A program made the translations under genes and the position numbers. From assembly GCF_000722635.1 (NCBI RefSeq), contig NZ_JOKH01000003.1, positions 807,413 through 871,412 on the forward strand: a stretch of DNA of 64,000 nt, in the 5' to 3' direction. Within the stretch, counting starts at the first letter, position 1; the number at the start of each line of letters is the position of its first letter. Under the pieces are notes generated by a model, which saw only the letters and a program-made list of their open reading frames with translations, was not told the origin of the DNA and ran no database searches. Below, piece after piece: positions 1-64,000 of the stretch. Source of the DNA: Endozoicomonas numazuensis (GTDB lineage Bacteria > Pseudomonadota > Gammaproteobacteria > Pseudomonadales > Endozoicomonadaceae).

Positions 1-268
1 TTGAGGAGGGGTGGCGCGTACTACAAAAAAATGACCACCAACCCTGAAAACTCGAAATTTGACGTTTATGAGAAACCATTTACAGCTTCAGCGCCCCATC
101 ACTCACACCAGACCTCGCCGACAGCTAAGTTCAAAACTCTGTGCTGGCATTGCACGATGCTGAGATAGAAATTTAGCACTGAACCATCACGCCAGCTTGG
201 TTTAAACTTTCAAACCCGAAACATCATTCACTCTGATCCCTGGAGCAAACCACAAAATCTCATACGGC
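1..268 (-). other. integron cassette interior, no ORF recognised (partial)
   Basis: This stretch lies beyond the third attC site in the array direction, so it should be the beginning of a fourth cassette whose own attC is outside the window. No open reading frame longer than about 60 codons is present on either strand and no second GTTATGC core is seen before base 1. It is either a non-coding cassette or one with its gene further left. The assignment rests only on position relative to the attC at 269-329. Confidence 0.4.
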
Positions 269-329
269 GCATAACCCTTGGTTCAAAGGCTCGAACGCAG
301 TAAGAGTCCTTTGGAACCATTTGTTATGC
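269..329 (-). other. attC site of the third cassette
   Basis: Read on the minus strand the 61 bp begin with core GCATAAC (323-329) and end with GTTATGC (269-275), which are exact reverse complements. The interior arms also pair imperfectly: GGTTC...GAACC and CAAAGG...CCTTTG. Length, bounding cores and internal pairing fit an integron attC recombination site. The same core GTTATGC opens this cassette at 672-678, as expected when a circular cassette carries one complete attC. Confidence 0.8.
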
Positions 330-370
330 CTATACTCGAAGCTTTCAACTTAAAAACGAGCACATGTCAG

Positions 371-670
371 ATGAAGGTTATAGTATTTTTAATTTTAATA
401 ACTTTTATATTAATTGCTCATGGACTTGAAAATAAGATAGAGGAAAGCCAGCAACATCAAAGCGATGATCATTTTTTGGTATATACCTTCGGTTTTATTG
501 GGGGGACAGTTTATATCATGCGATCCATATACGTTAGTAAAACGGAAGATGGAAGACAGTTCTTAGATGAACACGGTTATAAAGTGCCTGTAGTATATGG
601 GGGGCTTATTACTTTAGGCGGTATGGCTTTAGGTTACATATCCGAGTGTTATTTTCGAAGTTTGGATTAA
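371..670 (+). CDS. small membrane protein, reverse-oriented integron cassette gene
   Basis: A 99-residue unrecognised protein with three predicted membrane helices: residues 1-18 (MKVIVFLILITF start), about 33-53 and about 72-92. The open frame extends upstream to 278, but those codons lie inside the attC at 269-329, so the ATG at 371 is the likely start. The stop codon lies one base before the opposite cassette boundary (672), so the gene fills its cassette. It is transcribed against the cassette direction and would need its own promoter, as is known for some cassette genes. Function unknown. Confidence 0.6.
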   Translation: MKVIVFLILITFILIAHGLENKIEESQQHQSDDHFLVYTFGFIGGTVYIMRSIYVSKTEDGRQFLDEHGYKVPVVYGGLITLGGMALGYISECYFRSLD

Positions 671-671
671 G

Positions 672-759
672 GCATAACGCCTGCTTCAGCCGCGCCGCCG
701 ACGGCGGCGTCGGGTGGAGGGGCTTTAGCCCCGGAACGAACTGGAAGCATTTGTTATAT
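672..759 (-). other. attC site of the second cassette
   Basis: 88 bp. On the minus strand it runs from core ATATAAC (753-759) to GTTATGC (672-678). ATATAAC is the exact complement of GTTATAT, which opens this cassette at 1694-1700, the signature of a cassette-borne attC. GC-rich arms in the centre pair strongly: GGGGCTAAAGCCCC and GCCGCCGTCGGCGGC are each palindromic. The coding sequence at 725-1678 ends inside the site, so the last residues of that protein are attC-encoded. Confidence 0.85.
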
Positions 760-1678
760 TCACCTTCCCCACATCCCACAAGTCAGTTTTACTTTTGGTG
801 AAGATGAAGTGATGTTTCATAAGGAAATTACTATCATTTCCTAACCAGCTAAATATTTTTTCTTGCTCTTTGCTTATTGATTTATCAATGTTTTTAACTT
901 TAGAGCTCAATATATCTTGGATAGCACCTGCTGCAAAATCAGTAAGACTCAAGATATCATTTGTATATGGATCATCTTTGAACGATTTAGCAAAGCCGTA
1001 GATTTCAAAGGGATCTTTTGTATACATTGCAAGCACCCGAGTAAAAATATTCCTTGTGTCTTCAAAGGATCTTTTTTTACCGTCTGCATTAATTGCATCA
1101 TTGTCACTAAGCCACATGAATTTTTCTGTTTTACTTCGAAGCAGGGATAGATATAAAGCAATAGGGTGACATATTCGCATTAATTTTTCTGCTATTTCAC
1201 CTTTCCATTCTCCAAGACCGCTATCCTTTAATTGCTTCTGTATAAATCTTTGACCTTCTCTCTTTGTATTACCAAACAAAGAAGGTATATTTTTATCTAC
1301 AGAAACTGTAACTAATACACCATGCAAATAAGAGTCAGCAATTTTAAGAAAGTCATCAAGAGATGCTTTTACTCGTTGAGAATCTAAATCTTTATAATTA
1401 AACTCTTTAAAAGGGGTATTGAGTGAGTGTTTTTCTCTGATTTTTTTACACTCATCTCTGTAAACTGGCGTTTTATCATGGCAGCAAATTAGAAAGCTAT
1501 ATGTATTAAATCCTGCACCTTTATGCTCTCCACCATAATCAGACATTATCCAAAGACCTTTACTTCCATCAAAACTAGGAAATTTTACTGTATTGGACAT
1601 TTCATTAACTATATTTCTCACATATAAAGGATATGTGTCTTCTAATTTTGGAAGAAATACAAACTTATCAAATTGCAT
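725..1678 (-). CDS. integron cassette protein, possible DUF3800/RNase H-like fold
   Basis: A 317-residue soluble protein in the second cassette. Its ATG lies 16 bases inside the cassette boundary (core at 1694-1700), the normal layout of a cassette gene read from the integron promoter, and its stop is in the cassette's own attC. An early acidic motif, IMSDYGGEHKGAGFNTYSF (residues about 44-62), and a late LTDFAAGAIQDIL motif are arranged as in DUF3800-type RNase H-fold proteins. The match is by eye and weak. No signal peptide or membrane helix is seen. The gene is clearly AT-rich compared with chromosomal neighbours. Role unknown; a defence or nucleic-acid function would fit the fold guess only. 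Confidence 0.7.
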   Translation of the reverse strand: MQFDKFVFLPKLEDTYPLYVRNIVNEMSNTVKFPSFDGSKGLWIMSDYGGEHKGAGFNTYSFLICCHDKTPVYRDECKKIREKHSLNTPFKEFNYKDLDSQRVKASLDDFLKIADSYLHGVLVTVSVDKNIPSLFGNTKREGQRFIQKQLKDSGLGEWKGEIAEKLMRICHPIALYLSLLRSKTEKFMWLSDNDAINADGKKRSFEDTRNIFTRVLAMYTKDPFEIYGFAKSFKDDPYTNDILSLTDFAAGAIQDILSSKVKNIDKSISKEQEKIFSWLGNDSNFLMKHHFIFTKSKTDLWDVGKVNITNASSSFRG

Positions 1679-1693
1679 AAATCTCTCTGGTGA

Positions 1694-1758
1694 ATATAAC
1701 GCTTGCAGCAGGGGCGGCGAACGCAGTGAGGCGTCCCTTTTGCCTGCACTTGTTAGGC
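1694..1758 (-). other. attC site of the first cassette
   Basis: 65 bp. On the minus strand the site begins with GCCTAAC (1752-1758), a perfect match to the RYYYAAC core, and ends with GTTATAT (1694-1700). GCCTAAC is complementary to the GTTAGGC that opens this cassette at 2509-2515. Arms AAGTGCAGGCA and TGCTGCAAGC flank a GC-rich centre. The recombination point is expected between the G and the first T of each GTT core. Confidence 0.85.
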
Positions 1759-1759
1759 T

Positions 1760-2413
1760 CTAATTGTATAGTATTAAATAGTAATATTGAAACGCTGGAA
1801 GAATAAAGCTGCCTAAGATTGCAATGCCTATTATGAAACTCAGTTTCATTTTTATTCTATCAAGTAATGTTAAATTCCAAGTGGTGATATTCCCTTTAAA
1901 GTCTTTGCTTATGAATTCAATATTGTCTAAGTTTAATTTCTTTATTTGATGGACAACATTTTCAATAACAAAAGGTTTGACATTAAGTTTTATTTTCTCA
2001 ACTTTAGAATTATTCTTTATGTATATATACCAGTAAACATCTAAACCATCCCCACCGTTATTTACCTCATCTCGCTCGATCCTTATAATATCAGATGTTT
2101 TATACGAGAAGGATAGTTTATATTCAGACTCAGGTGTTTTTAATTTTATTTTTTTAGAATTAACTATTATAAACCAGTTTGACTGGCTTTTGAAAACTTT
2201 CACAAAAGCTAGAAATGCAGCATAGATAAAAATCAATGAAATCAAACCAAATATGACTGACAAAATTATATAAACATATTCTTGCGTAGGGTTATTCGTA
2301 TCACGGTACCATGTGGAGATAGAACCAAAGTTAGTGATTATTGCTAATGAGAACATCCATAGAAAATCTATGATATTTTTCTTTTTTGATGAATAAGCTT
2401 TGACGTAACTCAT
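1760..2413 (-). CDS. integron cassette membrane protein
   Basis: A 217-residue unrecognised protein in the first cassette, nearest the integrase. Two hydrophobic helices near the N-terminus (about 14-33 and 47-71), a central soluble region of roughly 110 residues rich in Lys/Asn with alternating strands, and a C-terminal helix (about 191-214) suggest a membrane-anchored cytoplasmic domain. The ATG is about 96 bases inside the cassette boundary, a longer leader than in the neighbouring cassette, and no better start is seen. The stop abuts the attC. AT-rich, consistent with acquisition. Function unknown. Confidence 0.7.
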   Translation of the reverse strand: MSYVKAYSSKKKNIIDFLWMFSLAIITNFGSISTWYRDTNNPTQEYVYIILSVIFGLISLIFIYAAFLAFVKVFKSQSNWFIIVNSKKIKLKTPESEYKLSFSYKTSDIIRIERDEVNNGGDGLDVYWYIYIKNNSKVEKIKLNVKPFVIENVVHQIKKLNLDNIEFISKDFKGNITTWNLTLLDRIKMKLSFIIGIAILGSFILPAFQYYYLILYN

Positions 2414-2508
2414 GTATTATCTGTTACAGAATAAAAAATGTACTTATCACTCTAGAGATTTAAATTTCATAAAGCGCACCGTTACTATCTTCATAGGAGG
2501 AGCTTTGA

Positions 2509-2728
2509 GCCTAACAGCTATTAAAACTCAAACGAGTAATATTGGATATTACGCGCGCACGCAGCATATCCCCCCAAATCAGGGGTAATTCACTCACTTG
2601 AGATATATCCCAACTTTTCAGTGTGTCGAAAAGTCATTAATTTTCAATAGGCTATAAGCCATTTTAGCTACTGCCCTGAATAGGCTGCGTGTGAGTTATT
2701 TGTATTTTTAGCATTTTCTTCAATAATA
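2509..2728 (-). other. attI-side core and integron leader region
   Basis: GCCTAAC at 2509-2515 (GTTAGGC on the minus strand) is the junction between the first cassette and the platform. The interval up to the LexA box contains no ORF and should hold attI and any cassette promoter Pc, which would point left. I could not pick a convincing -35/-10 pair for Pc. The arrangement, integrase to the right and cassettes diverging to the left, is the standard integron layout. Confidence 0.6.
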
Positions 2729-2744
2729 CTGTACAAAATAACAG
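2729..2744 (+). promoter_or_regulatory. LexA (SOS) box upstream of intI
   Basis: CTGTACAAAATAACAG matches the LexA consensus CTGT-N8-ACAG exactly, with consensus TA and TT on its outer sides. It ends 14 bases before the integrase ATG. LexA repression of integron integrase genes, and their induction by the SOS response, is established for class 1 and Vibrio integrons. Confidence 0.85.
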
Positions 2745-2758
2745 TTTCTGGATTTGTC

Positions 2759-3001
2759 ATGCCTTCTCCTTTTATGACTGAAGTACGTAACACCTTGAGA
2801 GTGAAGCGCTATAGCTATAACACTGAACAGTCGTATTGTTATTGGATCAAGTACTTCATTCGCTATAACCATATGAAGCATCCTCAGGATTTAGGGCCTG
2901 ATCATGTCAGGCAATTTTTGACTTATCTTGCCGTTCAGCGTCGGGTTGCGCTGGACTTCCATAAGCCATTAAATCTATCGAGCTCTACCCATTTTTGTTG
3001 A
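2759..3001 (+). pseudogene. intI: integron integrase IntI, N-terminal fragment
   Basis: The first ~64 codons encode an IntI N-terminal SAM-like core-binding domain: a short leader, then VKRYSYNTEQSYCYWIKYF and HPQDLGPDHVRQFLTYLAVQRRVA, closely following the IntI pattern. After residue 64 similarity stops abruptly, and the frame ends at 80 codons of a normal ~320. The catalytic tyrosine-recombinase domain and the IntI-specific insertion are absent from the window, so the protein cannot recombine. The LexA box upstream is intact, so the truncation looks recent. A transposase relic just downstream on the other strand suggests the loss came with an IS insertion and deletion. Confidence 0.85.
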
Positions 3002-3083
3002 AAGGTTGATAAAAGAGATTTACAAATAGGCACGCTACCGCCAGAGATCTGTCTGGCATACTCCTACCCGACATGCGACTTCC

Positions 3084-3253
3084 CTATGCAAATACTGCTT
3101 CCTGCTCATTTTTTATTCTTTTGAACCAGCGCTTCACGCTCTCCTGAGCTTTTACCGACAACGGATTGATTCGGTCCTCATTTTGCCAGCATCTTCTGCT
3201 TTCAAACAAGCAAATTTGTATGAACTGCGTCGCTTATCAGCATAAATGCTTTT
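3084..3253 (-). pseudogene. IS5-like transposase C-terminal relic
   Basis: Minus-strand translation gives SIYADKRRSSYKFACLKAED in one frame and NPLSVKAQESVKRWFKRI..EAVFA in another. This resembles the C-terminal part of IS5-type DDE transposases (VYADKxY... RPL...RxxVExVFG). A frameshift separates the pieces and no complete ORF or terminal repeats are visible. It sits directly after the point where intI is broken. The identification is by pattern only. The remaining ~100 bases up to the next gene show nothing recognisable. Confidence 0.35.
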
Positions 3254-3347
3254 CATGAACAAAATTTAATCTACCGAACACGCTCTGTTTATCCATAACC
3301 CTCTACATTAGAAGCATGACTGACATCCTCCCATATCGAGGTAAACG

Positions 3348-3677
3348 ATGGATAAATGGATCAATCAATTAAAAAACGGTTTCAATCAAGTTAAGGCTAC
3401 CTTTTTTGAGCAGCGTGATGGCGCTGCCATCAGCCCATTCAAAGCGATACTGGGCATTGTTATTCTGACCGGCGTGTTTGTACTGATGCTGCCTCTAATC
3501 ATGCTGATCTTTATGGTTCAGATGGGACTGATACTGGTGGGTATGGTAGCTGTTCTTTTTATGGGTACCCGTAAACAGACTGGATTGTGGCCAAGAGAGG
3601 AAAAGCTGGTTAATCCTGAGCCGGAACCCGCTGAAACCGATCAGCAAGCAGAACACGATCAGAAAAAACACCCATAG
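3348..3677 (+). CDS. small inner-membrane protein
   Basis: A 109-residue protein preceded by a good ribosome-binding site (GAGGT) a few bases upstream. A hydrophilic N-terminus (1-30) is followed by two closely spaced hydrophobic segments (about 31-55 and 57-73) and a charged, Glu-rich tail (80-109). It looks like a small two-helix inner-membrane protein with both ends on the same side. It precedes the FKBP gene by about 130 bases and may share its transcript. No family recognised. Confidence 0.65.
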   Translation: MDKWINQLKNGFNQVKATFFEQRDGAAISPFKAILGIVILTGVFVLMLPLIMLIFMVQMGLILVGMVAVLFMGTRKQTGLWPREEKLVNPEPEPAETDQQAEHDQKKHP

Positions 3678-3806
3678 CAGGAGAGTACAGCTCATTCGAG
3701 TACTGAGACATCCAGAGCTTGAAGCCTTTTAAGGATTGAAGAGCTGCATTTTCATAGTAAACCCAGTCAGGATAAGGTATTTTTCGTCGACTTATCCATT
3801 GACCGG

Positions 3807-4289
3807 GTGACCTCTGTGACCTCTGCTATCCTCATTGTTTTTATTGCTGCCATGCTGTTTTGGGGCAAACGCCGTTTTGATCAGAAAAAACAGCAAGCTG
3901 CAGAAGCCCTTGTGCAGGGACAGGCTTTTCTGGATAACAACCAGAATGAAGAAGGCGTAATGACTACCGAGTCAGGGTTGCAGTATAAAGTTCTGGAAAA
4001 AGGTGAAGATTCAGAACAACCTTCAGCCACCAGCAAGGTCAAAGTGCATTACCATGGCACGTTGATTAATGGTCAGGTGTTTGACAGTTCAGTGGATCGC
4101 GGGCAACCGATTTCTTTTGGGCTGAACCAGGTCATTCCCGGCTGGACTGAGGGTCTGCAACTGATGTCAGTGGGTGACAAGTACCGACTGTTTATTCCTG
4201 CGAATCTGGCCTACGGCAGCGGTGGTGCCGGTAAAATCCCCGGAAACTCTGCACTGATATTTGATGTGGAATTGCTGGGTATCGAATAA
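3807..4289 (+). CDS. membrane-anchored FKBP-type peptidyl-prolyl isomerase
   Basis: A 160-residue protein. Residues about 5-20 form a membrane anchor or uncleaved signal; the FKBP domain occupies about 55-160. Conserved FKBP landmarks are VKVHYHGTLINGQVFDSS, VIPGWTEGL and LAYGSGG. The family catalyses cis-trans isomerisation of prolyl bonds; the anchor implies a periplasm-facing or membrane-tethered folding factor. It lacks the N-terminal dimerisation domain of FkpA/Mip, being a single short domain like FklB. The start is a GTG at 3807; the region around it has a weak Shine-Dalgarno sequence, so the N-terminus could shift by a few codons. Confidence 0.88.
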   Translation: MTSVTSAILIVFIAAMLFWGKRRFDQKKQQAAEALVQGQAFLDNNQNEEGVMTTESGLQYKVLEKGEDSEQPSATSKVKVHYHGTLINGQVFDSSVDRGQPISFGLNQVIPGWTEGLQLMSVGDKYRLFIPANLAYGSGGAGKIPGNSALIFDVELLGIE

Positions 4290-4306
4290 CCCGGCAGAGA
4301 GTCTGA

Positions 4307-4336
4307 AAGCAGGACAGAGCACACTCAGTCCTGCTT
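4307..4336. terminator. convergent terminator hairpin
   Basis: AAGCAGGAC and GTCCTGCTT form a perfect 9-bp stem with a 12-base loop between the convergent FKBP and ybiT genes. No strong T-tract follows on either side, so it is a probable rather than a classical intrinsic terminator. Confidence 0.5.
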
Positions 4337-4349
4337 ATCATCTAACTTA

Positions 4350-5963
4350 TTACTCTTCTACAACACCCTGCTTGCGCAGGTAATCGTCGTATGTTCCGTG
4401 GAAGTCGACGATTCCGTTTTCAGTAATTTCAATAATTCGGGTCGCCAGAGACGATACAAACTGACGGTCATGGCTGACAAACATCAGAGTACCCGGATAG
4501 TTTTCCAATGCCAGGTTCAGGGATTCTATGGATTCCATATCCATGTGGTTGGTCGGCTCATCCATCAGCAGTACGTTAGGCTTTTGCTGAATCAGCTTAC
4601 CGAACAACATACGCCCCTGCTCACCACCGGAAATAACACGTACTGATTTTTTGATATCGCTCTGGGAAAACAGCATACGACCCAGAACACCCCTGATTAC
4701 CTGCTCGTCGTCGCCTTCGTTCATCCATTGACTCATCCAGTCGTACAGGTTTAAGTCATTATCGAACTCGTCGCTGTGGTTCTGGGCGTAGTAACCGATA
4801 TCAACGTTTTCAGACCACTGGATAGTGCCATTCTTTGGAGCCATCTTGCCGGCCAGAGTGTGCAACAGGGTGGACTTGCCAATACCGTTCTGACCGATGA
4901 TGGCAATGCGCTCACCGACTTCAACCATGAGGTTAACGTCGGAAAATAGCATGTTGTCTTCGTAGCCCTGAGTCATTTTTTCCATGATCAGCGCATTTCG
5001 GAACAGTTTCTTTTCCTGTTCAAAGCGAATAAACGGGTTCTGACGGCTGGAGGGTTTGATCTCTTCAAGCTGGATCTTGTCGATCAACTTGGCCCTGGAA
5101 GTGGCCTGTTTGGCTTTGGAAGCATTGGCAGAAAAACGGCTGACAAAGCTTTGCAGTTCAGCAATCTGAGCTTTCTTCTTGGCGTTGTCTGCCTGCATAC
5201 GCTCACGAACCTGAGTGGCAGCCATCATGTACTCATCGTAATTGCCCGGGAACATGCGCAACTCACCGTAATCCAGATCCGCCATGTGGGTGCAGACACT
5301 GTTCAGGAAGTGACGGTCGTGAGAAATAATAATCATGGTGCAGTCGCGCTGCTTGAGTACACCTTCGAGCCAACGGATGGCATTAATGTCCAGGTTGTTG
5401 GTGGGTTCGTCCAGCAGCATGATGTCTGGATCGGCAAACAGTACCTGAGCCAGCAAAACGCGCAGTTTCCAGCCGGGAGCGACAGCACTCATAGGACCAT
5501 AGTGCTGCTCCAGAGGAATATCCAGCCCCAGTAGCAGTTCACCGGCACGGGCTTCAGCAGAGTAACCGTCCATTTCACCAAACAGGACTTCCAGATCTGC
5601 CACGCGCATGCCTTCTTCTTCGGTCATGTCGGCTTTGGCGTAGATACGGTCGCGCTCTTCCTTAACCTTCCAGAGTTCAGCATGCCCCATGATCACGGTA
5701 TCAATCACCGTGTTGTCTTCGTAGGCAAACTGGTTCTGGTTCAGCTTGGCAACCCGCTCATTGGGATCGTAGTTGATATTACCGGCAGAAGGCTCCAGTT
5801 CACCGCTGATGATCTTCATCAGGGTAGATTTGCCACAGCCATTAGCGCCGATCAGACCGTAACGGTTACCGTCGCCAAATTTAACGGAAATATCTTCAAA
5901 CAGGGGTTTGTCCCCAAATTGCATGGTGATATTGGCTGTAGTAATCAAATGTTGCCCTGCCAT
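4350..5963 (-). CDS. ybiT: ABC-F family ATPase YbiT
   Basis: A 537-residue soluble tandem ABC protein without membrane segments, matching the ABC-F translation-factor family and YbiT in particular (E. coli YbiT is about 530 residues). Walker A motifs are GANGCGKST (39-47) and GQNGIGKST (357-365); Walker B/DEPTNN follows at about 183-190 and DEPTNH at about 468. The first signature is the divergent [13 protein letters not shown] typical of YbiT; the second is canonical ISGGEQGR. The inter-domain linker (about 245-330) is Lys/Ala-rich, as in the P-site tRNA interaction motif of the family. ABC-F proteins bind the ribosomal E site and adjust translation. Monocistronic. Confidence 0.93.
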
Positions 5964-6183
5964 TAATTAAGAATGGTTAAAAAGCCGCGCAGATTACAGT
6001 GCAATGGCTTTTTGTTCAAACTCATCATTTCTTTAAAATCGTCACAAAAAGAGTTTTTTTATTTCACGCCTTGGTACACAAGACATACAACAAGATAACA
6101 AAGATTAAAAAACATACAAAACAGATTCATACGTCATCTTCGTACTGGTACGATTGCTTGAACTTTAAAGGAGTAAAGTAGCA

Positions 6184-6411
6184 ATGATCTTCACTATACA
6201 ACCCCACAAGCTTCAAGCCGACGCTGTTATTCGTCCACTGATTTCTTCTTTCAAGCAAATTCCACTGTGAGAATGACAGGATCTTCCCGCTTTTGATGGT
6301 GCAGGTGTCTATGCTATCTACCTGATAGACGCTCAAGGCACCCCGTATCAAGGGAAAATACCAGCAGACAACCCTATTTATATTGGTAAAGCTGTACCGG
6401 AAGGCTGGAGC
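6184..6411 (+). pseudogene. Eco29kI-like GIY-YIG restriction endonuclease, fragment
   Basis: An ATG with an AAGGAG Shine-Dalgarno sequence opens a frame that is interrupted by two stops after 28 codons and then continues in frame with AFDGAGVYAIYLIDAQG and PIYIGKAVPEGWSPR. These are the GIY and YIG motifs of the Eco29kI-type restriction endonucleases, which belong to the GIY-YIG nuclease superfamily. Similarity stops at about 6411, where the sequence passes straight into methyltransferase coding sequence. The catalytic C-terminal half is missing, so the gene is dead. Confidence 0.6.
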
Positions 6412-6628
6412 CCACGGTGTTCCGGGGGGAGAAAATATGATTCGCTACCCTGACGGCAGCGTTCGTTATTTCACGGTTCGTGAAAGTGCAAGACTCCAAA
6501 CATTTCCGGATGACTACGCCTTGGAAGGTGCCTGGGGCTAAGCCATGCGACAACTCGGAAACGCCGTACCCGTAAGACTGGCCCGCATTCTGGGTGAAAG
6601 TATTCACCAGTCCTTGAGCAGCCTTTAA
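6412..6628 (+). pseudogene. DNA cytosine-5 methyltransferase, C-terminal fragment
   Basis: The frame containing HGVPGGENMIRYPDGSVRYF, then TVRESARLQTFPDDY and (after a TAA stop replacing an expected Glu codon) AMRQLGNAVPVRLA, is the C-terminal end of a 5-methylcytosine methyltransferase (conserved motifs IX-X). Motifs I-VIII, including the catalytic PC, are absent. It is fused end-to-end to the endonuclease relic at 6184-6411, so one internal deletion removed the middle of a restriction-modification operon; the stop codon shows further decay. Confidence 0.75.
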
Positions 6629-6637
6629 CTTATTGGA

Positions 6638-6673
6638 AGGATGCTCTATAGCAACCTATTTGCTGAGCATCCT
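6638..6673. terminator. hairpin between the methylase relic and cytochrome gene
   Basis: AGGATGCTC pairs with GAGCATCCT, and an inner AGCAA/TTGCT stem extends the structure. It lies between the convergent methyltransferase relic and the cytochrome gene. No clear U-tract follows. Confidence 0.45.
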
Positions 6674-6683
6674 GAATACCATC

Positions 6684-8876
6684 CTATTGTTGTAATTGAG
6701 ATCGATAAGCCCGCAAGGCTTCTTCAATCTGACGGTTAGCCGGGAACTGCTGTAAAGCCTTGTCCAGAACTTCTACCGCCTCGGCTTTTTTACCCACACT
6801 GAACAGAGCTACGCCGTACACATAAACATAGCGCTCATTCATGGGTTCCAACTCAACCCCTTTTCGAAGGAAACCGATGGATTCAGCAGCACGTTTTTGC
6901 CTGACCAGATAGAGACCCATACTATGATTCAGAGCAGCCGATGAGCTGTCTATTTCCAAACCTTTTTTGAGCCACTCACCCTCTTTTTGTGACTGACGGG
7001 TGCGGCGAAAGTATTCCGCCAGGTTCGTGTAGGCAGGGGTAAAGTAAGGCTCTATCTCAACGGCTTTCAAAAACTCGGCTTCAGCCTTATACGCCATTCC
7101 CAGATCCAGATAGAACTGTCCCAGATTCAAGCGGCCACCCGCACGGTCACTGCTTAATCGTTGAGTCGTGATGTATTCGCCGGTCAACACTTGTTTTTGG
7201 TTTCGCTGAACGGGGGTGAGCTGCTGATCAGGTACTGCTGCCATCAAACGGGTGACTTCCAGCCTGACAGCTTTGGAAGGATCATCCATCAACGGTGCCA
7301 GTAGCTGCACTCTGAGATTAACCGGAGCGACCTGTAGAGATGCCACAGCGGCAGCTCGCACTAATGGATCACGATCTTTCAGGTTTCTTTCTACTGTCGG
7401 TAACAAGTCACTATTCAGATAATTACCCATTTCGTTCAGAGCAGTCGCCCTGACGATAGGAGCAAAATCCTGGCTTTCTGCAATGGCTTGTAATTGCCTG
7501 CCAGCACTGACAGCACCCGTTCTTGCTGCATGAAAGGCTGTGGCAAACTCCGGGCGTTGACGCCACTCTTTACCGTGCCAGCTATCCATAGTGCTGGCAG
7601 CCCAGTCATTGCTTTTATCCGTATGGCACTGAACACAGGCATTGGATGTCCCCAGTTTGGCACTGAGATCAGGCCTTGGAATCCGGAAGCTATGATCCTT
7701 ACGCGGATCAACCACCATGTAGGTTTTCTCCGGCATATGACAGCTGCTGCACTGGGCACCTGGACTTTCCGGCTCATGGAAGGTGTGCTTGGGCGTATCA
7801 AACTTTTGAGGGTTATGACACTGTGCACAAACCTGATTACCTTCTGCTTTCAGTTTGCCAGAGTGCGGGTTATGACAGTTGGAACAGGTAACACCTGCTT
7901 CAAACATTTTGCTCTGTTTAAAGGAACCATATACAAATACTTCGTCGTTGATCTGACCATCCGCTTCATAAAGAACATTCGATAGCAGTGCCGGCATGTA
8001 GTTATCCGTCATCACTTTATTAACAGCGGGCTTTGAAGCGATCTGTTCACGGCGGGAATGACACTGACCACAGGTCTCTATCTGCTGCTGGGCTTTCACT
8101 TCCAGAGGTCGAGCAATATCACTGCCTTCATCCCAGGTCCATTTGATCTGATCGGACAGATCAACCACAAAACCTTTATTGCTGACCGTATCCTCTGGAT
8201 TCTTGACCCACTCCAGATGCTTATTACCGGGTCCATGACAGCTCTCGCAGCCAACACCGGATTCTGCCCAGTCACTGCTGTAACTGTGATCCTCTGGTTT
8301 GTAATTCCTGTTGTAATCAGTCGTATGACACTCAACGCACATCTGGTTAGCGTTTTGGGTGATTTTGGTCCAGTGCAGAGGATCTTTAAAATTGATTTTC
8401 TCGTTGGGATAAAGATGGAACCAACGCTGACCACCTTCAGTAACCGGTCTGGAATCCCAGGCCAGACTCAGCGGCTGAATGTGTCCCTTGCCAAAATCGA
8501 CAAGGTATTGCTGCAGTGGATAATCACCAATGGTGTAAAGCACTTTATACGGCTTAAGTATGCCGTCTGGCCCATCGGTTTCCACCATCAGGTCATTGTC
8601 CTGCTTGAAAAAGCGGCTCACCACCCCTTCGTGCTTGAATGTCTTGTTGTTGAAGTCACCCAGCACATTCCCGGCTGAGGCTTCCTGCAGGGCAGAATGG
8701 TGCTGACTGGCTTTCCAGTCTTTGAACTGCTCAGTATGACAGGAGGCACAGGCCTGGCTGCCTACAAAGCCTTTACTCCCAGGATTGTCCTGAGCCAAAG
8801 CCACTAAAGGAAAAAAAAGACTGAGCCACCATAAACGACAGAAAAGGAGTTTGAAGATCGTGCTGACAACTTTCAT
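6684..8876 (-). CDS. octaheme c-type cytochrome with HEAT-like and TPR domains
   Basis: A 730-residue exported protein. A signal peptide (1-28, ending ALA) precedes eight CxxCH heme-binding motifs at residues 43, 180, 210, 269, 331, 350, 376 and 414. After the heme domain come HEAT-like repeats (about 450-560; REQ-free helical pairs with RAAAVASLQ) and three to four TPR units (about 590-730). Multiheme proteins of this build are periplasmic electron carriers or oxidoreductases; the TPR end may bind a partner. No other redox gene or cytochrome maturation gene is adjacent, so substrate and partner are unknown. Monocistronic, transcribed leftward from the 144-base gap shared with the next gene. 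Confidence 0.88.
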   Translation of the reverse strand: MKVVSTIFKLLFCRLWWLSLFFPLVALAQDNPGSKGFVGSQACASCHTEQFKDWKASQHHSALQEASAGNVLGDFNNKTFKHEGVVSRFFKQDNDLMVETDGPDGILKPYKVLYTIGDYPLQQYLVDFGKGHIQPLSLAWDSRPVTEGGQRWFHLYPNEKINFKDPLHWTKITQNANQMCVECHTTDYNRNYKPEDHSYSSDWAESGVGCESCHGPGNKHLEWVKNPEDTVSNKGFVVDLSDQIKWTWDEGSDIARPLEVKAQQQIETCGQCHSRREQIASKPAVNKVMTDNYMPALLSNVLYEADGQINDEVFVYGSFKQSKMFEAGVTCSNCHNPHSGKLKAEGNQVCAQCHNPQKFDTPKHTFHEPESPGAQCSSCHMPEKTYMVVDPRKDHSFRIPRPDLSAKLGTSNACVQCHTDKSNDWAASTMDSWHGKEWRQRPEFATAFHAARTGAVSAGRQLQAIAESQDFAPIVRATALNEMGNYLNSDLLPTVERNLKDRDPLVRAAAVASLQVAPVNLRVQLLAPLMDDPSKAVRLEVTRLMAAVPDQQLTPVQRNQKQVLTGEYITTQRLSSDRAGGRLNLGQFYLDLGMAYKAEAEFLKAVEIEPYFTPAYTNLAEYFRRTRQSQKEGEWLKKGLEIDSSSAALNHSMGLYLVRQKRAAESIGFLRKGVELEPMNERYVYVYGVALFSVGKKAEAVEVLDKALQQFPANRQIEEALRAYRSQLQQ

Positions 8877-9020
8877 TTTGATCTTTTAATTGTTCTGAAT
8901 GATGAGAATAATCGCGCCATTCTATCCTTTAAGGGGATGACAACCCAGCTTTTTAAGACATACGACTTCTACTGGACTGTTCTATCCTAGTTACGTCGTC
9001 TAAGCAGAACACTCATCGAT

Positions 9021-9626
9021 ATGATGTCCGTAGCAAAGATTGCATTCCTTAGCCTCTTTTTTATAGTCCCTTACCTCAAGGCAGAAGAAAAGACTGCCTG
9101 GTACTGGCAATCTTTTGATCCTGAAAACTCACTGGATAGTTCCAGAGATGTGATCGATGATTTCTCCAGCCTGGTTTGTCGCACCAGAGTTGAAGACGGT
9201 TCGTGGCTGGCAGGTATGCTGAACAAAGATGGCAGTCAGTGCATAACTCTGGAAGACGGCTCTGGACACGATCACTTCCAGTTACCTATGGGTGAAGGAT
9301 TCAAAGGGTTTGAATGGCAATCTCAAACGCCCACTTACCCCGTCAACGCCATGCGAGCCTCATCAGAGCCTAATAATACTCAGCTCTATGAACTCAACCA
9401 TCAAACTCAGGTGTGGTGCCAATTCCAGGTCAACAGCCTCTTAATTCCCGGGGTGCTTCTCAAGGTCGAGCAAGCCATTCTATGTCAGGGTCTGAATCAA
9501 CAAAGCTCAGAGCACTATCAAATAGCCACTTACCAACACAAAGCTGAGTGGCCAGAGCTCATTCCGTACATGGTCATGATCAGTTCCGCAGGTTTTGTTA
9601 TATTCATGGCGAAATACATTCGATGA
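9021..9626 (+). CDS. secreted protein with C-terminal anchor, possible DM9/DUF3421-like region
   Basis: A 201-residue protein with a signal peptide (1-21, ending LKA) and a C-terminal hydrophobic helix (about 179-197) followed by KYIR, giving a periplasmic or surface domain anchored at its end. The motif VCRTRVEDGSWLAGML...CITLEDG (about 52-80) is reminiscent of DM9/DUF3421 repeats, sugar-binding modules also found in bacteria, but the similarity is weak. Four cysteines in the mature region could form two disulfides. It is divergent from the cytochrome gene. Function unknown. Confidence 0.65.
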   Translation: MMSVAKIAFLSLFFIVPYLKAEEKTAWYWQSFDPENSLDSSRDVIDDFSSLVCRTRVEDGSWLAGMLNKDGSQCITLEDGSGHDHFQLPMGEGFKGFEWQSQTPTYPVNAMRASSEPNNTQLYELNHQTQVWCQFQVNSLLIPGVLLKVEQAILCQGLNQQSSEHYQIATYQHKAEWPELIPYMVMISSAGFVIFMAKYIR

Positions 9627-9672
9627 CCCCTGTATTATAAAATGCAACACCAGCTATTGCTGTAACCCAGCA

Positions 9673-9822
9673 TTAGTTCCATACATCATCAAATGGATTC
9701 TTCTTATTGGGTATTGCTTTTTGCACCCGCAACGTTCTGTTCATTGCATCATCCCATGGAGTAATCATTTTTAGAGGCGTTGGTGACTTTATTTTTAAAA
9801 GCTCACCGCCTGTGCCGTCCAT
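9673..9822 (-). pseudogene. possible C-terminal relic of a lost gene
   Basis: A 49-codon minus-strand frame (MDGTGGELLKIKSPTPLK... ending NKKNPFDDVWN) reads like natural protein, with balanced composition. It has no ribosome-binding site at its ATG and continues upstream without a start to a stop codon. It may be the tail of a deleted gene. The rest of the 303-base gap 9627-9929 holds nothing recognisable; a 67-codon plus-strand frame there has unnatural composition. Confidence 0.25.
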
Positions 9823-9929
9823 TTTAGACGTTGCACTCGTTGAGACCTCACGGCATGCTAATGATCATCGATCACCCTCCCCTGTTGTAGAGCCGAATTC
9901 GGGGAAATAACAAACAATGAGGCTTCAAC

Positions 9930-11258
9930 ATGAGCCAACAGAGTCAGCTGGCACTGCTGGGTAAAAAACGCTTTCTTCCTTTTTTCCTGACCCAGTTTCT
10001 GGGAGCTTTTAACGACAACATTTATAAAAACTCCCTGTTGCTGATGGTGGCTTTTGCTGCGGCTGACAGCCTTCCTTTTAATTCAGACCTGTTTATCAAC
10101 CTGGCAGCCGGTTTATTTATTCTTCCTTTCTTTCTTTTTTCCAGTGCTGCCGGACAGATCTGCGATAAATATGAAAAGTCGATGATCATTCGCCGGGTTA
10201 AACTGCTGGAAATAGTCATCATGGCAGTGGCTTCCGGCTTTATTATTACCCAGAACTACCTGGTGTTACTCGCTCTGCTGTTTCTGATGGGAACACAAAG
10301 TGCTTTTTTCGGCCCGGTCAAATACGCCATTATTCCTCAGCACCTTGATGAAGATGAGCTAATCGGCGGCAATGCTCTGGTAGAAATGGGGACTTTTGTC
10401 GCCATACTGGCAGGTACTCTGGGTGCCGGTATTCTGATTGAACAACCCGACGCCCATATCTGGGTAGCCTGCTCTGTGATTCTTTTTGCCATTCTGGGGT
10501 ATCTGGCCTGTCGCTTTATTCCGGATGCCAAAGCTGCAGCGCCTGACCTGAAAATGAACTGGAATCTTTTCCAGCAAAGTCTGGTCATGATCCGAGACAC
10601 CCGCTCAAACGACAGCGTTCACAAATCCATTATCGCCATCTCCTGGTTCTGGGCTCTGGGGGCTGCTTACCTGACACAGCTTCCCAATCTGGCCAGTGAG
10701 ATTCTGAAAGGCAGTCCTCAGGTAGTCAGTATCATGCTGGCTATGTTCACCATTGGTGTAGCTGCAGGTTCACTGTTCTGTGGACGACTCTCCAAAGGTC
10801 ATGTTGAGCCTGGCATTGTGCCTATCGGAGCCTTGGGGCTGAGTTTATTCGGAATAGATTTGTATTTTGCGATCACGCCCGCCACAACTGTCGAATTGCT
10901 GAGCATAAATGCCTTTATAGAAAACAGTGAGAACCTGAGGGTCCTGTTAGACCTGGGAATAATTGGCTTTTTTGGTGGGCTGTTTATTGTCCCTCTGTAC
11001 GCGATGGTTCAGCAAAGAACACCTGAAAACCGTCGTGCACAAGCTATTGCGGCACTGAATGTTCAGAACTCAATGTATATGGTAGGCAGTGCCGTGTTTG
11101 GCATGGTATTCCTGGGTGTGCTGGAGCTGTCCATTGAACAGTTTTTCCTGACGCTGGGCGTACTCAACCTTCTGGTTTGTGCCCTTATTTTCAGAAGAGT
11201 CCCGGAATTTATAGAATGCTTTGTGGCTCGTTTCGTCAAGAAAGTCGCCAGTCACTGA
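9930..11258 (+). CDS. MFS transporter, LplT-like lysophospholipid transporter
   Basis: A 442-residue major-facilitator protein with about 12 helices. The N-terminus QFLGAFNDNIYKNSLLLMV matches the LplT family, which flips lysophospholipids across the inner membrane for re-acylation by Aas. Many gammaproteobacteria carry this transporter fused in front of an acyltransferase and acyl-ACP synthetase. Here the frame ends just after FRRVPEFIECFVARFV, the point where the fusion linker would begin, and no acyltransferase follows, so it is a stand-alone transporter or a shortened fusion. A strong terminator closes the gene at once. Confidence 0.85.
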   Translation: MSQQSQLALLGKKRFLPFFLTQFLGAFNDNIYKNSLLLMVAFAAADSLPFNSDLFINLAAGLFILPFFLFSSAAGQICDKYEKSMIIRRVKLLEIVIMAVASGFIITQNYLVLLALLFLMGTQSAFFGPVKYAIIPQHLDEDELIGGNALVEMGTFVAILAGTLGAGILIEQPDAHIWVACSVILFAILGYLACRFIPDAKAAAPDLKMNWNLFQQSLVMIRDTRSNDSVHKSIIAISWFWALGAAYLTQLPNLASEILKGSPQVVSIMLAMFTIGVAAGSLFCGRLSKGHVEPGIVPIGALGLSLFGIDLYFAITPATTVELLSINAFIENSENLRVLLDLGIIGFFGGLFIVPLYAMVQQRTPENRRAQAIAALNVQNSMYMVGSAVFGMVFLGVLELSIEQFFLTLGVLNLLVCALIFRRVPEFIECFVARFVKKVASH

Positions 11259-11275
11259 CCCTCAAATGCAGGAAC

Positions 11276-11306
11276 AAAAAAGCCGGGGATCTCCCCGGCT
11301 TTTTTT
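11276..11306. terminator. bidirectional intrinsic terminator
   Basis: AGCCGGGGA/TCCCCGGCT form a perfect GC-rich stem (11281-11300) flanked by A5 on the left and T6 on the right, between the convergent MFS and udp genes, so it can terminate both transcripts. Confidence 0.9.
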
Positions 11307-11317
11307 ATACGATCAGA

Positions 11318-12076
11318 TCAAAGCAATTTGCGCGCAGCTTCCACCACAACAGAAATCACATTGGCTTCGGTGTTTTTAACTTTACTCTCATCCGGAATCT
11401 CTTTTTCATTTCGGTTAACAATGACTCCGGCTACACAGCCTGCACGCCAGCCATGAGTGGCACACATGGTCATCAGCGTAGCGGCTTCCATTTCATAGTT
11501 CAGAACATTCATCGCCTGCCACTCTTCCATAGAATCTTTAAATCGGCGAGCCACCCGGCCAGACACTGTGTCGTAACGCTCCTGCCCCGGGTAAAAAGTA
11601 TCGGAAGAGGCTGTCACACCCACATGAGGCTTTTTGCCAGACTCTTCTGCCGCTTCAACCAGTGCAGAGGTACAGTAATAGTCGGCCACCGCAGGAAACT
11701 CCATGGGAGCAAAATGAGTACTGGCACCATCCAGGCGAACGGCGCCAGTTGTCACCACAATATCACCCACCTGGACATTAGGCTGTATTGCACCGGTAGT
11801 GCCAACCCTTAGAAAGGTTCTGATGCCCAGTTGGGCGAGTTCTTCAACAGCTATCGACGTGGAAGGACCGCCAATACCGGTTGAACACACCACCACAGGG
11901 TGTCCATCCAGAAAACCCAGATGACTGGTAAATTCCCGGGTACTGGCCAGAGGATGGGGCTCATCCAGCAGAGCGGCAATTTTCTCTACTCGCTTGGGAT
12001 CACCCGGCAGAATGGCCAGTGTAGCCCCTCTGAGCATCATCTTTTTAAGACCTAAGTGGAATACGTCACTCATCAC
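11318..12076 (-). CDS. udp: uridine phosphorylase
   Basis: A 252-residue cytosolic enzyme of the hexameric nucleoside phosphorylase family; it phosphorolyses uridine to uracil and ribose-1-phosphate in pyrimidine salvage. Visible family residues are the phosphate-binding [36 protein letters not shown], and the substrate/metal region [13 protein letters not shown]. Length equals E. coli Udp (253). It is closed by the terminator shared with the MFS gene. The upstream gap (12077-12293) shows no recognised operator. An AzgA-type purine permease lies about 2 kb away but on a separate transcript. Confidence 0.93.
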
Positions 12077-12293
12077 TTCACCTCTGTTGAATGATGAAAA
12101 GAGAATGAAATAAGCCTACATCAAGCTCTGACAGAGCACACTGTAATTGCACTTGGTTAATATAAAAACCTTTTAACGGCTCCTGCAAAGGATTTGATAC
12201 AAGCTATAGCACCTTGCTCAGCTTGAAATCCGATAGAGCTTTTCAAAAACTATTTGCCACCTTTAATGCAACAGTTGAGTTCACTTTTATAAG

Positions 12294-12995
12294 TCAGCTG
12301 ATCAGTTTTACTTGACGATTTTTGTTACCAAGTTCAAATCGACCACTTTTGGTCAATAAGGTTGAAAATTTACTGTACTGGTTTTTCGGTATACCTGCTG
12401 CTGAGCATAGCTCTGAAACCATCACCCAGCCTTTTTTGGTTTTCTCCAAACTATGGTATGCAGATTCTAACTGTGTAGTGATTTTTTTTGAAACATGAGG
12501 TGTTTTTTCTGTTTCTTTAGATGACATAGCTTTTATCTTTTTTGCTTCTTCTTCCAGATAGTCGAACTGATTGCAAGAGGATGTCAGAAGCTCTGAGCAC
12601 TTATCCATATTTCCTAGCCCATGAACAAAGGCTCCAGATTGGCGAAGTAGCTGGATAGGTGTTATGAAATCACTGTCATTGGTAACAATGACAAATGTAT
12701 CTATTTTGCCACTATGGATCAGCTTAAAAGCGTCGTGCATCATCAGAAAATCGCTACTACTGTTTTTACTGTCGTAGCTGAACTGATGAATAGTTCTGAT
12801 GCCATGCTTAAGGGTAGGCTGCTCCCACCCTTTAAGGTGCTGCCGGGAAAAGTCAGCATAGGCTCGTAGTATTGGCTTACCATATGGTTTAGCCAGTTTG
12901 ATCGCTTTTTCAACGAATCGATACGAGATGTTTTCTGCATCAAACAAGATAGCGGAGCGAACTTGACTGTTTAAATTATTGATATTTAGATCCAC
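12294..12995 (-). CDS. NYN-domain RNase with C-terminal OST-HTH-like domain
   Basis: A 233-residue soluble protein. The N-terminal NYN/LabA-DUF88 domain (about 10-150) shows the PIN-like acidic residues AILFDAENIS (first Asp), SSSDFLMMHDA and VTNDSDFITPIQLLR. The C-terminal 60 residues (about 170-233: TQLESAYHSLEKTKKGWVMV...YSKFSTLL..SGRFEL) resemble an OST-HTH/LOTUS winged helix, a known partner of NYN nucleases that binds RNA. The combination suggests an RNA-cleaving or RNA-quality protein. It stands alone between udp and rluA. The conserved acidic set argues that it is active. Confidence 0.82.
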   Translation of the reverse strand: MDLNINNLNSQVRSAILFDAENISYRFVEKAIKLAKPYGKPILRAYADFSRQHLKGWEQPTLKHGIRTIHQFSYDSKNSSSDFLMMHDAFKLIHSGKIDTFVIVTNDSDFITPIQLLRQSGAFVHGLGNMDKCSELLTSSCNQFDYLEEEAKKIKAMSSKETEKTPHVSKKITTQLESAYHSLEKTKKGWVMVSELCSAAGIPKNQYSKFSTLLTKSGRFELGNKNRQVKLIS

Positions 12996-13197
12996 TTTAA
13001 CTTCCTGTACTTCTATTCCTGTAAATACAGCTCTTCATCAACCTCACCCCAAAGCACTCTACTTTTAGAGACTATTCAAGAGAATCTAAACTAATTAGTC
13101 AATCAGACTTTGTGAAAGAATTCAGCATGGGGAGGCGACTTTTCATAACCCCAGCATCCCTGCATAATGCCGGCATATTCATTATTGACCTTTATGC

Positions 13198-13848
13198 ATG
13201 ACCTTTATTGTCCCTCCCTGTCAGGATCCCTTAACAGAACTCTACCGGGATTCTGACTTAGTCGTTGTTGAAAAACCTGCCGGATTGCTCAGTGTTCCCG
13301 GTCGCCCACCTAATGACAAAGACAGCGCCCATGCACGGTTGCTCGCAATTGAGCCCGAAACCCGCGTTGTACACAGACTGGACATGTCGACTTCCGGACT
13401 GATGGTGTTTGGCTTGAATGCAGACAGTCACAGAGAGCTGAGCCGACAGTTTCAGGATCGGGAGGTTGAGAAAGGATACATTGCAGAAGTTTGGGGTATG
13501 CCTGAGCAGGCGTCCGGTGAAATTTCCCTGCCATTAATTTGCGACTGGCCCAATCGCCCTAGACAGATGGTAGATTATGAACAGGGTAAAAAAGCCCTGA
13601 CCCGTTATCAACTCATGGCTGGCGACAGTTCCCACGGCAAGGTCTGGCTGGAGCCTGTGACGGGTAGGTCCCATCAACTGAGAGTTCACATGGCAGAGAT
13701 AGGACACCCGATTCTAGGCTGTGAGTTTTATGCCCATAACGAAGCCAGAGCTGCTTCTGAGCGTCTGCACCTTCATGCCAGCTTGTTGATCTTCAAGCAC
13801 CCGACCACGGGGGAAAGCATGAAATTCGAGAGCCAGCCTCCGTTTTGA
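13198..13848 (+). CDS. rluA: dual-specificity pseudouridine synthase RluA
   Basis: A 216-residue enzyme equal in size to E. coli RluA (219). It isomerises U746 in 23S rRNA and U32 in several tRNAs. The catalytic motif HRLDMSTSG carries the essential Asp (about residue 63); PAGLLSVPGR, LPLICDWPNRP and GRSHQLRVHM are strongly RluA-like rather than RluC/D, and no S4 domain is present. Start is the ATG at 13198; another ATG four bases upstream is out of frame. rlmA, whose product methylates the adjacent G745, lies 7.3 kb downstream in the same orientation. Confidence 0.93.
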   Translation: MTFIVPPCQDPLTELYRDSDLVVVEKPAGLLSVPGRPPNDKDSAHARLLAIEPETRVVHRLDMSTSGLMVFGLNADSHRELSRQFQDREVEKGYIAEVWGMPEQASGEISLPLICDWPNRPRQMVDYEQGKKALTRYQLMAGDSSHGKVWLEPVTGRSHQLRVHMAEIGHPILGCEFYAHNEARAASERLHLHASLLIFKHPTTGESMKFESQPPF

Positions 13849-13866
13849 AGACTGGCTGCCAAAAGC

Positions 13867-15183
13867 TTACAGGAAGAAGTAATACATCATAAAGATGCCA
13901 CAGAGCACATACATGGTGGGTGATACTTCACGGCCACGTCCCTGGGCAATCATGGAAATCGGATAAAGTGTAAAACCAAAAGCAATGCCGTCTACCAGGC
14001 TGTACGACAGAATCGTAATGATGATGGTGAAGAACGCTGGAATCTTGTATTCCATTTTCGTCCAGTCAATCTTCGCCATGCTGCTGGCCATAAATACCCC
14101 CACCGCTATCAGCGCAGGAGAAGTGCTGACGGTGGTGAATACAGCAATCAACGGGAAGAAAAACAGCGCTATCAGCATGCAGCCTGCGGTTACCAGTGAC
14201 GTAAAACCGGTTCGACCACCACTACCGACCGCTACTGCGGATTCAGAGTACGAAGTGATACTGCTGGTACCCAGCACAGAACCCACAATAGTGCCGGAGG
14301 CGTCTGCAAACAGTGCTGAGCGGACATTAGGGATATTGCCTTTTTTATCCACAACACCAATGCCATTACACACGGCTATGATCGTGCCCACCGCATCAAA
14401 AAAGTCGATAAACAGGAAAGTAATGATCACCACCATCATTTTCATGGTGAACACGTTGGGTAAGTGAGTAATGGCTGCACCAAAAGTAGGAGTCAGGCTG
14501 GGTGGCGCCGCTACAACACCTTCGGGCATAGGATTCAAACCTACAGCGACCCCCACCAGTGTGGTCAACAACACACCAAAGAAGACCGCCAGTTTCATGC
14601 CTCTGGCAATCAGAAAAACAGTTAGAACCAGTCCTGCCAGCGCCAGCATCACAGAAGGTTCTGTCAGATCGCCTAATTGAACCAGTGTCGCCTTATTGTC
14701 AGTAATGATGCCGGCATTTCTCAATCCGATAAAACAGATAAAAAAGCCCAGAGCAGCAGTAACTGCATACTTCATATCCGCCGGAACGGCCCTGATCACC
14801 TTCTCCCGTATACCGCTGACAGACAGCAGGAAGAAAATAATGCCGGACACAAAAATACCGGCAATAGCGGTTTCCCAGGGAATATCCAGAGCAATGACGG
14901 TGCCATAAGTAAACAAGGCATTCATGCCCATAGCGGGAGCCAGAACAACAGGGTAACGAGCAAAAACGCCCATAATAAAGCAGGCAAAAGCCGAAGAAAG
15001 TGCAGTCGCTGTGAATACAGCCCCCTTATCCATTCCCGTTTGCCCCAGAATGGCCGGGTTTACACTGAGAATGTACGACATAGCCAGAAAAACGGTGAGG
15101 CCGGCAAAGATTTCTGTTCTGAAATTGGTATTGAATTTTTCGAATTCAAAGTACTGCTTAACGCTGTTCAGCATGTGACTCAT
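13867..15183 (-). CDS. NCS2/AzgA-family purine permease
   Basis: A 438-residue inner-membrane protein with about 12-14 helices. The N-terminus FNTNFRTEIFAGLTVFLAMSYI and the conserved FLFIDFFDAVGTIIAVC and GTSSITSYSESAVAVGSGGRTG segments place it in the AzgA branch of NCS2 proton symporters, which import adenine, guanine or hypoxanthine (E. coli AdeP/AdeQ/GhxP/GhxQ). Substrate cannot be fixed from sequence. It converges on rluA with only 18 bases between. I looked for a purine riboswitch upstream and did not see one. Confidence 0.9.
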   Translation of the reverse strand: MSHMLNSVKQYFEFEKFNTNFRTEIFAGLTVFLAMSYILSVNPAILGQTGMDKGAVFTATALSSAFACFIMGVFARYPVVLAPAMGMNALFTYGTVIALDIPWETAIAGIFVSGIIFFLLSVSGIREKVIRAVPADMKYAVTAALGFFICFIGLRNAGIITDNKATLVQLGDLTEPSVMLALAGLVLTVFLIARGMKLAVFFGVLLTTLVGVAVGLNPMPEGVVAAPPSLTPTFGAAITHLPNVFTMKMMVVIITFLFIDFFDAVGTIIAVCNGIGVVDKKGNIPNVRSALFADASGTIVGSVLGTSSITSYSESAVAVGSGGRTGFTSLVTAGCMLIALFFFPLIAVFTTVSTSPALIAVGVFMASSMAKIDWTKMEYKIPAFFTIIITILSYSLVDGIAFGFTLYPISMIAQGRGREVSPTMYVLCGIFMMYYFFL

Positions 15184-15579
15184 TTATATGGGAGCAATGT
15201 TGAAATAAAACGAATGCTGATTAAATTTTTTTAATCACACTTCAAAAAGAATGCACTCGTCCATTTAAGCGAGCACATGATACAGACGTACGAATATTAG
15301 AAAAGAAGGATTATTCCTTACTGGTATAAAAAAATACTGATGCACAAATTTTGTTCTAAGTAATAGCCTCCAGCAAAAGAACCGCCGACCTCGATTCAGA
15401 AGGTCACTGTCTGTTATTTTTTCATTTCATTCTCCAACTCGCTACAGCCTCGGTAGATATCCTGATAGGCAGCACCGAGAGTTTTTCAAGTGACATACAA
15501 GCTAAGGACAACTCTCCATAGTTCACTTTTCAGAGGACTGCGATACTGCCAGAAGTTTTTCAGCCGGGGTCCAGAGTGA
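15184..15579. other. 396-base intergenic region, nothing recognised
   Basis: Separates the divergent purine permease and M23 peptidase genes and must carry both promoters. No RNA gene, riboswitch core, repeat or strong hairpin is apparent by eye. Confidence 0.4.
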
Positions 15580-16956
15580 ATGCCTGCCAACCAGTTTTTA
15601 AGAGCCTGTTCAAGGCTATTTGACAGACATCAACGTTCGTCCAGCCAACCATTCAACTTTAAGATCAGAGGCATTCTGCCTTTAGTGCTCATAGCCTCGG
15701 TGCCTTTCTCAGGACTGTCTGTTGCTAATACCAGTGAACAGAATGAGCCCGGTGCTTTTGAGTTTCATGCACCACTCTTTGAATCCGATCTTGAAGCGCC
15801 TGAACAGGACCCTTTACAAAGTTTTATCGAACAAAAAGCAGGCCAGGAAATTTGGAGGGAATATACGCCTTCCGGTAACGATAATATCTGGACCTTCTTT
15901 CAGAACCAGTCTCTGTCTGAGTTGGATCTGATTGAACTGTTAAAAGTGGATAAGGCCGAAGCTTACCTGGCAAGCCTCGAATCGGTCGTCAACATTCGAT
16001 ACCAGCTTTACAGAAATAATCGACTGGCAAGACTCAGCCTAACCATGAAGTCAGGCGAGATAGTTCTGCTCCAAAAAAATGAAGACAGTCTTTTTAACTT
16101 GAGCATCAATTCAGGCGATCATCTGCCCGAGTTCAAAACGTTTACCGGAGAGATACAGGGAAGTCTTTATCAAAGCGCAAGAAAAGCAGGTGTTTCAGTT
16201 TCTGCCATCCTGCAATTTGCGACCATTTTCCAGTGGCAAATTGATTTCAATAAAGATCTGCGTGCGGGCGACCGCTTTGAACTGCTGATCGATGACTCTC
16301 TGAAAAACAGTCAGGGCTTTGACGGTAATATTCTGGCAGCACGCCTCTACCAGAAAGATGAAGTTCATACTGCAGTTCGATACAGCGACAGCCAGTATTA
16401 CACCCCACAAGGGAAAATGCTGAGCAGTTCTTTCTCCCGATACCCCCTGGGTAAAGAGAGCCGGGTCAGTTCAGGGTTTAATCCGGCCAGAAAGCACCCC
16501 ATTACAGGTCAGGTTCGTCCCCATCGGGGAACCGACTGGGCAGTCCCCGTAGGAACAGCGGTTTATGCTCCCGCTGACGGAGTTATTGTAAAAGCTCAGA
16601 AAAACCATCCGGCTGCAGGTACCTTTATCGAAATGCGAAACGGCAGACGCTTTGTCACTCGATACCTGCACCTGAGCCAACTGGATGTGAAAGAAGGGCA
16701 ACAGGTTCGTAAAGGCGACACGATTGGCAGAACCGGTAACACCGGCTTATCCACCGGCCCCCATCTGCATTTTGAATTATTTGTCGATGGAAAGGCCGTC
16801 GATGTCATGACAGCCAGACTGCCCACCGGTGAAAGTTTGCAGGGTGATGCACTCAAGCGATTTAAAATAGCAACACAGCCTCTCATCTCGGCTATGAACA
16901 GAGATCAGCAGGAGACTCTGCTTGCCAGCAAGGAAACCGGCACTCTGAAGAACTGA
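15580..16956 (+). CDS. M23 metallopeptidase, MepM-like DD-endopeptidase
   Basis: A 458-residue cell-envelope hydrolase. A cytoplasmic basic stretch (1-30) is followed by a hydrophobic signal anchor (about 31-50). The middle region (about 85-290) corresponds to the OapA/LysM-like and regulatory portion of MepM/YebA. The LytM domain has its zinc residues in HRGTD (His315, Asp319) and HLHFEL (His395, His397). These enzymes cut peptidoglycan cross-links and open the wall for growth. Length and order match MepM (about 440 residues). All zinc ligands are present, so it should be catalytic, unlike EnvC/NlpD activators. Confidence 0.88.
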   Translation: MPANQFLRACSRLFDRHQRSSSQPFNFKIRGILPLVLIASVPFSGLSVANTSEQNEPGAFEFHAPLFESDLEAPEQDPLQSFIEQKAGQEIWREYTPSGNDNIWTFFQNQSLSELDLIELLKVDKAEAYLASLESVVNIRYQLYRNNRLARLSLTMKSGEIVLLQKNEDSLFNLSINSGDHLPEFKTFTGEIQGSLYQSARKAGVSVSAILQFATIFQWQIDFNKDLRAGDRFELLIDDSLKNSQGFDGNILAARLYQKDEVHTAVRYSDSQYYTPQGKMLSSSFSRYPLGKESRVSSGFNPARKHPITGQVRPHRGTDWAVPVGTAVYAPADGVIVKAQKNHPAAGTFIEMRNGRRFVTRYLHLSQLDVKEGQQVRKGDTIGRTGNTGLSTGPHLHFELFVDGKAVDVMTARLPTGESLQGDALKRFKIATQPLISAMNRDQQETLLASKETGTLKN

Positions 16957-17211
16957 CTAATTCTGAAAAACCGTGACTCATTTCCCGCTCATGGCTGTTT
17001 AAAATCAGTAAGAACCACTCAATGAGTCAGGGTATCAATGAAAAAGGTTGAGAATGGCACCTGATACTTGCTATACCCTCTGAAAATCTGAAGATGTATC
17101 TCAACCTGAATGCAACATTGTTATGCGGTCAGGCGATGGAAAATAGCATTCACTCATGACAATAATAATAAAAATGCTGCTTCAGCATGTTTCGGGAGAA
17201 TGAGGCACCTT

Positions 17212-17643
17212 ATGAGAATGCGATCCTTAAATGAATGGCTGGAAGCTTATGCCGAAAGCCATCAGAACCCTACCAACAAAATGATTCACTGGGTCTGTGT
17301 CCCGGCCATCATGTTCAGCATCATTGGTATCATCTGGTCGTTCAGTACAACCGCTGTTTTTGTCATCATGGCTATTACCATGATCTTCTACCTTATGCTT
17401 TCGCTGCCGCTTTCCCTGGCTATTATCGGGGTATATGCAGCTATGGCTTTCGTTGCCGACGCTATGGGCGAGTCATTATTGATGGTCAGTATTGCTATTT
17501 TTGTGGTGTCCTGGATACTGCAGTTTGTAGGACATAAGGTGGAAGGCAAAAAGCCTTCCTTTTTTGAAGATATCCAGTTTTTGCTGGTAGGCCCTCTCTG
17601 GTGCCTGAGCTTTCTCTTTGGCAAATGGAACCTGCGATTCTAA
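17212..17643 (+). CDS. DUF962/Mpo1-like membrane protein
   Basis: About 143 residues from the ATG at 17212, which has GAGG at the right distance; the longer frame from 17110 has no ribosome-binding site. SLNEWLEAYAESHQNPTNKM and IHWVCVP match the Mpo1/DUF962 (YGL010w) family, in which conserved histidines bind Fe(II). In yeast Mpo1 is a dioxygenase acting on 2-hydroxy fatty acids. Four membrane helices follow (about 25-45, 50-70, 72-92, 95-115), and the C-terminal FEDIQFLLVGPLWCLSFLF is also family-typical. Substrate in bacteria is not known. Confidence 0.82.
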   Translation: MRMRSLNEWLEAYAESHQNPTNKMIHWVCVPAIMFSIIGIIWSFSTTAVFVIMAITMIFYLMLSLPLSLAIIGVYAAMAFVADAMGESLLMVSIAIFVVSWILQFVGHKVEGKKPSFFEDIQFLLVGPLWCLSFLFGKWNLRF

Positions 17644-17644
17644 T

Positions 17645-18289
17645 CTACCAAGCCTGAGAGTAATCCGGCGTATCAATGTCTGCCGATGTATTGTCATCAG
17701 CGACCATACCCGTTATGACCTGTTTCAGCTGCAGCTGACCGGTCCAAACCGGAAGATCCAGATCTTCAGGATCTTCATTGGCAGGACCGGTTCGCACTTT
17801 AACCGAAGCCTCTTCCAGCTTAATGGCCAGGATTGAAGTTGCCTTCAACTCTTTTTCTGAAGGTGGACGTACTTCCTGCCAGCGCCCCGGTGCTATGCCC
17901 TCTAGAAACAGTTGTAGCGATTCATTGATTTCAGCAGGATCTTCGACAGCTCTGAACGGCCCAAATACGACAGCAGATCGATAGTTTGTACTGTGATGAA
18001 AGGCAGACTTGGACAATACCATGCCATCAATAAGGGTGGCTGTTACACAGCTCTGCGCACCTTCAGTCAACGCCTTTATCATTCGACTGCCACGACTGCC
18101 ATGAATATAAAGCTGATCACCCACTCTCCAGGCCAGCATGGGAATAACGTATGACTGCTCATCCACAGAGAACCCTACATGAGCCATGCGGGCCTCATCA
18201 AAAATCTGATACAGCATCTCCCGGTCGAAGACGGCCTTGGCTGGCCCTCTCCTGACTCGGGTTTTCTGGGTGGGTACGAGCTTTTCCAT
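17645..18289 (-). CDS. PNPOx-like FMN-binding flavoprotein
   Basis: About 214 residues from the ATG at 18289, preceded by GGAGG seven bases upstream; the longer frame from 18322 lacks one. It has the split-barrel fold of pyridoxamine-5'-phosphate-oxidase-like proteins (PNPOx_2 type): RMAHVGFSVDEQSYVIPM, LYIHGSRGSRMIKAL and NYRSAVVFGPFRAV. Such proteins bind FMN, F420 or heme; the true PNPOx active site is not evident. It is divergent from a MocR regulator 94 bases away, a common pairing in which the MocR protein controls the flavoprotein gene. Confidence 0.85.
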   Translation of the reverse strand: MEKLVPTQKTRVRRGPAKAVFDREMLYQIFDEARMAHVGFSVDEQSYVIPMLAWRVGDQLYIHGSRGSRMIKALTEGAQSCVTATLIDGMVLSKSAFHHSTNYRSAVVFGPFRAVEDPAEINESLQLFLEGIAPGRWQEVRPPSEKELKATSILAIKLEEASVKVRTGPANEDPEDLDLPVWTGQLQLKQVITGMVADDNTSADIDTPDYSQAW

Positions 18290-18382
18290 CACAACCTCCT
18301 GTTCGATGAGTTGAGTTTTCATGCTATAAGAGGAGTGGCTTAATCAGCAGAGCCAATTTCTAAAAATAAGAGGTACCAATTT

Positions 18383-19861
18383 TTGGCAAAAGCGCTTCCG
18401 GTCACAGAATTTCAGGATCTAAAGCTCAGTAACAACCCCAAACAAGCTTTGTTCAAACAGATCTACGAAGCTCTTCGGAACAAGGTTCTTAATGGCTATC
18501 TGAAACCCGGTACAAAACTGCCTTCCAGCAGAGCACTGGCTATCCAGCTGAAAGTCAGTCGAAATACCGTTATTGCAGCTTTTGACCAACTGCTGGCAGA
18601 AGGTTATCTGGAGTCCAGAACCGGCTCAGGAACTTTTGTGGCTGTTGAACTGCCCGAGAACTGGCTGCCTTCTCCCACTGCTCACTTTTCAAATACTTCA
18701 GCTGCCAGTGTCCAGCTTTCTGACTACGCAACGCACCTTGACCGGATGGAGATGAGAAATGAAGAAGGTAATCAGACATTTTGTGTCGGCGTACCCGACC
18801 TCAAAGCTTTTCCACACAAAATCTGGAACCGTCTTTCTCAACAATTGCCTGCCAGCGGTCTAACGTCGTTGATGGGCAATGGTCCTGCCGAAGGCTATCA
18901 ACCTCTTCGGGAAGCCATTTCTGACTATGTCAGCGCCTCAAGGTCAGTACAATGCGACGCCCAGCAGATTATTATTACGTCTGGCGCCCAACAAGCTTTG
19001 GATCTCTGTGCTCGTATTCTGATGAACCCGGGGCAAACAGCCGCTATAGAAGAACCTGGGTATAAAGGCGCCAGAAGAGCATTGAGTTCTGCCGGTGCAA
19101 ATATCATGACCTGCCCTGTGGATAACCAAGGTCTGATTCTCGAGACACTGAAGAAAAGTCAGCACCCACCAAAGCTGATCTATGTGACTCCGGCACACCA
19201 ATACCCACTGGGAGCAATGATGCCTCTGGACAGAAGAATGGAACTACTGGACTGGGCTTTTGAGCAGCAATGCTGGATTATCGAAGACGATTATGACAGC
19301 GAGTACCACTATCAGAGTCGCCCGGTTGCATCTTTACAGGGTCTTGCACGACAACAGCAAGTTATCTATATGGGATCATTTAGTAAAGTACTATTCCCGT
19401 CCCTGCGTCTGGGTTATCTGGTTTTACCCCCGACTCTGGTGGAGATTTTCACCAAAGCCAAACAGGAACAGACGGGGGTTACACCTTTGCATACTCAAGC
19501 GGTAACCGCTGCTTTTATGCAGGAAGGGCATTTCAATCGACATCTCAGACGCATGCGTCTCAACTACGAAGAAAAACTCAAAACGCTACTGGAAGCCTGC
19601 GAGAAACTCAGCCCATGGTGCACGGTCCACGCCCAGGGAGCTGGAATGCATCTGGCTCTGGAGTTCAAACCAGGCATTTGTGAAGGCACAGTGGTTCGCA
19701 ACCTGAAAACCAAAAACATTCTCTGCAGCCCATTGAGCAGTTACTTCTACGGTAAGGAAAAACTGCAGGGCCTGGTACTGGGTTTTGCCAACAGTACTTT
19801 AAAAGAAATAGCCAGTGGCGTTGCTATAATACACAACGTTTTGAAGTTTCCAGACGGTTGA
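18383..19861 (+). CDS. MocR-family (GntR/aminotransferase) regulator
   Basis: A 492-residue fusion: an N-terminal GntR winged helix (about 20-90; LPSSRALAIQLKVSRNTVIAA, minus its first residue is the recognition part) and a fold-type I aminotransferase domain (about 125-490). The PLP signatures are present: DDYDSEYHY and the Schiff-base lysine in GSFSKVLFP. MocR proteins sense PLP or amines; PdxR is the best-known member. The start is TTG at 18383 with AAGAGGT upstream; no in-frame ATG fits. Divergent from the PNPOx-like gene, its probable target; the 93-base gap should contain the operator. Confidence 0.9.
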   Translation: MAKALPVTEFQDLKLSNNPKQALFKQIYEALRNKVLNGYLKPGTKLPSSRALAIQLKVSRNTVIAAFDQLLAEGYLESRTGSGTFVAVELPENWLPSPTAHFSNTSAASVQLSDYATHLDRMEMRNEEGNQTFCVGVPDLKAFPHKIWNRLSQQLPASGLTSLMGNGPAEGYQPLREAISDYVSASRSVQCDAQQIIITSGAQQALDLCARILMNPGQTAAIEEPGYKGARRALSSAGANIMTCPVDNQGLILETLKKSQHPPKLIYVTPAHQYPLGAMMPLDRRMELLDWAFEQQCWIIEDDYDSEYHYQSRPVASLQGLARQQQVIYMGSFSKVLFPSLRLGYLVLPPTLVEIFTKAKQEQTGVTPLHTQAVTAAFMQEGHFNRHLRRMRLNYEEKLKTLLEACEKLSPWCTVHAQGAGMHLALEFKPGICEGTVVRNLKTKNILCSPLSSYFYGKEKLQGLVLGFANSTLKEIASGVAIIHNVLKFPDG

Positions 19862-19865
19862 TATA

Positions 19866-20747
19866 GTGAATAGAAAATGGATCCGTTACTATTATTTTTC
19901 CTGTTTCGCGACCATCATTGCCTCTGCAAACCTTTTGGCATCAGGCCAGAAGGTGACTTTCCAATTCAGATTAAACAACGACCCTCCCGTTGAACTGATC
20001 GTTACCAATGAACCAGAATATTCGGACCAAGACCTTTCTACCCCTCTTCAAGAGCAATGTTCCAGCAGCACAAGTTCACTGACTGAAAGAGTCATTACCT
20101 ACCAAGATGGAAACGTCACCAGCTTTTTTCAAATGGTTTTTGATACACGACGGGTCTGTACTCATGATTCCAACTCCTTACATCATCAAATCATCAGAGA
20201 CACTCCGATTCTTCTGAACACCTTTATATTTGAGGGTCACGCAATCAGGCTCCATAACCTGATGGATTATTTGGGATTTCTCGAACAAAATGAAACTCAC
20301 ACAGAAGAGGGACTGGCTCAATTTCTTGGACAGATTATTTTTCTTGAGCTGACACCCATCATTTCCATCCCTGGCGGCCATCTTGTGCCATTATTGTTTC
20401 GAATCAACGGCCTTCAAACTAATGACAACAGTACAGTGACTCTGCAGGCAAGTTTCCACCCTCTACTGCCTTCTCATCAGACCTTCCATGGTCTGTTTAC
20501 CATCGTAGCGACACTGGACGGCGACCTACTTTCCATCGCTGGCACTCTTAATACCCCCACCCCTTACCAGATGGAGCTTGTTCAAACCAAACAATGGAAT
20601 GACATACCATGGCAGGGTGGACATTCAAATAGTAATAGCTCCATAGACTCCAACCCTCCACCTTTTCCTGATGACCGCAACCACACAGACGTCCAGAAAA
20701 CGCTCATTAATCTCTATATAACAATGAAAAATATCCCTTTTTCATAG
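19866..20747 (+). CDS. secreted protein of unknown function
   Basis: A 293-residue frame beginning at GTG four bases after the MocR stop, so probably translated from the same message. Residues 1-26 look like a signal peptide (…IIASANLLASG). The rest is beta-strand-rich with no recognised domain; two cysteines (CSSSTSS region and RRVCTHDS) might pair. The C-terminal 60 residues are rich in Asn, Ser, Pro and Asp. No known MocR-linked function fits an exported protein, so the coupling may be accidental. Confidence 0.6.
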   Translation: MNRKWIRYYYFSCFATIIASANLLASGQKVTFQFRLNNDPPVELIVTNEPEYSDQDLSTPLQEQCSSSTSSLTERVITYQDGNVTSFFQMVFDTRRVCTHDSNSLHHQIIRDTPILLNTFIFEGHAIRLHNLMDYLGFLEQNETHTEEGLAQFLGQIIFLELTPIISIPGGHLVPLLFRINGLQTNDNSTVTLQASFHPLLPSHQTFHGLFTIVATLDGDLLSIAGTLNTPTPYQMELVQTKQWNDIPWQGGHSNSNSSIDSNPPPFPDDRNHTDVQKTLINLYITMKNIPFS

Positions 20748-20796
20748 ACTATGATTTACTGTTCTAATAAAACTGGAGAAGACTGTCGGGTAGCCA

Positions 20797-21057
20797 ATGA
20801 AAAAACTGAAAAATGAAAGCGAACTGCTCAAAGAAGCACTGAGAGTCGGGGCTATTTATGCTCAAAAACGCAAAGTGGGTCAATTTGAACCGACCGATTC
20901 TTCCAAACAAAAAATTGAATATCTATACAAACTGCTGGTTCATGACAAGCTGATCCAACCTCTGGTCAAAGGCGATGAGACCGAGCCCAATATGAAGCGT
21001 AAACTGGCACTCTGGATTTCCCGACAACTGCCTGAAAGCCACCCACTGCTAAAATAG
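20797..21057 (+). CDS. DUF5062 family protein
   Basis: An 86-residue basic helical protein, KNESELLKEALRVGAIYAQK at the N-terminus and LALWISRQLPESHPLLK at the C-terminus, matching the DUF5062 family of small gammaproteobacterial proteins by appearance. A GGAG-like site precedes the ATG. No membrane segment or signal. Function unknown. It lies between the secreted protein and rlmA, with separate promoters likely on both sides. Confidence 0.75.
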   Translation: MKKLKNESELLKEALRVGAIYAQKRKVGQFEPTDSSKQKIEYLYKLLVHDKLIQPLVKGDETEPNMKRKLALWISRQLPESHPLLK

Positions 21058-21182
21058 CGACCCTCTCAAAGTCTTAAACGCTGGCAACTTTTTTTGTAGT
21101 TTTCCAAAGGGTAAATTTTTCGTGGTAAAACGGGGCGATTGCAGTAAACTTCCCGGCTCGATTCAAACCCGCACCGGAAACC

Positions 21183-22025
21183 ATGAGCATTACTCTTCGC
21201 TGCCCTGTCTGCCATGAGCCTCTGCCACAGTCACTACACGCTTCTGGTAGTGGACTGAGCTGCAGCCAGAACCATCAGTTTGACCGGGCCAAACAGGGGT
21301 ACTTTAACCTGTTGCCTGGGCATAAGAAGCGCAGCAAAAACCCCGGTGATGATAAAACGATGGTTCAAGCCAGAACCCGATTTCTGGACAAAGCCTACTA
21401 CCAGCCAGTGGCTGATTCTCTGGCCGATACCCTGAACAAACTCTCAGAATCTTTAAAACATCCATTATCTATTCTGGATGCCGGATGTGGAGAGGGGTAC
21501 TACACAGAAAGGTTGCAACAGGCTTTTCCTGAAGCGGCAGTGGCCGGCATGGATATCTCCAAACCTGCAATCCTGGCCTGCTGTAAGAGAAGTAAAACTA
21601 TCCAGTGGTTGGTCGCCAGTGTTAATGATGTGCCCGTAAAGGATCAGGAGCTGGATGTCATCATCAGTGTATTTTCACGCTGCGACTGGCCTGAATTTAA
21701 CCGGCTGTTAAAGCCAAGCGGTCACGTGTTGGTTCTGGCTCCCGGAGAACAGCATTTATTGGGACTTCGCCAGGTCATCTACGAAACAGTCAGACCTTAT
21801 CCTGTTGATAAACTGCTGGAGCAGCTCCCTGAAAACTTTTCACTGAATGAAACCCGGTCTGTTCAGGGTGAGATGCAACTCAAATCCAACGAAGATATTA
21901 TGGACCTGCTGGCAATGACACCTCATTACTGGCATGTTAAACCTTCCCAAAAAGAAAAGCTGGCCAGTCTGAACACCCTCAAATGCAGCTTTGATATGAA
22001 ACTCTACGTGATCCGACGAGCATGA
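21183..22025 (+). CDS. rlmA: 23S rRNA (guanine-745-N1)-methyltransferase RlmA
   Basis: A 280-residue enzyme. The N-terminal zinc ribbon has CPVC (8-11) and C..NHQFD (27-34), with the RlmA motif FDRAKQGYFNLLP. A class I SAM fold follows, with motif I DAGCGEGYYTERL (about 100-112) and GMDISKPAI. This matches E. coli RlmA(I), which methylates N1 of G745 in helix 35 of 23S rRNA. Stop and the next start overlap (ATGA at 22022), so the cupin gene is translationally coupled. The absence of an Arg-rich tail is usual. Confidence 0.92.
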   Translation: MSITLRCPVCHEPLPQSLHASGSGLSCSQNHQFDRAKQGYFNLLPGHKKRSKNPGDDKTMVQARTRFLDKAYYQPVADSLADTLNKLSESLKHPLSILDAGCGEGYYTERLQQAFPEAAVAGMDISKPAILACCKRSKTIQWLVASVNDVPVKDQELDVIISVFSRCDWPEFNRLLKPSGHVLVLAPGEQHLLGLRQVIYETVRPYPVDKLLEQLPENFSLNETRSVQGEMQLKSNEDIMDLLAMTPHYWHVKPSQKEKLASLNTLKCSFDMKLYVIRRA

Positions 22026-22459
22026 TAGCCAATATAGAAGAAATAGAATGGGATGAGTGGCAGCACGGTGAGCAGTACGGCAATCGTTCAAAAAATCTTG
22101 GCAAAGCAGCAGGCTCAAGAAGTCTGGGTATGCGCATGATTGAACTTTCGCCCGGAAAGCAGTCCTCACCCCTGTTGTTTCATACAGAAGACGAAGAGCA
22201 TATATTTCTGGTCGAAGGTGAAGTTACGTTGCTGGAAGGCGATGAGCAATCGCATTTGATCGCAGGAGACTATGTCTGTTTTCTGCCTGGTGAAGGCATA
22301 GGTCACGCCTTGCTTAACCACAGTGAAACTGTATGTCGCTTTCTGGTTATGAGTCAGAACAGCCAAAGTGACATTGTTGTCTATCCAGAACATAACCGTA
22401 TGCTGGTAAAAGCCCTCGGACAGGTTTTCAGTAACCAGCCCGAGGAGGGGTTCAATTGA
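22022..22459 (+). CDS. cupin-domain protein
   Basis: A 145-residue single-cupin protein. The barrel motifs are FHTEDEEHIFLVEGEVTLL (motif 1) and GDYVCFLPGEGIGHALLN (motif 2), giving metal-ligand candidates His, Glu and His. The N-terminal stretch EEIEWDEWQHGEQYGNRSK is typical of a group of cupins annotated as anti-sigma or sugar-isomerase-like without known substrates. It overlaps rlmA by four bases and is therefore cotranscribed; a link to rRNA methylation is not obvious. Confidence 0.88.
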   Translation: MIANIEEIEWDEWQHGEQYGNRSKNLGKAAGSRSLGMRMIELSPGKQSSPLLFHTEDEEHIFLVEGEVTLLEGDEQSHLIAGDYVCFLPGEGIGHALLNHSETVCRFLVMSQNSQSDIVVYPEHNRMLVKALGQVFSNQPEEGFN

Positions 22460-22514
22460 GTAAATCTGGAAATTTCAGACAGTATCGAGCTTCTCGCCCT
22501 GCTGTTTTTTCGCG

Positions 22515-23618
22515 TTAAAAGTAGTAATTAAATCGTGTACGGAAGGCAACGGTTTCTTCGTCGTTACCTTTCATACCAAAAGCATTTTTGGTTTCAGAGT
22601 AGGAAAGAGCAAAAGAAACTTCTGCGTTGTCGAAACCAAGCACCGGCATAGTGTAAGTGGTATAAACAATATAAGACCGGGCATCATGCGCTTTGGCCTT
22701 AAAATCATTTCTGGCAAAAGACGTGCCCAGACCAAAAGCATTCAGATACTCAAAATTGGTGTTAAAGGTTTGGGCCTTCCAGGCTTCTTTAGCATCCTGA
22801 TAAGCAGCACTGGTATGCCATTGCAGATCGCCGAAATTCAGAGTGGTCGTTGCTGATAAACCGTAACGATGAGAAAGATCATACACCTCACCTGTTGTCT
22901 TATTAGTAACACTGACAGAATCTTTATTCGCTTCGTACTCACCACCAAAACTGATGCTGACAAAACCATCATCACTCAGGTAATTAACAGCGGGTCGAAC
23001 CATAAAGCTGTTATTATCCGACTCAATGATTTTGTTACCATTATCCAGGTAATCGATTGACCCGCTCAGAATGCCGCTGGTATCACCATAGACAGTAGAG
23101 ACCTCTGCCGTCCAGTTACCAAACTCACCCACCCATCGAACCTGACCTGCATCATCACTGCGACCACGGCCTTCTTTTGCCATGTAATAGTAAATGCCGT
23201 CACCAATACCATCAGAACCTGCAGCATAAAATACGGCTACATCCTTACCTAACGGGAACAGATCCATTGCTTCATAGCGACCAATCTGGAACATCCAGGC
23301 ATCTTTCATACCAAAGCCAAAGTAAACATCGTCCACTTCCACTTTACCATCAGTACGAATTAAAGGCTGGGCTCTGCCCGTAACAAAAGCACCATTATCT
23401 TTGGTATTCATCCAGGCGACATCCAATAAGAAACGAGAATCGTCACCTAATTGAGTGTTGGTTTTATCGTCTCTGCCAATACCTTCATCGTTATTGATAA
23501 CATCAAAGTTAATTTCAGCATCACCACCAATGGTCAAATTACCATCGGAAGAAGTCCAGGCTGCCATAGCAGACGTAGAAGCCATTAATACTGCAGTGGC
23601 CAGAAGCGTCTTTTTCAT
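22515..23618 (-). CDS. outer-membrane carbohydrate porin
   Basis: A 367-residue protein with a signal peptide (1-19, SAMA cut) and a C-terminal aromatic (…NYYF) recognised by the BAM complex. The mature part is a succession of amphipathic strands, as in 16-strand porins. FQIGRYEAMDLFPLGKDVA and DGIYYYMAKEGRGRS resemble the RafY-type carbohydrate porins rather than OmpC/OmpF. It is monocistronic with a long upstream region. Substrate not determined. One likely highly expressed gene, judging from the clean signal peptide and codon usage. Confidence 0.82.
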   Translation of the reverse strand: MKKTLLATAVLMASTSAMAAWTSSDGNLTIGGDAEINFDVINNDEGIGRDDKTNTQLGDDSRFLLDVAWMNTKDNGAFVTGRAQPLIRTDGKVEVDDVYFGFGMKDAWMFQIGRYEAMDLFPLGKDVAVFYAAGSDGIGDGIYYYMAKEGRGRSDDAGQVRWVGEFGNWTAEVSTVYGDTSGILSGSIDYLDNGNKIIESDNNSFMVRPAVNYLSDDGFVSISFGGEYEANKDSVSVTNKTTGEVYDLSHRYGLSATTTLNFGDLQWHTSAAYQDAKEAWKAQTFNTNFEYLNAFGLGTSFARNDFKAKAHDARSYIVYTTYTMPVLGFDNAEVSFALSYSETKNAFGMKGNDEETVAFRTRFNYYF

Positions 23619-24016
23619 TAGAAATCTCTTTTAAGGCGTTAACAACTACAAACTAATGTGTGCTCTGATTGCATATTTCAATTTAAGGACAGGCGAATTA
23701 AATCCCCGAAACCTGTCGGTCATTATTGAATCATCAACCCATTTTTCTTGAATATTATGATTAAGGTAGGGAATAGCCAATATCGAAAAAAAACATCTAT
23801 TGATTCAAATCATGTTTTTCCTATCGACTTTTTCCATGCCTTTATTGAAAACTCCAATCAACCTTCTGTTTAATTAATATTCATAAACACATCAGGACTG
23901 ATTCACACTACCTTCATAAATCATCCCGAAAAAATAGGGTTGTTTTCCTGATAAAGAGCTTTACCATCAATCTGCAATTACCCATTGCCTGCTGAGCAGT
24001 AGAAGTTAGTGTTCCA
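23619..24016. other. 398-base AT-rich intergenic region
   Basis: Separates the divergent porin and acetyltransferase genes. It is distinctly AT-rich near the porin start, as expected for a regulated porin promoter. I see no confident CRP, OmpR or other operator, no hairpin with T-run and no repeat shared with the rest of the window. Confidence 0.35.
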
Positions 24017-24526
24017 ATGACTGAGAAGAAAACACAAATAACCACCATCTGGTACCTGGTGATGACATCACCTTCTGAGCTGATCAAAAAGCCATTACCT
24101 GACAAGGGATTTGAAGTTCGTGAGTGCTCTGAGAAGTTATTCGAGTACAACCGCTTTCTTTACGAGTTTGTAGGCCGTCACTGGGAATGGACCGATAAGC
24201 TGAGCTGGTCAGAACAACAATGGCAAGATTATTCTGAATCAGAAAATCTGAGAACCTGGGTACTGTATAAATCAGGAAGTCCTGCAGGATATTTTGAACT
24301 ACAGAAAAAATCAGACGGTGTCATTGAACTGGCCTACTTTGGCCTGGCCAAACCGTTTATTGGTCAGGGGCTAGGAGGTGGATTTTTGAGCAATGCTATA
24401 GAAGAAGCCTGGAGCTGGGGCGCGTCAAAAGTTCAGGTCAATACCTGTTCACTGGACCACCCCGGTGCTCTGGCGAACTATCAGGCCAGGGGCTTTCAAA
24501 TTGAGCGAACTGAAGAATGCGCCTAA
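24017..24526 (+). CDS. GNAT-family N-acetyltransferase
   Basis: A 169-residue acetyl-CoA-dependent transferase. The core GNAT motif A is FGLAKPFIGQGLGGGFLSNAI (Q/RxxGxG loop, about 117-137, minus one residue for brevity), and the C-terminal half has the ALANYQARGF strand-turn typical of the fold. W..W.EW..L aromatic-rich N-terminal region defines the acceptor pocket, but the substrate is unknown. The family is broad: amines, protein termini, antibiotics. The start is the ATG at 24017; an internal Met16 is a possible alternative. Stands alone. Confidence 0.85.
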   Translation: MTEKKTQITTIWYLVMTSPSELIKKPLPDKGFEVRECSEKLFEYNRFLYEFVGRHWEWTDKLSWSEQQWQDYSESENLRTWVLYKSGSPAGYFELQKKSDGVIELAYFGLAKPFIGQGLGGGFLSNAIEEAWSWGASKVQVNTCSLDHPGALANYQARGFQIERTEECA

Positions 24527-24608
24527 AACAAGACACCTGTCATCCATTTAAAAAGTTGGATACTGCTTAACTGAAACAGCTCAACAATGTGTACTTTTCG
24601 AGCCTTCC

Positions 24609-25661
24609 TTAGCCATCTTCCTCCGAAGATGGCGTTGGAGGTATATAGTATTCTACAGTCCCCAAATCAAAGAAATACCATGCCTTCCCTGATATTGGTT
24701 GCGGATAAACTTGTTCACCCAATGAGTACATCAAGCCATCCAGCGCTCGTTTACCTCGTACAAAGTACACAGTGAACCATGATGGCGAAAAGGCTTTCTC
24801 CCACATTTACGACCGCCATAACGAAGGAGCCATCGTGATTGGATATCAGCCATCGATTCGTTTGAAGCTGAGGTAATGCCTCAGTCAGCTCGAACTCGCT
24901 GTATCCATAGGTATTTAAACGGTAACGATAGTCTGCACTCCAATTTTGGAGAATAGTCATTATTGAATCGCCGTAGTAATTTAACGACCTGACTCTGTAC
25001 CAGTAAGGCATTGAAAGATATTGATGTGAGAATGGGTTAAAAATCCAGTTAATCATGACGGCAAGGTCAGCTGTATGGGCCTGTATTGAAATAGCACTGG
25101 CAACAAATTGATCCAGTACTTGATAACCGCCTTGAATCTCAATGACCTGATTTGTATCAAAGGACGGCCTTGGCTCAACTTGCTGACACCACTCAACGGC
25201 ACGATTCAAGCAATGCATGACTTTATCCAACGCCCTCTGGTTAACCAGAGAAACATAACCAAACAATTCCGCCTCGCCAGAAAACAGCTGATCCATAGCA
25301 TCCAAACCCACCTTTGATGGATTACAACATTTATAGCTTTTACAAGCGTCTTTATCAGGCAATATATACCCGTCTGCCGGGCTCTCTCCAACAGGATAGA
25401 AACGTCTGTTTCGGGGAGCCGGTAGAAAATGATTGCAGGCTCCACCACAACCGTAAGGGCAACCCACCGTATCCTGGGAAAGCAGGCCATCCATTGGAAT
25501 CACTGAATCATCATCACTATTCTCATTCTGATCATCCTGCCCGTCATTCTCCTCCTGGGTTTCATTCGTGGGTTCCTTCTTTTTCCCCTATCCTTCCCAC
25601 CTGCCAGAACAGCGCCATTACAAAGCATAGCCAGCAGTAATATCTGAAGTACCGTCTTCAT
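24609..25661 (-). pseudogene. secreted cysteine-containing protein gene with two frameshifts
   Basis: Three frames join into one protein. Frame 1 from ATG 25661 gives a signal peptide MKTVLQILLLAMLCNGAVLA. At a GGGGAAAAAG run near 25585 it shifts into an acidic linker (ETQEENDGQDDQNEN) and the main 250-residue body (24751-25503), which has CPYGCGGAC and CKSYKCC. Near 24800 (GGGAGAAAGCC) it shifts again into KAFSPSWFTVYFVRGKRAL and a C-terminus at 24609. The first and third frames are the same, so the two indels compensate. Both sites are short purine runs, so sequencing error or phase variation is as possible as decay. No family recognised. Confidence 0.6.
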
Positions 25662-25778
25662 AACTGTATGAAATATTATTTTGATTGAAGATTAATCTTA
25701 GAGGGCTAAGCTGATTTCGCTATGATCTTGCTTTATTATCCCGATCTCTTCTCCATGCTTCAGAGACTGCAACGCAAT

Positions 25779-26120
25779 ATGGCCAGGCCACAGAAGAAGA
25801 CTGATTCCTCCAAAACCCGTGAAGAAGCGATGGCCACAGCCAAAGCGACTCAACGCCCCGGACAAAGCAAAGAACAGACACGGCTTATTGCCCAGGGCAT
25901 CCAGAAAGGCATTGAGCACTACAAGAAGCAACAGAAAGCCAAAGCCAGAGAGCTCGACAAGAACCTGAAGAAGGTCAGGAAGCAAACGGAGTCACCTGTT
26001 CAAGAGGCTGAGGCTGTCACCGAGGAGGTGATTCACTACAAACAGCACTGGCTCCCCTGGCTTTTGCTGGGACTCAGCTGGGGTGCGTTCGTGCTGTATC
26101 TAATGACGTCTGGAACCTGA
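25779..26120 (+). CDS. DUF2956 family protein
   Basis: A 113-residue protein if started at the ATG at 25779 (MARPQKK); upstream in-frame starts give at most 19 further residues of unlikely sequence. ATAKATQRPGQSKEQTRLIA is the family signature. A Lys/Gln-rich coiled helix (about 30-75) leads to a C-terminal membrane helix (about 92-109), so it is a tail-anchored inner-membrane protein. Function unknown. It converges on the DASS transporter. Confidence 0.8.
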   Translation: MARPQKKTDSSKTREEAMATAKATQRPGQSKEQTRLIAQGIQKGIEHYKKQQKAKARELDKNLKKVRKQTESPVQEAEAVTEEVIHYKQHWLPWLLLGLSWGAFVLYLMTSGT

Positions 26121-26136
26121 AGCCGCCAGACAAATG

Positions 26137-27606
26137 TCAAAATACCTTGTCCACCAGCAGGGAGCACAGCACAGTAATAATCACTATGCCCGCCAGGTTC
26201 AGAATAAGACCACTTCGAACCATTTGGCGGATAGACAACAGTCCTGAACCAAAAACAATCGCATTGGGCGGTGTCGCCACTGGCAACATAAAAGCACAGC
26301 TGGCTGCTATCGCGGCGGGAATAGCCAACACTTCAGGGTCCAGCCCCAGCGAAACGGCCAGTGCACCCAGAGGAGGCAGAAATGCAGCGGTTGTAGCCGT
26401 ATTACTGGTAATTTCAGTCAGGAAAATTATGACGGCAACAACCAGTGCGATAGCCGCAATGGTGGGCAGCCCATCCAATACCTGAAAGTTACCCGCAATC
26501 CATTCAGCCAGTCCGGTTTTACGAATAATGGCAGCCAGGCTCAGACCACCACCAAAAAGCAGCAAAACATCCCACGGCAGTCTGCGAATATCTTTCCAGT
26601 TGAGAAGAAAGTCGAGTTTCTCTCCCCACCGAACAGGGATAATAAACATCAGCAGCCCACCTGTCAGGGCTATGGCTGTATCGGTTAGTTGAATGCCTGG
26701 CATAAAGCTCGATAGCCAGGGTCTGAACACCCAGCATAAAGCCGTCGAGGTAAAGATCACTGCCACCCACTTCTCAGCTCGACTCAGCGAGCCCATAGAA
26801 GTCAGCTGTTCTTTTAATGATTGGCGAACGGATTCACTTTCTCCCGGACGGAGCTTATAGCCACCCAGACTGAGCCACCAGCCTGTCACCAGTAGCATCA
26901 GCACAGTCGCGGGCAGGCCAATCATCATCCATTGGGCAAACCCGATCTCAATGCCATACTGCTCACTGAGAAATGCCGCCAGCAGCGCATTGGGTGGAGT
27001 ACCGATCAAAGTGCCAAAACCGCCAATAGAGGCACCATAAGCTATGGCCAGAAGTAAAGCTGAAGGAAAGTTTCCATGAGAACCTCGCTCTTCTTTCATC
27101 ATGGCGATCACAGACATGCCAATAGGCAACATCATAATGGCCGTTGCGGTATTCGATACCCACATACTGATAAAAGCAGTAGCCAGCATGAACCCAATCA
27201 CCTGCCGGCGTTCTCCGGTTCCGGAAGCCAGCATGGTTAACAGCGCAATTCGGCGATGAAGGTTCCACCGCTCCATAGCCAGCCCCAACATGAACCCGCC
27301 CATGAACAGATAGATGACCGGATGAGCATAGGCTGAAGCGGCTTTATCCAGAGAAACCAGCCCCACCAGTGGAGCTACAAGCAGAGGCATTAATGCCGTA
27401 ATGGGAATAGGAAGAATTTCCAGAGACCAGAATACCGCCATCATCAGAGCCAGACCTGCACATTGCCAAGCGGCAACGGGCATGCTCTCAGGAGCTGGCA
27501 GTAGAAGCGTCAACACAAACAGACTGACACCTGCGGTCAGCCCAAGCAGCCAGATATAAGGGTTAGCCCCTGCTTCCAGCTCTGGCGAGGTGGATGATTT
27601 ACTCAT
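26137..27606 (-). CDS. DASS/SLC13-family sodium-coupled anion symporter
   Basis: A 489-residue inner-membrane carrier with about 12 helices and two hairpin re-entrant loops. The two SNT motifs, WVSNTATAIMMLPI and TSNTATTAAFLPP, mark the sodium and carboxylate sites, and GTLIGTPPNALLAAF and TPPNAIVFGSG follow as in VcINDY-type di/tricarboxylate transporters. Likely substrates are C4-dicarboxylates or similar anions taken up with Na+, in keeping with a marine habitat. No catabolic gene is adjacent. Confidence 0.9.
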   Translation of the reverse strand: MSKSSTSPELEAGANPYIWLLGLTAGVSLFVLTLLLPAPESMPVAAWQCAGLALMMAVFWSLEILPIPITALMPLLVAPLVGLVSLDKAASAYAHPVIYLFMGGFMLGLAMERWNLHRRIALLTMLASGTGERRQVIGFMLATAFISMWVSNTATAIMMLPIGMSVIAMMKEERGSHGNFPSALLLAIAYGASIGGFGTLIGTPPNALLAAFLSEQYGIEIGFAQWMMIGLPATVLMLLVTGWWLSLGGYKLRPGESESVRQSLKEQLTSMGSLSRAEKWVAVIFTSTALCWVFRPWLSSFMPGIQLTDTAIALTGGLLMFIIPVRWGEKLDFLLNWKDIRRLPWDVLLLFGGGLSLAAIIRKTGLAEWIAGNFQVLDGLPTIAAIALVVAVIIFLTEITSNTATTAAFLPPLGALAVSLGLDPEVLAIPAAIAASCAFMLPVATPPNAIVFGSGLLSIRQMVRSGLILNLAGIVIITVLCSLLVDKVF

Positions 27607-27807
27607 GGTCTGTTCCTGAGAAGTATTCTGTTTATAAGTCGGTCACTTCCCTGAATTATTCACATGTCCGCTTTTAAAAAGCGAAAATACAGCCCATTTC
27701 ATGATGGGTAAACGGTCATTCTAACCAGTTGTTTTCTGAGCAATATGACGATCTATCTTCTACCCTCTTATCCTTACAATGAAATAAAACCATGAAAAAG
27801 TGCAGCA

Positions 27808-29412
27808 ATGGACTCCTGTTTCTCTGTGAAGTTATTTTCTATCAAGACAGCTTTTTGTATCAGCCTCTTATGGGCGCTGATTGCAACTATGTCCGTATCT
27901 GTTTCTCAAGCAACAGCGGCAGACAAACCTCCCTGTGAAAAACATATGTGCACAAAGCACCACATAGCCATGGAGCCCGATGGCAGCGGTGGTCATTTCT
28001 GTTTGCAGTGCATGCAGGACACGATAAATGAGATGGAAGATGAGAAGGAGTCTCAACTAATACACCAACATGCTGGTGTGATGGTACCAATGGATACTGG
28101 GCCAACTACGGATGACAAGGATAAAGATAAAGACGACGCCGATAAATTAGCAGACCAGATGGGTCGCTCCCTATTATTTCGAGATCCGGGACAGGCATCG
28201 GGTGGTTATGTAGCCTCTTCAACCATGGTAGGGACGAGCTCTGGTTTAACTCTTCCAGCAGGCGCCAAATATAGCTTTGATCTGACGGTCATTAACAAAG
28301 CCATTGTTCCTTCTCACGACGACTCTCATAGTAATCTGGGAGTTGAAACATTAGATACAACTACCGTAACTCATCCCCCTGTTGAGAATGACCCTCCTCT
28401 AGTGGAACCTGACAATCTCATGGTGTATCAGCCCCCCATGGCAAATTACGATACGCTGACTGAGCCTCAGTTTATGTTCGCCCCTGTACAGGCGTCAGAG
28501 GGTTCTTCTGTTGCCCACAACCTTATTAAACTGCTTCAGCAAGAAGGTTACCAAACATCAAGCGGTGGAAGCTCAACACTGCCCGGTGGAGAAGGAATGT
28601 TACTATTGAGAGGCGAGGCGGAACTGTCTGCCCTGATCTCCATATTACCTACCTTTAACATTGAACTGGCAGCCCACTCTCTGTCAGACCTGAAAGCACT
28701 CCTGCTCTCAGGAAAAAAAGTCATTATCCGGATGATACAAAAGAATGGGACGATCACCGTTATCCATATACATCCGGCAGACAACGCTCAGGCTCTGATC
28801 ATTACCGAAATAGGCATGCAAAGCGCATCCATTCCTATTGATAGCATCATCACTCTTCTCAATACCTTTCTTACCAATGAAGAAGTAACATTGTTAACTC
28901 TGTTTACTCACACAGAAGTGACCAATGACTTGCCGACCGCCCTTTTTCCCCAGACACAGGGCGTAACAGCTACAGCCAGTGTCACTGCACCAGCCTCTCT
29001 GGCGACAGCGATTATTGATTACATTCAACGGCTGCAGCACTCTTCACCAGTAATCCCACCTGACATAAACTATGGAGCTGTTCAGGAACTTCAGGACACC
29101 CATGACCAGGCTAGTCTTGATATCTTAATGACCACCTATGGCTTACAATCTATTCCAACAGAAGATACAGCCCTGCAAAACATTGAGGAGTTCAGTACCA
29201 CGCAAACCCCTTTTATGGCTCAACTGATTGTTCCAAACCAGCCGGCCACAGTTATAAGTCTTCAACCTGACTCAGCGGGTGATGTCACACTGACTGTTTC
29301 AGGACAGCACTTCGTCATAGACCGGAGAAATGTGGGTGAATTGTTTGACTGGATCATCAACCAGTTCAAACCGGTGATTAAGATTTTCATTCTGATGGCT
29401 CTCTTTTTATAA
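27808..29412 (+). CDS. secreted protein with N-terminal Cys/His cluster, unknown function
   Basis: A 534-residue protein with a signal peptide (about 1-38). The mature N-terminus CEKHMCTKHHIAM...GGHFCLQCMQ (about 42-70) is a compact Cys4/His metal-binding-like cluster. A low-complexity acidic stretch (DDKDKDKDDADK) follows. Two C-terminal regions, about 270-350 and 430-520, share a pattern (LIKLLQQEGY / LMTTYGLQSI, then ...TVIHIHPADN / TVISLQPDSA, then an Ile-rich helix) and look like duplicated domains of the kind seen in C39-like proteins, without a catalytic Cys. No family recognised. Confidence 0.6.
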   Translation: MDSCFSVKLFSIKTAFCISLLWALIATMSVSVSQATAADKPPCEKHMCTKHHIAMEPDGSGGHFCLQCMQDTINEMEDEKESQLIHQHAGVMVPMDTGPTTDDKDKDKDDADKLADQMGRSLLFRDPGQASGGYVASSTMVGTSSGLTLPAGAKYSFDLTVINKAIVPSHDDSHSNLGVETLDTTTVTHPPVENDPPLVEPDNLMVYQPPMANYDTLTEPQFMFAPVQASEGSSVAHNLIKLLQQEGYQTSSGGSSTLPGGEGMLLLRGEAELSALISILPTFNIELAAHSLSDLKALLLSGKKVIIRMIQKNGTITVIHIHPADNAQALIITEIGMQSASIPIDSIITLLNTFLTNEEVTLLTLFTHTEVTNDLPTALFPQTQGVTATASVTAPASLATAIIDYIQRLQHSSPVIPPDINYGAVQELQDTHDQASLDILMTTYGLQSIPTEDTALQNIEEFSTTQTPFMAQLIVPNQPATVISLQPDSAGDVTLTVSGQHFVIDRRNVGELFDWIINQFKPVIKIFILMALFL

Positions 29413-29507
29413 GAAGAGACTCCTCTCATGGGTATACTCCACATCCACGCTTTTTCATCAGCTCTGTTATACTCCGAGCCCCGAATTTCCATATCAACGA
29501 GAATACC

Positions 29508-30887
29508 TTGAGTACACACCCTTTTTCCGAACTGCCGCTGCCCGAAGCGTTGCTTAAAAACCTGGAGCAGATTGGCTACCGGGAAATGACGCCTATCCAG
29601 CAAAAGAGTTTACCTCTGGCCATGGCCGGCAAAGATTTGATCGCCAAGGCCAAAACCGGCAGCGGTAAAACCGCAGCCTTTGCTATTAGTATGCTTCTGG
29701 GTATTGAACAACGCTTTTTTGGCTGCCAGGGTCTGGTGCTTTGCCCAACCCGCGAATTGGCGACTCAGGTAGCGAATGAAATCCGAAAACTGGCCCGTTA
29801 CCAGCAAAACATCAAGGTTGTTACCCTGTGCGGTGGTCAGCCAATAGGCCCCCAAATAGGATCCCTGGCTCATGGTGCCCACATCGTGGTGGGCACACCA
29901 GGCAGGATTCAAGACCACCTGCGTAAGCAAACGCTCACTATCGATCAAGTTAAGACCGTTGTGCTGGACGAAGCGGATCGTATGCTGGACATGGGTTTCA
30001 TTGATCCTATTGAACATATTCTGGGTCACACGCCATCAGACAGGCAGACGCTTCTTTATTCAGCCACCTACCCAAAACAGATCAGAGCTCTGAGCCAGAA
30101 GTTCCAGTCGGAGCCTGAAGAAGTAACGGTTGAGTCAGTACATTCTCACCAGCATATCCAGCAGTTTTTCTACCAGGCTGAGAACACTGATAAACCAGAC
30201 ACGCTCTGCAAGCTGCTGAATCACTATCAACCTGCTTCTGCTGTCATTTTCTGTAATACCAAGCAGACCTGTAAGGAAGTAGGCACTGAACTGTATGAAC
30301 AGGGTTATAAGCCCCTGGTGCTTCATGGCGATATGGAACAGCGTGAACGGGATCAGATGCTGGTGCGCTTTTCAAATCAGAGTGCCGATATTCTGATTGC
30401 CACCGATGTTGCCGCCCGAGGTCTGGATATTGATGATCTGGCTGCTGTCATAAACTATGACCTGAGTCGCGATCCGGAAGTCCATGTTCATAGAGTCGGC
30501 CGTACAGGCCGCGCCGGAAAAGAAGGGCTGGCTCTGAATCTGCATACCTCTCGTGAACAGTACAAGCTTGATGAAATTGCTGACATCCTGCGTACAGAAC
30601 TCACTTTTGGTGACCACAGAGCTTTGAAACCAGCAACACAGCCACCTTCCAAAGCGCCAATGGTAACCCTGGCCATTGATGGTGGTAAGAAAAACAAAGT
30701 TCGAGCGGGTGATGTTCTGGGTGCCCTTACGGGTGATGCCGGTATCTCCGGAGATCAGGTCGGTAAAATCAATATTTTTGATTTTGTAGCTTATGTGGCC
30801 ATAAAAAGAGAAAGTGCTCGAAAAGCGCTTGAACGTCTTGAGCAAGGTCGAATAAAGGGCCGTAAGTTTAAAGTCAGAAGACTTTAG
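29508..30887 (+). CDS. dbpA: ATP-dependent RNA helicase DbpA
   Basis: A 459-residue DEAD-box helicase. Motifs are visible in order: Q motif MTPIQQ, motif I AKTGSGKT (48-55), DEAD (154-157), SAT (185-187) and HRVGRTGRAG. The C-terminal ~75 residues (VTLAIDGGKKNKVRAGDVLG… GRKFKVRRL) are the DbpA RNA-binding domain that recognises hairpin 92 of 23S rRNA, where the enzyme aids large-subunit assembly. Start is TTG at 29508 (no nearby ATG). Monocistronic. Confidence 0.94.
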   Translation: MSTHPFSELPLPEALLKNLEQIGYREMTPIQQKSLPLAMAGKDLIAKAKTGSGKTAAFAISMLLGIEQRFFGCQGLVLCPTRELATQVANEIRKLARYQQNIKVVTLCGGQPIGPQIGSLAHGAHIVVGTPGRIQDHLRKQTLTIDQVKTVVLDEADRMLDMGFIDPIEHILGHTPSDRQTLLYSATYPKQIRALSQKFQSEPEEVTVESVHSHQHIQQFFYQAENTDKPDTLCKLLNHYQPASAVIFCNTKQTCKEVGTELYEQGYKPLVLHGDMEQRERDQMLVRFSNQSADILIATDVAARGLDIDDLAAVINYDLSRDPEVHVHRVGRTGRAGKEGLALNLHTSREQYKLDEIADILRTELTFGDHRALKPATQPPSKAPMVTLAIDGGKKNKVRAGDVLGALTGDAGISGDQVGKINIFDFVAYVAIKRESARKALERLEQGRIKGRKFKVRRL

Positions 30888-30920
30888 GCAACCAAGCACT
30901 ATTCCTTATAACGTTCACAT

Positions 30921-30975
30921 CTAGCTTGTTGAAGTGCGCTCCCAGCATCCTTCGACAAGCTCAGGATGAACGAAG
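30921..30975. repeat. palindromic REP-like repeat (family 1, degenerate copy)
   Basis: TAGCTTGTTGAAG and CTTCGACAAGCTCA form an inverted repeat around a 15-base spacer, and CTTCGACAAGCTCAGGATGAACG matches the repeats at 35353 and 58666 (CTTCGACAGGCT...ACGAACGG). It is in the dbpA/histidine-kinase intergenic space. Confidence 0.6.
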
Positions 30976-31026
30976 TATGTATGCTTATTAATGCTTAGCT
31001 GCATCAGGTTCCTGACCAGAAAAGCG

Positions 31027-31058
31027 GATATGGGCTCTGTTTAACAAGAGCCCATATC
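31027..31058. terminator. terminator hairpin between dbpA and the sensor kinase
   Basis: GATATGGGCTCT and AGAGCCCATATC form a perfect 12-bp stem with an 8-base loop between two convergent genes. T-runs are lacking, so the strength is uncertain. Confidence 0.6.
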
Positions 31059-31060
31059 AT

Positions 31061-32506
31061 CTACTTCAGGGGACACAGAACCGTGACCAACAATCCCTTC
31101 TCATTATTCTCCAGTCTGATTTCACCACCGTGGCTGTGAATAATGTTTCGGGCTATCGACAACCCGAGCCCCATCCCTCCTGTATCACGATTTCGTGACT
31201 CCTCCAGTCTGACAAAAGGCTCAAATACTTTTTCCATCGTTTCTTCTGGTATTCCTGGCCCGTAATCCTGAATCATTATTTGAGCAGCCCCTTCCTGTTG
31301 AGCCAAAGAAACAGTAACCGAAGCTCCATACTTCACACCGTTTTCGATCAGATTTCTCAAAGCCCTTTTCAAGCTCACCAAACGACAGGAAATGATCACT
31401 TCCGGACCTTCAATAAAGCCGACTTCATGCCCCATAGCCACCATATCCTCACAAAGGCTATCCAACAGGGCGTTAAGATCGACTTTTCTGGTTTTCTCCT
31501 TATCAGAAGCTTGTCGCATAAATGCCAGTGTTGCTTCCGACATTTGCTGCATCTCATCCAACGTTGCCAGCATCTGCCTGCGATCTTCCGACTCATCCAT
31601 CATCTCTACTCTTAAACGCATCGTCGTGATCGGAGTGCGAAGGTCGTGGGACAGAGCAGCCAGCATACGGGTACGATCGGACACAAATCGCTGCATCCTT
31701 TCATTCATCAAATTAAAAGCCCTGATCGTTTCACGAATGTCTTCAGGCCCTTCTTCATCTATCGGATCAATGCTTTCTCCCACTCCGAGTCGATGGGAAG
31801 CTGCCGCCAGCTGCTTCATGGGCCTTGTCACCCTTCTGACCATGAAGATAACCGCCAGCAGAACACATAAAACAGAAATACTCATAAACAACAGGGTTTG
31901 TTTGAGTAACACTCTTGGAATAGGTGGTGATCGAGTCAACAAGTTCAGCCACTGGCCATTATTCAATTTGATGGACACTTCCAGAAATACCAGTTTTTTT
32001 CCCTTGTGCTTGCGCCACTCACGGTACTTCTCTGACTTCTTCCAGCGATCATCCCGCTCATTTCTGAATGTTTCTGACCTCTCCCTCTGCTTGCCCCGAT
32101 CATAGTCGAACCAGTCATTCTGATTGCGTTCCAGATCTACCCGGATACGCCCCTCATAATCAGAACCCAACTCTTTCAATAAATAGTTTACAGCGCCTTT
32201 TCTGACCCCGCGTTTTGATTCCTCGTGCACCATACTAAGACTGCTGAGAAGCACTTTCTCATTGCGATTACCCGATGCTCTGAGAATGGACTGGTGCAGA
32301 CTTTCAGGGCTCGACTCCAACAACTCCACCAGCGTTACCACTCTTCTGAGCAGAGCCCCCTGATTAATATCATCGACAGCACGGTTGTAGGCGGCATTTA
32401 AAATAAATGTGCTTATCACAACAGATAACGTCAGGGCTACCAGGACCAGAGAAACCATCTGCCCGGTCAAACTGGAAGGCCATAATCGTTTTACCCACCG
32501 AATCAA
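31061..32506 (-). CDS. sensor histidine kinase
   Basis: A 481-residue membrane kinase of the EnvZ/CpxA-like class. TM1 is about 17-38 and TM2 about 203-223; between them lies a ~165-residue periplasmic sensor unusually rich in Arg/Lys/Glu (about 126-172, e.g. RGKQRERSETFRNERDDRW). HAMP is about 224-276; HisKA has the phosphorylated His287 in LSHDLRTPI; HATPase motifs NLIENGVKYG (N box), DYGPGIP (G1) and GGMGLGLSIA follow. It overlaps its response regulator by four bases. The charged sensor could bind metals, polyanions or polycations. Confidence 0.92.
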   Translation of the reverse strand: MIRWVKRLWPSSLTGQMVSLVLVALTLSVVISTFILNAAYNRAVDDINQGALLRRVVTLVELLESSPESLHQSILRASGNRNEKVLLSSLSMVHEESKRGVRKGAVNYLLKELGSDYEGRIRVDLERNQNDWFDYDRGKQRERSETFRNERDDRWKKSEKYREWRKHKGKKLVFLEVSIKLNNGQWLNLLTRSPPIPRVLLKQTLLFMSISVLCVLLAVIFMVRRVTRPMKQLAAASHRLGVGESIDPIDEEGPEDIRETIRAFNLMNERMQRFVSDRTRMLAALSHDLRTPITTMRLRVEMMDESEDRRQMLATLDEMQQMSEATLAFMRQASDKEKTRKVDLNALLDSLCEDMVAMGHEVGFIEGPEVIISCRLVSLKRALRNLIENGVKYGASVTVSLAQQEGAAQIMIQDYGPGIPEETMEKVFEPFVRLEESRNRDTGGMGLGLSIARNIIHSHGGEIRLENNEKGLLVTVLCPLK

Positions 32507-33225
32507 GGCTCTGACACCTCAGCTGTAAAACTGTAGCCTCCACCCCAAACCGTTTTGACCAGAGAGGGATTTTTGGGGTCTGGCTCGATTTTTTTCCGCA
32601 AACGGCTGACCTGGTTATCAATACTGCGATCAAAAGGCAAAGCTTCTCTTCCCTTGGTCATATCTAACAACTGGTCTCTGCTCAGCACCTTACGAGGATG
32701 CCCCAGAAAAACTTCCAGTAGCCTGAACTCTGCCGTACTCAATGGCACCAATAAGCCATCTTCCCGCTCCAATTGTTGCTGGTGAAGATCCAGCATCCAA
32801 CCTGAAAAAGCTTTCTTGCTAACTTCAGTTTGCTTTCTGAGCGGACTTGGCAAATGCTCCAGACGCCTGAGTACTGCTTTGATTCTGGCCAGTAATTCTC
32901 TTGGGCTGAACGGCTTGGAGACATAATCATCCGCGCCCATTTCCAAGCCCACAATGGTATCTGCTTCTTCTCCCAGGGCTGTCAGCATAATAACGGGTGG
33001 GCCCCCTTGCTCTTTCAGTGAACGACACAGGCTAAGGCCATCTTCCTCTGGCATCATCACATCCAGAACCACCAGATCCACGGACTGATTCTCCAGTACC
33101 TTGTGCATTTTTCGCCCGCCATCCGCCAGGCTAACCTCATAACCGTGTTGCCCAAGATACTTGCCTAAAAGGTCGCGAATTTCACTGTGGTCATCGACCA
33201 CCAGTATGTGTTTTTTCTGCTCCAT
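32503..33225 (-). CDS. OmpR-family response regulator
   Basis: A 240-residue regulator: receiver domain (1-120) with acidic pocket DD (11-12), phospho-acceptor Asp55 in LVVLDVMMPEEDG and the conserved KPF at about 105; winged-helix DNA-binding domain (about 135-235) ending in VRxLRKKIEPDP-like and TVWGGGYSF. It is the partner of the downstream kinase. The divergent gene at 33408 encodes a small exported protein and is the obvious target candidate; the 182-base gap must hold its binding site. Confidence 0.93.
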   Translation of the reverse strand: MEQKKHILVVDDHSEIRDLLGKYLGQHGYEVSLADGGRKMHKVLENQSVDLVVLDVMMPEEDGLSLCRSLKEQGGPPVIMLTALGEEADTIVGLEMGADDYVSKPFSPRELLARIKAVLRRLEHLPSPLRKQTEVSKKAFSGWMLDLHQQQLEREDGLLVPLSTAEFRLLEVFLGHPRKVLSRDQLLDMTKGREALPFDRSIDNQVSRLRKKIEPDPKNPSLVKTVWGGGYSFTAEVSEP

Positions 33226-33407
33226 AATGCTGACGCCAGAACTGTATTGATCTCGATTATATGTACTTGGTAAAAGAAATATGTATCAAATCTTGTCAAA
33301 CGACCCAACTGATACAATTTGCGACAAATTAAACGTGTCACGATATATTTCTGAGACATCCTCAGGCTTTAATAAGAATCGTAGAAACCTTATTGGAGAG
33401 ACACCTG

Positions 33408-33836
33408 ATGAATCGCAAATTACCCGTAGTCGCCGCCTTTGTTACTGTATTCACAGCCACTTCAGCCCTTGCCTGGTGGGGGGAGGGGGATAACGAAGAC
33501 CCTAAGAACAATGAATACAAGTATGAACACCGTGACTGTGGCAAGAAAAGGGAACAGGGCTTCAAAGGCAGGTTCGGAAAGAAGAATCTGAAAGAGTATA
33601 TGGCACGTGAATTCACTGCCGATGAGATCCGGACTCTGGCTTCTGCCCGCTTGCTTATGAAAGGCAACTCTAACGTCAAAGTGGGCGAAGTCAAAGCCAA
33701 TGATCAAGGCTATACCGTTTCTATCGTGACCAAGGATGACTCATTGGTGAAAGAATGGGCTCTGGCGAAAAATGGCATGCCACTGGACCGGTTTGAAAGA
33801 ATTCAGAAACGAATGGAAAAGAAGGAGAAGCAATAA
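33408..33836 (+). CDS. small exported protein divergent from a two-component system
   Basis: A 142-residue protein started at ATG 33408, with GGAGAG properly spaced; an in-frame TTG at 33393 is less likely. The signal peptide (1-22, SALA cut) precedes an acidic then basic mature region (GEGDNEDPKNNEYKYEHRD; GKKREQGFKGRFGKKNLK) and a C-terminal domain about 60-142 (EFTADEIRTLASARLLMKG ... QGYTVSIVTKDDSL). It ends with a charged RIQKRMEKKEKQ. No family recognised. Its place opposite the regulator gene suggests it is controlled by, or feeds back on, the kinase, as Spy/CpxP-type proteins do. Confidence 0.7.
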   Translation: MNRKLPVVAAFVTVFTATSALAWWGEGDNEDPKNNEYKYEHRDCGKKREQGFKGRFGKKNLKEYMAREFTADEIRTLASARLLMKGNSNVKVGEVKANDQGYTVSIVTKDDSLVKEWALAKNGMPLDRFERIQKRMEKKEKQ

Positions 33837-33871
33837 CTCTCCTCTGTATTCTTGTTCTTTCTATGTGTGTT

Positions 33872-33901
33872 AATTGCCCGGAAATAACCGGGCAATTTTT
33901 T
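33872..33901 (+). terminator. intrinsic terminator
   Basis: AATTGCCCGG and CCGGGCAATT form a perfect 10-bp stem with the loop AAATAA, followed by a T-run (TTTTT). It closes the small exported protein gene. Confidence 0.9.
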
Positions 33902-34033
33902 GCTGGGCAGAAATAGCGCGAGTAGAATAAAAACTTAAATTTACTTTTTTTTAGTAGTTAGACTGCAGACTCTGAAAGCTCTCCTAAACTTTATTCTTCA
34001 TGTTTTCTGTTATTTCTCCAAGCAGGTCAGCTC

Positions 34034-35275
34034 ATGAAATGGTTTACCTCACCCTTGCTCAGTATTCCAGCGACTCTCTTTCTTATCTTGTTGGTTCTTT
34101 CGACAACCACGCGCTCTGAAGCTATTCATCCAAAAGCCGTTCTGGGTCCCCTCCAGAAAGTAACCATTGGACCGGATCAACAACAGAGCTCATCCGTCAC
34201 TCTGGCAAAAACTCTGACTCCTTCCGTTGCCCTGTCTTTCTGCCCTAAAAACACTGAAATAAACGACCATCTATGTCTGATATGGTTAAACCAGAATCAG
34301 CAAATTGAAATGGCCTACAGTGAATCTCCTGTCAGAAAACCAGAAGCACTCACAAGTGAATTTACCACAATAGCTCCGGCCTTCAAGGAGCACGATAAAA
34401 TACCGGAGACCTTGCTGGGGGTTACCGCAACACCCTATAAAGATGGTTTTATTCTGGCTTACCTGACAAGAAAAGATAAAACAGGCAGTCTGCCAGACAT
34501 CAGTCACTCTGCCCCTCAAAGGGTTGAAGATTTAAAAAAATCGGTTGCTGACAGTCATCTCTATCTTGCCCTGGCGACTTTAAGGCAGAGTGGTAAACTC
34601 TATGAATGGTCTATAAGCCGATCCAGTGAAGTAGATGCTGATACTTCCGGAGGTATTATTGCTGGCACTCCATCAGTTTCTGTCATCGGTGACAGGGTCA
34701 ACCTGTCATACAGCATATTTTCACTCGACAACGGGCAACCAGTAAGTAAAATCGTTGAAATAAGCGACGCTGCTCAAATAGGTACCCACCAGCATATCTC
34801 TGGCTTGAGTGTATCGACTGCTATTCACACAGCGCCCACACCTCAATTACTGAATATTCCGGAAAACAGTTTCAACTATGCAGCTTACGCTGACATCAGT
34901 AGTCAGAAGATGAAGATTGCACTGCAGACGAAGCCCCAGATGCAATTTAACAACACCTTGATACCTGAGCCCACTATTCAGGCATCCTGGCTCTACCACT
35001 TCAATCAAATAAACATGGGAGAGGCATACCTGATCACTCTGCTGATGACAGACAGTCAGGGAGAGAACCTTTTGTTTTCACTGTATCCAGATATTTTTGA
35101 CGGACATGAAGGATGGAGCAGCGTCAAACAATTACCCACAAGCTCCTTTGCCATTAGCGCTTCACAAGCCGTTTTTCCCGGAGAGGAGCCGGCTATCATT
35201 ATGCCTGGCCTGAACCTGAAGGACTTGACTCTTTCACTGCAGGCGTTCTCGATCAAGGAAGTAGAAAGCCCATAG
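34034..35275 (+). CDS. secreted protein, unknown function
   Basis: A 413-residue protein with a signal peptide (about 1-30). The mature region alternates short strands and polar turns (VGLSY/YAAYADISSQKMKIA type) and has only two cysteines (about 76 and 88), consistent with a beta-rich, perhaps propeller-like fold, but no repeat motif is clear enough to claim it. Preceded by an AT-rich promoter region and a Shine-Dalgarno-like GCAGG. No relatives recognised; neighbours on both sides are unrelated. Confidence 0.55.
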   Translation: MKWFTSPLLSIPATLFLILLVLSTTTRSEAIHPKAVLGPLQKVTIGPDQQQSSSVTLAKTLTPSVALSFCPKNTEINDHLCLIWLNQNQQIEMAYSESPVRKPEALTSEFTTIAPAFKEHDKIPETLLGVTATPYKDGFILAYLTRKDKTGSLPDISHSAPQRVEDLKKSVADSHLYLALATLRQSGKLYEWSISRSSEVDADTSGGIIAGTPSVSVIGDRVNLSYSIFSLDNGQPVSKIVEISDAAQIGTHQHISGLSVSTAIHTAPTPQLLNIPENSFNYAAYADISSQKMKIALQTKPQMQFNNTLIPEPTIQASWLYHFNQINMGEAYLITLLMTDSQGENLLFSLYPDIFDGHEGWSSVKQLPTSSFAISASQAVFPGEEPAIIMPGLNLKDLTLSLQAFSIKEVESP

Positions 35276-35352
35276 GATTTAGCTCGAAATACATTCCCGA
35301 TTAAAACATAAGCTCCGCTCACCCCAAGCCTGTGGAAAGCTCTGGCTCTAAG

Positions 35353-35377
35353 CTTCGACAGGCTCAGCACGAACGGG
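35353..35377. repeat. REP-like repeat (family 1, half site)
   Basis: CTTCGACAGGCTCAGCACGAACGGG matches one arm of the palindrome at 58666-58728 with two or three differences. Only one arm is present. Confidence 0.6.
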
Positions 35378-35561
35378 GCTTGATGAATCAACGAATTTTT
35401 TTTCCGGACTATTCCTCAGCCCTTAATGAGGTAATTCAATATCTCTACCACTTGAGCGGGAGTAGTTGCCCAAGCTTGCGCTGCTGCATCCACTTCCTTC
35501 AGCGGGTGAACAATCGATTCGTCATGAAGTGTTATAAAGGCTTGGATAAGGCCGCACAAAA

Positions 35562-35600
35562 GCCTGCATCAAAGGCCTGCATCAAAGGCCTGCATCAAAG
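35562..35600 (+). repeat. three tandem copies of a 13-bp unit
   Basis: GCCTGCATCAAAG is repeated three times without interruption, and a degenerate fourth (GCAGCATTC) follows. Thirteen is not a multiple of three, so copy-number change would alter frame in any overlapping ORF; slippage-prone. Confidence 0.85.
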
Positions 35601-35684
35601 GCAGCATTCTACTGTTTGTATTTATCTCCAAAGCGAATCACTGCCAGACAAGTCCAGGTCGACAAAAATGACGACGGAGAAACC

Positions 35685-35797
35685 AGGAGGCTGACCGATA
35701 ATAGCGCCCGCAGTGAGGACGGCAGAATTTTTAGACCCATTTGCTGTCGCCGCAGTAGGGCTGTCTATTCTCGGACGCTATTCTCGGTCAGCCTCCT
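35685..35797. mobile_element. 113-bp MITE-like palindromic element
   Basis: Terminal inverted repeats AGGAGGCTGACCGATAATAG and, at the right end, the complement CTATTCTCGGTCAGCCTCCT differ at one base. The interior arms (CAGTGAGGACGGCAG / CTGTCGCCGCAGTAGG) also pair imperfectly around a TTTTTAGACCCAT loop, so the whole element can fold into a hairpin of about 50 bp. No coding capacity. It splits a plus-strand frame, with no obvious target duplication. Confidence 0.65.
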
Positions 35798-36023
35798 AGA
35801 GACGATATTTGATGCTTTGACAACTAACCCTTTCACTCCTGCACTTGTGAAAAGGCTGGCCAAATATCAGCCTGAGTTTTTTGTAAAACTGCTGCATCAG
35901 GCCAATATGTCTGAACTCACCGCTCAAGAATATGACGCATATCTATCAGGGTTGCCAGACTTACAAAATACTGCAGTCCTCTCAGTGAGGGAAAACGTTC
36001 TATTTCGCCCATCCCATTTATAA
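35798..36023 (+). pseudogene. possible interrupted ORF, C-terminal part
   Basis: Following the MITE, the frame reads FDALTTNPFTPALVKRLAKY...LSGLPDLQ... and stops at 36023. The composition looks like real protein, but no start or ribosome-binding site precedes it. The codons before the MITE in the same frame (35616-35684) are not convincing. Could be the 3' end of a gene broken by the MITE. Between 35276 and 35615 I see only repeats. Confidence 0.25.
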
Positions 36024-36119
36024 GTTTTTCTTATCATACCCGAAAGAATATCTCGTTTGTCGTCTATACGAATCAAATCTACTCTGTAGCTGTTCTCAAG
36101 CAGGAAAGGAGGCAGCAGA

Positions 36120-36308
36120 ATGAAACAGAATGCACTTCGTAAAATGGCCCGTTTACCTATGAAACTGATTAACCAATGGGATAAATGGCATCATCGTTCA
36201 AGAACTCACGAGTATCTGGCCAGAATGGATAGCAGAATGCTCAAGGATATTGGGGTAACAGAAGCTGACCGTATGGATGAAATCAGCAAACCTTTTTGGA
36301 GAGAATAA
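36120..36308 (+). CDS. DUF1127 (YjiS-like) small protein
   Basis: A 62-residue basic protein with an AAGGAGG-like site upstream. The C-terminal half LARMDSRMLKDIGVTEADRM is the DUF1127 signature (LxxLdDrmLrDIGltR). Members with a short basic domain act as small regulators of phosphate, motility or RNA-linked functions in some proteobacteria; here the role is unknown. Transcription ends at the adjacent hairpin. Confidence 0.85.
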   Translation: MKQNALRKMARLPMKLINQWDKWHHRSRTHEYLARMDSRMLKDIGVTEADRMDEISKPFWRE

Positions 36309-36310
36309 AT

Positions 36311-36342
36311 AAGACCTGAAGAAACAAGCGCCTTCAGGTCTT
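36311..36342. terminator. convergent terminator hairpin
   Basis: AAGACCTGAAG and CTTCAGGTCTT form an 11-bp perfect stem around a 10-base loop between the convergent DUF1127 and Cys-rich protein genes. A/T flanks are short. Confidence 0.7.
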
Positions 36343-36351
36343 AAACTCAAA

Positions 36352-37392
36352 TTACTTACCGTCCATACATGGAATATTATTCCAGTCCAGGCTAGCCGCT
36401 TCGGCATTTGTATCTGAATTGCAGATGTAACAGAAATTTCGGTTGTGACTGTTGTCATGTTTGACTTTTCGACCCATTATGCAATGGCGTTTTGTATCCA
36501 TGCAGAACCTTACTTTATTGTTGTAGCGCGCACACTCTCCAAGATCCTCGGCTTTGTGTTTCTTCTCCTTGCCATCTTTAATCCAGTAGTGCCCATTGTC
36601 AGTTCCTTTATCAAACTTACAGACAAAGGTGTGACCTTTGACATACTCAGGAAATTGACACTCTTTGGTTTGAGGTGCGGGGACTGCCTGAGCTTGTATT
36701 GTACTCTGTTGAGTATGGTTACTATCGGTGCCAACAGCCTCGTAGTAACGAGACTCATCCAGCTCACAGCGTTTACCATCAGACGATTTGGTACCAAAAG
36801 AGAAGTAACGCCGCTTTTCTCCACGAACTTTTTCGACCCTGCTTTCCATACAGCGATTGGGTCTCTGCATAGCAACCGTGGCTCCCCCTAAAGTTTTTTC
36901 ACCATTGGAGCTAGAGGCTTCTTGAGACATTCCACCCTGAGCAGAAATCTCAGGTTCTCCTGTCTGTTCGTCACAGAATTCAAAAACCAGTTTTGAAATG
37001 AATATTGTGGTGGTAATACCCGCAGGATCTTTCAAAGAGGGTTTATAAGTTTTAGCTTGCTGCAACTGAATATGATTTGTCGACAACCATTGAAACTCAT
37101 AACTGTAAGTATTACTTCCGCTGGAATCCTTATACAAACAAGCCAGAACCTCATTGCCTACCTCTCCCTGATATCCAACATGTCCAACCTCAATACCAGA
37201 ACCCACTGGCGAATCAGTCACACACAGCGGCACATCGTCGCTGCCTTCCATGACTTCAGTGAGAGCATCCACGTTATATGAGCTGTTGGCATAGGTTGTA
37301 ACCCAGCATGCATTTTTGGCTACAGCATGAGTCATCGACAGTACAAGGAAAGCTCCTATCGCACTGTACAAAGCCATTCGAACTGAGCGCAT
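36352..37392 (-). CDS. cysteine-rich secreted protein, unknown function
   Basis: A 346-residue exported protein; signal peptide about 1-25. The mature chain has at least 14 cysteines. The C-terminal ~100 residues (ECQFPEYVKG...CKFDKG, CARYNNKVRFC, RHCIMGRK, NFCYIC, IPCMDGK) form a dense disulfide-type domain, and an N-terminal Cys pair region (ACWVTTY..., VPLCVTD, VLACLYKD, FEFCDE) a second. A Ser/Glu-rich linker joins them. Such disulfide density suggests an extracellular role. No family recognised. It is monocistronic, convergent with DUF1127. Confidence 0.65.
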   Translation of the reverse strand: MRSVRMALYSAIGAFLVLSMTHAVAKNACWVTTYANSSYNVDALTEVMEGSDDVPLCVTDSPVGSGIEVGHVGYQGEVGNEVLACLYKDSSGSNTYSYEFQWLSTNHIQLQQAKTYKPSLKDPAGITTTIFISKLVFEFCDEQTGEPEISAQGGMSQEASSSNGEKTLGGATVAMQRPNRCMESRVEKVRGEKRRYFSFGTKSSDGKRCELDESRYYEAVGTDSNHTQQSTIQAQAVPAPQTKECQFPEYVKGHTFVCKFDKGTDNGHYWIKDGKEKKHKAEDLGECARYNNKVRFCMDTKRHCIMGRKVKHDNSHNRNFCYICNSDTNAEAASLDWNNIPCMDGK

Positions 37393-37475
37393 CAGATTTC
37401 ACCCATTACAAAAATTGATAATTCAAATGCAACTGTCTTTCCATAAGCTGGCCATTTGAGACTTTTGACTCGGTG

Positions 37476-37602
37476 TATACCCATCGCCTTTCAAGATGCT
37501 ACGTTGTTGCCAGCGTTCGCTCACCCTGATCACCTACTACTTGTAGGCTCACAGGGCTTCGCTCACTTGTCGCTGGTAGCATCTTGAAATCCAATGGGTA
37601 TA
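37476..37602. repeat. 127-bp palindromic intergenic repeat (family 2)
   Basis: The ends TATACCCATcGccTTTCAAGATGCTAC and GTAGCATCTTGAAATCCAATGGGTATA are inverted repeats, enclosing TTGTAGGCTCACAGGGCTTCG. ERIC-like or MITE-like elements with TATACCCA...TTTCAAGATGC ends are common in marine and enteric gammaproteobacteria. It lies in the 380-base gap between the Cys-rich protein and the methyltransferase genes; nothing else was seen there. Confidence 0.75.
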
Positions 37603-37774
37603 TTTACGCAAGTTCCGCTATCCCGACTGAACCTGTTGTTTTGGAGTTATGCTTTACTGGACAAATTTATATAGACGAAGCCCTGATTTTCCGCCACCCC
37701 TTTCCCATGCGACACAAGAAATACTGATATGCATTGGCTATAGTGGCAGAACCTTCCCGCTTCAGGAGTCAACT

Positions 37775-38554
37775 ATGCATGCCCGGTTTTCCTTTGATCA
37801 GGACAGCTCTGAACAAACCCGAAACTCCTACCTCAAACCTGATATCGTTCAGCAGCGGCAATACACCCTGAACCGCCTTGATTTGAAAAGAGGTGAAAGT
37901 GTTCTGGATATTGGCTGCGGTCCAGGTCTGCTGGTCAGTGAGATGGCCAAACAAACCGGTTCAGGTGGGCTGATTACAGGAGTTGATCCGAGCAAACCCA
38001 TGTTGACGATGGCTGAAAAACTCTGCCGGGATCAGAACAATACTCATTTTCAGCAAGCCGACGCGGAAACCCTGCCCTTTGAGAACGCCTCCTTTGACGT
38101 GGCGGTTTCCATTCAGGTGTTGGAATACGTCAGCAATGTTGATCAGGCGCTTCTGGAAATACATCGGGTGCTCAAGCCCGGTGGTCGGGCTCTGATTATT
38201 GATACCGACTGGGATTCACTGGTCTGGAATCATTCTGACAGGGAAAGCATGCTGAGAGCTATAGAGCTCTGGGAATCCCATTGTGAAGACTCGTATTTAC
38301 CTCGCAAACTACCCACTAAATTTCACAGAGCTAAACTGAGCGTCAATCACATCAACATTTACCCTATTATCAATACTTCCTTTAGCGATCAGGATTACTC
38401 CTATTTTTTGGCCAGATCCATCTGCAATCACCTGTCGGACACCTTAACAATTGAGCAAATTAATGCCTGGTTTCAGGATCTGGTGACAAAAAATGATCAG
38501 AATGATTATTTTTTTAGCCTCAACCGCTACGTTTTTGAAGTCACAAAAAATTAA
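37775..38554 (+). CDS. class I SAM-dependent methyltransferase
   Basis: About 259 residues from the ATG at 37775, which has AGGAG upstream; the longer frame from 37649 begins without a ribosome-binding site. SAM motif I VLDIGCGPGLL, motif II region GVDPSKPMLTMA, motif III ADAETLPFENASFDVAVS and HRVLKPGGRALI are UbiE/Methyltransf_11-like. The C-terminal ~90 residues contain an aromatic-rich part (DYSYFLARSICNHL). Substrate unknown; the small-molecule type is more likely than protein. Stands alone. Confidence 0.88.
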   Translation: MHARFSFDQDSSEQTRNSYLKPDIVQQRQYTLNRLDLKRGESVLDIGCGPGLLVSEMAKQTGSGGLITGVDPSKPMLTMAEKLCRDQNNTHFQQADAETLPFENASFDVAVSIQVLEYVSNVDQALLEIHRVLKPGGRALIIDTDWDSLVWNHSDRESMLRAIELWESHCEDSYLPRKLPTKFHRAKLSVNHINIYPIINTSFSDQDYSYFLARSICNHLSDTLTIEQINAWFQDLVTKNDQNDYFFSLNRYVFEVTKN

Positions 38555-38653
38555 CAACCTGTTAATTGTGCACGTAATAGGTAAAAGTAAGCATGGGAGC
38601 TGAAGCTCACAAACGATAAGTTTGTTATTTTTACCTACACAAAAAAACGACAG

Positions 38654-39241
38654 ATGAAAAAAACGATTCTAACGGCTGCCATATTGGCAGTCAGTGCCTC
38701 TGTTGCCCAAGCAGATATTATTGGTGCAAAGCTAGGTTATAACTATTGGAATACCGCCAACCACGGTGATTTTCAAACCGTTTACGGTCAGATAGAGCAC
38801 CCTGTTCCCCTGCTGCCCAATCTGGCGGTAGGCTATAGCAAGCTCAATCATGACAAGCTGAAGTTCGACAGTTACGACGCTACCGGCTACTACGAAATAC
38901 TGGACAACGGCAACATTGCCCTTGATCTTGGCCTGGGTGCCCGACGTTTCGACAGTGGTAAATACCGGGATGCCTCATTCAGCGACACGGTGCCCATGAT
39001 CACAGCTGATGTAGAACTCTTTCAGGCCAGTGCCCTGAGTTTTTACAGCAAACTGTATGCGGGTCGCTCCAGTGATACCCGCTTTAATGATTTCGAAGTG
39101 GGTGCTCGCTTTCACTTGTTTGCAGGTCTGAAACTGCAAGGCGGATACCGAACCTACGAAATCGATATGGATGGCACCAAGGGCATCTACAACGATGAGC
39201 GTATCAAGGGCTTTAACCTGGGTCTGCTCTGGGATATCTGA
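38654..39241 (+). CDS. TIGR04219-type outer-membrane beta-barrel protein
   Basis: A 195-residue protein with signal peptide 1-20 (VAQA cut) and alternating strands typical of an 8-stranded barrel; it begins DIIGAKLGYNYWN and ends GFNLGLLWDI. This pattern, including ARFHLFAGLKLQGGYRTYEID, resembles the TIGR04219 family of small outer-membrane barrels. Function is unknown for the family. Upstream region has an AT-rich promoter-like stretch. Confidence 0.82.
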   Translation: MKKTILTAAILAVSASVAQADIIGAKLGYNYWNTANHGDFQTVYGQIEHPVPLLPNLAVGYSKLNHDKLKFDSYDATGYYEILDNGNIALDLGLGARRFDSGKYRDASFSDTVPMITADVELFQASALSFYSKLYAGRSSDTRFNDFEVGARFHLFAGLKLQGGYRTYEIDMDGTKGIYNDERIKGFNLGLLWDI

Positions 39242-39384
39242 TCTGCTGCTCACCGACAGCTGGTTCCGGTGAACCAGCTCCCTTCAAACTTATTCCCACT
39301 GATTACGAATATTCCCAACCACTTCTGACAAATCAACATACTTTTCTAAGCTAAAGAGAAGATCACTCAAAATGGCAGGTTACA

Positions 39385-42300
39385 GTGGACAGAACTGGCC
39401 GGGATAAGCCCTCTCCCCTATCAGGGAATATTTCCCCTACTCACTCGTCAATGGGCCCTGAACAAAAAAGTGAAACCACGGGTCAGCACGATCAACGTGA
39501 TATCACCCACACCAGTGGCGATAATCTGGTAGCCAAAGCCTCTGCCGTGGCTGGAACAGATGAACAGCTATCCAAGCGGGCTGTCAGAAAAAAGAAACAC
39601 ACCCGGGATGAAATGGCCAAAATGGGTCATGAAGTGGATAAATCACGCGAAGCCATTAAAGCGTTTATGAAGCAAAATGGCATTGATAAAGGACTGCCAC
39701 AAATTCAATGCACCCGTGATCACGGTTATGTCGGAGCCTCCCAGCTTCTATTTGTCCAGATGGAACAGCTGAAACAGTTGCTGGATGAACACTTTGCCAA
39801 AGCAAACAAGATGTATCAGGTGCTCACGTCTGATTACAGTGTTTATAAAAAGCTTGAAACCACTGCAAGAAGAGCCGCCAGATCACAGCAGGTCAGCGAA
39901 GATGATCAAGCCTTCCTCAGGGATGCGGTGAGCCTCGGAAACTCAGACAAGCGCCATAAGGATTATTGGGGAGAGAGGAAACTGATTCACCTCTATGCCA
40001 GCTTTTGTCGCATACGTTTCAGTGAAGCCCTTAAAGTGATGAGTATCCTGGATTCCATTCAACTGAGCGAAACTTTCGGTCACAGGATAGAGACCTTTCT
40101 ACCCCAAACGATCGAGTGTATGAAAATGTACCAGGAAGTGGTTCAGTATCAGCTGGGGCTTGAACATTATTCAGAACTGGAAGAAAGCCTCAAAACCCAT
40201 GATAAGGTCGCCTTTGGGGTGGCTATGCTGGCAGATCTGGCTGTGGCTCATTATATGCTCACCCATAATCAGGAAGCACTGCGTGCAATGCTGTCTGCAC
40301 ACTCTTGCTATTTCAGTCAATGGTTGGCTGACTTTGACCCTGAACAACCGCAAGTATTGGAGCTGGAAAGCTGGAGAGTCAAGCAGCTGATCACTGCAGC
40401 CATTCTAGTGGACAACCCCAAACAGGCACAACGCCTGCTGCAGTTCTACCGAAAGCAGATGGAAGCAGACAACCCGCTCTTTGCCCCAAAAGATATATTT
40501 TCACTCTGCCATTCTCTGCTGGCCTCTCTGACCTATCTTTATGATCGCCCTGAGCCATTAGCCCACTTTAAGGCCAGAGTAGAAGGAGCAGAAACGTTGG
40601 TCTCTGAGTTAGAAGTCCTGATCAGATCCATCAATAAAAACAAAATGCTACCGGAAGATAGCCGGGCTTCCCTAATGTTCTTTTATGAGCAGATCAATCA
40701 GCACTGCCAAGCGGTAGTAAGAGACCTTCGCAATCAGGAAGCAGGGGTGGCACAAATGGCTTCTGACCTCATCACAGAAGAAGAAGAGGATCAGAAACGG
40801 ATCAACGGCAAATTAGAAACCAGAGAGAAGAAGCGTCGGGAAAGAGAAGAAGCAAAACTGGAAGCTGAATGGAAGAAAAAGCAGGCTAAAATGGCCGTAA
40901 CCATTGCCTCAGAAAAAAAGCCGGGAACCCCTCCGCCAAAGCCCTATGATCTGGCGGGCACTCTTAGCGAAGCCTCAAAAGCCTTTGGTCGAAAAGAGGC
41001 CGTTGGTGTTCTTAATGGCATTTTCAAGAAAGTCATTCAGCATCCGCAAGTCAGTGGTTTTGATAAGGCACAAGCCCATTATGGTTATGCCGACATGGTC
41101 ACCGCCAGACTTCGACGACAGCTGGAATCAGTTCACAAGATGATTGAACCTGTTTATGCCTATAGAGAAGCCTTGGAAAGTCAGGATCTCCCTGAACTTG
41201 ATAAAGATATCAAATTCAGGGAAGCCCTGAAGCTCTTTAAACTGAATATGCAAAATATCAGTATCAATACCCTGGTCATGAGTAAAGCAGTGAAAGATGC
41301 ACAGGAGATCTTCTTTGGCCTTTCCGAGGATCAGCCAGAATTTATTGATGCTCTGGTGGACCTGCACAATGAGATGGAATACTTGATTGCACAAGGAAAA
41401 ATGGTCATCCAGTGTTGCAAGGATATTCCGAATATCTATGCACTGCGCGGTCAAATGATTCATCGTCATAAACTCTCAGGAAGTGGAGGCTCTCAACAAC
41501 GCAGTCAGCTAGTCGTTCGAGTCAAGGACCTGGAAGAACTAGGAAAAAAGCTCGACACTTCTATGGAAATGCTGGAAAACTCTCTGGATCGTAAACAGGT
41601 GGCACAATTCCGACAGGTACCCCCTGTTGCAAGAACAAAAGTCTCAGAGCCTGACGAAAGAATGCAGACTCTGAGTCCTATTCTTCCAGAACTCAGGCCT
41701 CAATCCTCCCTCTCGCAACCGGGCAATGCACATTCTAGCTCTCGCTCAAGTTCAGATTTTTTAAGAGCCGAAACTGGAGCTGCTACGACTCAAGAAGTGA
41801 GCATACCTTACCCCCCCGGAGCCATCGTATTTGCGTTGCCAGATGCCATGAGACTCGAACTTCAAGAAAAAGTTGGAAACCTGCCCAAGCCAGACCCCGA
41901 AAGTCCCCGACCTTCCAGGTTTGAAATTCACCCGGAACATGGCGCAACACCACACCCCCTGACTACCCTGGCATTCACTATTGGCAGAACACTGGTTGTG
42001 CAGGCAGGTGGTGATCGATGGGTCGTTTCTCCTGGATACCCACCTCAACGGGATTCCGATGTTGCCATTCCCAAAAATGCGCTTAAGCTCGAGTTCTGTT
42101 TTTCCTCTATGACAGAGATGTCCAGCCACAGTACTGATATAACACATGGCTCATTACCCGATCTGATTACCTCCTCAAGGGAAACATCTCCAGTCCATAC
42201 CGTTACGCCTACAGATGGATCAACGGAAGTGGGTCTGGAGAAACTGGAAACAGTGGAAATCGAAGAGCCTCTAGAAGTCGAACTGCCTCTGAGACTGTTC

Positions 42301-43080
42301 ATTCCGCACAACATGAATACAGCTCTGGGAGTTTCGATCATAGAACGCAATCTGATGGAACTCATCGATCCGGAAACCGTTCAGGAGAGAAAGCCTCCAG
42401 CAGCAAGTACTGTAAAAGAAGACTCCCAACAGGAATGGAAAACGGCCAGCCGCAAATCTAAAAAAGGTAAAAAAGGGAAGCCACAGGGACGTAAAGGAAA
42501 AGGGTCAGTGACACCTGAACCCCAAGCTGCCCCAGTCAGAGAAGAGAACGTTCCTGCTGTTGAAACAGTAAAAGAGCCGAATCCAGCTGCACTGGGTCTG
42601 AAGCTCCAGACAAGGCTTCGTGACTATCTTGAAGTACTCCATGACACAGGGAAAACTCCAGCGGGTAAGTCTGTGCCCGAGCAACTGGGTTTAAACGCTC
42701 TTCTGACAAGAGTCAGACAGGAGACTTTTCTGAAAAACCCTGATTATTTACACCATGACCTGACTATTCTGGCTGATGCTCTGAAGATTCCGATTCGGGC
42801 AAACCTCTCAATGGGACACAGTATCTACTGCAGGCCAGATCTGATCAAACCCGAGAGTCTGAACCTCTGGACAGAGCCGGGCGAGCCCCACCTGAATCTT
42901 ATGCATCCTTCTTACGCCAAGGAAAACCAATGGTTTGCGTCTCTGACTCATTACTTCCATTGTTGCGACGACGAAGATACAGAGCTGTTTCCGGAGAAGC
43001 CTGTCAAAGAAGCCAGAAAATCCAAAGACCCTAAAGCCACAACAGCAAAGTCAAAAAAGGGACCAGGAGCTAGTCATTAG
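39385..43080 (+). CDS. large coiled-coil and basic protein, candidate T3SS substrate
   Basis: A 1231-residue protein starting at GTG 39385 with AGGT upstream. No signal peptide or membrane helix is seen. The N-terminal 40 residues are polar and disordered, rich in Ser, Thr, Gly and Gln, as in type III signals. Residues about 100-460 form helical repeats, about 464-505 a highly charged coiled coil (EKKRREREEAKLEAEWKKK), and about 1021-1040 a Lys-rich stretch (SRKSKKGKKGKPQGRKGKG) that resembles a nuclear localisation signal. The C-terminal ~110 residues could be a globular OTU-like domain, but catalytic residues are not evident. It precedes a SycD-like chaperone gene by 195 bases. Confidence 0.75.
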   Translation: MDRTGRDKPSPLSGNISPTHSSMGPEQKSETTGQHDQRDITHTSGDNLVAKASAVAGTDEQLSKRAVRKKKHTRDEMAKMGHEVDKSREAIKAFMKQNGIDKGLPQIQCTRDHGYVGASQLLFVQMEQLKQLLDEHFAKANKMYQVLTSDYSVYKKLETTARRAARSQQVSEDDQAFLRDAVSLGNSDKRHKDYWGERKLIHLYASFCRIRFSEALKVMSILDSIQLSETFGHRIETFLPQTIECMKMYQEVVQYQLGLEHYSELEESLKTHDKVAFGVAMLADLAVAHYMLTHNQEALRAMLSAHSCYFSQWLADFDPEQPQVLELESWRVKQLITAAILVDNPKQAQRLLQFYRKQMEADNPLFAPKDIFSLCHSLLASLTYLYDRPEPLAHFKARVEGAETLVSELEVLIRSINKNKMLPEDSRASLMFFYEQINQHCQAVVRDLRNQEAGVAQMASDLITEEEEDQKRINGKLETREKKRREREEAKLEAEWKKKQAKMAVTIASEKKPGTPPPKPYDLAGTLSEASKAFGRKEAVGVLNGIFKKVIQHPQVSGFDKAQAHYGYADMVTARLRRQLESVHKMIEPVYAYREALESQDLPELDKDIKFREALKLFKLNMQNISINTLVMSKAVKDAQEIFFGLSEDQPEFIDALVDLHNEMEYLIAQGKMVIQCCKDIPNIYALRGQMIHRHKLSGSGGSQQRSQLVVRVKDLEELGKKLDTSMEMLENSLDRKQVAQFRQVPPVARTKVSEPDERMQTLSPILPELRPQSSLSQPGNAHSSSRSSSDFLRAETGAATTQEVSIPYPPGAIVFALPDAMRLELQEKVGNLPKPDPESPRPSRFEIHPEHGATPHPLTTLAFTIGRTLVVQAGGDRWVVSPGYPPQRDSDVAIPKNALKLEFCFSSMTEMSSHSTDITHGSLPDLITSSRETSPVHTVTPTDGSTEVGLEKLETVEIEEPLEVELPLRLFIPHNMNTALGVSIIERNLMELIDPETVQERKPPAASTVKEDSQQEWKTASRKSKKGKKGKPQGRKGKGSVTPEPQAAPVREENVPAVETVKEPNPAALGLKLQTRLRDYLEVLHDTGKTPAGKSVPEQLGLNALLTRVRQETFLKNPDYLHHDLTILADALKIPIRANLSMGHSIYCRPDLIKPESLNLWTEPGEPHLNLMHPSYAKENQWFASLTHYFHCCDDEDTELFPEKPVKEARKSKDPKATTAKSKKGPGASH

Positions 43081-43275
43081 GCACCTCTCAGGGTTGAGTT
43101 GTTTCTGAAGGAAGGTTCTGCATCGGGGCTTCAGTGTCAAAAATCTGGAGATTATTCGGTATTTCAACCCTTCAGCCTCTCCCTACGACTTTCGTCCCAA
43201 CAGGCAGGAGCCCCCAAAAAACGAGTGCTATACCTTTAGAAACAGAATTCTGAAAGATCAGCAAGGAAGCCGTCG

Positions 43276-43770
43276 ATGTCAAACCAGCCCTTCCAGGCTC
43301 CTGACAGTCAGGAGCTGGCCACCATGACCGAATACCTGCTCACGGGTGGAACCCTGGCAGAAGCCAACCAGATGAATGAGAAAGCCCTCGAAGCTATCTA
43401 TGCCCATGGATACAGTCAGTATCAGAATGGTCACTTTGAGGAAGCTGCAAGAATCTTTCAATACCTTTGTTTCTATGATCACTGGAACGCCCGAAACTTT
43501 ATTTGCCTGGGTTCCTGTCAGATGATGCTGAGAGCTTACGGACAGGCTATTAAAACTTTCGAGTACGCAGCAAGAATGGATATCAAGAATCCACTGGCGA
43601 AAGTGTATATGGGTGACTGCTACCTTGCTCTAAAGGAAAGAGGCATTGCAAAAGTGATCTATAAAAGTGCATTAAAAGATGCCAGCAAACATCAGTTCTC
43701 ACATCTGGAGTTGACGAGAGTCGAGCGTTTGCTCCAGACCTTTGAAGACGAGCAGGGAGGGCAGTCCTGA
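43276..43770 (+). CDS. SycD/LcrH-type T3SS chaperone
   Basis: A 164-residue acidic TPR protein. Three TPR units (about 40-140) include IYAHGYSQYQNGHFEEAARI, NFICLGSCQMMLRAYGQAI and AKVYMGDCYLALKERGIAKV. Size and the N-terminal helix LATMTEYLLTGGTLAEAN match class II chaperones of translocators (SycD, LcrH, IpgC), which bind hydrophobic T3SS translocators. The stop codon overlaps the start of the next gene (ATGA-like, 43768-43772), so the two proteins are translationally coupled and likely a chaperone-substrate pair. No T3SS apparatus gene is in the window. Confidence 0.8.
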   Translation: MSNQPFQAPDSQELATMTEYLLTGGTLAEANQMNEKALEAIYAHGYSQYQNGHFEEAARIFQYLCFYDHWNARNFICLGSCQMMLRAYGQAIKTFEYAARMDIKNPLAKVYMGDCYLALKERGIAKVIYKSALKDASKHQFSHLELTRVERLLQTFEDEQGGQS

Positions 43771-45230
43771 TGGTCGATTCAGTTAATCGTAGTGAAGCCG
43801 TCGTAGTCCCTACACAAACAGAAGAACTCAGGGGACTTGAACAGGCTGACCGTGTTTCAAGAGGTTATGATACAAGCAATTCGGTATCAGCCCGTACCGG
43901 GGGAGGCTTGGTTCAACTGCCTCCCGGTGCATCTGATGCTCCCACCATACCAGAACCCGACTCAGAGATTACCGGTGAGGTAGGCGATTTACAGAAACAG
44001 GTAGCCCAGCAGACAGCCGCCAACCTCAGAGGGCAAATTGGAGGGAATTTTGGTGAGGGCCCTGCCTCGATCACTAACACCTACCCAGAGCTGGTCACGC
44101 CCGCTGTAGGTAATACGGTATTGGAAATTGATGACAAACTTTCCAAACTCTCAGAAGCTTCGCCAGAAACGCTCAGCAATATCAATGGCGCCTTAGGTAG
44201 ACTTCATGCCGAAAATAGACAAGGCACTCTGACAACAGACAAGCTTGATCAGATCCTTGCTGAGATCAATGCCAACCTGGAAGACAATTCCGTTAAATAC
44301 TCTGAAAACAAAATAGAGATTGCTTCTCAAGATGCTCAACAACGCCATGCCAGCAACATAGAACATATTCGAGAACATATTGATGACGCCAACAGCGCGA
44401 GCAAGGCTAACTCCGATACTATTTTCCTGAAAAGCCTGGCATTTATATTTCCTCCCGTTGCGCTCTGGGAATGGGCTCTTGAAATCGACCGCGATGTTAA
44501 TCCTGGCAAAGACAACTCGAACATCAGTATCTTTTCCAAAAGTGAAATTGACTACATGGAGAAGCAAGAGAGAGACTCTGAAGCCCAGCGCAACCGCCAG
44601 GCCAATAGCCATGTTCTTTTTCGCCCCCCCGTCCAATCATCAGGTAACTCAGAGCAAACCGATAACCACCAGCCAGACAGTGATGACAACCAGCAACCCT
44701 CCGAGGCTATAGATGAAGCAGGCTCTTCCTCTTCTTCTGTAGGTGACGCTACAGAAGGTATTCAGATAGCCAGCGAGGGTATGGATCACTTTGAAAGACG
44801 AAAACTTCTGCTTCAGGCCCTTCAAGAGTCTGCCGAATCAGAAGAAGCCAAAAATAAACTGCAGGAAGCTATTAATGCACTGGAATCCGGTGATCCAGCT
44901 CTGGCGGAAGAAATACTGGGTGGCTTTACCGACTCTTTAGGACTGGAAAACAGTCTGGGTGACAGTGTCAGTACATCAACCGATGATACAGCCCCCCCAC
45001 CGCTCCCTGAAGAGGTTCCTGAAATCGGGGAAAACAACCAGGAGCTGACTCCTCCCTCTGAGGAAGTGACACCTGATGCTGTTCAGAATGAGCAGCCAGA
45101 GAGCCCACCTGCCGCCCCCGATCTCACCCAGTTTGTCAGTAATATCTCCAACGTACCTGAAGAAGTACTTTCTTCCCAACAGGATGCAGCCAGTGAGCAG
45201 GGGCTTATCCGACGCCATAATTCCGTTTAA
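43770..45230 (+). CDS. putative T3SS translocator or effector coupled to the chaperone
   Basis: A 486-residue protein with no signal peptide. The N-terminal ~70 residues are polar and unstructured. A helical region (about 70-215) with coiled-coil character is followed by one hydrophobic stretch (SLAFIFPPVALWEWALEI, about 226-245); then come a Gln/Asp/Ser-rich linker, a helical segment (about 330-390) and a Pro/Glu-rich tail. A single hydrophobic region inside helical flanks fits IpaC/YopD-like translocators. The 1-base overlap with the chaperone gene is the main evidence. No direct homologue recognised. Confidence 0.7.
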   Translation: MVDSVNRSEAVVVPTQTEELRGLEQADRVSRGYDTSNSVSARTGGGLVQLPPGASDAPTIPEPDSEITGEVGDLQKQVAQQTAANLRGQIGGNFGEGPASITNTYPELVTPAVGNTVLEIDDKLSKLSEASPETLSNINGALGRLHAENRQGTLTTDKLDQILAEINANLEDNSVKYSENKIEIASQDAQQRHASNIEHIREHIDDANSASKANSDTIFLKSLAFIFPPVALWEWALEIDRDVNPGKDNSNISIFSKSEIDYMEKQERDSEAQRNRQANSHVLFRPPVQSSGNSEQTDNHQPDSDDNQQPSEAIDEAGSSSSSVGDATEGIQIASEGMDHFERRKLLLQALQESAESEEAKNKLQEAINALESGDPALAEEILGGFTDSLGLENSLGDSVSTSTDDTAPPPLPEEVPEIGENNQELTPPSEEVTPDAVQNEQPESPPAAPDLTQFVSNISNVPEEVLSSQQDAASEQGLIRRHNSV

Positions 45231-45235
45231 ATTTC

Positions 45236-45279
45236 CGCTGTCTCTGTCATGGATTATTGATATCCATACAGAGACAGCG
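45236..45279 (+). terminator. long hairpin after the T3SS substrate gene
   Basis: CGCTGTCTCTGT and ACAGAGACAGCG form a 12-bp perfect stem, and ATGGAT/ATCCAT extend it inward. It begins five bases after the stop codon. There is no T-run, so termination may rely on structure or the hairpin may protect the mRNA end. Confidence 0.55.
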
Positions 45280-45403
45280 ATGGTTCATAACCATGTCATT
45301 TCGGTTTCATCTCATCCCCTGACTGCAATTCGAGCTATCTATACGGCGCATTTTTTGAAAAAATAGCGCTCCCTCAGACAAAACAGATAAAACCAGAACA
45401 TTC

Positions 45404-47641
45404 ATGAGTCACTCATCTCTGCAGCAGCCAGTGCCTGCCAAGGAATTATTTTCCTACCCAAAGTATTGGGCTGAATGCTATGGCACAGCACCTTATCTTC
45501 CCATGACCCGTGCAGAGATGGATGAACTCGGCTGGGACTCCTGCGACATCATCATTGTCACAGGAGATGCCTACGTTGATCACCCCAGCTTTGGTATGGC
45601 CGTTATTGGCCGTTTTCTGGAGTCCCAGGGTTTCAGAGTTGGCATTATTGCCCAGCCAGACTGGAATAATACCGAAGACTTCATGCGCCTGGGCAAGCCC
45701 AATCTGTTCTATGGCGTTACGGGCGGCAACATGGATTCCATGATCAACCGCTACACCGCTGATCTGAAAGTCCGTAATGACGACGCCTATACCCCTGATG
45801 CAGAACCCGGCAAACGCCCGGATCGCTCCGTTATCGTTTATAGCCAGCGTTGCAAAGAAGCTTACAACGACGTTCCAGTCGTTATTGGCGGTATTGAAGC
45901 GAGTCTCCGCAGAATTGCCCAGTACGATTATTGGAGCAATGAAGTTCGTCGCTCTGTTTTGATTGATTCCACGGCAGATATTCTTCTCTACGGAAACGCT
46001 GAGAGAGCTATGGCCGATGTAGCTAACAAACTGGCTGCAGGCATTGATATCAAAGCGATGGATAATATTCGCGGAACCGTGGTTGTTAAGCCTGTAACAC
46101 CGGAAGGCTGGACCGAAATTGATTCCACTCGTATCGACTGGCCCAGAGATATGGGCTCTCTGGAAGAAGCCTATGGCACCAGTCCTTATGAGTATATTCA
46201 GGAAGAAGAATGTGCCTCCAGTAAAGAACAGGAGCCTTCAGCGTTTAATAAAGAACCCGATGTTCAGCCTATCCGTATTGTCCCCCTTCCTTTACATCGC
46301 AAGGCAGACTTTGACGCCAGCAAAAGCTGTATTCGGCTGCCGTCGTTTGAAAAGGTTCGCAAGGATCCTGCTCTCTATGCTCACGCTTCCCGAGTGCTTC
46401 ATCAGGAGTCCAACCCTCACAACGCCAGGGTACTGATACAGAAGCATGGCAATCGTGAAATCTGGGTAAACCCACCCCCTATCCCTCTGGAAACACCAGA
46501 GATGGATGGTGTCTTTGCCCTGCCATACCAGCGCAGACCACACCCTTCCTACGGTGAGGCTAAAATTCCGGCTTATGACATGATCAAGACGTCCGTCAAC
46601 ATCATGCGAGGCTGTTTTGGTGGTTGTACTTTTTGTTCCATTACAGAACACGAAGGCCGGGTCATTCAGAGCCGTTCTCAAGAATCTGTTCTGCAGGAGC
46701 TGGAAGATATTCGCGACAAGGTACCGGGTTTTACAGGTCAGATTTCTGACCTGGGTGGACCCACCGCCAATATGTATCACCTGAACTGCAAGAGTGCAGA
46801 GATTCAGGCCAGCTGCCGTCGCCTTTCCTGTGTTTTCCCCGGTATTTGTAAAAATCTGGAAACATCACACAAGCAAACGACGGAGCTGTACCGAAAAGCC
46901 AGAGCGATTCCCGGTATCAAAAAGATCGCCATCGCTTCCGGCCTCCGTTATGACCTTGCGGTGGAAGATCCAGAGTACGTTCGTGAGCTGGTCACACACC
47001 ACGTAGGTGGTTATCTGAAAATTGCGCCTGAACATACCGAGAAAGGCACTCTTGACCTGATGATGAAGCCCGGCATGGGCACCTACGACGCCTTTAAGAA
47101 AATGTTCGACAAGTTTTCGAAGGAAGCCGGTAAAAAGCAGTACCTTATTCCTTATTTCATCGCCGCTCACCCGGGCTGTGAAGACGAAGATATGATGAAC
47201 CTTTCGCTGTGGCTGAAGCGCCACAAGTTCCGTGTTGATCAGGTACAAACTTTCTACCCGTCCCCGATGTCACTGGCAACCGCCATGTACTACTCCGGTC
47301 GGAACCCACTGAAAAAGCTCAACTACAAGAGCGACAAACTTTATATTCCTAAAGAAATGGAACAACGTCGTCTACACAAAGCATTTCTGCGCTACCACGA
47401 CTCCAGACACTGGGATGTATTGCGTAATGCCCTGAGAAAGATGAACCGTTCCGAATTGATCGGTGATGGCCCTAACCAGCTGGTACCTGCTGAAGAGAAA
47501 AGCAAAGACAGCCGTCGTCCACATATGTCCATAGCGAAAAAAGGGCAAAAGCCCGCTGGAAAATTCCAGAAGGCTCGTGGTGGACAGTGGGACAACCGGC
47601 AGCCCAAAAAGAAAACAGTCCAACGTACAAAACGTCGTTAA
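45404..47641 (+). CDS. ygiQ: YgiQ-family radical SAM protein
   Basis: A 745-residue cytosolic protein. An N-terminal B12-binding-like region (50-300; [20 protein letters not shown]) precedes the radical SAM core with the 4Fe-4S ligands C404, C408 and C411 in CFGGCTFC. Conserved YgiQ motifs [23 protein letters not shown] and [15 protein letters not shown] follow. The Lys-rich tail ([18 protein letters not shown]) is present. Function is unknown; the family likely acts in rRNA/tRNA or related modification. The last ~60 codons seem to come from an incoming copy, because the displaced native 3' end lies at 51654-51836. Confidence 0.92.
47465..47599 (+). repeat. ygiQ 3'-end direct repeat, copy A
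   Basis: Bases 47465-47523 (59 bp) and 47547-47599 (53 bp) are identical to 51678-51736 and 51742-51794. The copies differ between the blocks by an in-frame 18-base length difference. Copy A is the functional end of ygiQ. Together with copy B it bounds the NTPase insertion, about 4.1 kb apart. Confidence 0.92.
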
Positions 47642-47680
47642 TACAACAGAGCAGTGATTCTAGACTCTGAAAAGAAGCGT

Positions 47681-47700
47681 CCCGGAGCCTGAACTCCGGG
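47681..47700. terminator. hairpin after ygiQ
   Basis: CCCGGAG and CTCCGGG form a short GC-rich stem around CCTGAA, followed by GTTTCC. It lies between the convergent ygiQ and NTPase genes. Different from the ygiQ terminator at 51842, as expected if this end is foreign. Confidence 0.55.
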
Positions 47701-47729
47701 GTTTCCAGCATTAATCAGAGTATTTCTAC

Positions 47730-50700
47730 TCAATCAAAAAATGACCGTTTGCTGTGTGCACGAATGTAGCTTTTTTCTATCTTTAAACTACCAATAACCC
47801 CCTTCTTTTTGAGACTTTCCAACAGTAGAAAGTTTTCTTCACTCATGGGCACCACGAACTGTCTTTTTTGTTGAGACAGTTCATTAAACCCACCTACCTC
47901 CAATTTTGACAAGAGAATAGCAATTTCCGACCAACAATAGTGATGTAGCTGAAATGCTAACAATCTTACTTTTGATAATTCTAACCCTTGATCCTCAAAG
48001 AGAGCATTTAATACATCAAAATCAATCTGTAAGGCTAAGTCCTTCCCTGAAGGCTGTCCAAATAACTTTAAAATCTGACTACTTAGCCCCTTCGTCTCCT
48101 CTATAATCTCAACACCTAACCATGGGAATAGTTTTGATTTTTCCCGAATTGTCAGTTCGTTACTAACTAGCAAGCCGAGCATGATATTGCCGGGCAATTC
48201 AACCTCATCACTACTCCTATGAAATCCATCCCAACGACGAATTAGATACTGAGGAGCAAGTTTAGGGAACGCCTCATTAATAAATTCTAAGATCTGCTTT
48301 GAGTAAGGCAGTCGATCCCATGCCACTAAGATACCCATTCGATCTTGTGTAAGGTGTTCACGCCTCAAATGCCAAGAACCCAAGAAGCCCATTGATGAAA
48401 GTAAACCATCCAATACCGAGGTATTGATATCATCGCACTCTAAAATCTCACTGATAAACATATCGACACTTTCATACTCCCCAAGACTGTCGTCATCTGA
48501 AAGAGCTTTAAAATTATCTTCATCCTGTAAAAATAAAGATAGATTATCATCTAATTTCCCGGCATCAGTCTGTTCAAAATAAGTAAAAACATTTCTCCAT
48601 GATGGTACAACCTGATGGGTAGAAATGAGGCTTTCATATAAACCTTTTGATTTCACTTTTTTAAGATCAAGCAATTTAAGGTCAGTTTTCCTAATCAAAC
48701 TTAACTTATGAGCATCCTCAAGCCGATCGTCATTTAGAAGATCAATAAAATATTCCTCATCTTCTGAAACCGTTTCCTGAACAATAAGAGTATTGATAAC
48801 AAAATCCTTCAGGTTTTCATTTATATACCCAATAAAAATCTCATTATCTGACGACATCAATGCTGTATAACTAACCTGAGCTAACTCTTCTGGCTCATCA
48901 CTATAAGAAAAAGAAAGAAGAAGACTTATCATATGAACATTTATTTCATATTGTCTATCATCAATTACTTTTCTTATCATTTCTTTCGTACAATATTCCA
49001 ATCCTAAATTATTGAATTTAACTTTTTTTTCTTTAAACCAGAACCATGCTTTAGGATTTTCATTAGAAAGCTTGTAAATATCACGTATATCTTCAAATGA
49101 AGAAACAACGGAAACAATTTCACTAGATAGCAGCCTATGCTTGGACGGTTCTATAACCGACATAATATCGTAGAAGAAAGCCTGTTTATCCAGTGAATAT
49201 GAGTCATTATCAAGCATACACTTATTAATTAAATGATGATTCGCTGCCATTATAACTTCAATTAGCTTTCTTCGGTTTCCATTTTCATTATCATACTGGC
49301 GAATAAATTCTCTAAATTGATTAAAGTTATCAATCGACCTAGAAAACAACTCCATCAAATAACTATTAGCAGAATACTCCTCAAACGTAGAGCACTTGTT
49401 ATCAATCAAATATTTAACCAGTTCATTGATTAATCCGCGACTTCCAGAAAGGTGTGAAGGCGTAATATGCTTAAGAAGAGCACTTGGGTTATCAATTTTA
49501 TGAGAAAAATCAAACTTTCTTCCTTCACCAAGTCCCAATGATAGTCTCTTGTCATTTTCGCTGATGGACCCTGGGTAAAAGTATGACAAGTAATCTTTAT
49601 AATCCTCGGAAAAATAACCTTCTCTCAGGAAATAAATAATAGGCCCTAGATTTTTCTGCGCCAAGTCAAAAGAAAAATCGAAGCCAGGATTTTCATAAAG
49701 AAAAAACTCTCTAATCGAACACCGTTCTACCTTATTAATAGTTTCTCTAATCGATCTAATACGGCCTAAAGACTGACTAATATTCTCTTTCAGTAAACCT
49801 ACCTTATCGTGATAAGTCGGATTAGTACTATTTGTAAGATTACGAAGAGACATTCTTGTATTTAAAATACTATTATAATTTCGGTCAAGCAAAATAATAT
49901 GCTGATTATTACTGTATGCCTCCTCCCAAAACTCATCGGTTAAAAACACATCAATACCCACACGCCCCCTTTGACCTACAGATATTCTAGTCGAGTCAAA
50001 CTTTTTACCATCTTCAAAAATCTTATACCAATAGATAGATCTAAGCTCTTTAATATTTTCAGGGATCAATTGGCGCCTAGACTCTATATTATCTTGGTTT
50101 TTCCTTATATCCTTATTCAAAGAATCTATAGCACGCTTCTTTTCAAATGAAAAGTTCTTGAAAATTTCAAACAACACACCAGATCGTTTAACTAGTTCCG
50201 CATGTTCCTGAGGAAATAAATTCTTAATAACAACCATTGAAAAGAGTTTGTTCTTATCCAATTCAACGTCAATTGAAATCCTATTAAGATAAACATCGAA
50301 CTCATTAACAATATTAGTAATCAAACGCATATCTTCAATATAATCTGCCACTTTGTAAATTAAATCACGGCTTAAACTCTCAGTAGCTTTTTTATCATCT
50401 ATCTTTATTGTTTCCAAAAGAGCGTACAGTTTTGGACCTGAGTTAGCTGTATCAATATATGGAACAATAGGAATAATAAGATCAAAAAATTTCACTCTAT
50501 CCTTGGAGCCAAACATTGAGTCTTTAATAGCATAAATAAAATAAACAGGTTGTTTCACTAGATCAGAATTATTGACATGACTATTAATTTCACGCAATGC
50601 GTCAAAAATATGTACTTGATTAAACCGATCTAAGTCCTCAATAAAAACAACGTTATAAGAAGTTCGTTCAAAAAAGTAAATTATTTCATCGAGATGTTTA

Positions 50701-51515
50701 TTTAATACAGAGTCACTTCGAGCAATTTCAAGTTTACCTCCCTTTACAGTCCAATCCGTAACTTTGAGTTTACGAAAAAAAGTCACTCCAATTGACAATA
50801 GATAAACAACCACACCAAAAATGATTAGTTCAGCTACTATAGGAGCGAAACTTTCTATGATAAAGATTATATTTTCAGGGAGGAATGATCTAGTCGTCTG
50901 TATCAATGAGCTTTCACTCCAGCTCCAGCCATATTTTTTTTGTATTATGACTGCTACAGAAAAAGCAGCTAGTATTGTACCTAGTGTAAATCCAAAAACT
51001 TTCCAGTAACTATGATGTTGTATGCGTTGTAGACGACTGTCTGGAAGCTTCTCGCTAGAAGTCGTATATAAAAGTTGCTGAACAATACTTCCTTCTATAT
51101 CAATAATCGACTTTTTGTCTACATCAGTCTGTTCATCATCAGTATCTATTTCAATTTTGTCAAAGCGAGCTAATGACACTTTTATGTATTTAAATTGCCG
51201 ATTTCGCTCAGCAAAAGAGTGTAGAAAGGAGCTTTTTCCTGCTGCGTAGGCACCCGTTACGGCAATATTTCTGGTTTTCGGCTGTTTCTTCGTATCTAAA
51301 CCGGCAAGAAGTTCTTTCTCATATTTTGCAATACTCTCTCCTTTTAGCGATACCGGTGTGAGAGGCCTAAGCGATGAGCGACCATCGTGATTTTGCCAAT
51401 AAATAATCCATTCTTCAAAAGCTGATTTCCATACTGTAGTGATAGCACCAAAATATAAATAAAGACGTACAACAGCTTTATTATAGATTTTCGAAAAAAA
51501 CTGTCTAAAAACCAT
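47730..51515 (-). CDS. giant KAP/YobI-like membrane P-loop NTPase
   Basis: A 1261-residue protein. Walker A GAYAAGKSS is at 88-96 and Walker B VVFIEDLDRF at 289-298. Between them lie two membrane segments (about 172-192 and 215-246), the defining topology of KAP-type NTPases; the overall size and the adjacent NSDLVKQPVYFIYAIKDSMF sensor region resemble the YobI family. The remaining ~900 residues are helical and show no known domain. Clearly more AT-rich than ygiQ and the transketolase genes, with many ATA/TTA codons, so horizontally acquired. It is the only gene between the duplicated ygiQ ends. KAP/YobI-type ATPases occur in defence islands; a role in phage defence is inference. Confidence 0.8.
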   Translation of the reverse strand: MVFRQFFSKIYNKAVVRLYLYFGAITTVWKSAFEEWIIYWQNHDGRSSLRPLTPVSLKGESIAKYEKELLAGLDTKKQPKTRNIAVTGAYAAGKSSFLHSFAERNRQFKYIKVSLARFDKIEIDTDDEQTDVDKKSIIDIEGSIVQQLLYTTSSEKLPDSRLQRIQHHSYWKVFGFTLGTILAAFSVAVIIQKKYGWSWSESSLIQTTRSFLPENIIFIIESFAPIVAELIIFGVVVYLLSIGVTFFRKLKVTDWTVKGGKLEIARSDSVLNKHLDEIIYFFERTSYNVVFIEDLDRFNQVHIFDALREINSHVNNSDLVKQPVYFIYAIKDSMFGSKDRVKFFDLIIPIVPYIDTANSGPKLYALLETIKIDDKKATESLSRDLIYKVADYIEDMRLITNIVNEFDVYLNRISIDVELDKNKLFSMVVIKNLFPQEHAELVKRSGVLFEIFKNFSFEKKRAIDSLNKDIRKNQDNIESRRQLIPENIKELRSIYWYKIFEDGKKFDSTRISVGQRGRVGIDVFLTDEFWEEAYSNNQHIILLDRNYNSILNTRMSLRNLTNSTNPTYHDKVGLLKENISQSLGRIRSIRETINKVERCSIREFFLYENPGFDFSFDLAQKNLGPIIYFLREGYFSEDYKDYLSYFYPGSISENDKRLSLGLGEGRKFDFSHKIDNPSALLKHITPSHLSGSRGLINELVKYLIDNKCSTFEEYSANSYLMELFSRSIDNFNQFREFIRQYDNENGNRRKLIEVIMAANHHLINKCMLDNDSYSLDKQAFFYDIMSVIEPSKHRLLSSEIVSVVSSFEDIRDIYKLSNENPKAWFWFKEKKVKFNNLGLEYCTKEMIRKVIDDRQYEINVHMISLLLSFSYSDEPEELAQVSYTALMSSDNEIFIGYINENLKDFVINTLIVQETVSEDEEYFIDLLNDDRLEDAHKLSLIRKTDLKLLDLKKVKSKGLYESLISTHQVVPSWRNVFTYFEQTDAGKLDDNLSLFLQDEDNFKALSDDDSLGEYESVDMFISEILECDDINTSVLDGLLSSMGFLGSWHLRREHLTQDRMGILVAWDRLPYSKQILEFINEAFPKLAPQYLIRRWDGFHRSSDEVELPGNIMLGLLVSNELTIREKSKLFPWLGVEIIEETKGLSSQILKLFGQPSGKDLALQIDFDVLNALFEDQGLELSKVRLLAFQLHHYCWSEIAILLSKLEVGGFNELSQQKRQFVVPMSEENFLLLESLKKKGVIGSLKIEKSYIRAHSKRSFFD

Positions 51516-51653
51516 AATTCAATACAATCAAACCTAAATATCTATCATATTGATTATCCTACTCCGCCTTACAAATTGCGAGAAACTTATCCAGCTTTGA
51601 GTTAATCAATTAAAGATAAAATTTAAGATTTCCTGTTTTTTAACCACTACCAC

Positions 51654-51836
51654 TTGCACTACGCTGAACTGATTGACGATGGCCCTAACCAGCTGGTACC
51701 TGCTGAAGAGAAAAGCAAAGACAGCCGTCGTCCACAAAACAAAAAGCCCGCTGGAAAATTCCAGAAGGCTCGTGGTGGACAGTGGGACAACCGGGCTCCT
51801 CGTAAAAAGCCGTCAACGCGAAGTAAGCGCAGATAA
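51654..51836 (+). pseudogene. ygiQ: displaced 3' end of ygiQ (copy B)
   Basis: The frame [19 protein letters not shown] and [16 protein letters not shown], ending PRKKPSTRSKRR, is the YgiQ C-terminus without the rest of the gene. Its ATG and lead codons are not from a real start. It keeps a strong terminator at once downstream, as an original ygiQ end would. It is the native end cut off when the NTPase element inserted with a substitute ygiQ end. Not expected to be expressed as protein. Confidence 0.88.
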
Positions 51837-51841
51837 ACGAC

Positions 51842-51872
51842 AAAAAAGCCCCGGATCAGTCCGGGGCTTTTT
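51842..51872. terminator. bidirectional intrinsic terminator
   Basis: AAAAAGCCCCGGA and TCCGGGGCTTTTT form a 13-bp perfect stem with the loop TCAG and A/T runs on both sides, between the ygiQ remnant and the convergent transketolase gene. Confidence 0.92.
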
Positions 51873-51875
51873 CTA

Positions 51876-52811
51876 TCAATCCAGCATGGCTATAGCCGCT
51901 TCAGTAATAGCCTGAGCTGAAATGCCATACTGATCCTTCAGATAATCCAGACTCCCTACCTGCCCGAACTGTTCACGAACACCCAGCTTTCTGAAAGCAG
52001 TCGGAGCCACCCCTGCCTCCAGAAGCTCAGCGATCACCGCGTCACCCAAGCCACCGGTGACATTGTGATTCTCTACTGTCAGTAATTTACCGGTTCTATT
52101 GATGCACTGGATCACCAACTGGGTATCCAGAGGTTTGATAGTGTGCATATCAACAACGGTCACTGTTTTACCCATCAAGGCTTCAATCTCGGTGGCCGAT
52201 TTCAAAGCATCATGAACACTGAGACCACTGGCAACAATCGTCAGATCATCTCCCTCTCTGAGCACCTGTCCCTTGCCGATTTCAATATCATCGGGAGATT
52301 TGTAGAGATCAGGAAGATCCTTTCGAGTTGAGCGAATGTAATTAACCCCCGGAGTCTGGTAGCTGAAATGCATCGCTTTCTTCAGAACAGCGGCATCCGA
52401 TACCTCAATAACCACGGAGTTTGGAATCAGTCGCATCAACCCCACATCTTCAAACGGCATATGTGTTCCGCCGTTAGTCACTGCAGCCACTCCGGCATCA
52501 CTGCCAAAGATATTGATGTGTTGCCGTGCATAACCGCCAGAAAGGAAGAGCTGATCGTAGCATCGACGGGTAATGAAACAGCCAAAAGAATGAACAAAAG
52601 GCACCAAGCCTGTTGCGGAAAGACCTGCTGCCACACCAATCATATTGGCCTCAGCAATACCACACTGAATAAACTGTTCAGGAAATTCTGCCTGAAACTT
52701 TCCAGTGCTGACGCTGCCCATCAGATCCGCTTCCAGAACTCTCAAGTCCTGATGTTCTCTAGCCAGATCAAGCAGTGTTTCTGCATGAATATGTCTCAGT
52801 TCACTGCTCAT
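51876..52811 (-). CDS. transketolase C-terminal subunit
   Basis: A 311-residue protein covering the pyrimidine-binding and C-terminal domains of a split transketolase: FIQCGIAEANMIGVAAGLS (TPP-pyrimidine glutamate), GSDAGVAAVTNGGTHMPFED, and TVENHNVTGGLGDAV near the end. It pairs with the N-terminal subunit encoded just upstream, overlapping by four bases (ATGA), to make an ab-type enzyme. In this operon it probably rearranges a pentulose phosphate derived from the PTS substrate. Last gene of a five-gene operon; closed by the terminator at 51842. Confidence 0.9.
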   Translation of the reverse strand: MSSELRHIHAETLLDLAREHQDLRVLEADLMGSVSTGKFQAEFPEQFIQCGIAEANMIGVAAGLSATGLVPFVHSFGCFITRRCYDQLFLSGGYARQHINIFGSDAGVAAVTNGGTHMPFEDVGLMRLIPNSVVIEVSDAAVLKKAMHFSYQTPGVNYIRSTRKDLPDLYKSPDDIEIGKGQVLREGDDLTIVASGLSVHDALKSATEIEALMGKTVTVVDMHTIKPLDTQLVIQCINRTGKLLTVENHNVTGGLGDAVIAELLEAGVAPTAFRKLGVREQFGQVGSLDYLKDQYGISAQAITEAAIAMLD

Positions 52812-53644
52812 TTCAGGCTCTCCAGTCGCTGTTCAATCACATCCAGATCTTTGAGAATGGCGCTTCTCAAAGTATCATCCAAACGCAAATGATGATTAGA
52901 CGACATATTTACGATAGAAGGAAAACCCTGACCTTTTTCCGTATCCAAAATAATGGCTGTGGGCTTATCTCTGCTGGCCAACCCCTGCTCAATGGCGCCG
53001 AAAATCTGGTTGATATCCTGACCATTGACCTGAATCGCGTCAAAACCAAAAGCCTGGAATTTCTCTCGAAGATCAAACGGTTTTTGAATCTCATCCAGAT
53101 AACCATCTAACTGTCGTTTGTTGTAATCCACAAACACAACCAGATTATTCAGCTGATGATGGGCTGCAAACTGAAACGCTTCCCAGCATTGCCCTTCCTG
53201 AAGCTCTCCGTCACCCACAACCGCGAAAACGTTTGATTCTGTGCCCATAGCAATGCCCATAGCACAGGAAATCCCCTGCCCCAGCGAGCCAGTTGTCATA
53301 TCGACACCTGCTGTTTTGTTCATATCAGCATGGCTGGGTAAAGACGTACCATTGGCATTGATCGTCTTGAGCGTTTCCAACTCAATAAAACCTCTCAGGG
53401 CCAGCGTTGCATATAACGCGGGGCCTGCATGGCCCTTTGAAAGCACCAGTCGATCTCTGTCAGCCATTTTTGGATTAGACGGATCATGATGCAGATAATG
53501 ACCATACAGACAGGCCAGAGTTTCCGATATGGAGAGACTACCGCTAAAGTGACCGTATCCGAGATGCAGCAGAGCTTTAACCGTTTCTGCCTTGATGGAG
53601 AGATTGAGGTGTTCAATCTCTCTGAGGTATTCGTTTGATTTCAT
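52808..53644 (-). CDS. transketolase N-terminal subunit
   Basis: About 278 residues from ATG 53644 (GAAG-type ribosome-binding site); the longer frame starts with TTG inside the previous gene's end and is less likely. It holds the TPP-pyrophosphate domain: GHFSGSLSISETLACLY, LSKGHAGPALYATLA, GSLGQGISCAMGIA and the TPP motif GDGELQEGQ...VFVDYN. Lacks the C-terminal half, supplied by the next gene. Gap to the EIIC gene is 23 bases. Confidence 0.9.
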   Translation of the reverse strand: MKSNEYLREIEHLNLSIKAETVKALLHLGYGHFSGSLSISETLACLYGHYLHHDPSNPKMADRDRLVLSKGHAGPALYATLALRGFIELETLKTINANGTSLPSHADMNKTAGVDMTTGSLGQGISCAMGIAMGTESNVFAVVGDGELQEGQCWEAFQFAAHHQLNNLVVFVDYNKRQLDGYLDEIQKPFDLREKFQAFGFDAIQVNGQDINQIFGAIEQGLASRDKPTAIILDTEKGQGFPSIVNMSSNHHLRLDDTLRSAILKDLDVIEQRLESLK

Positions 53645-53667
53645 AAACTTCACATTACATCCCGGGG

Positions 53668-55023
53668 TCAATGAGCACTGGCAGCCTGCAGCTTTTTCTT
53701 ACGGTGAATAAAGTTCGTGGCAAAAACACCGGCGGAGACCGCAGCAATCGCCAGAATCACGGCTTCTTTACCGGCCATGGCCATGTAGCCCAGGAAGATA
53801 CCGGTTACCGCAAAGTCAGAATCGGAGAAAGTGGTGTTGGCAAAACCCAGATCGCCCAGAACAGGCAACAACCAGAGTGTCAGAAAAGTAATCACAACGC
53901 CGTTCACAAAAGAGCCCACCGCAGCTCCCCGACGACCCCCTGTTGCATTCCCGAAAACCCCTGCTGTCGCACCGGTGAAAAAGTGAGGCACTACACCCGG
54001 CAGAATCAGCGTCAGTTTCATGGCCCCCAAAAGACCCATGCTGACCAGACCACCCAGGAAACTACAAAGGAAGCCGATCAACACCGCATTTTGTGCATAT
54101 GGGAAAACAATGGGGCAGTCCAGGGCTGGCTTGGCCTCTGGTACCAGTTTCTGAGAAATCCCGTTAAAGGCAGGCACGATCTCTGCCAGAACCAGTCGGA
54201 CACCTTGAAGAATGACAAAAACACCCGCAGCAAAACCGATGGCACTCAGTACTGCATACACAACAGGGTTTTGACCTCCACTGAGGTGTTCCCTGACAAA
54301 ATCACCACCTGCAGCTGCTACCAGAATCAGGTAAATAATACCCATGGTCAGTGAGATAGAGATGGACGAATCACGAAGGAAAACCAGATTTTTAGGCAGG
54401 TTCATCTCTTCTGTACTTTTAGACCCTTTACCCACCAGCTTGCCAATCAGGCCAGAAGCCACATAACCAACCGTGGAAAAGTGCCCAAAAGCCACATCAT
54501 CAGAACCCGTAATCTTGCGCATGAAAGGCTGTGCCATAGCCGGGAACAACACCATTACCAGCCCTAAAGTAATGGAGCCGAGCAGTACCAGCGTGAAACC
54601 TTCAAAACCAGCCACACTGAGAATAATGGCAATCATGCAAGCCATGTAGAGTGTATGATGCCCTGTCAGGAAGATGTATTTCAGTCTGCTAAAACGGGCA
54701 AAAACAATATTGGCCACCATACCAAATGCCATAATCAGGGATGTGGCAGAGCCAAATTCTGCCATGGCGGTCGCATAAATGGCTTCGTTATTGGGGATAA
54801 CACCTCGAAGATTAAAACCCTGCTCCATCAGGGTACCCATAGGCGTAATAGCCGCTACCAGAATACCGGCACCCCCACCAATAACCAGGAAGCCAAGAAT
54901 GGTTTTAATCGTACCTTTTACAACATCGGGTGCAGGTTTCTTTTGAATTGAAAGGCCAATCAAGGCCACAAGACCAATTAGAATCGCGGGTGTACTGAGT
55001 ACATCCATTAATAGCTCAAGCAT
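53668..55023 (-). CDS. ulaA: PTS EIIC, ascorbate (UlaA/SgaT) family
   Basis: A 451-residue membrane permease with about 11 helices. GTIKTILGFLVIGGGAGILV, YIFLTGHHTLYMA and FFTGATAGVFGNATGGRRGA match UlaA (465 residues in E. coli), which imports and, with EIIA/EIIB, phosphorylates L-ascorbate. The gene order EIIA-EIIB-EIIC and the lack of UlaG/D/E/F ascorbate-catabolic genes leave the substrate open; the transketolase pair points to a pentose- or pentulose-like sugar. Symbol denotes family membership only. Confidence 0.88.
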   Translation of the reverse strand: MLELLMDVLSTPAILIGLVALIGLSIQKKPAPDVVKGTIKTILGFLVIGGGAGILVAAITPMGTLMEQGFNLRGVIPNNEAIYATAMAEFGSATSLIMAFGMVANIVFARFSRLKYIFLTGHHTLYMACMIAIILSVAGFEGFTLVLLGSITLGLVMVLFPAMAQPFMRKITGSDDVAFGHFSTVGYVASGLIGKLVGKGSKSTEEMNLPKNLVFLRDSSISISLTMGIIYLILVAAAGGDFVREHLSGGQNPVVYAVLSAIGFAAGVFVILQGVRLVLAEIVPAFNGISQKLVPEAKPALDCPIVFPYAQNAVLIGFLCSFLGGLVSMGLLGAMKLTLILPGVVPHFFTGATAGVFGNATGGRRGAAVGSFVNGVVITFLTLWLLPVLGDLGFANTTFSDSDFAVTGIFLGYMAMAGKEAVILAIAAVSAGVFATNFIHRKKKLQAASAH

Positions 55024-55036
55024 ACTTCACACCCTG

Positions 55037-55300
55037 TTACTGATTCATATACTCTTTCAGCTTTTCTTTCATAGCCACTTTATCCGTTATATTCGGAAGA
55101 GCTATAACATCGCCTGAAAGAATGGAACCGGCTAAATCTTTTGTACAAATAAAAACATCGGCCATATCCGGTGTAACAGAGCCCAAATCAGTATGATTAA
55201 CTTCTCCCTGAATACCCATTTCACTTAGAATCTCTTTCACTTTCATTTCGATCATGAAAGAAGAACCCAAACCTGTACTGCAGACAGCCATAATTCTCAT
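55037..55300 (-). CDS. ulaB: PTS EIIB, ascorbate/lactose-like
   Basis: About 87 residues from ATG 55300 (GAGG upstream); the longer frame from 55333 overlaps the EIIA gene and has no ribosome-binding site. The phosphocysteine is in VCSTGLGSSFMIEMKV (Cys7), as in SgaB/UlaB. It passes phosphate from EIIA to the sugar through EIIC. Located 13 bases before the EIIC gene and 11 after the EIIA stop. Confidence 0.88.
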   Translation of the reverse strand: MRIMAVCSTGLGSSFMIEMKVKEILSEMGIQGEVNHTDLGSVTPDMADVFICTKDLAGSILSGDVIALPNITDKVAMKEKLKEYMNQ

Positions 55301-55310
55301 AGTAAAAACC

Positions 55311-55754
55311 TCAGTAGTTTTTGATAATTTCAATAATGTCTTGTACTGAACTGGATGCTATTACTTTCTCGACATCGCCCTCATGACAGAAGAATTCCGA
55401 GATAGAGGTAATCAGTTCAATGTGTTGATTACTGTCTGCAGCAGACAGTAGAAGAACCAGATGGACAGGGTCGTTCTCAGAACTTTTAAAGCTCACGCCA
55501 TCCTTAACAATCAATAAAGAAAGAGCGTTCTTTATAGCCCCTTCATCCGGTCTGGCATGGGGCATGGCTATTTTTGGAGCAACCACGTAGTAAGGCCCCA
55601 GTTCTTCAGTAGATCTGAAAATAGCCTCTTTATAAAACTCAGAAATTGACCCGTCGTTAATTAACGGTTCACAGACAAGATCAATAGCATGCTGCCAGTC
55701 ATTGACTGACTCTAAAACAGCTATTCGATCTTTAACAAGTAATTGACTCAGCAT
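55311..55754 (-). CDS. ulaC: PTS EIIA, mannitol/ascorbate (UlaC-like)
   Basis: A 147-residue cytosolic phosphocarrier of the PTS-EIIA type 2 fold. The phosphorylated histidine is His66 in AMPHARPDEGA, within the signature region. Length equals UlaC (about 150). First gene of the operon; its ATG lies 69 bases from the palindrome at 55823-55841, which therefore may sit in the promoter. Confidence 0.88.
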   Translation of the reverse strand: MLSQLLVKDRIAVLESVNDWQHAIDLVCEPLINDGSISEFYKEAIFRSTEELGPYYVVAPKIAMPHARPDEGAIKNALSLLIVKDGVSFKSSENDPVHLVLLLSAADSNQHIELITSISEFFCHEGDVEKVIASSSVQDIIEIIKNY

Positions 55755-55822
55755 AAATCGTCCAAACTAATAAACCGGGCATGAGCTAAAATGCAGTGTT
55801 TTAAAAGCAAACCCTATCTTTG

Positions 55823-55841
55823 TCGATTAATAATCGACACG
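55823..55841. promoter_or_regulatory. palindromic operator of the PTS-transketolase operon
   Basis: TGTCGATTAATAATCGACA is a perfect 9-1-9 palindrome located in the 438-base divergent gap 55755-56192, 69 bases upstream of the EIIA ATG. Size and symmetry suit a LacI-, GntR- or DeoR-type repressor dimer. No regulator gene is adjacent. The rest of the gap is AT-rich with no other recognised feature. Confidence 0.65.
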
Positions 55842-56192
55842 GTAATTTGTATAAATCGGTTATCTTTTTTCAGTCTAGGATTCCCGGATTTTTATTTAGA
55901 TGATCCAGATCAAATTTTCATTCAGATATTAACCACTAGAAACACACCTGATCAAAAACCATAATTTAGACTTGACTCATATCAACAAGAAAATATCTTT
56001 TAAACAATCAGCGCACTGTTTTTTCCATGTCCCCATTTAAATTAAGAATACATAAAGTGTTCACATTTAATTCATATCAAACAGGTAAACTCATCCTTTC
56101 TTCCTGAAATACTCATAATCACTGTCTTCAAAGTCCTTTTTTCTTGCTCCACAATTTCTTACACTGCCTGCCAACAGTATGAGGAAGATGTG

Positions 56193-56498
56193 ATGACGAC
56201 ACAGATTGATCAGGAAACCCGGGACAAACTGGATGCAGCGACCTTTCGCCGGCTGCTGAAGCACCTTGATGACAATAAAGACGTGCAGAACATTGACCTG
56301 ATGATTCTGGCGAATTTCTGTCGCAACTGTCTGGGCAAGTGGTATAAAACAGCCGCAGATGATCTGGGTGTTGAGGTGTCAGACAATGAAGCCAGAGAAC
56401 GCGTCTATGGCATGCCTTATTCCCAATGGAAAGAAAACCATCAGCAACCGGCTACTCCAGAGCAGCTAGCGGCTTTTGAAGCGAAACAAAACAAGTAG
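56193..56498 (+). CDS. DUF1244 family protein
   Basis: A 101-residue protein from ATG 56193, with AGGA suitably upstream; an in-frame GTG three bases earlier is less likely. LMILANFCRNCLGKWYKTAA and YGMPYSQWKENHQ are the DUF1244 signature (conserved cysteines and aromatics). Cytosolic; function unknown. It is followed by an array of 20-bp repeats. Confidence 0.87.
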   Translation: MTTQIDQETRDKLDAATFRRLLKHLDDNKDVQNIDLMILANFCRNCLGKWYKTAADDLGVEVSDNEARERVYGMPYSQWKENHQQPATPEQLAAFEAKQNK

Positions 56499-56548
56499 TG
56501 CCCAGACACTTACTTGAATGTCTGCCAGACAGCTATATTGATGCCAAC

Positions 56549-56808
56549 ACAGCCTTGAGCTTTTCTAAACAGCCTTGAGCTTTTCTAAACAGCCTTGAGC
56601 TTTTCTAAACAGCCCTGAGCTTTTCTAAACAGTCCTGAGCTCTTCTGAGCTCTTCTGAACAGCCTTGAGCTTTTCTAAACAGTCCTGAGCTCTTCTGAAC
56701 AGTCCTGAGCTCTTCTGAACAGCCTTGAGCTCTTCTGAACAGCCTTGGGCTCTTCTGAACAGCCTTGAGCTCTTCTGAACAGTCCTGAGCTCTTCTGAAC
56801 AGTCCTGA
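56549..56808 (+). repeat. tandem array of a 20-bp unit, about 12-13 copies
   Basis: Unit ACAGCCTTGAGCTTTTCTAA, with later copies varying at three to five sites (ACAGTCCTGAGCTCTTCTGA). A 10-base partial interrupts the sixth position. Early copies are the CTTGAG/TTTTCTAA type and later ones the TCCTGAG/CTCTTCTGA type. It ends 15 bases before the aldo/keto reductase ATG. Variant types alternating suggest amplification in steps. No spacers, so not a CRISPR. Confidence 0.93.
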
Positions 56809-56823
56809 ACAAGAGAACTGAGT

Positions 56824-57795
56824 ATGAATCGTTTCCCGTTGCAGATTCACACCCCTAAAGCCAGCCGCCTGATCTATGGATGCATGGGTTTGGGAGGTGA
56901 GTGGAACAGTAATCCTATTACCGATCAGGACTATACACTGGCCCACAAGGCAGTGAACACCGCCCTGGAGTGCGGCATCAACTTCTTTGACCATGCAGAT
57001 ATCTATACCATGGGCAAAGCAGAACAGGCATTCAGCACGGTGCTGAAAGCGGAACCCAAACTCCGTAAAGATCTGATTATTCAATCCAAATGTGGCATTC
57101 GCTTTGCAGATGAAAAGAGTCCGGCACGATACGACCTTTCCCCTCAATGGATAGAGTTCAGTGTCGACGGTATTCTGGAAAGACTGGGTACAGAATACCT
57201 GGATATTCTGTTACTTCATCGTCCTGACCCGCTCATGGAGCCAGACTTGATCGCTGAAGCTTTTACTCGTCTCTACGACAGCGGAAAAGTACGGCATTTT
57301 GGTGTATCCAATATGAACCAACACCAGATTACTTATCTGCACTCCTGTATTGAGCAGCCTCTGATTACGAATCAGCTACCTTTGAGTTTGGGACGCTGTG
57401 ACTTTGTGGACGACGGTGTACTGGTTGCCATGAACGAAAGTGCTGATACCGGATTTACCCCGGGTATGGTGGATTACTGCCGTAAGCACAATGTACAGCT
57501 TCAGGCCTGGGGTTGCCTGGATCAGGGACTATTCACAGGTAAGGACATCAGTCACCAGCCCGAGTCAGTGAAAGCGACAGCCAGACTGGTTGCAGAAATG
57601 GCAGAAACCTATCAGACATCCAGAGAAGCCATTGTTCTGGCCTGGCTGATGAGGCACCCTGCCAGTATCCAGCCTGTTATTGGAACCACTCATGAAGATC
57701 GTATTCGTGGCTGCTCACAAGCCATGGCAATCAATATGAGCCGGGAAGACTGGTACAAACTTTATATCGCATCCAGAGGCCAGCCTTTGCCTTGA
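56824..57795 (+). CDS. aldo/keto reductase, YdhF-like
   Basis: A 323-residue NADPH-dependent oxidoreductase. The TIM-barrel active-site residues are seen in FFDHADIYTMGKAEQAF (Asp, Tyr) and IQSKCGIRF (Lys) with HRPDPLMEPDLIAEAF; the C-terminal region has QAWGCLDQGLF and VIGTTHEDRI. The DHADIYT/Y pattern fits the E. coli YdhF group. Substrate unknown. The tandem repeat array ends 15 bases upstream of the ATG, so the 5' untranslated region contains repeats. Confidence 0.9.
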   Translation: MNRFPLQIHTPKASRLIYGCMGLGGEWNSNPITDQDYTLAHKAVNTALECGINFFDHADIYTMGKAEQAFSTVLKAEPKLRKDLIIQSKCGIRFADEKSPARYDLSPQWIEFSVDGILERLGTEYLDILLLHRPDPLMEPDLIAEAFTRLYDSGKVRHFGVSNMNQHQITYLHSCIEQPLITNQLPLSLGRCDFVDDGVLVAMNESADTGFTPGMVDYCRKHNVQLQAWGCLDQGLFTGKDISHQPESVKATARLVAEMAETYQTSREAIVLAWLMRHPASIQPVIGTTHEDRIRGCSQAMAINMSREDWYKLYIASRGQPLP

Positions 57796-57810
57796 TATAA
57801 AGCGAAGACA

Positions 57811-57845
57811 TTGAATTCTGCACTGGGCCACAGTGCAGAATTCAA
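57811..57845. terminator. terminator hairpin
   Basis: TTGAATTCTGCACTG and CAGTGCAGAATTCAA form a perfect 15-bp stem around GGCCA between the convergent aldo/keto reductase and the unknown protein gene. Confidence 0.7.
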
Positions 57846-57857
57846 ACATAATCTCAA

Positions 57858-58493
57858 TCAGTCATGTAACTGTGGATAAAACTGTTTACAACGCAGTACT
57901 CTGTTGCCTTCTACCGCCTGATAGTAGAACTTCCATTGACCATTGGTTCTGTAACCCACCAGATTCATGGCCCCTCCACCCGCTTGTTGAACCCCTTTAA
58001 AATATTCCTCTTTTTGAAGCTTGCGTTGCAAGATAGGAAACCCGTTATCCAGGTAATCATTTCCGGCCGAAGCATGAAGCTTGTCGAGATATTTAATGGC
58101 GTTGGGTGACTGATAATTGGCAAGAGGAGACCCCTGTCCACCACCACACTTGTTAGCATTGGCGTGATAAACAATCAGGTCATTACCGATCTTATCAATA
58201 TAGAAAGCACAACCAGACATAGAAGATGTCTGGAAAACCGAGGGGCCTCCCCGTGCAGGAAGTACCAGAGAGCAGATTTTGTTTTCCTGCCAGGGCAGGA
58301 AACTGGTATCACCATTTTGATTAACCCGAACATCCACCATTACCGTCAGGTTTCCGTCCACCCTGACCTCTCGATAGGTCACCGAACAAGAATCATTGCT
58401 GTACATGTAATGATCACCTTTGATGGTCGGCCGCCGGGATCCCCCATTCACGGATAAAGGCTTATTCTCAAGTAGTTCTTTTACAACCGCCAT
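57858..58493 (-). CDS. unknown protein, effector-like features
   Basis: About 211 residues from ATG 58493, which has AGAGGA upstream; the longer frame starting at 58535 has no such site. No signal peptide or membrane helix. Notable are SVFQTSSMSGCAFYIDKIGN, YHANANKCGGG and a C-terminal half YFKGVQQAGGGAMNLVGYR...WKFYYQAV. Cys in TSSMSGC and His in YHANAN could be a catalytic pair of a cysteine-type hydrolase or transglutaminase, but that is a guess from spacing alone. No family recognised. Confidence 0.6.
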   Translation of the reverse strand: MAVVKELLENKPLSVNGGSRRPTIKGDHYMYSNDSCSVTYREVRVDGNLTVMVDVRVNQNGDTSFLPWQENKICSLVLPARGGPSVFQTSSMSGCAFYIDKIGNDLIVYHANANKCGGGQGSPLANYQSPNAIKYLDKLHASAGNDYLDNGFPILQRKLQKEEYFKGVQQAGGGAMNLVGYRTNGQWKFYYQAVEGNRVLRCKQFYPQLHD

Positions 58494-58665
58494 AGCCTGT
58501 CCTCTTGTTTTGCTTTTTCCACATTCTGAAGGCACTTTCGTACATACAACAAGGACAGAAAAGGGTCACAGTTTTTTTTGTGACGCAGTTCACACCACTA
58601 ATAACAGTCGAAAATATTCATATAAGTCATAGATCTTAAAAAGGATTTTCATGAAGTCTCTTAGC

Positions 58666-58728
58666 CCGTTCGTCCTGAGCCTGTCGAAGAATGTTGTTAT
58701 TGCACTTCGACAGGCTAAGGACGAACGG
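58666..58728. repeat. REP-like palindrome (family 1, complete copy)
   Basis: CCGTTCGTCCTGAGCCTGTC...GAAG (arm 1) and CTTCGACAGGCTAAGGACGA...ACGG (arm 2) are inverted repeats with one mismatch, spaced by AATGTTGTTATTGCA. Related half or degenerate copies lie at 30951 and 35353. In the ~280-base gap between the unknown protein and the RND adaptor gene; the rest of the gap shows nothing. Confidence 0.85.
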
Positions 58729-58774
58729 TATGGGGTATCACGCTTGGCTTCTGGAGATACAAAAGCAGGAACAA

Positions 58775-59860
58775 TCAGGAAACCGGAATACTTTCCTCCA
58801 GAAGCACGACCTGCTCACTGTCTCTCAAACGGCTGGCGCCTCTGACAACAACCCGGTCTCCCTGCTGAATATCCCCTTTCACGGAAACCGAGTCATCATC
58901 ACCAAAAAGGACTTCAACAGAGACTCGTTTGACGGTCAAACCACCTTCAGGATTCTCCAGAATTTTAAACACAGCACTGCCTGCAGCGCTAAGAATCACG
59001 GCATCCCTTGGGACGACCTTCACCTGGGCAAGAGCACTCATGGGGATCGCCACTTTTACCGGTGAACCCGGCAACCAATGATCACTCTCAGGGTCCAGCC
59101 TGACTTCCACCAGACGAGACTGAGCATCGGCTTTAGCGCCTCTCTGGAAAACTTCAGCCTGTTGGTGTTGCTCATCCATTTGCACCTTCAGACTGCTCTT
59201 GCTCTCCAGTGTCGCAGCCAGTTCAATAGGAATCTGAACTCGAATATCCAAAGCATCCGGATTAACCAGATGTAAAACAGGGCTGCCCGAACTAATGTGC
59301 TCATTAGGTTGTCGGGTACGCTGATTCACAACCCCCGAAAAAGGTGCCTTGATCACCGTTCTGGACAACTGATCCCGAATGATTTCATGGTTTACCTGCT
59401 CATAGTCGACATCCAGTCTTGCCAGATCATAATCATGCCTGGCCTTGTCCAGCTCGGTTCGGGATATGCCCCGCTTTTTATGCAATGACTCCAGCCTGTC
59501 CAGCTCGGTCTTGAGATAATTGAGTATGCTTTTTGCTTTTCCCAATACCACTGCACTGGTTTTTAGTTGAAGCTGCAACTGCCTATCATCAATTCTGGCT
59601 ACCACATCACCCGCTTCTACCCGCTGACCAAAATCCGCTAACCAGATAATGCGGCCACTGATCTCAGCACTCAGCTCTGCCTTCTGCTGACTGGCTACTG
59701 AGCCGTTATACCAGTTTAAAGGCGCTCTTGATTCTTCAGACACTTCAGCATACGACACAGTACTGACAGCCAGCGCCTTGAAGGAGTTGAAACTCAATAG
59801 ACAGGCCAGTCCCAATCCAGGCAATGATCGTTGTTTCAGCCACCTTGCTTCTGTTAACAC
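58775..59860 (-). CDS. RND efflux periplasmic adaptor (HlyD/AcrA-like)
   Basis: A 361-residue periplasmic membrane-fusion protein. Signal peptide about 1-32; the first lipoyl half is in AELSAEISGRIIWLADFGQRVEAG; a long coiled-coil hairpin about 85-150 (ELDRLESLHKKRGISRTELDK); the second lipoyl half APFSGVVNQRTRQPNEHI; then beta-barrel and membrane-proximal domains. Starts at GTG 59860. It follows the RND permease gene (41 bases), so the two form a permease-adaptor unit; the outer-membrane channel must come from elsewhere. Confidence 0.9.
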   Translation of the reverse strand: MLTEARWLKQRSLPGLGLACLLSFNSFKALAVSTVSYAEVSEESRAPLNWYNGSVASQQKAELSAEISGRIIWLADFGQRVEAGDVVARIDDRQLQLQLKTSAVVLGKAKSILNYLKTELDRLESLHKKRGISRTELDKARHDYDLARLDVDYEQVNHEIIRDQLSRTVIKAPFSGVVNQRTRQPNEHISSGSPVLHLVNPDALDIRVQIPIELAATLESKSSLKVQMDEQHQQAEVFQRGAKADAQSRLVEVRLDPESDHWLPGSPVKVAIPMSALAQVKVVPRDAVILSAAGSAVFKILENPEGGLTVKRVSVEVLFGDDDSVSVKGDIQQGDRVVVRGASRLRDSEQVVLLEESIPVS

Positions 59861-59901
59861 GTCTATATCCCTTTTATCGTATAGTTCTTATTCATAGCCA
59901 T

Positions 59902-62900
59902 TTATGAAACCACAACGGCCTTTTCTTCCTCTGCTTTCTTACCAAAATCCATTCTCAGCAAAGCAGGTAACAACAGTAAGGTAAATAAAGCACTCATGCT
60001 CATGCCACCCACGATAACTGCGGCCAGCCCCCGATAGATTTCACTGCCTGTGGCAGGACTGAGCAGCAAGGGCAACATGCCAAAAATACTGGTCATTGTG
60101 GTCATGAAGATAGGCCTCATTCGAGTCTGTAGCGCCTGATGGACAGACTCTGCTCGACTCAACCCCTGTCTTTCGAGTGTTCTTGATTGATGAACCAGCA
60201 AAATCGCGTTGTTCACCACCAGCCCCAGAAGAATAATGAAGCCCACCATGGTTAAAAGATCCATGGGTTGAGACGTCACCATGTTCAGCAGATGGATGGC
60301 CAGCACGCCGCCTACTGTGGCCAGCGGCAAAGTCAGAATCACCATCAGGGCATCTTTTATGGAGCGGAATAACCCCCAGAGCAAAATCATTAAAATCAGC
60401 AAGGCAAAGCCAAAAATACTCAACAGATTACTAATAGCCTGTTTCAAACTATCTGCATTACCCGCAACCTTGATCTGCCCATCAGACGGCATCAATGGTT
60501 TGATCGCCGGTAAAATAGCGCTCTCTACTTTTTCCAGAGTGTCTTCAAGAGTCATTCCTTCTGGAGGCCTTATAGAGAGCACCAGGGTTCTGCGTTGATC
60601 AATACGGAAAATAGTAGCGGGCCCCAAAAGGGCTTCAACATCAACCAGCTCATCCAGAGGAACAACAGTTCCTGAAGGCGTCATCAAGGGAGTAGAACGC
60701 AGCATTTCAGGAGAATGAATATCCTTGCCTTTCAGGATGATATCCATACGCTCCTCACCGTCAAAATATTCGCCCAGCTGAACACCTTCACCCAGACTAC
60801 GAACGACCATCGGTAGATTGGAGCGGTACCAGCCCACCTCTGCCAAACGACGATCGTCTGGCGTTAGACGAAGCTCCGGTGCAGTGAAATCCAGGCCGGG
60901 CATGGGTCTGACTCTGGCGCCAGGCAATATGTCCGTAATAACGGGCATCGCTTGTGTTGCTGCTTCATATAATGCTGGCAGGTTGCTGGATTGAAGCGCA
61001 AGATTAACCCCATTGTCATTACCAAACCCGCCAAACAGATTCCCCTGACCACCAAAAGCTCTGGTATCAGGAATCCCCTGAACAATATCATCCATCACCA
61101 GCCGCTCCAGCATTTTAACCTTTGCCTGGTCTTCAGCCCTGACCCCCATAGAGGCGCCTCCGGGCCAAAGGATAAAATAGTAGTTTTTCAGGGCAGGCTC
61201 TTTCTCCCCTTTCATATAGGGATCAAGACGATCAACCAGAGTTGGCATAATTTCTGTTTTAACGGATTCGACACTGGTACCAGGCGTAAAATTTAACCAG
61301 ACATCAATAGCATCCCGCTTCACTTCAGGCAGATAATCCATGCCAGGCATAGCCACTTCTGTCAGAACCACCGGCAACCCCATCAGCAAAACGATAATGC
61401 TCAGGCGTCGACGTCCTGTCGCAGTCAACGTCATGATCGTTGCCGACAGTTTTTCCCAAATCGTTTGAAAATGGTCTTTCAGTGTCTGTTCAGGCAGCCA
61501 GGCTGCTGCCGCTGCGGGTAATACTGACATGGCAACAATAAGCGACATGGCCACCGACGCAGCAATGGTCAAAGCCAGATCCGAGAACAGCTGCCCCTCC
61601 ACGTCATTTAACAGCAGCACAGGCAGAAATATAGCCACGGTCGTTAAAGTAGAAGCCAGCAATGCACCCCAGACTTTCTCAGCGGCTACCGCAGCACTTT
61701 CACCCCTGTCCTCCTGACTGTTTTTCTCTCTCTGTCTGATAATGCTTTCCAATACGACGATGGCACCATCCAGAACCATACCGACAGAAAACGCCAGTCC
61801 CGCCAGAGAAATAACATTCAGGGTTCTGCCGGCCACATTCAACAAACAGAGCGTTAGCATCAGGCAAATAGGAATCGCCATGGCAATCATCAAAGTGGCT
61901 CGCCAACGACGCAAAAAGCACCAAAGAATACCTATGGCCAGAATGATCCCAAACAGCAGACTGGAGCTCACCATATTCAGGGCTCTTTTGATGAAAACCG
62001 AGGCATCAAATGACTGCTCCATCAAAATCCCTTCGGGCTTTAATACTTTTTCATTCAGCCAGGCGACTTCTTTTTTCAGCGCCATCAGCGCTTCCAGAGC
62101 ATTGGCTCCGGATTCCCTGAAAACCTGTAAACCAATTGCCGGGTTGCCGTTCTGAATGCGAAGCGTTCGCTCCTTACCCCGGGTAATACTGACTTCAGCA
62201 ATATCCCTCAGGTAAACAGGCTTCCCACTGCGCCAGGCAACGACCAGGTTCCCTAACTGATCAATTTCGTATTGACCTGCCAGCCTCAATTTGAATTCGC
62301 GTCGACCAATATTGAGTGTTCCGCCAGATACATCAAAACCTGCAGCTACTCTCTGGGACAATTCCGGAATCGTAATCCCCAACTCGGCGGCTCGCCAGGC
62401 ATCAAACTCAACTTCCACCTGTCTCTGGCCTTCGCCTCGAACAGCAACCCCTGCGACTCCGGGAATACTTTCAAGTACCGGTTTAACCTGGCTGTCGATC
62501 AGTGACTGATAGGATTTTATTGAGCGGTCATTGCCTGGTAACTGTTGTATAAAGAGAAAAGTCAGATTGTCGTTGGAACTGTTGTTATTCACAAAAGGTC
62601 CTCTGATATCTTCGGGCAGTCCTGACACTCGGTTCAACCGATTAATAACATCCAGCAGAGTCTTCTGCATGTCAGTATTCAGGGCAAATTCCAGATCAAT
62701 TTCGACCCGACCACTGCCTGAGTTGCTGTCCATTTCTTTCAACCCGGAAAGGCCTTTCAGCGCTTTTTCCAAAGGTTCAGCAATTTCAGACTCCATTTCT
62801 TCAGGCGCAGCAGCCCGCCAATAGATTTCTATTGATAAATGAGGTCGATCGATGTCGGGAAATAACTGTATGGGCAGTACCCGGATACTGGCAATGCCAA

Positions 62901-62970
62901 ACAGAAAAACCAACGCCACCACAATCGCCACAACGGACGGGTGACTAATAGAAAAACGGGTAAGTTTCAT
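59902..62970 (-). CDS. RND efflux transporter, AcrB/MexF-like
   Basis: About 1022 residues from ATG 62970, with GCGAGG upstream. Twelve helices with two large periplasmic loops, as in AcrB-type proton antiporters. TM4 contains AFSVGMVLDGAIVVLESII, where a typical AcrB has DD; only one acidic residue remains, as in some metal or less-studied RND branches. The C-terminal GLVVNNAILLVHQSR also lacks the usual acidic residue. Likely drug, solvent or metal export; specificity unknown. Confidence 0.9.
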   Translation of the reverse strand: MKLTRFSISHPSVVAIVVALVFLFGIASIRVLPIQLFPDIDRPHLSIEIYWRAAAPEEMESEIAEPLEKALKGLSGLKEMDSNSGSGRVEIDLEFALNTDMQKTLLDVINRLNRVSGLPEDIRGPFVNNNSSNDNLTFLFIQQLPGNDRSIKSYQSLIDSQVKPVLESIPGVAGVAVRGEGQRQVEVEFDAWRAAELGITIPELSQRVAAGFDVSGGTLNIGRREFKLRLAGQYEIDQLGNLVVAWRSGKPVYLRDIAEVSITRGKERTLRIQNGNPAIGLQVFRESGANALEALMALKKEVAWLNEKVLKPEGILMEQSFDASVFIKRALNMVSSSLLFGIILAIGILWCFLRRWRATLMIAMAIPICLMLTLCLLNVAGRTLNVISLAGLAFSVGMVLDGAIVVLESIIRQREKNSQEDRGESAAVAAEKVWGALLASTLTTVAIFLPVLLLNDVEGQLFSDLALTIAASVAMSLIVAMSVLPAAAAAWLPEQTLKDHFQTIWEKLSATIMTLTATGRRRLSIIVLLMGLPVVLTEVAMPGMDYLPEVKRDAIDVWLNFTPGTSVESVKTEIMPTLVDRLDPYMKGEKEPALKNYYFILWPGGASMGVRAEDQAKVKMLERLVMDDIVQGIPDTRAFGGQGNLFGGFGNDNGVNLALQSSNLPALYEAATQAMPVITDILPGARVRPMPGLDFTAPELRLTPDDRRLAEVGWYRSNLPMVVRSLGEGVQLGEYFDGEERMDIILKGKDIHSPEMLRSTPLMTPSGTVVPLDELVDVEALLGPATIFRIDQRRTLVLSIRPPEGMTLEDTLEKVESAILPAIKPLMPSDGQIKVAGNADSLKQAISNLLSIFGFALLILMILLWGLFRSIKDALMVILTLPLATVGGVLAIHLLNMVTSQPMDLLTMVGFIILLGLVVNNAILLVHQSRTLERQGLSRAESVHQALQTRMRPIFMTTMTSIFGMLPLLLSPATGSEIYRGLAAVIVGGMSMSALFTLLLLPALLRMDFGKKAEEEKAVVVS

Positions 62971-63142
62971 AACCTCGCTCTGTTCCAACAAGGATTCATT
63001 ATTATTGTTTTTGCTTTGTAAGCAGTGTGCAACCAGGAACAGCTCTGGCTGACTGAAGACTTACTCTTAAATGGCAGCCTGACTCCTTTTGAGAGCAGAC
63101 TGCGCATAGGGTTTACGACATCACTTCATGAAGATTGAACAC

Positions 63143-63640
63143 TCATAGCTGTTTAATCCTCCCCATATGATAAACCCCCATGTACTCACCATTTCTGAAG
63201 GCGTAGTCCGGAGACTCACCCTCAACAACAAAACCACATTTTTTATAGAGATGAATAGCAGGCTCATTATCAGTAAAAACATTCATTTCTACCCGCCGTA
63301 AATTCAACCAGTTGTCAGCCAGATTAAGAATTTCTTCTAATAGTTGGCCTCCAATCCCCAGACCCTGATGTTCATCTTTAACCGCCATCATGAATGCTCC
63401 GACATGATGACGACGAGGATTCTGCTGATGCATCAAAGCACCATGGCCTACTATCTCCCCCTGCTTCTCTGCTACCAGAATGTAGACTCCCGCTGGAGGG
63501 TTACTGAGTCGTTTTTCCCAATCGCTTAGCGATGGATGAGGCACCATCAGAGTCCCAGCTACCGCAGACTCTCCCTTATAGATGTCCCTCACTCCGGGTA
63601 TATCGCAGTTTTCTATATGCCTTACGATGACGTCTTCCAT
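63143..63640 (-). CDS. GNAT N-acetyltransferase, YhhY/AaaT-like
   Basis: A 165-residue enzyme. IVRHIENCDIPGVRDIY at the N-terminus, VPHPSLSDWEKRL, HVGAFMMAVKDEHQGLGIGG (acetyl-CoA loop) and NEPAIHLYKKCGFVVEGESP correspond closely to E. coli YhhY (AaaT), an L-amino-acid N-acetyltransferase. Stands alone between the RND operon and an ABC transporter gene. Confidence 0.9.
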   Translation of the reverse strand: MEDVIVRHIENCDIPGVRDIYKGESAVAGTLMVPHPSLSDWEKRLSNPPAGVYILVAEKQGEIVGHGALMHQQNPRRHHVGAFMMAVKDEHQGLGIGGQLLEEILNLADNWLNLRRVEMNVFTDNEPAIHLYKKCGFVVEGESPDYAFRNGEYMGVYHMGRIKQL

Positions 63641-63665
63641 GGCTTTGCTCTTTTCTTTTTATCAC

Positions 63666-64000
63666 TTACATTGCTGGTTGAAGTGGTTTTGCCTCAGCCA
63701 GCAATGACTCTTCTTCTATCTGATTTCTCTGAGACTGGTACATATCCAGATATAAGCCGGGCTCTGACAGCAACTGCTGATGAGTCCCCCGTTGCACAAT
63801 ACGGCCTTTCTCCATCACCAGAATCTGATCAGCGTCTTCTATCGTGGTCAGACGATGTGCGATGGCCAGCGTGGTTCGACCTTCCCGAAGAGTTTTAAGC
63901 CCCTGCTTGATCGCCTGTTCCGTTTCACTGTCGATATTCGCCGTGGCTTCATCCATGATTAAAATTCTGGGATTCTGGGCCAGCGTTCTTGCAAACGACA
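63666..64000 (-). CDS. ABC exporter ATPase domain (partial, N-terminus beyond window)
   Basis: The visible 111 codons are the end of a nucleotide-binding domain: SFARTLAQNPRILIMDEATANIDSE (signature end and Walker B; quoted in part), D-loop, HRLTTIEDADQILVME (H-loop), then EKGRIVQRGTHQQLL and a 30-residue tail. The start and membrane domains lie past base 64000. The shape fits the MdlA/MdlB/MsbA group of homo- or heterodimeric exporters. Confidence 0.9.
   Translation of the reverse strand, partial: SFARTLAQNPRILIMDEATANIDSETEQAIKQGLKTLREGRTTLAIAHRLTTIEDADQILVMEKGRIVQRGTHQQLLSEPGLYLDMYQSQRNQIEEESLLAEAKPLQPAM

Follow-up and report, generated by a model that had tools for sequence, protein, structure and literature searches.

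A Tmn-like NTPase gene between two copies of the ygiQ 3' end in Endozoicomonas numazuensis

Results

Gene content and layout at the ygiQ locus

The window analysed here (the whole stretch of 64,000 nucleotides, to which all positions refer) lies within contig C3 of the 6.34-Mb genome of Endozoicomonas numazuensis, and contains a complete ygiQ gene (45404..47641, plus strand) encoding a radical SAM protein of 745 aa (Pfam Radical_SAM_N, 2.4e-135; DUF3362, 4.5e-37). Reading along the window, ygiQ is followed by a convergent gene of 1261 codons (47730..51515, minus strand; hereafter tmn) for a Tmn-like KAP/YobI NTPase, then by a second, cut-off ygiQ end, a stem-loop and a minus-strand operon, with the next gene beginning at position 51876. 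An earlier, sequence-only reading had described the region as a one-gene insert, free of any recombinase and richer in AT than both flanks, that is bracketed by two direct repeats of the ygiQ 3' end with identical blocks of 59 and 53 bp; the coordinates, open reading frames and spacings given below all bear this out. The only open reading frames of at least 80 aa in the insert are the large one and an 80-aa frame that overlaps the downstream ygiQ copy, and with a single large reading frame the insert holds no integrase or recombinase gene, nor any other gene for integration or transfer.

An AT-rich leader (51516..51661) precedes tmn and reaches the start of the downstream ygiQ copy; since promoter-like sites across the region number 15 against 15.1 expected, and hence do not rise above chance, the promoter search was not used. 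Between the convergent stops of ygiQ and tmn sits a GC-rich stem-loop (47681..47700), terminator-like for tmn on the minus strand and perhaps for ygiQ as well. With four terminator-like stem-loops found in the region, against 2.2 +/- 1.6 expected from shuffling, it counts as weak evidence.

Direct repeats and the empty site

The upstream ygiQ end (copy A) and the downstream one (copy B; 51662..51836, plus strand) align over 147 bp at 84% identity (E 8e-44). Direct-repeat comparison resolves a first pair of 71 nt, at 47453 and 51666 (94%; spacing 4213), which contains the 59-bp identical block (47465..47523 in copy A, 51678..51736 in copy B, plus strand), and a second pair of 53 nt, identical throughout, at 47547..47599 and 51742..51794 (plus strand; spacing 4195), such that the copies run through 59 identical bases, an indel and 53 identical bases before they diverge. 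As a test against chance, 200 gaps of the same size were placed at random in the window with 8-kb flanks, and the two that spanned the real pair were excluded; a direct repeat at E<=0.01 was found in one of the 198 kept, and its coordinates are those of the real pair itself, cut by the placement. Copy B translates in frame as a ygiQ end (APRKKPSTRSKRR, then a stop), with the upstream part of the gene missing, and is followed by a terminator-like stem-loop with a 14-pair stem (51842..51873), which is listed on the minus strand, has a plus-strand T run as read from the sequence, and aligns with a counterpart in E. arenosclerae.

In E. arenosclerae, ygiQ runs directly into the same transketolase/PTS operon, and so presents the empty site. 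The window's ygiQ is colinear with that of E. arenosclerae up to 47452 (84.9% nt), copy B matches its ygiQ end at 85.5% nt, and the 3 kb after copy B match at 84.2%. A virtual exchange in the 59-bp block yields a 739-codon ygiQ colinear with that of E. arenosclerae, with 390 of the 460 bases around the join being the same and a single 1-nt gap, whereas an exchange in the 53-bp block leaves an 18-nt excess; this excess of copy A is absent from five of the six relatives aligned over the ygiQ end, with Hp36 carrying a different insertion there.

Because joining the flanks in the 59-bp block gives back the gene form seen in E. arenosclerae, copy B and its terminator are the native ygiQ end, and the end of copy A came with the insert, which agrees with the sequence-only reading in taking the upstream copy to complete ygiQ and the downstream copy to be the native end. 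Likewise, since this join is near-gapless and the 53-bp join leaves 18 extra bases, the 59-bp block appears to be the likeliest place of exchange, marking the left junction in copy A and the right junction in copy B; the last part of the present ygiQ, 3' of an exchange within 47465-47523, is insert-derived together with the stem-loop at 47681-47700. The replacement end (47524..47641, plus strand), relative to which copy B is shorter by 18 bp, differs from it in the last codons, and the first bases of copy B, 5' of the 59-bp block, would in turn be insert-derived. Copies A and B agree at all 112 positions of the two blocks, which were picked as identical, and E. arenosclerae departs from them at 8 positions of the 59-bp block and 6 of the 53-bp block, so that the insert's ygiQ end either derives from this species or one very close to it, or was homogenised.

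The base-level empty site comes from E. arenosclerae only: ygiQ was matched in eight same-genus genomes (G007 and G010 gave no ygiQ match), and the other seven of these loci have other neighbours behind ygiQ. In none of the eight was tmn found at ygiQ, with the downstream sequence in one of them (G006) covering only 3.3 kb.

Foreign composition and distribution of the gene

In 500-base windows, the GC content of the insert is 0.30-0.41, against 0.47-0.52 at 42000-47500 and 0.45-0.54 at 51750-54750; it drops again to 0.35-0.43 at 54750-56500, outside the insert. The tmn gene itself has a GC of 0.344 and a GC3 of 0.291, as compared to 0.464-0.500 and 0.439-0.521 for five neighbouring genes. In composition, the gene and its insert are foreign.

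A protein search of 58 genomes at E<=0.001 recovered the gene's own genome and more distant matches in eight genomes of the sister genus g7 (best 39%), and none in the ten other same-genus genomes; the situation that would have spoken against an insertion, with all relatives carrying the NTPase and no empty site, was thus not seen. In a class-wide draw, 1 of 369 genomes (its own) matched at E<=1e-60, and in an order-wide draw 8 of 391, its own included, matched at E<=1e-50. No near DNA of the gene was found in E. coli genomes and no Tmn protein in the phage collection, and a distant relative is encoded on three IMG/VR contigs and was included in the tree described below. Relatives occur in 635 of 72,556 plasmid records, 463 of them from Escherichia.

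The protein

The 1261-residue product matches the Pfam YobI-ATPase family PF20693 at 1.5e-105 (354.2 bits against a cut-off of 27), confirming the KAP/YobI-type assignment of the sequence-only reading, and the PADLOC Tmn profile at 2e-76 (255.8 bits, residues 49-1040 on positions 26-1052 of 1273), the latter without PADLOC's own thresholds; the E. coli Tmn protein scores 2050.9 bits on the same profile. NCBIfam, used as a supporting rather than a defining test, gave no significant match (best E 0.071, to a PspA model). Both nucleotide-binding motifs are intact, namely a P-loop GAYAAGKS at residue 88 and a Walker B VVFIEDLDRFNQ, with EDLDRF at residue 293, and two hydrophobic segments (171-193 and 214-250) lie between them. 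A plasmid-derived E. coli Tmn of approximately 1270 aa, likewise a single gene, shares the Pfam domain (4.6e-104) and the arrangement of motifs and hydrophobic pair, and aligns with the window protein at 25% identity. No PDB sequence matched at E<=1, and a structure model of 731 residues, built from four sequences, gave a mean pLDDT of 47.8 and a pTM of 0.31, values too poor for a fold search.

The best reading is therefore that the cargo is a Tmn-family KAP NTPase with its ATP-binding and Walker B motifs intact, whose two helices inserted in the NTPase domain would anchor it in the membrane. The KAP family is reportedly the subject of Aravind 2004, and Gao 2020 is said to be the discovery paper. 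By analogy with its family, the protein most likely detects infecting phages and blocks their propagation. PMC11846954 describes E. coli Tmn as an NTPase of the KAP family that bears two unusual transmembrane domains and inhibits T2, P1, phiVi and phiX; the mechanism is described there as unexplored, and the abstract ties sensing to the phage gene nmad5, work that a meeting report also covers (PMC12908700). In Salmonella, tmn is described as often plasmid-associated (PMC11305592). Among the open-access matches listed, no paper dealt with an Endozoicomonas Tmn or treated ygiQ as a site of integration.

Relatives in the sister genus and at other Tmn-like loci

In a tree of 18 proteins, in which the letter make-up of the window protein was flagged and some branches elsewhere are long, the window gene is sister to seven sister-genus genes with 100/100 support. 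The E. elysicola member of this clade is 38-39% identical to the window protein over nearly its full length. Judging by gene names read from sequences, five of the seven (G016, G025, G029, G031 and G033) have an mrcB-like gene on one side and an ilvI-like gene on the other, the E. elysicola gene has three additional genes on the ilvI side, and that of G032 has the mrcB-like gene on one side and transposase-like genes on the other. Their GC contents (0.438-0.480) are near those of their flanks. All seven lack the EDLD motif (L135:7657-11493, L144, L145 and L178-L181), six keep the P-loop and several are shortened. Pairwise dN/dS among them is 0.13-0.41 in the 16 of 21 comparisons for which it could be computed, the value of 0.13 coming with saturated dS and the other five comparisons all involving E. 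elysicola. Going by these sequences, the sister-genus genes look to be retained but catalytically altered; a clade without EDLD and with host-like GC means that not every member of the family need be a defence NTPase.

Flanking direct repeats were sought at 14 other tmn-like loci, with base-by-base inspection of the window and of L174, and none of the 14 has a gene-end pair like that of the window. In G603 (L174), an imperfect 139-bp pair (72.7%) surrounds 13.4 kb in which the integrase set found no match. An identical pair of 26 bp flanks the L145 gene, only weak short matches were seen at L178 and L156, and the other ten have no flanking direct repeats.

Is ygiQ a recurrent target?

To the sequence-only reading, this insert looked like a compact defence or selfish unit targeting ygiQ. 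A defence-type gene is upheld by the PADLOC Tmn match, a family that it had not named; recurrent targeting of ygiQ, on the other hand, is unsupported, since no second ygiQ-end insertion of the kind was found in the loci and genomes searched, and ygiQ as a recurrent hotspot is accordingly set aside. Among 122 ygiQ locus records, a redundant set reaching from 369 to 14,897 bases downstream, such that long islands could escape, none has a comparable second ygiQ end; the only downstream matches, in L054 (22 nt) and L104 (23 nt), are weak, short and unlike the pair in the window. An orphan C-terminal ygiQ end beside a whole gene occurs in the window's own genome only, out of the 42 of 58 searched genomes with a ygiQ match, and in G034 ygiQ is broken and present only in pieces, a C-terminal one among them. 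The 16 genomes without any ygiQ match are uninformative on recurrence.

Recombinases near ygiQ were sought in the 84 records that extend 2.5 kb or more downstream, using 11 recombinase loci of the window's own genome and one recombinase-like reading frame of L175. Weak matches were found in Hp36 (L057 and L139, the same locus; approximately 6.3 kb away) and in L097 (2.4 kb away), neither of which has a duplicated ygiQ end.

Discussion

Origin of the insert

A restored gene on one side, an exiled native end on the other and a precise empty site are the kind of outcome that integrase elements inserting at gene 3' ends produce; those that enter protein genes restore the 3' end exactly, with a stem-loop behind it. 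Taking our findings together, we propose, with a probability of about 0.5, that the locus holds a Tmn-type anti-phage gene on a 4.2-kb remnant or non-autonomous island, resembling a cis-mobilizable element (CIME), that was placed by an integrase-type exchange. On this proposal, a foreign one-gene island of 4.2 kb would have integrated at the ygiQ 3' end, as a circle or behaving like one, with its own copy of the ygiQ end recombining with the chromosomal end inside the 59-bp block. Such an event would keep ygiQ whole by giving it a new tail with its stem-loop (attL-like), and would displace the native tail and its terminator to the far side (attR-like). The integrase itself may have been lost or supplied in trans, and it is this, gone or in trans, that would make the present unit CIME-like. 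A recombinase fragment (window 2684-2950) is 45 kb from the insert, and of the 13 PF00589 (Phage_integrase) matches in the genome just one falls on this contig, approximately 798 kb away. The ygiQ end was not found in phage or plasmid records, and three pattern matches in IMG/VR viral contigs were not confirmed; this lack of a carrier, and of an integrase in the insert, speaks against the proposal. So do the patchy identity of the copies, the single ygiQ-end duplication found, the base-level empty site in one relative only, the 25% identity to E. coli Tmn and the lack of a significant NCBIfam match. We further speculate, as a doubtful extension, that the unit might be a minimal, non-autonomous mobile defence element, a 4.2-kb circle made up of tmn, a substitute for the ygiQ end and a terminator stem-loop and nothing else, which still excises and integrates without a scar by means of an integrase from another element.

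Since the identity between the copies is patchy, homologous exchange fits almost as well, and we hold it to be a possible, if somewhat unlikely, alternative in which an integrase was never involved. Here, a circular or concatenated donor fragment, carrying part of another Endozoicomonas ygiQ together with tmn and delivered, for example, by transformation or transduction, would have entered by one crossover in ygiQ, after which gene conversion acted between the two ends. For an att core the shared stretch is long, comprising 112 identical bases in two blocks at which E. arenosclerae is not identical, and the lack of an integrase in the insert and of a carrier in the phage, plasmid and IMG/VR collections points the same way. 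Against this, it is integrase-like that ygiQ regains an exact 3' end followed by a stem-loop, and a shared ygiQ stretch of approximately 170 bp is probably short for RecA exchange between diverged species.

A separate question is whether the protein is a defence effector at all, or instead a host-adapted KAP membrane protein like those resident in the sister genus, which we consider unlikely. Its nearest relatives in the tree are just these residents, with their host-like GC, their missing EDLD and dN/dS values indicative of retention; set against them, the window gene is full length, keeps both P-loop and EDLDRF, is foreign in composition, sits on an island and scores 255.8 bits on the PADLOC Tmn profile, versus 166.4 for the E. 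elysicola relative.

Returning to the junctions, one-sided, homology-facilitated illegitimate recombination would have a ygiQ-A/tmn donor that pairs at one side with the host ygiQ, while its other side is joined by chance upstream of the pairing point, with duplication of host ygiQ sequence; the abrupt start of copy B within ygiQ is what such a join would leave, but the identity should then be unbroken from the join onwards, whereas there are four differences between the copies in the 12 bases 5' of the 59-bp block and an indel splits the identical stretch, making this account improbable. An assembly artefact is most improbable, for the two copies are internal to one 917-kb contig, their flanks are distinct and each syntenic with a relative, and substitutions and an indel set the copies apart.

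Comparison with known systems

PMC5704250 describes a CIME as an element that has lost its integration and transfer genes and kept attL and attR. Like such an element, the insert has attL/attR-like flanking repeats and lacks integration genes, and its target gene is restored; it differs in having a single gene, in the putative nature of its att function and in that no related integrase-bearing element was found for the ygiQ site. The Pseudomonas islands I23, I44 and I55 (PMC12595487) carry defence genes, with an integrase adjoining tmRNA: like the insert, they have a phage-defence cargo, lie between direct repeats where a conserved gene has its 3' end, and lack autonomous transfer genes, and they depart from it in their tyrosine integrase, tens of open reading frames, 14-bp repeat and choice of tmRNA rather than ygiQ as target. 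The Dehalococcoides ssrA islands offer a further comparison (PMC3146451).

With respect to the cargo, the insert is a chromosomal one-gene island, in contrast to the many Tmn relatives on plasmid records, and its protein is 25% identical to E. coli Tmn. The sister-genus KAP genes (E. elysicola and six others), though closest in the tree, differ by their host-like GC, EDLD loss and, in several, shortening.

The component kinds are already known; the package is unusually small, and is without a gene to move itself. It provides a clean case in which one defence-type gene has been inserted as a unit, with the empty site resolved to the base, the target gene restored and no mobility gene, and it extends Tmn-type proteins to marine animal symbionts. 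An intact foreign copy, alongside a sister clade without the catalytic motif, would allow a test of what the NTPase activity is for.

Other observations in the window and at related loci

The minus-strand operon behind the insert (51876-55754) comprises a split transketolase and PTS components (EIIC-GAT, IIB and EIIA), and lies between ygiQ and a DUF1244 gene. Its first genes are common to E. arenosclerae, and a DUF1244-type gene lies directly 3' of ygiQ in G002, G003, G004 and G009; from this gene order, the operon is probably an older insertion at the same intergenic place. Beyond it, an array of approximately 13 copies of a 20-bp repeat (56509-56868) occupies the space between the DUF1244 gene and the next gene (323 aa).

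Near the start of the window, an AT-rich region (725-2950; GC 0.28-0.33) contains two genes without a Pfam match above the cut-off and without a PADLOC match. These are adjoined by the recombinase fragment at 2684-2950, which shares 95.5% identity across 89 aa with an integrase-like gene at another place in the genome.

In Hp36 (L057:12271-13926), a single 551-aa gene with a protein-tyrosine-phosphatase domain stands tail-to-tail with ygiQ and is followed by a DUF1244-type gene, and the ygiQ end is not duplicated there. The stretch bounded by the imperfect 139-bp direct repeat (L174:1167-14679), which holds GGGGGCA motifs, belongs to another family of the order and contains a distant Tmn-like gene. 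Lastly, AT-rich Tmn-like genes (GC 0.30) occur in two genomes that belong to one genus (L176:7984-11727 and L177:8405-12241), near the same hydratase-like and aminotransferase-like genes, as named from their sequences, at differing positions.
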